Source: Actinomycetota bacterium (GTDB lineage Bacteria > Acidobacteriota > Blastocatellia > Chloracidobacteriales > Chloracidobacteriaceae). From it: 22,746 nucleotides of DNA. The stretch spans positions 1 through 22,746 of the forward strand of contig JAAFHI010000001.1 in assembly GCA_013298335.1 (NCBI GenBank), read 5' to 3'. The notes below the pieces were generated by a model. It was not told where the DNA came from and ran no database searches. It saw nothing but the letters and a program-made list of their open reading frames with translations. Shown here piece after piece: positions 1 to 22,746 of the stretch. The position numbers were made by a program, and so were the translations under genes. Position 1 is the stretch's first letter; the number at the start of each line of letters is the position of its first letter.

Positions 1-1
1 A

Positions 2-529
2 ATCGACGCTCCCTCCCCGGAAGTCAATCTGTCAGCCGACCTCGACGGAGATCGCCGGGCCGACCGAATCTCGATTCAGAACCAGTCCGGGTCGTATGAA
101 GTCGAAATCAGCCTGACCACCCGTCCGGGGATCGGGATTACCCTTGAAGGGGAAAGCGGTCCGGCGCTCGGGCTGGCCGTTCTGGATACGAATTCCGACC
201 GGGCCAGCGACATCGTGGTGGCCACCGCGTCACCCGCCCACCCCCTGAATTCATGGGTCGGAAACGGACGGGGCGGTTTCGTGCGGCAAGCAACGAGTCG
301 CGCCCGCATGGAGTGTCACGTACCAACTTCCCGCCGGGGCAAGGGAACGATCCCGCGGACCGTCCATTTGACGCCGAACTCGCCGTTGGACGTCGAGCAC
401 GACATCACGACCCGCGCACTCCTCGTTCTCCTGACCGGGCAAGCCGATTCCGGTCCGGGGGAACTCCTTCCCCGGCGTCCCGACCCGAATGTCATCGGAA
501 CCCGCGGCCCCCCGCGTCACATCCGTTAA
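2..529 (+). CDS. FG-GAP/VCBS-like repeat protein, 3' fragment
   Basis: The frame is open from the window edge to a TAA at 527-529, giving the last 175 residues of a protein whose start lies outside. Two calcium-loop-like repeats are visible: DLDGDRRADRISI near residue 15, and LDTNSDRASDIVVA followed by a W-x-G-N-G-R-G-G-F motif near residues 61-90. Asp/Asn-rich loops ending in 'DIVV' and a 'NGxGxF' turn are typical of FG-GAP/VCBS beta-propeller blades, which are usually secreted and often bind calcium. The C-terminal half is rich in Arg and Pro and matches nothing I recognise. No signal peptide can be judged because the N-terminus is missing. The family call is moderately sure; the role is unknown. 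Confidence 0.65.
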   Translation: MDAPSPEVNLSADLDGDRRADRISIQNQSGSYEVEISLTTRPGIGITLEGESGPALGLAVLDTNSDRASDIVVATASPAHPLNSWVGNGRGGFVRQATSRARMECHVPTSRRGKGTIPRTVHLTPNSPLDVEHDITTRALLVLLTGQADSGPGELLPRRPDPNVIGTRGPPRHIR

Positions 530-723
530 CTCCCAAAAAATCTGGCGGCGGCTGAGCCGTGCCCGCCGCGCCGGGTCGCGTTGAAACAACCGACCGGGCG
601 TCGCCGGACACTGCCCGTTTACAGGGCCGCGCGCCAACCGGATCGGCGTCCTCCCCCAGGGGCGTCAGTTCCGATGTCTACATCTGGCGTTTCCATCTGG
701 GAACGTCGTGAAGGAGAAACCGG
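530..723. other. intergenic spacer
   Basis: This 194-bp spacer separates the FG-GAP-like gene and the small gene at 724. Apart from the dyad at 545-569 and the ribosome binding site at its end (AAGGAG, 711-716), I see no gene or recognisable promoter in it. Confidence 0.5.
535..569 (-). terminator. possible intrinsic terminator on the minus strand
   Basis: A GCGGCGG / CCGCCGC 7-bp stem (545-551 with 563-569) has an 11-nt loop. Read on the minus strand it is followed after four bases by six T residues (535-540). It could end transcripts from the long minus-strand gene block, but it lies about 430 bp beyond the last stop codon (1000). It could also be a chance GC-rich dyad. Confidence 0.25.
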
Positions 724-960
724 ATGCTCAAGACAATCGAAGAAAATCGTTTCAGCGTGTTCGTCAAATCGAAGGATTCACCCGACTACGCCGCCCTCGA
801 ACGATGGCGCCGGTGGTTTCTGGACCGGGGAATCCCGGCCCAGATCAAGTGCGTGAAAAGTGGGTACGCCCTTTTTCGGGAGGGACTGGTCGACGTCCCC
901 CGCGATCAGCCGGAAACGCCCGTTCGCCACGACCCTCAACCGGCCACCGATCAGCCATAG
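724..960 (+). CDS. small hypothetical protein (78 aa)
   Basis: ATG at 724 is preceded by a strong ribosome binding site, AAGGAG at 711-716, with 7-nt spacing. The frame has the G/C-rich third positions expected of coding sequence here and ends in TAG at 958-960. The product has 78 residues and is charged. It starts with a lysine- and glutamate-containing helix-like stretch (residues 1-35), includes a W-R-R-W motif near residue 28, and has a proline-rich, disordered-looking tail (about residues 58-78). There is no signal peptide, membrane helix or cysteine pair. I do not recognise the family. It converges on the minus-strand kinase gene, with only 39 bp between the stop codons, so the two transcripts may overlap. 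Confidence 0.6.
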   Translation: MLKTIEENRFSVFVKSKDSPDYAALERWRRWFLDRGIPAQIKCVKSGYALFREGLVDVPRDQPETPVRHDPQPATDQP

Positions 961-999
961 GGGGTTGAACGGTTGGACCCGTCACTTTTCGTTTTCGTT

Positions 1000-3900
1000 T
1001 CACGGAAGACGGGAATCCGAATAGATGGTCGAAATGAATGCCTCCCGCGGGGCGCGGCGATCAAACGGGGTCTCCGCGACCTCGGTCGGGATGGTTTTTG
1101 AGCTTTCGGCGAGCAGATCGGCCAGTTCGCTCGCCGACGGACGCCGTTCCGGCGCTTTTTCAAGGGTACGGGCGATGATCTCCTCGATGGCCGGCGGCAC
1201 CAGCGGGTTCAACTCGCGCAGCGGCGGGGGCGGGTCGTTGAGGTGGGCGAGCATCAGGCCGACCAGTCCGCTCAGGCTTTTTTCGAAGGGCGGACGTCCG
1301 GCGAGCATTTCATACAGCACGACCCCGACGCCGTAGACGTCGGCCCGTCCGTCATAGGGTTTGGCTGAAAATCGTTCGGGCGGCATGTAAATCGGCGTGC
1401 CGATCAGGCAGTCGGTCGCCGTCAGCCGTTCCAGTTCCTCGCCGGGGTCGTCGGTCATCATCTTGGCGATGCCGAAATCCACCACCTTGACGGTTTCACC
1501 CTCCGGCGACTGGTTGAGGAAGATGTTGTCCGGTTTGACGTCGCGGTGGATGATCCCCATCCGGTGCGCCTCGGCCAGCGCGCGGCAGACCGGAACGATC
1601 CGGTCGAGGCAGTGCCGGAGCGTGGTCAGACCGTTGCCGCGCAGTTCGTCGGCGAGCGAAATTCCTTTCAAAAGTTCCATCACCAGATAGGCGATGCCCT
1701 GCGCCGAGATTCCCGAATCCAGCACCGAGATGATGTTCGGGTGCGACAGCCGGGAAATCGAGATGCCCTCGCGCTTGAACCGCTCGATGGCCTCGGCGTT
1801 GTCGTTGCCGGGGCGCGGCTTGAAGACCTTTACCGCGATGGGCCGCCCAAGCGTAAGGTGGGTCGCCCGGAACACGATGCCGAACCCGCCCTCGCCGATT
1901 TTCTCGTCGAGCCGGTACCTGGCATCCAGCACCGTGCCGGGGAGTGCCAGCGCCAGCGCCGAGAAAATCCGGTCGGCCTGCTGGTGCGCGACGAGCAGTT
2001 CGCGGTTTTTGTGGTTGAGTTCGTAAATCTTGCGGTCGAGTTCCTCGTTCTTGCGGACGGTCTCGGCCTGCGCCGCCTCCAGTTTCGTGACGGTTTCGGC
2101 GAGTTCCGAATTCGCCTGCGACAGCGCCTCGGTGCGTTCCCGGACTTTCGCTTCGAGGTCGGCGTACAACCGGGCGTTTTCAAGCGAAACGGCGGCCTGC
2201 GCGGCGATGATGTCGAGGGCTTCCCGGCGGGCGGGCGTGAAGACGTTCGGCATCGCGCGGTGTTCGAGGTAGAGCAGCGCCGTGGTCCGCCCCTGCCGCT
2301 GGACGGGCAGACACCAGATTGCCCGTGGCCGGACCGCCGGAAGGTACGGGTCGGCGGCGAACTGGCGCGATTCCGCCGCGTCGTCGAGCAGGACGGCTTC
2401 ACCCGACCGGATCACGAAATTCGCGATGGTCCGGGGAAGCGCCGCCGTGTCGGCGAGGGATTCGGCGTGGAGCGTGCGGGTGACCCCGGTCAGGACGTCG
2501 CGCTCGGCTTCGACGCGCCAGGCGCCGCGCTGGTCGGGAAGGACGAGTGCCCCGCGCTGCGCTCCGGCGATCTCGACCGCGACCCGGAGCACCGTCGCGA
2601 GCAGGTTTTCGGTCACGATTTCGCCCGACAGGCTCTGGGCGGCCCGCATCACGGCGGCATAGTCGAGCGCCTTCGATGACGAGTCGTCGCCGGTCGCGGA
2701 GTTTGACCGGACGGTCGAAAGCGACCCGGTGCCCCGACCGTCGGAGTTTCCGGTCAGTCCCGCGAAACGCTGGTCGAGGTCCGCGACCTTGGCGACCGCG
2801 CCCCACCGGACGTACCCGTGGCGGGCCTCGCGGGCGTAGGGCAGGGCCAGTTTCGGCTTTTCCAGTTCCATGAAAAACCGCGCGGCGAGTTCGTTGGCGA
2901 GGGCTTCGTCGTGGATGAACCCGTTTTCGCGGGCGACCGCGATGGACCGGTCATAGGCGTCAATCGCCTCGCCGACCCGGTTGTCGCGCCGGAACTGCTC
3001 CGCCTCGACCAGATGGAGAAGCTGGGCGAAGTTCATCGGGGCGTGGGCGGCCCACAGTTCGAGCCGGGTCCGGTTTTCCGCGAGGCGATTCCGGATGGCT
3101 TCGGCGGTTTCCGGGTCGGTGGGCGGTACCGCCAGCCACCGGATGCTTTCGAGCGCGAGAAAGCGCGGGGAGAAGCAGGACGATTGAAAGGTGTGATAGT
3201 TGGCGCGGGCCAGTTCCGCCCCGGCCAGGGCTTCCTCGGGCCGGTCGAACAGCGTGCCCAGATAGAGCCGGAGGACTCCGACCGAGGCGAGCGTCCGGAG
3301 ATCGCCCCTGGTCCGCAACTCGTCTTCCAGCGTGGTGATGTCGGCCCATTGCCCGACCAGTCGGTGGGGCGTCTCGGCCAGTCCGGTCAGGTTCGCCACG
3401 AACTGCCGAAAACACCCGCAGGAAACGACCTGGCGTTCCTGACGCATGGCCGTCATGGCCGATTGATGGACGCGCATTTCCTCCTGGAACTCGCCGAGTG
3501 GCACCCCCAGGGCGACTTTGTACTCAAGGAGGGCCACGAGGGAGAGCGCGGCGAATTCGAATTCACCCGTTTCAAGTCCCCGTTGGTAGCCTTCCAGAAA
3601 CGCGTCCAGCATGTTCCGGAGGGGCTTTTCCCACATGCTGAGCGTCCAGTTGACGACAAAAATGGTCCGTGCCTGCGTGCCCCGCGCATTCGGACGTTGC
3701 GCCAGCCGCAGGGCGAGATTGCCGAATTCGCAGGCGAGGCCGATTTCCCTGAATTGTCCGATGAGCAGAAATCCGAATCCGGCGTAGGTACTGGAAGCGA
3801 GATGATCGTTCCCGTTTTTCAGGAGCAGCCCGAGGTGGGTGAGGTTGATCAGGCCGAGCAGCCCCGGCGCGCCGAAATAGGCCGCGAGGGCGAGCCGGTG

Positions 3901-6561
3901 AAGGAGGCGCGACGTCGCAAGTGCCCGCGGGTCGGTCATTTCCGGGAGATCGGCGAGCGCCGCCACGGGCTTTTCCGCCAGTACGGTCCGGAGCGTGGCG
4001 CGGGTGGCGGTGAAGGCTTCCAGTACCGTTTCCGGCCCCGGCGCGGCGGGCAGCGGGAGCCCCAGTTGCTCAAGGGCGTGCAGGCCGGTGGCGACCGCCT
4101 CCTGGAAACGGTACTGCACGAATTCGTTGCGCAGTTTCGTTTCCCAGACCCGAATGGCGTCCATGACGGTTCGGGCATTGGCGAAAGTAGTTGCCGTCAA
4201 CCGTTCCAGTGTCTCCGCCTCGCCGCAGGAGTAGGCCGCCTCGACGGCTTCGACGTGGAGGCCGAGCGCCAGTTCGTAATGGGTCGTCCAGGGGCGGTCG
4301 GACGCTTTCGCCAGCCGCTCCAGCCCGGTCCGGAAGTAGTTCAGGGCGGGCGCGAAGGCCGCCGCTTGCCGGGCAGTGATTCCGACGGTGAGATTGAACC
4401 GCGCGAGCTGCTCGTTTTCCTCCCGGTCGGCGGTGGCCCCCAGATTGAGGTGATCGAGCGTCTCGAAATCGGGCGTGCCGGAGCGGTCAAGCAGAAGGCG
4501 TCCGATGCGGCGGTGGAGCCCCGGGCGTTCGGCTTCGGGAATCAGCGCGTAAGCCGCCTGCTGGACCCGGTCGTGGACGAAGGAAAACACTGTTTCCCCG
4601 GCCTGACCAACCACGAAATTACCGGTCGCGGCTTCGGCGAGCGCCGACCGGACCACGGCCTCGGGGCGGTCGAGAAGCCGTCCGGTCATGGCCGTATCGA
4701 ACCGCTGCCCGATGGCGGCGGCCACGGTCAGCGTTTCGCGGGTCACGTCAGGCAGGCGGCGCAGGGATTCCGTCAGCAGATCCACGACGTTGTCGGAAGG
4801 ATTCGTCGCCCGAACCGCGTCGAGATCAATGGTCCAGCCTCCGGCGGGCGCGGGCGCGAGGTGCCCGTCGGCGTGGAGTTTTTTCAACAACTCACTGACA
4901 AAGAAGGGGTTGCCGTCGGTTTTGACGTGGAGGATCTCGGCGAAGACCGACTGGTCCTCGCCGAGCACGTCGGCGACGAAGGCCCGCGTCGCACCCCGGT
5001 CGAGCGGCGCGAGCGACAGCGTCGTCACGGGAATTCCCCGCTGCCGGATGCCTTCGACGGCGACCTGAAACTGGTGTCCGGTCGGCGTTTCGTTTTCCCG
5101 ATAGGCGAAGACGAACAGCGTGTGACCGGTGGATTCGTCGGCCAGCAGATCTGAAATGAGGGCCAGCGACCCGGCATCGGCCCACTGGAGGTCGTCGAGG
5201 AACACGACCAGCGGGTGTTCCGGGGCGGCGAAACAGGCGGTGAACCGGCGGAAGACGTGCTGAAGCCGCCGCCCCGCCTCGACCGAATGCAGGTCGGTCA
5301 CCGGCGGCGGCGTGCCGACGATCAGCGCGAGTTCCGGGACGACCGTCGCCGCCACGCCGAGGTTGTCGCCGAGCGCCGCCCCGATTCTGGCGCGCCACTG
5401 GGCGAGTTCGTTCTCGTTTTCGGTCAGCAGGGTTCGGACCAGCCCGCGAAACGCCTGGGAAAGGGCGGAGTAGGGCACATTGCGCTGGAACTGTTCGAAT
5501 TTTCCTGCCGCGAAGAACCCGTGCTGCCGGGTGACGGGCGGGAAAAGTTCCTGCACCAGCGCGGTTTTGCCGATGCCGGAATACCCGGCCACGGTCACGA
5601 TCTCGCGGGCGCCCCGACTGGCGCGCTCGAAGGCGGCGAACAGAGCGTTTTTTTCATTCTCCCGGCCATGCAGGCGGCGCGGGACGCCCACCTGCGCGGT
5701 CGCGTCGTGGCGTCCGATGGAAAACCCGGTTGCGTCGCGCGCACGCAACCGGTGTCGGGCTTCGACCAGATCGGCCCGGATGCCTTCCGCCGACTGATAG
5801 CGTTCATCGGCGTTTTTGGCGAGCAGCCGCGCGAGAATCGCCGCGACCATCGGCGGCACCGCCGGATTCAGTTCGCGCGCGTCAGGGGGCGCGAGGGCGA
5901 GGTGGGCGTACACGAGGTCGAGCGGGTCCTCGACGTCGAAGGGCGGTCGCCCGGTCAGCCATTCGAAGAGCATCGCCCCGAAGGAATAGAAGTCGGTCCG
6001 GCGGTCGATGCGCCGGTTCAGGCGACCCGTCTGTTCGGGTGAAACGTAGCGCAGCGTTCCCTCGATGCCGCCCGGCCCGGCGAAAGAGGGCTGTTCGCGC
6101 GACACCCGCGTCGAGATGCCGAAGTCGATGAAGACCAACCGTCCGTTTTCGCCGAGGATGAGATTCGAGGGATTGACGTCCTTGTGGATGATCTCGGCGC
6201 GGTGAATGTCGGCGAGGCAGTCGAGCGTCCCGATGGCCAGGTCAAGGGCGGCTTCGACGGTCGGAAAACCGGCGGGATACAGCAGATCGACCGACGTGCC
6301 GCCGATATCCTCGATGACCAGGACCGGGCGGAATCCGACCCGGTTGAACTCCAGCACGCGCGCCGCGCCGCGTCCGTCGAGCAGGCGCAGGATTTCGAAT
6401 TCCCGCTGAAACCGCGCGAAAACCGCCGGTTCGGGGCATTCGTCCTCGGTGGTCTTGAGAATGACGGCGCGACCGTCACTTTGGCGGCGCGCCCGGATGA
6501 CGAGCGCGCGCGGATTCCGGCTGAGGACATCGAGCTGGTCGTGGCCGTGGTACTGAAACAT
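1000..6561 (-). CDS. giant Ser/Thr kinase-AAA ATPase-GAF-Ser/Thr kinase protein
   Basis: This 1,853-residue cytoplasmic signalling protein has these modules in order. The N-terminal protein kinase (about 10-275) has VILK lysine 36, HKD at 126-128, and DFG at 146-148. The AAA/STAND-type ATPase (about 296-500) has Walker A GYSGIGKT at 326-333 and Walker B LVVFLDDLQWAD from 451. A long alpha-helical, TPR-like region covers about 500-1290. A GAF domain (about 1317-1465) is followed by a coiled coil (1468-1533). The C-terminal kinase (1549-1820) has GEGGFG at 1556-1561, catalytic Lys 1578, HRD at 1672-1674 and DFG at 1695-1697. The first half matches the cyanobacterial HstK-like plan (kinase-ATPase-GAF), but that family ends in a histidine kinase, here replaced by a second Ser/Thr kinase. 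I chose ATG 6561 because the kinase fold begins right after it; the frame stays open to ATG 6654 (31 more residues, not kinase-like). Neither start has a clear ribosome binding site. Confidence 0.93.
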   Translation of the reverse strand: MFQYHGHDQLDVLSRNPRALVIRARRQSDGRAVILKTTEDECPEPAVFARFQREFEILRLLDGRGAARVLEFNRVGFRPVLVIEDIGGTSVDLLYPAGFPTVEAALDLAIGTLDCLADIHRAEIIHKDVNPSNLILGENGRLVFIDFGISTRVSREQPSFAGPGGIEGTLRYVSPEQTGRLNRRIDRRTDFYSFGAMLFEWLTGRPPFDVEDPLDLVYAHLALAPPDARELNPAVPPMVAAILARLLAKNADERYQSAEGIRADLVEARHRLRARDATGFSIGRHDATAQVGVPRRLHGRENEKNALFAAFERASRGAREIVTVAGYSGIGKTALVQELFPPVTRQHGFFAAGKFEQFQRNVPYSALSQAFRGLVRTLLTENENELAQWRARIGAALGDNLGVAATVVPELALIVGTPPPVTDLHSVEAGRRLQHVFRRFTACFAAPEHPLVVFLDDLQWADAGSLALISDLLADESTGHTLFVFAYRENETPTGHQFQVAVEGIRQRGIPVTTLSLAPLDRGATRAFVADVLGEDQSVFAEILHVKTDGNPFFVSELLKKLHADGHLAPAPAGGWTIDLDAVRATNPSDNVVDLLTESLRRLPDVTRETLTVAAAIGQRFDTAMTGRLLDRPEAVVRSALAEAATGNFVVGQAGETVFSFVHDRVQQAAYALIPEAERPGLHRRIGRLLLDRSGTPDFETLDHLNLGATADREENEQLARFNLTVGITARQAAAFAPALNYFRTGLERLAKASDRPWTTHYELALGLHVEAVEAAYSCGEAETLERLTATTFANARTVMDAIRVWETKLRNEFVQYRFQEAVATGLHALEQLGLPLPAAPGPETVLEAFTATRATLRTVLAEKPVAALADLPEMTDPRALATSRLLHRLALAAYFGAPGLLGLINLTHLGLLLKNGNDHLASSTYAGFGFLLIGQFREIGLACEFGNLALRLAQRPNARGTQARTIFVVNWTLSMWEKPLRNMLDAFLEGYQRGLETGEFEFAALSLVALLEYKVALGVPLGEFQEEMRVHQSAMTAMRQERQVVSCGCFRQFVANLTGLAETPHRLVGQWADITTLEDELRTRGDLRTLASVGVLRLYLGTLFDRPEEALAGAELARANYHTFQSSCFSPRFLALESIRWLAVPPTDPETAEAIRNRLAENRTRLELWAAHAPMNFAQLLHLVEAEQFRRDNRVGEAIDAYDRSIAVARENGFIHDEALANELAARFFMELEKPKLALPYAREARHGYVRWGAVAKVADLDQRFAGLTGNSDGRGTGSLSTVRSNSATGDDSSSKALDYAAVMRAAQSLSGEIVTENLLATVLRVAVEIAGAQRGALVLPDQRGAWRVEAERDVLTGVTRTLHAESLADTAALPRTIANFVIRSGEAVLLDDAAESRQFAADPYLPAVRPRAIWCLPVQRQGRTTALLYLEHRAMPNVFTPARREALDIIAAQAAVSLENARLYADLEAKVRERTEALSQANSELAETVTKLEAAQAETVRKNEELDRKIYELNHKNRELLVAHQQADRIFSALALALPGTVLDARYRLDEKIGEGGFGIVFRATHLTLGRPIAVKVFKPRPGNDNAEAIERFKREGISISRLSHPNIISVLDSGISAQGIAYLVMELLKGISLADELRGNGLTTLRHCLDRIVPVCRALAEAHRMGIIHRDVKPDNIFLNQSPEGETVKVVDFGIAKMMTDDPGEELERLTATDCLIGTPIYMPPERFSAKPYDGRADVYGVGVVLYEMLAGRPPFEKSLSGLVGLMLAHLNDPPPPLRELNPLVPPAIEEIIARTLEKAPERRPSASELADLLAESSKTIPTEVAETPFDRRAPREAFISTIYSDSRLP

Positions 6562-6725
6562 GTCGTGACCGCCAGAGCAGGTGAGCGACGCGGAGGCTTG
6601 AAGATTTTGGGTGCTGGAATCGCTCCGAGCGGAGACTGGAAAACGCCGCCGCATCGGGTCGGATGCGCGGTGAGGCTAGCACGGCGGAAAACTGCCGACC
6701 ATCCCCTGGAGCGTGAACCGGTCCG
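6562..6725. other. spacer between the two kinase genes
   Basis: This 164-bp gap shrinks to 71 bp if the longer start of the downstream kinase (6654) is used. I see no tandem repeat, convincing terminator or promoter. It is the widest gap inside the five-gene block, so an internal promoter is possible but not visible. Confidence 0.4.
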
Positions 6726-8489
6726 TCAGCGGTGTTCGAGTCTGATTCGGTAGGCAAAAGCCCCGGAACCTTCCAGCACCATCCGTTTTCCGGCTTCGTC
6801 CTCCGACGTACCGGCTTTCGGAAGCCCGTTCAGCCGCTCCTGAAGCGACCGGATGACCGCCGGGTCCGACACCGCGCCCTTGTCGGCGTCGTTCGAGAAT
6901 TTTTTCAGCGCCTCGAAATCGGCCAGCGGCTCCGGCGACCAGACCAGCCAGACCACTTCCGTGCCCTGCTGTCTGTCCAGCACGAACCAGTTTTCGGCCC
7001 GGTCGGGCATCTGGACGGTCCGGCCCTCGGCGACCTTCGATTCGCCACCGGCAATCGCGGGAGACGGAAAAAGGTTCACGAACAGGGGCAGGCCGTCCGG
7101 GCGGGGTTCGGCCCCCTGACTCACGAGGTACAAATGGCCGTCCCGCCGGGGCGCGATGTTCAACCTGACCCTCGAACCGTTGCGCAGCACCGCCGAAGTA
7201 AAAACGACGAACGCCTCTCCTTCCGGTTTGTCGTCACGCATGTTCTGGACCGTCAGCCAGAAACCCGCGACGGCGGTTTTCACCGGCGCGACCGGCTTTT
7301 CGACGGTCGGCTTCGGCTTCGATCCGAAAATCGCATCCTTATATATATAGGAGAGCCCGCCGCCCAGCAGGACCACCACCGCCACGCCGCCCGCGACCAT
7401 CGGCGGAAATGAAGACTTCGGTTTCGGGGATTCCGGCGCGGGAAGGGAAACAGGCGGGGCGGCGGGGAATTCGGGCGCGGTCGCGGCCACCGTCGCCGCT
7501 TCGGCGGCCCGGTTTTTGGCCAGCAGCGCCGCCGCCAGTCGGTCGCCGAAGTCCCGCGCCGTCGCCGGACGCCTTCCCGGTTCATAGGCCAGCGCCGCCG
7601 AAATCACCGCCGCCGCCGCTTCCGGCACGTCCGGACGGAGCCGTTCCAGCGGGATGAACTCGCCGTTCATCTGCTTGCGGGCAATCAGGTTGATGGCAAC
7701 CAGCGCGTTGTCGGCCTCAACTTCAAACGGACGCTTTCCCGACAGCATTTCATAGGCGATGACCCCCATCGCGAACACGTCGCTCGCCGCCGTCGCCCGG
7801 CCTTCAATCTGCTCCGACGCCATGTAACTGAGCGTCCCGACCGTCAGCGCCGCCGTGGTTTCCTTCGCGACGTTCGAATCGGCCTGTTTCGCGACCCCGA
7901 AATCAATCAGCTTGGCGTGGCGTTCGCCGCCGTCGAGCGCCTGAAGCATGATGTTGTCCGGTTTGAGGTCGCGATGGATGATCCCCTTCGCATGCGCCGC
8001 CTGCAATCCGCCGCACACCTGCCGGATGATGTCCGCCGTCTGGGCCATATCCATCCCCGACGGGCGCATGACCGTCCGCAAACTCCCGCCTTCGACGAAT
8101 TCCATCACCAGAAACGGGCGTCCGCCGTCGAGCGTGCCGGTTTCGAGGATTTTGACCACGCTCGGATGGTCGATTTTCGCGAGCGCCTCGCCTTCCTGAA
8201 GAAATTTCGTCCAGAGGTAATCATTCCCCTCCGAGCGTTCGAGCAGGAGCTTGACCACGACCGGTCGCCCGAACGCCGCGCGGTCCCGCGCCAGCAGCAC
8301 CACGCCGATGCCGCCCCGCCCAAGCTCGCGGTCGATTTCGTAGCGGTCGCGCAACACATCCCCCGGCCCCAGCGACATCCCCTGAATCGAGGTCCGGTTC
8401 GGCGAATGCGCCCGCGTTCCCGCCGGAGAGGTCATTGCCTGAGTCTGCTGATCGGTAATGGTTTCGGCGTTCGGATCAGTTTGGGACAT
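6726..8489 (-). CDS. transmembrane Ser/Thr kinase with DUF4384-like outer domain
   Basis: The 587-residue product has four parts. The N-terminal tail (1-48) looks disordered. The protein kinase domain (about 50-322) is complete: glycine loop GRGGIG (57-62), VVVK lysine 80, HRD 172-174 in HRDLKPDN, DFG 196-198, and a MASEQ activation-segment end at 223-227. After an Ala/Pro linker comes one membrane helix (about 363-383). The outer domain (about 408-520) resembles DUF4384, including the NGSRVRLNI and GHLYLVSQG strands. The topology implies a cytoplasmic kinase and an extracytoplasmic sensor. AAAGGA sits 10 nt before ATG 8489. The upstream gene encodes a secreted DUF4384 protein, so the two outer domains may work in the same process or bind similar partners. 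That functional link is inference; the kinase call is firm. Confidence 0.93.
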   Translation of the reverse strand: MSQTDPNAETITDQQTQAMTSPAGTRAHSPNRTSIQGMSLGPGDVLRDRYEIDRELGRGGIGVVLLARDRAAFGRPVVVKLLLERSEGNDYLWTKFLQEGEALAKIDHPSVVKILETGTLDGGRPFLVMEFVEGGSLRTVMRPSGMDMAQTADIIRQVCGGLQAAHAKGIIHRDLKPDNIMLQALDGGERHAKLIDFGVAKQADSNVAKETTAALTVGTLSYMASEQIEGRATAASDVFAMGVIAYEMLSGKRPFEVEADNALVAINLIARKQMNGEFIPLERLRPDVPEAAAAVISAALAYEPGRRPATARDFGDRLAAALLAKNRAAEAATVAATAPEFPAAPPVSLPAPESPKPKSSFPPMVAGGVAVVVLLGGGLSYIYKDAIFGSKPKPTVEKPVAPVKTAVAGFWLTVQNMRDDKPEGEAFVVFTSAVLRNGSRVRLNIAPRRDGHLYLVSQGAEPRPDGLPLFVNLFPSPAIAGGESKVAEGRTVQMPDRAENWFVLDRQQGTEVVWLVWSPEPLADFEALKKFSNDADKGAVSDPAVIRSLQERLNGLPKAGTSEDEAGKRMVLEGSGAFAYRIRLEHR

Positions 8490-8510
8490 CGATGAGAAAT
8501 CCTTTTTTTG

Positions 8511-8537
8511 CCACGGATTACACGGATTACACGGATT
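8511..8537. repeat. 9-bp tandem repeat, three units
   Basis: One CCACGGATT unit is followed by two ACACGGATT units, filling half of the 54-bp spacer between the secreted DUF4384 gene and the kinase gene. It ends just before the kinase's ribosome binding site. From general knowledge, related short-period intergenic strings are widespread in several environmental bacterial phyla; their role is unknown to me. Confidence 0.9.
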
Positions 8538-8543
8538 CAGAAC

Positions 8544-9506
8544 TTATTTTTGTGTTTTGGAGCCGATGAAAAGCGGAACGGAAACAAGCAGCGGTGTTCC
8601 CCTGGCGGTGACGGCGCGAAAAATCGACTGCGGAAGCGGGTCGTCCTGCGTGAGCATCCGCGCGCCGCCGGTCGCGGCCAGTTTTTCGGCGCTCTGGTAC
8701 GGCAGGTTCTTGCCGTTGACCAGTTCGAACTGATCGACCCCGGTTTCAAACTTCCTGATTTCGGCGAACCGGGACTCGTCCACTTTCTGGGCGCTCGCTC
8801 CGACCGTCACCCCGTCGAGCGGCTGGTCGGTCACCAGAATGCTCAATTCCTCGCCGACCAGGACTTTCCCCGACTGGTTCGGCAGTTCCCGGATGCTGAA
8901 GTAGTTCGGATTGTCACCGAAGGCCGGGATTTCAACCGGCGTACCGGCGGTGATGCGGTTGTCGCCGCCGTTGGTGCGCGTGGTCGGAAAGATCAGGTAG
9001 GGCTCGCTGAAGGTTCCGTCAGCGTACTTTTCCCGGTCAAACACATACAAAAAACCGGTTTTCGGCGTCATCACGCTCATCCGGACCCGCTCGCCCTCGG
9101 CCAGCGGCGCGCCAGCGGCGATCCGCTCGGGCGTCCACTCGGCGGAAGCGGCGTTCGTCGCGGCATCCTGGACGAGAATCCGGGTGTCTTTCGGGTCGGT
9201 TTTCCGCGCCGGACGCAACCGCCACATCGTGACCGCGATCTCGCGGGCTTCCATTCCCTCCGGAACGGAGAACTTCTCCGCCGGTTTGACCGCCGTCCGC
9301 ACCGGCGCATCGGGTTTTGCCCTTTGAACTCTGGCGTACTGCCGCCGCGCCGGTCGTTTCGCCGCCGGTTTCGCCGCCTTCGGGCGCTGCTGGTTCGATT
9401 GAAAGGCGGTGTCCCAGAGCGCGCGCGCATCTTCCTGAGCCGGCACGGTCAGGCAGAACAGCCCGCCCCAAGCCAAAAGTACAATTCCAATCCCGAATTT
9501 TCTCAT
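8544..9506 (-). CDS. secreted DUF4384 domain protein
   Basis: The 320-residue product starts with a clear signal peptide: MRK, then a hydrophobic core at residues 4-20, with likely cleavage after VPA at 23. A basic Ala/Pro/Arg-rich linker follows (about 40-75). Residues about 135-228 resemble DUF4384: GERVRMSVMTPKTGFLYVFDRE, then LIFPTTRTNGGDNRI and a later LSILVTDQPL strand. DUF4384 is a beta-rich domain often found fused to or beside bacterial caspase-like proteins; here it sits between a caspase gene and a kinase that carries the same kind of domain. There is no enzyme motif, so a binding or sensing role outside the cytoplasm is inferred. ATG 9506 follows an AAAGG with 10-nt spacing, which lies inside the 8-bp tandem repeat. 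Confidence 0.85.
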   Translation of the reverse strand: MRKFGIGIVLLAWGGLFCLTVPAQEDARALWDTAFQSNQQRPKAAKPAAKRPARRQYARVQRAKPDAPVRTAVKPAEKFSVPEGMEAREIAVTMWRLRPARKTDPKDTRILVQDAATNAASAEWTPERIAAGAPLAEGERVRMSVMTPKTGFLYVFDREKYADGTFSEPYLIFPTTRTNGGDNRITAGTPVEIPAFGDNPNYFSIRELPNQSGKVLVGEELSILVTDQPLDGVTVGASAQKVDESRFAEIRKFETGVDQFELVNGKNLPYQSAEKLAATGGARMLTQDDPLPQSIFRAVTARGTPLLVSVPLFIGSKTQK

Positions 9507-9507
9507 C

Positions 9508-9545
9508 GTCTTCGTGCCTTTGCGTCTTTGTGTCTTTGCGTTTTA
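9508..9545. repeat. 8-bp tandem repeat filling an intergenic gap
   Basis: Four 8-bp units run from 9514 to 9545 (GTGCCTTT, GCGTCTTT, GTGTCTTT, GCGTTTTA), after a partial unit at 9508-9513. The array fills the whole gap between the WD40-caspase stop codon (9543-9545, which it overlaps) and the DUF4384 start (9506). On the transcribed strand it is purine-rich and supplies that gene's ribosome binding site. Confidence 0.9.
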
Positions 9546-12500
9546 TTTCTTTTCCGCATTCTGAAGGACCACCACCCGCCGCCGTTTCGCGAAATCAAAA
9601 ACCACCGGAACCTGCTGTTTCGGGAGCTTCCGGCCTTCCTGCGTGAGAATTCTCGCCTTGACCCGGCCGTCGGCGATGGCGGCGGGCAGTTCCGGAACCC
9701 GCTTCACGCCGTATTCGAGCCATTCGCCGAGCGTAATCGTGCCGTCCGGCGGGGCAAAATCGGCTTTTCCCTCGTTCAAACCCTCGGCAATCAGGGCGAA
9801 AGTGAGAAATCCCTGTTTCAGGACGCCCGATTCCATCGCGACGTTGTCGGCCTGGGTCGCCGCGAGAATCCGCATGCCCTTGTCGAAACTCAACTGGCCG
9901 AGTCCGCGGCTGCCCATCGGACCGGGTTTGAACTCCTCGCCGACCGCGCCCGCCGACTGGCAGGTATCGAGAATCATCGTCAGGTCGCCCGCGTCCACGT
10001 CGCGCAGCCACCGGCTCAGGTCGGCGCTTGAAATGCTGTTTTTCAAAATTTCCGCGAGTCCGCCCGTGCTGCCCGTGTCAAACGGCACGATATAAAACTC
10101 GCCGTCCCGTCCGCGATAGCCGTGGCCCGCGAAACAGAGGATGACGACATCTTCCGGCGTGGCCCGCGACAGTCTGGCGGCGTCCGGGATATCCGTCGCC
10201 ATCGCCAGCTGTCCGGAAAGCCGCATAAGCACGGTTTTCAAGTTCTTCCCGGTCGCCGTCGGTTTCTCGCCAATTTCGGAAGTCAGCGAAATCCGGACGA
10301 CTTTCGAAAAGGCCCCGCTTTTTTCGAGCCGGTCACCAAGCGTCCGTTGAAAGGCGAGCGCGTCGGCGACGGCAAACCGGAGCGGCGCTATTTTTGGGTT
10401 TCGCGACCGGTTGACTCCGAAAGTCACGACGTAGGCCGTTCCTTTCCGCGTTTCCAGTTCGGGCTGGGCGACTTTCCGGACGGCTTTCGTCGAGCGGACC
10501 AGATCACCGTTGAAACAATACGCAGAAAATTCGACCGCTTTGTGGTCATCCCGCCGGGGAAGTTGAACCCGAAAGGTTTTTTGAAACCCGGCGGCGGCGG
10601 AATAGGGCTGCTCGCCCGGCGAAAAGCCGACCAGTTGGCCGTCCCGAAACAGTTTCAGATCAAAAGCCCGGCCCGAAGGCGCGTTGTTCAGTCCGGCGGG
10701 CGGGGCAACCGTGACCGTCACGTCCGCAAAACCGGTCGGCTGGCCGTTTTCAACCACCGGGGAAACATCCGTTTCACCAATTGAAACAACGGGTTGCGCG
10801 CGGTTGAGGCGGGCGATGGAGGGAATCGGCGGGAAGTTTTCTCCGGCGAAAATCCGGCGGAGCAGCCCCGGTTCATAGTACTGCCGGAAGAAAAGCTCGA
10901 TGCCGTAGGGCGTCGCGCGTCCGTTTTCTTCGATGACCCAGTGCAGGCCGGTGATATCGCCCGGATCGCTCACGTCGAAGCGGCCCTGCCGGTCGATCAC
11001 TGCCCATTCTTCCCCGTTTTCGAAAGAAACCAGTTGGCACGTTTCCCGTCCGGTGGCCGCCGACCAGAGGCGCGCCGTTCCGTCATGCCCGCCGGTCAGG
11101 ACGAACTTTCCGTCGCCGGAGCGCGAGGCCCCGGTGACGACGCCGAAATGGCCGACGAAAAGCGTTCGCGCCAGACCGGTTGCCACGTCCCACCACGCCG
11201 CCACTCCATCGTTCCCGACGGTCAGCAGATGGGCCGAATCGGGTGACCACTCGGCGGATTCGATGAACAGCGCGTGTCCCACGAGTCGCATGACCTCGTG
11301 TCCACTGTCGGCGCTCCAGATGTGCGCGGTTTTATCGCGGTCGAACGGAAACTGGCTGCCGGTGACGACCGATTTCCCATCCGGCGACCACGCCGAAAAG
11401 GTGACCGGTTGGTTCAAGTCACCGAAATGGGCCGTTTCGGTGGCGGTTCCCGCGTTCCAGATGCGAACCGTCCCGTCACCGCCTTCGGTCAGAAACCGGT
11501 TTCCGACCGGCGACCAGGAAACCCGGACAAATGTATCCGCGGAAACGACGAGCCGCCGGGTTTCCTTGCCGGAATCGGGATTCCACCAACGCACGGTTCC
11601 GTCCCGCCCACCGGTCAGCACCGATTTCCCGTCGGGCGACCACTCGGCGTTTGAAAACGGTTTCTTCCCGGCGGTCAGTTTGACCGTCGGCGCGCCGGTT
11701 TCGGGACGATGAAGAAAAACCGTCGCTTCCTGTCCGACCGTCAAAAGCCGTGTCCCGTCGGGCGACCAGCGGGCGAAAACGGCGGTTTTGGCGTGGCCCT
11801 CGAACTTCCAGAGTTCCTGACCCGAAGCGGCGTCCCACACGCGAGCCGTACGGTCCATTCCGACGGTGGCGATCCGCGTTCCATCGGGCGACCACTGGGC
11901 GTCGAACACCAATCCGGCATGTCCGGTGAGCTGGAGCGGCCCCTTTCCGGTTTCGGGTGACCAGACGGCGACCGGGCTGTCGTCGGTCACCACGAGAAAT
12001 TTTGGCGCGGTCGGCGACCAGGCAACGCGGGTGACCCGACCCGACCGGCCTTCCAGCCAGCGCGGGTTCTTTCCGTTCGCGTCGAAAAGGCCGGTTTTTT
12101 GCGGATCGGAGGCGACGGCGACCCGATCTCCGGCGGGTGACCAGGCGGGAAGGGCGTCGGTTCGCGGTGTGCAGTCGAGCCGGGCGGTTTGCCTTCCGGT
12201 GGCGTCGAGAATGAGAGCGTCGAGGTTTTCCGTAACCAGCAGCGCGATCCGGGTTCCGTCCGGCGAACAGCGGATCGCCCGCGCCGAACAGATGACGGTT
12301 TCCGCGATGACCTTTCCCGTTTCGGTTTCGAAAATCCGAACCGGGCTGCTTTTGCCTCCGGCGACGATTTTTCGACCGTCGGGTGACCAATCGGCGGTCG
12401 TTTTTCCGGGTTCGAAGGAAAACCGCCGGATTTCGTGAGCGGTGGCCGCTTCCCAGACGCGAACCGTGCCGTCGTCGGAGGTGGTCAGGATGGACCGTCC

Positions 12501-13301
12501 GTCGGGCGACCACTCCGCCGACCAGAGGCGTCCCGCATGGCCGGTCAGCCTGATCGGGGCGTGGTCACCCGGCGTCCACACCAGCGCCTCGTTTTGCCAG
12601 GTGACGGCGACAATCCGGTTCCCGTCGGGCGACCAGCGGGCGGTTGAAACCGGACTGGAGGGAATCGTGATCCGGTTCATTTCGCGACCGGTGGCGGCTT
12701 CCCAGACGATTGCGGAACCGTCGTATCCGGCGGAGACGATTCGGCTTCCATCCGGCGACCAGGCGCAGGAATTCACGTAGTTGGTATGACCATCAAGCCG
12801 GACCAGTTCCTTTCCGGTCACGGCGTCCCAGACCCGGACGCTTTTGTCGCCGCTCGCCGTGGCGATGCGCGTTCCGTCGGGCGACCAGACCGCCGCCAGT
12901 ATCCATTTCAAATGGCCAATGAGCCGGGTCGTCAGTTTTCCGGTGGCCGTTTCCCAGACGAGCGCCGTATTGTCGCCGCCCGACGTGACGACGTACGTTC
13001 CGTCGGGCGACCAGGCAACCGACGTGATCGGGGCGACATGGCCGAGTTGAACCATGGCCCGCACGGGATTCCGGGTTCCCCGCGATTCATTTCGGCTGAT
13101 GACCTGGCGGAATTTGTCCTGGTTGTACTGAACCACGGGCTCGGAAACCGGCGACGGCTCACCTGACTCCTGGGTTCGGGAAACGACCACCGGGTCAGGG
13201 GCGCTGGTCCGTGCCGCGCCGGGCCAGCCGCTCCCCGCCGCGAGCATTCCCGCCAGAAGCAGGACGACGGTTTTGAACCGGTTGCGGGCAACGGCTGGCA
13301 T
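9543..13301 (-). CDS. exported WD40-repeat caspase-like protease, 16 blades
   Basis: The 1,252-residue product has a hydrophobic signal sequence (about 8-26; cleavage site uncertain) and then 16 WD40-like blades (about 87-755), most with a W-S-P-D-G turn and a closing V-W strand. Sixteen blades suggest two eight-bladed propellers. A linker domain (755-840) and a beta-sandwich (about 858-945) follow, then a peptidase C14 caspase fold (about 954-1190). The dyad is intact: His 1060 in CFAGHGYRG and Cys 1114 in ILDTCQSAG. Caspase-like enzymes cut after specific residues in target proteins; the propellers probably recruit substrate or sense a signal. The substrate is unknown. ATG 13301 has GGAG with 8-nt spacing. 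The neighbour upstream is a diverged paralogue with the same order of domains. Confidence 0.95.
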   Translation of the reverse strand: MPAVARNRFKTVVLLLAGMLAAGSGWPGAARTSAPDPVVVSRTQESGEPSPVSEPVVQYNQDKFRQVISRNESRGTRNPVRAMVQLGHVAPITSVAWSPDGTYVVTSGGDNTALVWETATGKLTTRLIGHLKWILAAVWSPDGTRIATASGDKSVRVWDAVTGKELVRLDGHTNYVNSCAWSPDGSRIVSAGYDGSAIVWEAATGREMNRITIPSSPVSTARWSPDGNRIVAVTWQNEALVWTPGDHAPIRLTGHAGRLWSAEWSPDGRSILTTSDDGTVRVWEAATAHEIRRFSFEPGKTTADWSPDGRKIVAGGKSSPVRIFETETGKVIAETVICSARAIRCSPDGTRIALLVTENLDALILDATGRQTARLDCTPRTDALPAWSPAGDRVAVASDPQKTGLFDANGKNPRWLEGRSGRVTRVAWSPTAPKFLVVTDDSPVAVWSPETGKGPLQLTGHAGLVFDAQWSPDGTRIATVGMDRTARVWDAASGQELWKFEGHAKTAVFARWSPDGTRLLTVGQEATVFLHRPETGAPTVKLTAGKKPFSNAEWSPDGKSVLTGGRDGTVRWWNPDSGKETRRLVVSADTFVRVSWSPVGNRFLTEGGDGTVRIWNAGTATETAHFGDLNQPVTFSAWSPDGKSVVTGSQFPFDRDKTAHIWSADSGHEVMRLVGHALFIESAEWSPDSAHLLTVGNDGVAAWWDVATGLARTLFVGHFGVVTGASRSGDGKFVLTGGHDGTARLWSAATGRETCQLVSFENGEEWAVIDRQGRFDVSDPGDITGLHWVIEENGRATPYGIELFFRQYYEPGLLRRIFAGENFPPIPSIARLNRAQPVVSIGETDVSPVVENGQPTGFADVTVTVAPPAGLNNAPSGRAFDLKLFRDGQLVGFSPGEQPYSAAAGFQKTFRVQLPRRDDHKAVEFSAYCFNGDLVRSTKAVRKVAQPELETRKGTAYVVTFGVNRSRNPKIAPLRFAVADALAFQRTLGDRLEKSGAFSKVVRISLTSEIGEKPTATGKNLKTVLMRLSGQLAMATDIPDAARLSRATPEDVVILCFAGHGYRGRDGEFYIVPFDTGSTGGLAEILKNSISSADLSRWLRDVDAGDLTMILDTCQSAGAVGEEFKPGPMGSRGLGQLSFDKGMRILAATQADNVAMESGVLKQGFLTFALIAEGLNEGKADFAPPDGTITLGEWLEYGVKRVPELPAAIADGRVKARILTQEGRKLPKQQVPVVFDFAKRRRVVVLQNAEKK

Positions 13302-13407
13302 GGCGGTTTCTCCGGCGGGCGCGAGGGGCGTTCCGCGAAGAGGAGGTTTTCAATCGTGGGTGATGCCGGAATGTTACCTTCATCTCCCCGGTTGGCGAAT
13401 TTCTTTT
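13302..13407. other. spacer between the two WD40-caspase genes
   Basis: This 106-bp gap contains the downstream gene's ribosome binding site (GGAG, 13310-13313). Unlike three other spacers in the minus-strand block, it has no short tandem repeat. No terminator hairpin is obvious, which fits readthrough from one caspase gene into the next. Confidence 0.45.
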
Positions 13408-16400
13408 TCAGAACTTGAACGGTTTCCGGCGGCGGGTGAAATCGAACAGCGCCGGTTGTTGAATTTTCAGGGATTGTGGCGCCGCGCCGGGGGCGTCCTG
13501 GACGAGAATCCGTCCGTCGCCTTTTTTGATTTCGGCGAACAGCCCCGGCACGCGATCCACGCCGTATTTCAACCATTCGTCGAGGTAAATCGCGCCGTCC
13601 CGCGCCCTGAAATCGGCTTTGCCGGCTTCCAGCCCGTCCTGAATCAGCGCAAACGACAGCAACCCCTGTTTCAACTTCTTGTTTTCGAGCGCGACGTTGT
13701 CGGACTGGGTCGCGACGAGCAGCCGGATGCCCTTGTCGTAGGCAAGCTGGCCAAGGCCGCGATTGCCCATCGGTCCCGGTTTGAACCCGCCGCCGACGAT
13801 GGCCGCCGACTGGCAGGCGTCGATGACGGCGATGAACTCGCCCGCGTCGATGTCGCGCATCCGGGCGGCGAGTTCGTCACCCGAAATGCTGGCGGCAAGA
13901 ACTTCGGAGAGTTTCGCCTTTTTGCCGGTATCGAACGGAATCACGCTGAAGACGCCGTTTTCCCCGGCGTAGCCGTGGCCCGCGAACGCCATGATCACCA
14001 CATCGTCGGGCGTCACGGCCCGAATCCGGTCCGCGCCGGGAATCGCCTTCACGCGATCCGCCGGAACGGGCTTCCCGGCCAGTACATCCAATACCGCCAG
14101 AAGGTTGCCCTTGGTGGCGGTCGGCGGGGCATCGGTGTCGGCGACGAGCGATACAGCCACAACCTCGCCGATGCGGTCGTTTTTCGCCAGCCGTTCGCCG
14201 ACCACCCGCTGAAATTCGAGGGTGTCGTTGACGGCGAAGTTCAACGTCCGTACCGCCGGGCTCTGGTAGAGGTTCACGCCAAACGTCACCACATAGGCCC
14301 GGCCCTTCACCCCCGCCGCGCCGGGCGCGAGCGTCTGTTTGAGCGTGGCGGTGCGGGATTTCACCCGGTCGCGGTTGAAACAGTGGGCGGTGAACTCGAC
14401 TTCCCGGTAGTCCGCGTTTTTCGGCAGGCGCACGGTAAAGGTGCGGCGGAATTTTCCGTCCGCGGCGGGCGCGAGCGGGCCGTCGGCGTAGCCCACAAGC
14501 TGACCGTCCCGGAACAGGCGCAAATCCGTTGCGGTTCCGCCCGGTGCGGCGGATGCCGTCACGGTGACGTCGAAAACGCGCGAATCGGCGGCGGTCGGAA
14601 CGGCTTTTTCAATCGCCACACTGGGCTGTTTCCGGTCGAGGTTCGCCACCGGGCGAATCGGGGCAAATTTTTCGCCGTTGAGAATGCGCGTGAACAGGCG
14701 CGGTTCGAAGTAATCCCGCAGGAAAACCTCGACCGGCAGCGGGCTGAACGGGGCTTCCGCCGAAAGCCAGTGAACGCCCCGGATGGTTTCGAGGTTGTTG
14801 GTGTCGAAGCGTCCGTCGGGAGAAATCGCGACCCAGTCGCGGTTGGGGAAGGTCATCAGCTTGCAGCTTTCCTCGCCGGTCGTGAAATTCCACAGCCGAA
14901 GGGTGCCGTCCGCGCCGCCGGTGAGCAGAAATGTGCCGTCCGGGGTGAAATCAAGCGCGGTGACCGCTCCGGCGTGACCGATAAAGCAGCGCGTCGCCTC
15001 GCCGGTCGCCGCGTTCCACTGAATCGCGAGGCCGTCCGTACTCCCCGTGATGACCGATTTCCCGTCGGGCGAAAAAATCGCGGTCCCGACGGAGGTCGCG
15101 TGGCCGATCATCCGGGCGATCCGCTTTCCGGTCGCAAGGTTCCAGACGATGGCGCTGCGGTCCCGACTCGTACTCACCAGCCGGGTCCCGTCGGGCGAAA
15201 AGGCGACGGAAACGGCGATGAAGGAGTGTCCGTCGAACCGGCGCACCACCTTTCCGGTCGCCGCTTCCCACAAAACCACCGCTTTGTCGGTATTTCTGAC
15301 GCCCGCGAGGTACTTCCCGTCGGGGGAAACAGCCAGCCCGTTGATTTCCTGACTGGTGCCGAGGATCTGGCCGATGCTGGCTGCCGCTTCGAGCGCGGAC
15401 TTGAAACTATCCTCAACGGTGGCGGTTTCCGCGTCGTCAAGTCCGCGTCCGAGGTTGGGGCCAAGTTCCTCCGCGACGTAAAACGCGCGCGGTGAGTCCC
15501 CGGTAACATTCCAGACCGCCACTTTTTCCCCGACATTCGACGTAAAAAGGGTGTTCCCGTCGGAAGAAAACACCGCGTCGGTGTAGACGCGCGGTCCGAC
15601 GAAATTCTTGAGCGGGGCGAACGTTTCGGCGTCGAGGATGACCGCGTGTTTGGCGGCGGTGAAGACCACCTTTGAGGCATCGGGCGAAAACCGGACCGAT
15701 TTGACGTCCTCGCTCCCGTCGGGGAGCCAGCCGCTCAGGGATTCGCGACTTTCCGCCGCGCCGAGAATCTCGACCATACCGTCCTCACGTCCGATGACGA
15801 TTTTCCGTCCGTCTTTCGAAAACCGGGCCGCCGTGACCGGCTTGGCGGCGCTTTCCATTCGGGAAAGCAGTTCGCCGGTGGCGACGTTCCACGACAGAAC
15901 CGACCGGTCGTAGCGCGCCCGCACCTTCCGTTCGCCGTCTTCGACGTAGATTTCGGTGCCAAGACCTCCGCCCGAAAGGAGCGTTTTCCCGTCGGCTGAA
16001 AAGGCCAGCGATTTCACATGGCCGGTGTGTCCGGTCAATTTCTTCAACAACCGCCCGGTGTTGGCGTCCCAGAGAAGCACCGTCCGGTCCTCTCCGCCCG
16101 AGGCGGCGAAGCGTCCGTCGGGGGAGATCGCGACCGCCAGAATTTTGGCCGTGTGGCCGAGGAGGGGAATCGCCCGGCGGGTGGCGATGGTGAACAGGGA
16201 GGCGTTTTTCCCGGCGTTGGTGCGGACGATTTTTGTGCCGTCCGGCGTGGTGGCCGTCGGCTGCGGCAGCGGCCTCGCCCCCCGATCTCCGATTTTGACC
16301 AGTTCCTTGCCGGTTTCGACGTCCCATTGGCGGATTTCGCCGAGTCCGGCGCTCGTCAGGGTTTTTTCATCCGGGGAAAGACCGATGGCGGTGGCGGTGG

Positions 16401-17049
16401 CGGTCCCCTTGCCGGTCGTGACGAACCGTTTGAGTTCCGCGCCGGTTTCAACGTCGAAAACGAGGGCGGTGACCTGTTCCGGCGATTCGTACTCGATATT
16501 GGTACAGACAAAAACCCGTTTCCCGTCCCGACTGAACAGAAATTGGTTGATCTGGGGCGGAAACCCCGAAACCGGCAGGCGGCAGGCGATGGTCCGGAGT
16601 TGCGCGCCGGTCACGAGGTCCCACGAAATAATGGTGCTGCCCGCCGCCGTCAGGCAGCGTTTGCCGTCGGGCGTGAAGGCCACCGTCTCGATGCCGTCGA
16701 GCGTGGCCTTGTGTCCGGCGAACCGGCGGAGTTCGCGCCCCGTCGCGGCGTCCCACAGCACGGTGGTCATGTCATTCCCGCCGCTCAGGATCAGCGATCC
16801 GTCGGGCGAGATCGCGACCGCCGAGACGCCCCGGCTGGTGTGTCCCTGCTGGACGACGAGCCGCGTGCCGCTGGTACCCTTCGCCGCGGCCTGCGCGAGC
16901 GCGGCGGCGATAAACTTTCTATTTTTCTCGATAACCGGATTCAGGGGCGTTTTCGGCGCGGTCTGGCCGAGGGCAACCGGCGGCAAAACGACGCTCACGG
17001 ACAGACATAAAAGGCAGAAAAGGAGACGGGAGGTACGTTTTACGGGCAT
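13408..17049 (-). CDS. exported WD40-repeat caspase-like protease, 14 blades
   Basis: The 1,213-residue product has a strong signal peptide: basic MPVKRTSR, a hydrophobic core at 9-24, and likely cleavage after ALG near 28. Fourteen WD40-like blades (about 75-728, mostly F/I-S-P-D-G) suggest two seven-bladed propellers. The linker, beta-sandwich and caspase domain (916 to about 1150) follow the same order as in the neighbouring paralogue. Catalytic His 1025 (AFAGHGYAG) and Cys 1079 (VIDACQSA) are present. The two proteins share long stretches of the caspase domain, such as FKPGPMG-x-RGLGQL, but differ in blade number and sequence, so the duplication is old. I chose ATG 17049, which places the signal peptide at the N-terminus; an in-frame TTG at 17088 would add 13 residues. 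No clear ribosome binding site is seen. This is the likely first gene of the operon. Confidence 0.94.
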   Translation of the reverse strand: MPVKRTSRLLFCLLCLSVSVVLPPVALGQTAPKTPLNPVIEKNRKFIAAALAQAAAKGTSGTRLVVQQGHTSRGVSAVAISPDGSLILSGGNDMTTVLWDAATGRELRRFAGHKATLDGIETVAFTPDGKRCLTAAGSTIISWDLVTGAQLRTIACRLPVSGFPPQINQFLFSRDGKRVFVCTNIEYESPEQVTALVFDVETGAELKRFVTTGKGTATATAIGLSPDEKTLTSAGLGEIRQWDVETGKELVKIGDRGARPLPQPTATTPDGTKIVRTNAGKNASLFTIATRRAIPLLGHTAKILAVAISPDGRFAASGGEDRTVLLWDANTGRLLKKLTGHTGHVKSLAFSADGKTLLSGGGLGTEIYVEDGERKVRARYDRSVLSWNVATGELLSRMESAAKPVTAARFSKDGRKIVIGREDGMVEILGAAESRESLSGWLPDGSEDVKSVRFSPDASKVVFTAAKHAVILDAETFAPLKNFVGPRVYTDAVFSSDGNTLFTSNVGEKVAVWNVTGDSPRAFYVAEELGPNLGRGLDDAETATVEDSFKSALEAAASIGQILGTSQEINGLAVSPDGKYLAGVRNTDKAVVLWEAATGKVVRRFDGHSFIAVSVAFSPDGTRLVSTSRDRSAIVWNLATGKRIARMIGHATSVGTAIFSPDGKSVITGSTDGLAIQWNAATGEATRCFIGHAGAVTALDFTPDGTFLLTGGADGTLRLWNFTTGEESCKLMTFPNRDWVAISPDGRFDTNNLETIRGVHWLSAEAPFSPLPVEVFLRDYFEPRLFTRILNGEKFAPIRPVANLDRKQPSVAIEKAVPTAADSRVFDVTVTASAAPGGTATDLRLFRDGQLVGYADGPLAPAADGKFRRTFTVRLPKNADYREVEFTAHCFNRDRVKSRTATLKQTLAPGAAGVKGRAYVVTFGVNLYQSPAVRTLNFAVNDTLEFQRVVGERLAKNDRIGEVVAVSLVADTDAPPTATKGNLLAVLDVLAGKPVPADRVKAIPGADRIRAVTPDDVVIMAFAGHGYAGENGVFSVIPFDTGKKAKLSEVLAASISGDELAARMRDIDAGEFIAVIDACQSAAIVGGGFKPGPMGNRGLGQLAYDKGIRLLVATQSDNVALENKKLKQGLLSFALIQDGLEAGKADFRARDGAIYLDEWLKYGVDRVPGLFAEIKKGDGRILVQDAPGAAPQSLKIQQPALFDFTRRRKPFKF

Positions 17050-17127
17050 TTCGATGAAAAACCGCGCGTTTCGGGAATTTTCCTTCAATCAGACTCGCAG
17101 AAAATTCGGTCGGAAGAGGCCAGGAGC

Positions 17128-17195
17128 AGTAGTCAGTAGTCAGTGGTCAGTGGTCAGTAGTCAGTGGTCAGTGGTCAGTAGTCAGTGGTCAGTGG
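17128..17195. repeat. 7-bp tandem repeat AGTRGTC, about ten units
   Basis: Nine full heptamers run from 17128 to 17190, alternating AGTAGTC and AGTGGTC, plus a partial unit to 17195. It is a microsatellite of the heptanucleotide class known from cyanobacteria and other bacteria. It lies 79-146 bp upstream of the first WD40-caspase start, so changes in length could alter leader or promoter geometry. Confidence 0.95.
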
Positions 17196-17212
17196 CAGGA
17201 ATCGGTATTGAA

Positions 17213-17275
17213 CGAAATGGATTTGAAGAGGATAGCCCATAGCCGGAGCGCTTTGGCGAGGCTATGGGGAACGAA
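17213..17275. repeat. 63-bp hairpin element, copy 1
   Basis: This is near-identical to copy 2 (17298-17360), with one mismatch (G at 17230, C at 17315). It contains a perfect 9-bp inverted repeat, CCCATAGCC (17236-17244) and GGCTATGGG (17260-17268), around a 15-nt loop. No T-run follows the stem, so it is not a classical intrinsic terminator. It resembles a REP-like or small non-autonomous mobile hairpin. Confidence 0.9.
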
Positions 17276-17297
17276 CGGGATCCCCAATCGGGAATTT

Positions 17298-17360
17298 CGA
17301 AATGGATTTGAAGACGATAGCCCATAGCCGGAGCGCTTTGGCGAGGCTATGGGGAACGAA
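17298..17360. repeat. 63-bp hairpin element, copy 2
   Basis: This is the second copy, offset 85 bp from the first, with a 22-bp spacer between them. The same 9-bp arms lie at 17321-17329 and 17345-17353. It sits 36 bp beyond the regulator's stop codon (17396), so it may protect or shape that transcript's 3' end. Confidence 0.9.
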
Positions 17361-17395
17361 ACGCCGCCGTGCGGGCCGCGCCGGGAGAGCCATGG

Positions 17396-19615
17396 CTAGC
17401 GGAAATTGTCCATCAGCATGATGGCGCTCCGGGATTGGTCGTCCTGAATGAACAGGACCGTTTTTTCGTCGGGTGAAACGGCGAGACCCGCCGGATTCGG
17501 AAACGGCGAGAGGGCGGGGAGTTTCCGCGCGGTCGTGACGGCGCGCGACGCGAAATCGAAGAACTTCAACTCCGACTGGCCCCCTTCAGGCGAGGTGGTG
17601 AACCAGATGCCCCGACCCGTCGCCATCCAGTAGCGGTGTCCGGGCACTTCGGCGAGTTCCGGCACGACCGTTTCCGGCCCGCCGTCGAGCGGCACGGTCC
17701 AGATGCCCCCGGCGCGCCGCCGTTTGGTGAAAAAAACCTGCGTCGCGGTCGCCCAGCTTTCCCAGCCCCCGTCGCGGGTGATCTGGAGCGGCGCGCCGCC
17801 GTCCACCGGAACTTTCCACAATTGCCGGGTGCCTGACCGTCGGGAGCAGAAATAGATCCATTTGCCGTCGGCAGACCACGCCGGCAGGCTGTTGATCGAA
17901 ATCCCGTCGGTCATTTTTTTCGGTTCGCCGCCATCGGCGGAGATGATGAAGACATCGGTGAAATCGCCGTAGTTCGAGTCGAACGCAATCCATTTTCCGT
18001 CCGGCGACCAGCGGGGGCTGCCGGTGACGAAGTGACCGACGAAGGCGGTGAGCGGCTTTTGATCGCTTCCGTCGGCGGTGCAGGTCCAGATCTGGCTGCT
18101 CCCCGAACGGTTTGAGGAAAAGGCGACGCGGCGACCGTCCGGGGAGAACTGCGGGCTGTCGTCGCTCTGGGTGGTCCCGACGAACAGTTCCGGGCGGTCC
18201 GAACCGGCGGCCAGTTTCCAGATGTTGAGATCGGAATCCACCATCTGGTAGGCGAGCCGGTCTCCTTTTGGGGCGACGGCCAGTGCCACCGGGGCGCCGG
18301 TCGCGCCGCCGATCAGGGTGGAGGGACCTCCGGTGGCCGGTACGCGCCACAGGCTGAACACCCCCGACTGATCCGACGAATAGATGAGTTCCTTTCCGTT
18401 CGGCAGCCACGCCAGCCGTTCGACCCGCGCGTTTTCGGTCGTCACCCGGCGCATCGGCCCGCCGTTGACGGGAACCGTGAAGATGTCGCCGGGGTTCATC
18501 GCGCCGCGGCAGAACGCCACGGTTTTGCCGTCGGGCGAAAATTTCGGGTGAAGGTCGATGCCCACAATCGTCGAATCGGTTTGCAGTTCGCGGCGAACGC
18601 CGGTTTCGGCCTCGATGAGATGCAGCCGCAGGGGATGGTCCGGATCGAGCTTATTATTCAAAACAAAGAGCTTGCCGTCCGGCGACCAGTCAAATCCAGC
18701 CTCTCCGGCGGTGGCGACGAGTTTCTCCGCGCCGTCGTCGAGTGACCGGATGATGATGTCGTACAGCGCCTGGCCGTCGGACCCGGTGCGCTGCCGCTGG
18801 AAGGCGATCCGTTTCGCGTCGGGCGACCAGGCCGGGTTGATTTCGTTGGCGGGTGTCTGGGTTACCCGGCGCGGCGAAAGTTCGCCGGGAGCGGTAATGA
18901 AAATGTCGAGGTTGTCCTGATTGGGCGGTTTCGCGGCGTAGGCGAGCCGCCCGCCGTCGGGACTGAACGCCGGGTCGCGTTCCTGATCGCGCAACCCCGT
19001 CAGCGGGCGGACCTTCGGCGGCGGGCCTTCCGGCAAACGGTCTTTTTTCATCCACCATCCGGCGCCGCCGAGCAGCGCCGCGAGCGCGACCGCTCCGCCC
19101 GTGAGCATTTTCCACCGCCGTCCCGATACCTCGGGGCGACCGGCGGGCAGGAGCCGACGGGAGGAGATTTCCTCAACCTCCGCCGTGGACGGCAGGTCGG
19201 TTTCGATCTCCTCGGTTTGAATTTCGGTGACGGTCACCCGCTGGAAGATGAGCGGAGACGACGGCGCGACCGGCGGGGCGATGACGGCGACGTTGCCGCG
19301 GAACCGGTAGCCGTGCCGGGGAACGGTCTCGATGACCGATTCCTCGGCGGAGGCCGACCCATCCAGCGTCTTCCGGAGGGTGTAAATATTATTGACAAGA
19401 TTCCCTTCCTCGACCGCCTGATTCGGCCAGACGAGTTCCATCAGCTCGTGCTTGCTCAACAGCCGCCCGTCGTTCCGGACCAGAATAACGAGCAGATCAA
19501 ACGCCTTCGGGGTCAGCGGCAGGACTTTCCCGTCCCTGGAAAGCCTCCGTTCGGCGGTTTCCAGACGAAATCCCCGGAATTCATAGATTTCGCTATCTGG
19601 TTGCAATAATTGCAT
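17396..19615 (-). CDS. winged-helix regulator with TM helix and TolB-like propeller
   Basis: The 739-residue product begins with an OmpR/PhoB-type winged-helix DNA-binding domain (about 10-108): LTPKAFDLLVILVRNDGRLLSK core helices, a VNNIYTLRKTL recognition-helix region, and the ETVPRHGYRF wing. A linker and one membrane helix (about 169-188) lead to an outer TolB/PD40 beta-propeller (about 200-739) with repeated F/W-S-P-D-G-K turns. This CadC-like layout is a membrane-bound one-component regulator: the DNA-binding part faces the cytoplasm and the propeller senses outside. The fusion is especially common in Acidobacteriota. ATG 19615 starts right before the winged-helix fold; I see no good ribosome binding site. 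It precedes the caspase/kinase block in the same direction, so control of that block is plausible but unproven. Confidence 0.93.
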   Translation of the reverse strand: MQLLQPDSEIYEFRGFRLETAERRLSRDGKVLPLTPKAFDLLVILVRNDGRLLSKHELMELVWPNQAVEEGNLVNNIYTLRKTLDGSASAEESVIETVPRHGYRFRGNVAVIAPPVAPSSPLIFQRVTVTEIQTEEIETDLPSTAEVEEISSRRLLPAGRPEVSGRRWKMLTGGAVALAALLGGAGWWMKKDRLPEGPPPKVRPLTGLRDQERDPAFSPDGGRLAYAAKPPNQDNLDIFITAPGELSPRRVTQTPANEINPAWSPDAKRIAFQRQRTGSDGQALYDIIIRSLDDGAEKLVATAGEAGFDWSPDGKLFVLNNKLDPDHPLRLHLIEAETGVRRELQTDSTIVGIDLHPKFSPDGKTVAFCRGAMNPGDIFTVPVNGGPMRRVTTENARVERLAWLPNGKELIYSSDQSGVFSLWRVPATGGPSTLIGGATGAPVALAVAPKGDRLAYQMVDSDLNIWKLAAGSDRPELFVGTTQSDDSPQFSPDGRRVAFSSNRSGSSQIWTCTADGSDQKPLTAFVGHFVTGSPRWSPDGKWIAFDSNYGDFTDVFIISADGGEPKKMTDGISINSLPAWSADGKWIYFCSRRSGTRQLWKVPVDGGAPLQITRDGGWESWATATQVFFTKRRRAGGIWTVPLDGGPETVVPELAEVPGHRYWMATGRGIWFTTSPEGGQSELKFFDFASRAVTTARKLPALSPFPNPAGLAVSPDEKTVLFIQDDQSRSAIMLMDNFR

Positions 19616-19796
19616 TTAGATACGGTGATAAAAAAATGATGAAAATTTGAGGCCGAAATGGGGACAGGAAAAGGACGGTTTCTCTAAGGTCGCGTCCAGT
19701 TTGAAAGCCGCGTTTTTCCGGTATCCGGGCTGCGTCCTGATGCGTTTCGGGAAACGTGGCTTTCTAGCAAAAAATCGCGTTCCGAGGAAAGAATCC
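19616..19796. promoter_or_regulatory. divergent intergenic region with a CGTTTC-GG-GAAACG dyad
   Basis: This 181-bp region between the regulator (minus) and the small CxxC gene (plus) is richer in A/T near the regulator start, as expected for a promoter. A dyad with 6-bp perfect arms lies at 19743-19756. Part of it, GCGTTTCGGGAA (19742-19753), recurs exactly at 17066-17077 before the first WD40-caspase gene. It is a candidate operator only; I cannot assign -35/-10 boxes with confidence. Confidence 0.35.
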
Positions 19797-19997
19797 GTGT
19801 CCCGAATCCGTCGTACCCGAACGGTCGTGACCACCCGCGAAGTCGTGGTGGTCCAGCCCGCCGACCAGTATCCGGCTGGCCGCTGTCCGTTGTGCGGGTC
19901 GGAGCTTCATGGACCGGTCGCCCCGGAAAGCCGCCAGTTGGAAACGCCCACCGGACCACCTCCGGCGGAAGCGCCAACTGAAAACGAACCATCCTGA
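19797..19997 (+). CDS. small CxxC-motif protein (66 aa)
   Basis: I chose GTG 19797 because GAGGAAAG lies 5 nt upstream and the sequence becomes coding-like from there. The frame itself stays open back to 19647, but that extension is lower in GC and looks non-coding. The product has a basic N-terminus, a Thr/Val-rich beta-like stretch (TRTVVTTREVVVVQP, residues 8-22), one CPLCGSEL zinc-ribbon-like half-motif near residues 30-37, and a Pro/Glu-rich tail. One CxxC pair alone suggests metal binding through dimerisation, or a redox or structural role. I do not recognise a named family. It lies divergent from the regulator and 111 bp before the large surface protein. Confidence 0.6.
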   Translation: MSRIRRTRTVVTTREVVVVQPADQYPAGRCPLCGSELHGPVAPESRQLETPTGPPPAEAPTENEPS

Positions 19998-20108
19998 GAA
20001 GTCTGTTTCACGGGGAAAAAAGAAGTTCCGCGTGCCGGGGAGCGGTGTGTCCGCCCGCCGGAACGCCCCCCGTCCGTCTTTTGAACCGTCCTGCCCAAGA
20101 GGAAGACC
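19998..20108. other. spacer before the surface-protein gene
   Basis: This 111-bp gap contains a GAGG ribosome binding site (20099-20102) at its end. I see no convincing hairpin terminator or promoter boxes, so the 66-aa gene and the surface-protein gene may be co-transcribed. Confidence 0.4.
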
Positions 20109-22746
20109 ATGAAAATACCATCCGCCCCTTTTCGAATCATTCTTTCAGTCGCCATTTCGATCATCTTCTTCATGACGCTCACCGGCGTTGCTCCGAAAGC
20201 CGACAGCCGGTCGGGCCGGTCGCCGGCAGCGCATCGTACGCCTCCGGCGGTCGTGGCCGAGGAGCCGACCCCGGTTTATCTCAAGCCCGAAAACGAAACG
20301 CCCGAACTGCTTGAACGGATCCGCCGCCAGCACGAGGCGGTGAACCCGGTCGCGTGGGCGATTCAGACGGCCACCGGCGTGCCGGTCGAGGAAGCCGAGA
20401 TTGCGCCGGGTGTCTTCGCACGGATGGACGGCGAAAAATACGACGACTTCACGGTGGTCTGGCGGCTCGCGCCGGGCGTGGATACCGACGCGGTGAAGCT
20501 GTACCGATCGCCGGCCGCCTCGCGGTTGCAGGTTTCCAATCCGGAAATCGTCGGGACCAACGGAAGGATGTCGAGCGGCTGGCTCGCGCCGGACGACGAC
20601 GGCGTTTCCGCGCTGCCTTCGTCGGGGCTGAAGAACAAGGCAAACGGCGAGTGGACGGAAGTCCGCGCCGTGGTCATCGTGCCCTTTACCAACTTTTCGG
20701 TGACCAACACCAATGACAGCGGAACGGGCAGTCTCCGGCAGGCGCTGACCAGCGCGAACGCCGACCCGAACGACCCCCACGTCATCAACATTACGGCGAC
20801 CGGCACGATCAACCTGTTGAGTGTCCTGCCGCAGATCAACAACATTTCGGTGTCGATCAACGGTCCGGGGGCGACCAGTCTGACCATCAACCGTTCGTCG
20901 GGCGGCAATTACTCAATTTTCGAGACGCCAAATACGCTGTTCTCGCAGTCGTACGGCTTTTCGGGAATGCGCATGCAAAACGGGGCCGGTTCTGCCGGGT
21001 GCATGTTTATCGTTGGTGGTTCATTGACTGTCAGTCAGTGCATGATCGCGAACAACGTGGCGTCGTTCGCCGGCGGCGGCTTTTTCATCGGTTCGTCGAA
21101 TCCGGTGCAGATCAGCAATGTGACCTTCACCGGAAACGCCACCGCGTCGCAGGGGGCCGCGATCAACTCCCAGGGCGCGGTGATGACCATCACCAACTCC
21201 ACGTTTTCGGGGAACCAGATCACTGGCTCCAACAGTGGCTCGGGTACCGTCTACCATTTTGTCAATGCGACGGCACTGACGATCACGAACTGTACCTTTT
21301 CCGGCAACACGAGCGCCCAGGTCTTCGGCCAGGGGGTGGGGCTGGTCGGTGAAAACAGCACCACTATCCGGAACACGATTTTTTCCGGCCAGTCACCCCA
21401 GATTTCGGGAGGCGGGGTGAGTTCCCTCGGCAACAACATCTGCACCGACGGTTCGGGTCCGCTGAACGGAACCGGCGACCTGCCGAACACCAACCCGCTG
21501 CTCGCCGCGCTCGGAAGCAACGGCGGTCAGACCCAGACATGCGCCCTGTTGCCGGGCAGCCCGGCGATCAATGCGGGAACGGCCACCGGCGCGCCGATCA
21601 CCGACCAGCGCGGGATTGCGCGCGTCGGGACGACCGACATCGGTTCGTTTGAATCGCGCGGCTTCACCATGACGCGCGGAACCGGCAACAGTCAGACGAC
21701 CGCGCCGGGAGCGGCCTTCGGACTTCCCCTGACGGTGACGGTCGCCAGCGCGAACAGCGAGCCGGTCAACGGCGGACAGGTGACCTTTACGCCTCCAGGC
21801 AGCGGCGCGAGCGCGACCGTGGCGGGCAACCCGGCGACGATTGCCTCCGGCTCGGCCACGAGTGGGACGGTGACGGCCAACACGACGGCGGGCGGACCCT
21901 ACAATGTGGCCGCTTCGGCGCGCGGCGTCACGACGGGCGTGAATTTTTCGCTGACGAACGCCTGCCCGACCATCACGGCTTTCAGCGTGACCGGCGGCGG
22001 AGGTTTCTGCTCGGGCGGAACCGGCGTCGCGGTCGGGTTGAGCGACTCGGAGGTCGGCGTCAACTACCAGCTTTTCCGGGGCGCGTCGCCGGTGGGCAGC
22101 CCGGTGGCGGGAACGGGAGTGGCGATTTCGTTCGGAAATCAGACGACGGCGGGGACCTATACCGTGGTCGGTACGTTCGGAACGACCATCTGCACGGCCA
22201 ACATGACCGGTAGCGCGACCGTGACGGTCAATCCGCTTCCGACGGCGTTCAGCGTGACCGGCGGTGGATCATTCTGCTCCGGTGGCACGGGTGTCGCAGT
22301 CGGGCTTTCGGGTTCGCAAACCGGCGTCAACTATCAACTGTTCCGTGGCGCGTCGCCGGTCGGCAGCCCGGTGGCCGGGACCGGTTCGGCGCTGTCGTTC
22401 GGAAATCAGACGACGGCGGGGACCTACACGGTCACCGCGACGAACGGCACGACCAGTTGTACTTCAAACATGACCGGGAGCGCGACCGTCAACATCAATC
22501 CGACGCCGACGGCGTTCACCGTGACGGGCGGCGGCTCGTTCTGCTCCGGCGGGGCGGGCGTTGCGGTTGGACTTTCGGGTTCACAGACCGGCGTCAACTA
22601 CCAACTTTTCATCGGCGCGTCGCCGGCAGGTAGCCCGGTGGCCGGGACCGGCTCGGCGATTTCGTTCGGAAATCAAACCACCGCAGGTACGTACACGGTT
22701 GTCGCGACGGTGACCACGGGTGGTTGTACTTCCAACATGACGGGTA
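20109..22746 (+). CDS. large surface protein: beta-helix plus 89-aa Ig-like repeats, 5' part
   Basis: The frame is open from ATG 20109 to the window edge (879 codons visible); GAGG lies 6 nt upstream. A signal peptide occupies about residues 1-27 (hydrophobic 10-25). Residues about 50-195 form an unrecognised module. From 197, SVTNTNDSGTGSLRQAL opens a CSLREA-like/'choice-of-anchor Q' right-handed beta-helix with many N-S-T-F-S-G-N turns, closing near 511 with DIGSFES. A bacterial Ig-like segment follows (about 520-622). Then come tandem repeats of exactly 89 residues starting at 623, 712 and 801; the third is cut by the edge. Each has a conserved FCSGG cysteine and, where complete, a second cysteine about 60 residues on. 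Such proteins are exported, often to the cell surface, and may bind polymers or mediate adhesion. The anchor, if any, lies outside the window. Confidence 0.9.
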   Translation, partial: MKIPSAPFRIILSVAISIIFFMTLTGVAPKADSRSGRSPAAHRTPPAVVAEEPTPVYLKPENETPELLERIRRQHEAVNPVAWAIQTATGVPVEEAEIAPGVFARMDGEKYDDFTVVWRLAPGVDTDAVKLYRSPAASRLQVSNPEIVGTNGRMSSGWLAPDDDGVSALPSSGLKNKANGEWTEVRAVVIVPFTNFSVTNTNDSGTGSLRQALTSANADPNDPHVINITATGTINLLSVLPQINNISVSINGPGATSLTINRSSGGNYSIFETPNTLFSQSYGFSGMRMQNGAGSAGCMFIVGGSLTVSQCMIANNVASFAGGGFFIGSSNPVQISNVTFTGNATASQGAAINSQGAVMTITNSTFSGNQITGSNSGSGTVYHFVNATALTITNCTFSGNTSAQVFGQGVGLVGENSTTIRNTIFSGQSPQISGGGVSSLGNNICTDGSGPLNGTGDLPNTNPLLAALGSNGGQTQTCALLPGSPAINAGTATGAPITDQRGIARVGTTDIGSFESRGFTMTRGTGNSQTTAPGAAFGLPLTVTVASANSEPVNGGQVTFTPPGSGASATVAGNPATIASGSATSGTVTANTTAGGPYNVAASARGVTTGVNFSLTNACPTITAFSVTGGGGFCSGGTGVAVGLSDSEVGVNYQLFRGASPVGSPVAGTGVAISFGNQTTAGTYTVVGTFGTTICTANMTGSATVTVNPLPTAFSVTGGGSFCSGGTGVAVGLSGSQTGVNYQLFRGASPVGSPVAGTGSALSFGNQTTAGTYTVTATNGTTSCTSNMTGSATVNINPTPTAFTVTGGGSFCSGGAGVAVGLSGSQTGVNYQLFIGASPAGSPVAGTGSAISFGNQTTAGTYTVVATVTTGGCTSNMTG
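21975..22746 (+). repeat. 267-bp in-frame tandem repeats
   Basis: Units begin at 21975, 22242 and 22509, a period of exactly 267 bp (89 codons); the third is truncated at the window edge. The copies are clearly related at DNA level with scattered, mostly synonymous-looking differences, so they are not recent perfect duplications. They encode Ig-like domains of the surface protein. Confidence 0.9.

Follow-up and report, generated by a model that had tools for sequence, protein, structure and literature searches.

Caspase-like genes lying next to the gene of a putative membrane kinase raise the question of which neighbours belong with them, and of what the resulting unit would do in the cell. 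The window analysed here comprises 22,746 bp and is one entire contig of a 1,093-contig assembly, so that nothing is visible past its ends. Five genes (g1 to g5) are all carried by the minus strand with gaps of 106, 36, 54 and 164 bp, as a preliminary description of this DNA had reported; the last value holds if g5 starts at the ATG at 6561, and it becomes 71 bp if the upstream in-frame ATG at 6654 is the start. ORFs were called and labelled with our own scripts, using codon scores trained on labelled ORFs and profiles seeded with proteins of the window and of its relatives. The following features were recognized.

17396..19615, minus strand: g0, upstream winged-helix (Trans_reg_C) and PD40 propeller protein, from its domains
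17132..17194, strand not assigned: 7-bp tandem repeat array upstream of g1, of a repeat family dispersed in the same genome
17049-13408, minus strand: g1, apparently exported WD40-caspase (Peptidase_C14), 1213 aa, with His1025 and Cys1079, from the ORF, the motifs FAGHG and DACQS, PF00656, WD40 and a hydrophobic N terminus
13301-9543, minus strand: g2, apparently exported WD40-caspase (Peptidase_C14), 1252 aa, with His1060 and Cys1114
9506-8544, minus strand: g3, apparently exported stand-alone DUF4384 protein, 320 aa, from a sub-cut-off PF14326 match, the PF14326 of its relatives and a structure model
8489-6726, minus strand: g4, Ser/Thr kinase with one hydrophobic helix at about residue 364 and a predicted outer DUF4384 domain, 587 aa, from Pfam Pkinase and DUF4384 and from hydrophobicity
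1000..6654 (start at 6654 or 6561), minus strand: g5, kinase-AAA_16-GAF-kinase, probably outside the conserved module, from its domains and its lack of a same-strand counterpart at 81 anchor genes (defined below)

The upstream gene g0 is separated from g1 by 346 bp and was counted outside the module.

Domain content and predicted location of the gene products

The domain assignments of the preliminary description were confirmed for g1 and g2 (C14 and WD40), for g4 (kinase and DUF4384) and for g5. In particular, g1 and g2 score 26.0 and 29.9 bits against Peptidase_C14 (PF00656), above the Pfam cut-off of 21.4, both contain WD40 repeats, and both present the motifs of the His-Cys dyad (FAGHG and DACQS/DTCQS), whose His and Cys are invariant in a 29-row caspase alignment that includes them. 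Both show the caspase fold that characterizes Peptidase C14 (orthocaspase). They are caspase-like enzymes of this type, with a predicted protease activity. Across the loci, the catalytic motifs are kept by pattern in 39/39 C14, 39/40 CHAT and 50/51 kinase (HRD) sequences, and a narrower C14 pattern finds no match in 6/37.

For g3, the DUF4384 (PF14326) score of 21.6 bits is below the family's own cut-off of 27; many of the 120 relatives listed for it carry PF14326, and its predicted structure contains a beta-sandwich (pLDDT 83.8). In g4, Pkinase is above its cut-off, DUF4384 reaches 32.7 bits against the same cut-off of 27, and one hydrophobic stretch occurs at residue 364. The signal peptides previously proposed for g1 to g3 hold insofar as their N termini are hydrophobic by our own rule, which also fires on 134/296 other ORFs, and they hold less well for g2, where a 19-residue scan did not fire. 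From these elements we infer that g1 to g3 are exported and that the tail of g4 lies outside the membrane.

Recurrence of the gene set in Acidobacteriota

DUF4384 places were listed from the best 13 first-look candidates per genome, which gave 90: one in the window, 81 in fetched regions and eight weaker ones that were left out. As anchors (n = 81) we took the stand-alone DUF4384 ORFs with 180 residues or more in the 80 regions fetched from the class; the control regions were no random draw but were set by hand at round positions of large contigs, in genomes belonging to the same set. A same-strand partner (DUF4384-kinase, C14 or CHAT) occurs within 9 kb of 71/81 anchors and of 2/56 control genes. 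By type, the anchors have DUF4384-kinase in 48 cases, C14 in 30 and CHAT in 33, against 0, 0 and 2 for the controls; among the 10 anchors devoid of a partner, seven lie within 2 kb of a region end and three do not. The set to which g1 to g4 belong is thus a recurrent one within Acidobacteriota, whereas g5 is probably outside it (see below). The conservation that the preliminary description made its test is found in many genomes for the first four genes and is not supported for the fifth.

The gene order within the set is variable, with caspase-caspase-DUF4384-kinase recurring in two relatives, and 10 loci besides the window contain a WD40-caspase, a kinase and DUF4384 in one same-strand run. 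Furthermore, CHAT takes the place of the caspase in about half of the protease-bearing loci, and the two alternate with at least eight changes on the DUF4384 tree, a quick tree in which 21/72 inner branches are weak. The genome of the window has a second module on another contig (C770), where a gene for an ECF sigma factor directly precedes the kinase.

In the window, no ECF gene was labelled, and at the anchors an ECF gene occurs on the same strand in 10/81 cases, compared with 2/56 control genes; it follows that a sigma factor step may not hold for the present locus. In the relatives, 22/23 ECF rows from module loci (19 distinct contigs) keep a Thr at a place where the two control-region ECF hits carry acidic residues, and TIGR02999 is above its cut-off in both relatives' ECFs that were scanned. 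Precedents for kinase-activated ECF factors are described in PMC8999054 and PMC13147305, and, set against EcfP as it is described in PMC8999054, this Thr would correspond to the position of the Thr in the EcfP STTA motif.

Co-divergence of the DUF4384 pair and the proposed signalling route

Pairs and tree were built from the stand-alone DUF4384 ORFs of at least 240 residues (75, window included). The g3-type protein co-diverges with the outer domain of the kinase with r 0.82 (46 pairs), compared with r 0.49 for the kinase domain; the partial r is 0.75, against a permutation maximum of 0.33. Re-pairing the outer-domain pairs within genomes lowers the fit (mean 0.42, maximum 0.80), and 0/2000 shuffles reach the observed value. 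The tail of the own kinase is not the nearest in sequence to its DUF4384 protein (median rank 21 of 46), and therefore the co-divergence is not explained by sequence copying from one gene to the other. Linked inheritance accounts for part of it, since g3 and the kinase domain are likewise correlated within genomes (1/2000 shuffles as high). Between the caspase domain and g3, the correlation is weak (r 0.32, 31 pairs). On the basis of this comparison, a functional link seems to exist between the DUF4384-kinase and the apparently exported DUF4384 protein.

We lean, on a balance that tips modestly in its favour, towards the reading that g1 to g4 represent a single instance of an envelope signalling module, which Acidobacteriota assemble in a mix-and-match fashion and which combines a receptor kinase with caspase-fold proteases. 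The caspases and g3 would be exported, and g4 would cross the inner membrane, with the kinase part facing the cytoplasm and the DUF4384 domain exposed on the outer side. The DUF4384 parts of g3 and g4 would form a matched pair, in which, most likely, g4 has g3 as its ligand or co-receptor or the two share a common binding target. The caspases, in the same compartment, would most likely act on g3, on the outer domain of g4 or on what these sense, thereby turning on or off the kinase, which would then alter gene expression; in the relatives with an ECF gene, its target is probably the adjacent ECF factor, with the Thr replacing the acidic residues. Such a module may serve as an answer to envelope damage or attack, and any stress, death or defence role for these genes is a guess. 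A more specific form of the proposal, tentative and rather unlikely as a whole, is that interchangeable exported C14 or CHAT proteases process a secreted DUF4384 ligand, which activates the membrane kinase through its outer DUF4384 domain and reprograms transcription, in some cases via a phosphorylated ECF factor; this would be the bacterial equivalent of a protease-to-receptor cascade outside the cell.

The order of events could also be reversed, which we regard as unlikely but deserving serious attention: the kinase, with the ECF factor where present, would sense the envelope and switch on the exported caspases or CHAT proteins as the end product, directed against envelope proteins, competitors or predators, and g3 would be their chaperone, inhibitor or tether. 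The repeated swapping of caspase and CHAT on the g3 tree, as is often seen for effector slots, the conserved catalytic motifs and the PknS-EcfK pathway, which is described as driving a T6SS weapon against amoebae (PMC13147305), are in line with this order. However, the strongest co-divergence of g3 is with the outer domain of the kinase, that with the caspase domain being far weaker, and this pattern is more easily reconciled with a receptor pair than with a chaperone of the proteases.

It is improbable that the genes are a death or anti-phage cassette, in which infection or damage would activate the caspases and kill the cell. Bacterial caspase domains are described as recurring in conflict systems (PMC8195603), and g1 and g2 are weakly similar to the EACC1-caspase model NF047832, with 31.1 and 47.3 bits, far under its cut-off of 140. 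However, a PADLOC scan, with models that have no curated cut-off, returned one repeat model for g1 and g2, no match for g3 at E up to 1e-5, and, for g4 and g5, matches of their kinase domains to kinase models such as PD-T4-6 and mad6; moreover, g1 to g3 seem to be exported, and the part that co-diverges would be outside the membrane.

Very improbable, and already disfavoured, is the five-gene pathway of the preliminary description, with g5 as internal integrator and three kinase domains in one unit. In its favour, g5 follows g4 closely on the same strand, and at one locus (L080) a related kinase-AAA/TPR gene adjoins the DUF4384 gene on the opposite strand. However, 0/81 anchors have a same-strand g5-like gene within 9 kb, and at least 28 further g5-like rows in 162 genomes (best five first-look candidates per genome) include none near a DUF4384 place; the sole one sharing a contig with such a place is about 105 kb away, many contigs being short, and a second g5-like protein of this genome is on another contig (C545). 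With g5 outside, the conserved set has one kinase. That the genes are independent neighbours sharing a strand by chance is hardly credible and likewise already disfavoured: CHAT genes abound in the class (at least 150/162 genomes, best 13 first-look candidates per genome scored) and module-internal gaps are hardly shorter than those of background pairs (median 53.5 versus 69), but the excess of partners over the controls and the pair-specific co-divergence argue against it.

Known systems and implications for bacterial caspases

The ECF43 systems PknS-EcfK of Xanthomonas citri and PknT-EcfP of Vibrio parahaemolyticus, as described in PMC8999054 and PMC13147305, share with the module a membrane kinase with an outer domain and, for some relatives, an adjacent ECF factor with a Thr that would replace the acidic sigma2.2 motif. 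Different from them, the outer domain is DUF4384 here and TPRs in PknS, and the module adds an apparently exported DUF4384 partner and apparently exported caspase or CHAT genes, with no ECF labelled in the window. In the sigma-70-metacaspase operons of Myxococcus and other bacteria (Asplund-Samuelsson et al. 2012; PMC3501461), a caspase gene and a sigma factor gene are placed together in predicted operons. Different from the module, the passages on these operons mention neither a DUF4384 kinase nor alternation with CHAT, and the groups given there as having several caspases per operon are Alphaproteobacteria, Bacteroidetes, Cyanobacteria and Deltaproteobacteria. Cyanobacterial orthocaspases fused to WD40 or DUF4384 have domains in common with the module, but their DUF4384 is within the caspase polypeptide, whereas the module carries it in the kinase and in a protein of its own, and the analysed ORF set contains none with both C14 and DUF4384 labels. 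In the ECF54 contexts, CHAT proteins stand beside an ECF group, and the corresponding passages of PMC8999054 propose control by proteolysis and name no kinase or DUF4384. The EACC1/EACC2 and TRADD-N caspase conflict systems also contain a caspase domain and, according to PMC8195603, have in some cases an ECF or kinase in their vicinity; different from these, g1 and g2 are far under the EACC1-caspase cut-off and look exported.

The present gene set provides bacterial caspases with recurrent and testable partners, namely a kinase resembling a receptor and a protein, apparently exported, with a domain matching the outer part of that kinase. DUF4384, seldom named in the literature that was searched, gains a concrete hypothesis. 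Moreover, caspases and CHAT proteins share one exchangeable slot, which seems to be located at the envelope and not within a cytoplasmic complex for cell death. The recurrence of the gene set is a hint that caspases of bacteria may provide input to, or act for, a signalling system of the envelope.

Recurrence of the gene set around stand-alone DUF4384 genes

The 80 regions fetched cover 81 of the 89 DUF4384 places outside the window, and the 81 stand-alone DUF4384 ORFs that they contain (anchors) were examined for partners on their own strand and no more than 9 kb away. A kinase with an outer DUF4384 domain, like g4, was found near 48 anchors, a C14 caspase, like g1 and g2, near 30 and a CHAT protease near 33, with C14 or CHAT near 61 and at least one of the three partners near 71; for the anchors with at least 5 kb on each side, a partner was present in 39 of 42. 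By the same criterion, only 2 of 56 control genes (central genes of 20 regions, placed by hand) had a partner, CHAT in both cases, and neither C14 nor the DUF4384-kinase occurred near any of the 56. Since CHAT proteases are common in the class and C14 caspases less so (150 versus 88 of 162 genomes), C14 and the DUF4384-kinase provide the sharpest test against chance. CHAT proteins are also numerous per genome, with 66 first-look candidates in each of two genomes (G001 and G003). An M48 peptidase was found near 7 of the 81 anchors and an ECF sigma factor near 10, the latter being only weakly enriched because 2 of the 56 control genes also have one nearby.

Of the 162 class genomes, 56 (own genome counted) encode proteins like g3, the apparently exported stand-alone DUF4384 protein, at E up to 1e-8; such proteins were also detected in 19 of the 396 genomes of a phylum sample (E up to 1e-10), 18 of these being from the window's class (own genome counted) and 1 from another. 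Furthermore, the 40 named loci matched by one peptide pattern all stand under Acidobacteriota group names, including Bryobacterales and Terriglobia. Among near relatives, linkage is hinted at by two pairings: a relative of g3 (83% identity) and one of the g4 outer domain (69%) apparently come from one source genome, and a g2 relative (71%) and a further relative of that domain (66%) from another.

The preliminary description had proposed a five-gene neighbourhood, g1 to g5. The g1-g4 gene set does recur beyond the strain, but its order varies, and g5, a kinase-AAA_16-GAF-kinase, is probably not part of it. The order in the window (caspase, caspase, DUF4384, kinase, g5) is matched for its first four genes at L105 and L122, where the caspases are without WD40 and an M48 peptidase precedes the module. 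WD40-caspases stand in one run with both partners at 10 loci beyond the window, and the order WD40-caspase, kinase, DUF4384 was seen at 7 loci. The CHAT form, frequently ECF-kinase-CHAT-DUF4384, is present in the window's class and also at named loci that were not among the regions fetched (L192, Bryobacterales; L193, Sulfopaludibacter; L178, L180 and L189, Acidobacteria). A second module in the window's own genome (contig C770) reads ECF, DUF4384-kinase, DUF4384, CHAT-TPR. The labels of representatives were confirmed by Pfam and NCBIfam (Sigma70_ECF and TIGR02999, CHAT, C14, FGE-sulfatase, M48). As a side observation, an M48 peptidase gene accompanies the non-WD40 caspase form at L104, L105, L109, L122 and L138, in genomes from two families, and a short contig of the window's genome (L213, G000:C730) carries two more C14 domains, in divergent orientation and with strong scores of 146.9 and 110.1 bits.

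The assignment of g5 to the pathway was not borne out. None of the 81 anchors has a g5-like gene on its own strand within 9 kb, and a related kinase-AAA/TPR gene that stands beside the DUF4384 gene at L080 is on the opposite strand; g5 was left out of the module. In a search of 162 genomes, the middle part of g5 gave 29 rows in 23 genomes, of which, apart from the window, a single one shares a contig with a DUF4384 place (G011:C21), about 105 kb away, which bears on linkage only in part because many contigs are short.

The intergenic and flanking sequence of the window shows the following features.

17132-17194: tandem array of a 7-bp CACTGAC-type unit, in the gap upstream of g1
17231 and 17316: two copies of a 39-bp repeat, each containing an inverted repeat (CCCCATAGCC...GGCTATGGG), between g0, the gene upstream of g1, and g1
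9518 and 8510: short repeat-like sequence (ACGCAAAGACACAAAG..., GTAATCCGTGTAATCCGTGGC), in the g2-g3 and g3-g4 gaps
20109-22745, plus strand: GGGSFCSGG-type repeats in a large divergent ORF (879 aa) that is still open where the contig ends

The 7-bp array belongs to a dispersed repeat family, its pattern CACTGACYACTGACYACTGAC having 108 matches across the window's genome and the reversed control 0. The 879-aa ORF perhaps encodes a surface protein.

Co-divergence of the DUF4384 pair, and an exchangeable protease slot

In 46 kinase-DUF4384 pairs, the pairwise distances of the exported DUF4384 protein followed those of the kinase outer part with r 0.82, and those of the kinase domain of the same proteins with r 0.49. 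The partial correlation between exported protein and outer part was 0.75 (permutation maximum, 0.33), and among pairs whose kinase domains are distant from one another, r was 0.72 for the outer part versus 0.13 for the kinase domain. When partners were shuffled inside the 10 genomes holding several modules, r averaged 0.42 with a maximum of 0.80, and the observed value was reached in 0 of 2,000 re-pairings. Sequence exchange does not explain this co-divergence, since the tail of the partner kinase is not the nearest in sequence to the exported protein (median rank, 21 of 46). The kinase domain too shows an effect under re-pairing, although a weaker one (1 of 2,000), and linked inheritance must therefore account for part of the co-divergence.

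The caspase domain tracks g3 only loosely (r 0.32; 31 pairs). Moreover, the C14/CHAT label changes at least 8 times on the g3 tree across 56 rows, and the protease slot is thus exchangeable between C14 and CHAT.

Active-site motifs are kept, by pattern, in 39/39 C14, 39/40 CHAT and 50/51 kinase proteins; with a narrower C14 pattern, 6 of 37 went unmatched. Signal-like N termini were predicted by a simple rule for 62/72 DUF4384, 31/37 C14 and 31/38 CHAT proteins, and 47/50 kinases have an internal helix by it. This is weak evidence of location, since 134 of 296 other ORFs satisfy the rule as well.

Sigma factor link and putative role

ECF proteins of module loci present Q-x-T-A or similar where two control-region ECFs carry acidic residues, the threonine being kept in 22 of 23 ECF rows, four of them from contigs counted already. 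Some of these ECF genes are on the strand opposite to the module, and in the window no ECF gene was labelled. According to reviews, the kinase-regulated group 43 ECFs are without the acidic DAED motif, the charge coming from phosphorylation (PMC8999054; PMC8103513, in the part available), and phosphorylation-dependent charge has been studied in EcfP and EcfK, where, in the available part of the source, T51 or T106 alone suffices (PMC13147305). We infer that the threonine of the module-locus ECFs occupies the same position.

The kinds of part and the kinase-ECF pairs are already known, as are sigma factor-caspase operons (PMC3501461). DUF4384 has been listed among the accessory domains that cyanobacterial caspases carry, and its co-occurrence with kinase domains has been noted. 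The combination of an interchangeable caspase/CHAT protease with a co-diverging DUF4384 pair was not found in the literature searched.

As for the direction of signaling, we favor the protease as input, upstream of the kinase, since the exported protein co-diverges tightly with the receptor part; the protease as an output of kinase signaling, downstream, is less favored. A death or phage-defense role is less likely, because the matches to defense models are confined to kinase domains or repeats and the module parts look exported. Most likely, genes of the g1-g4 type form an envelope module that would feed transcription and bring together an outer caspase-fold protease, an exported DUF4384 protein and a receptor-like kinase whose own outer domain matches that protein.
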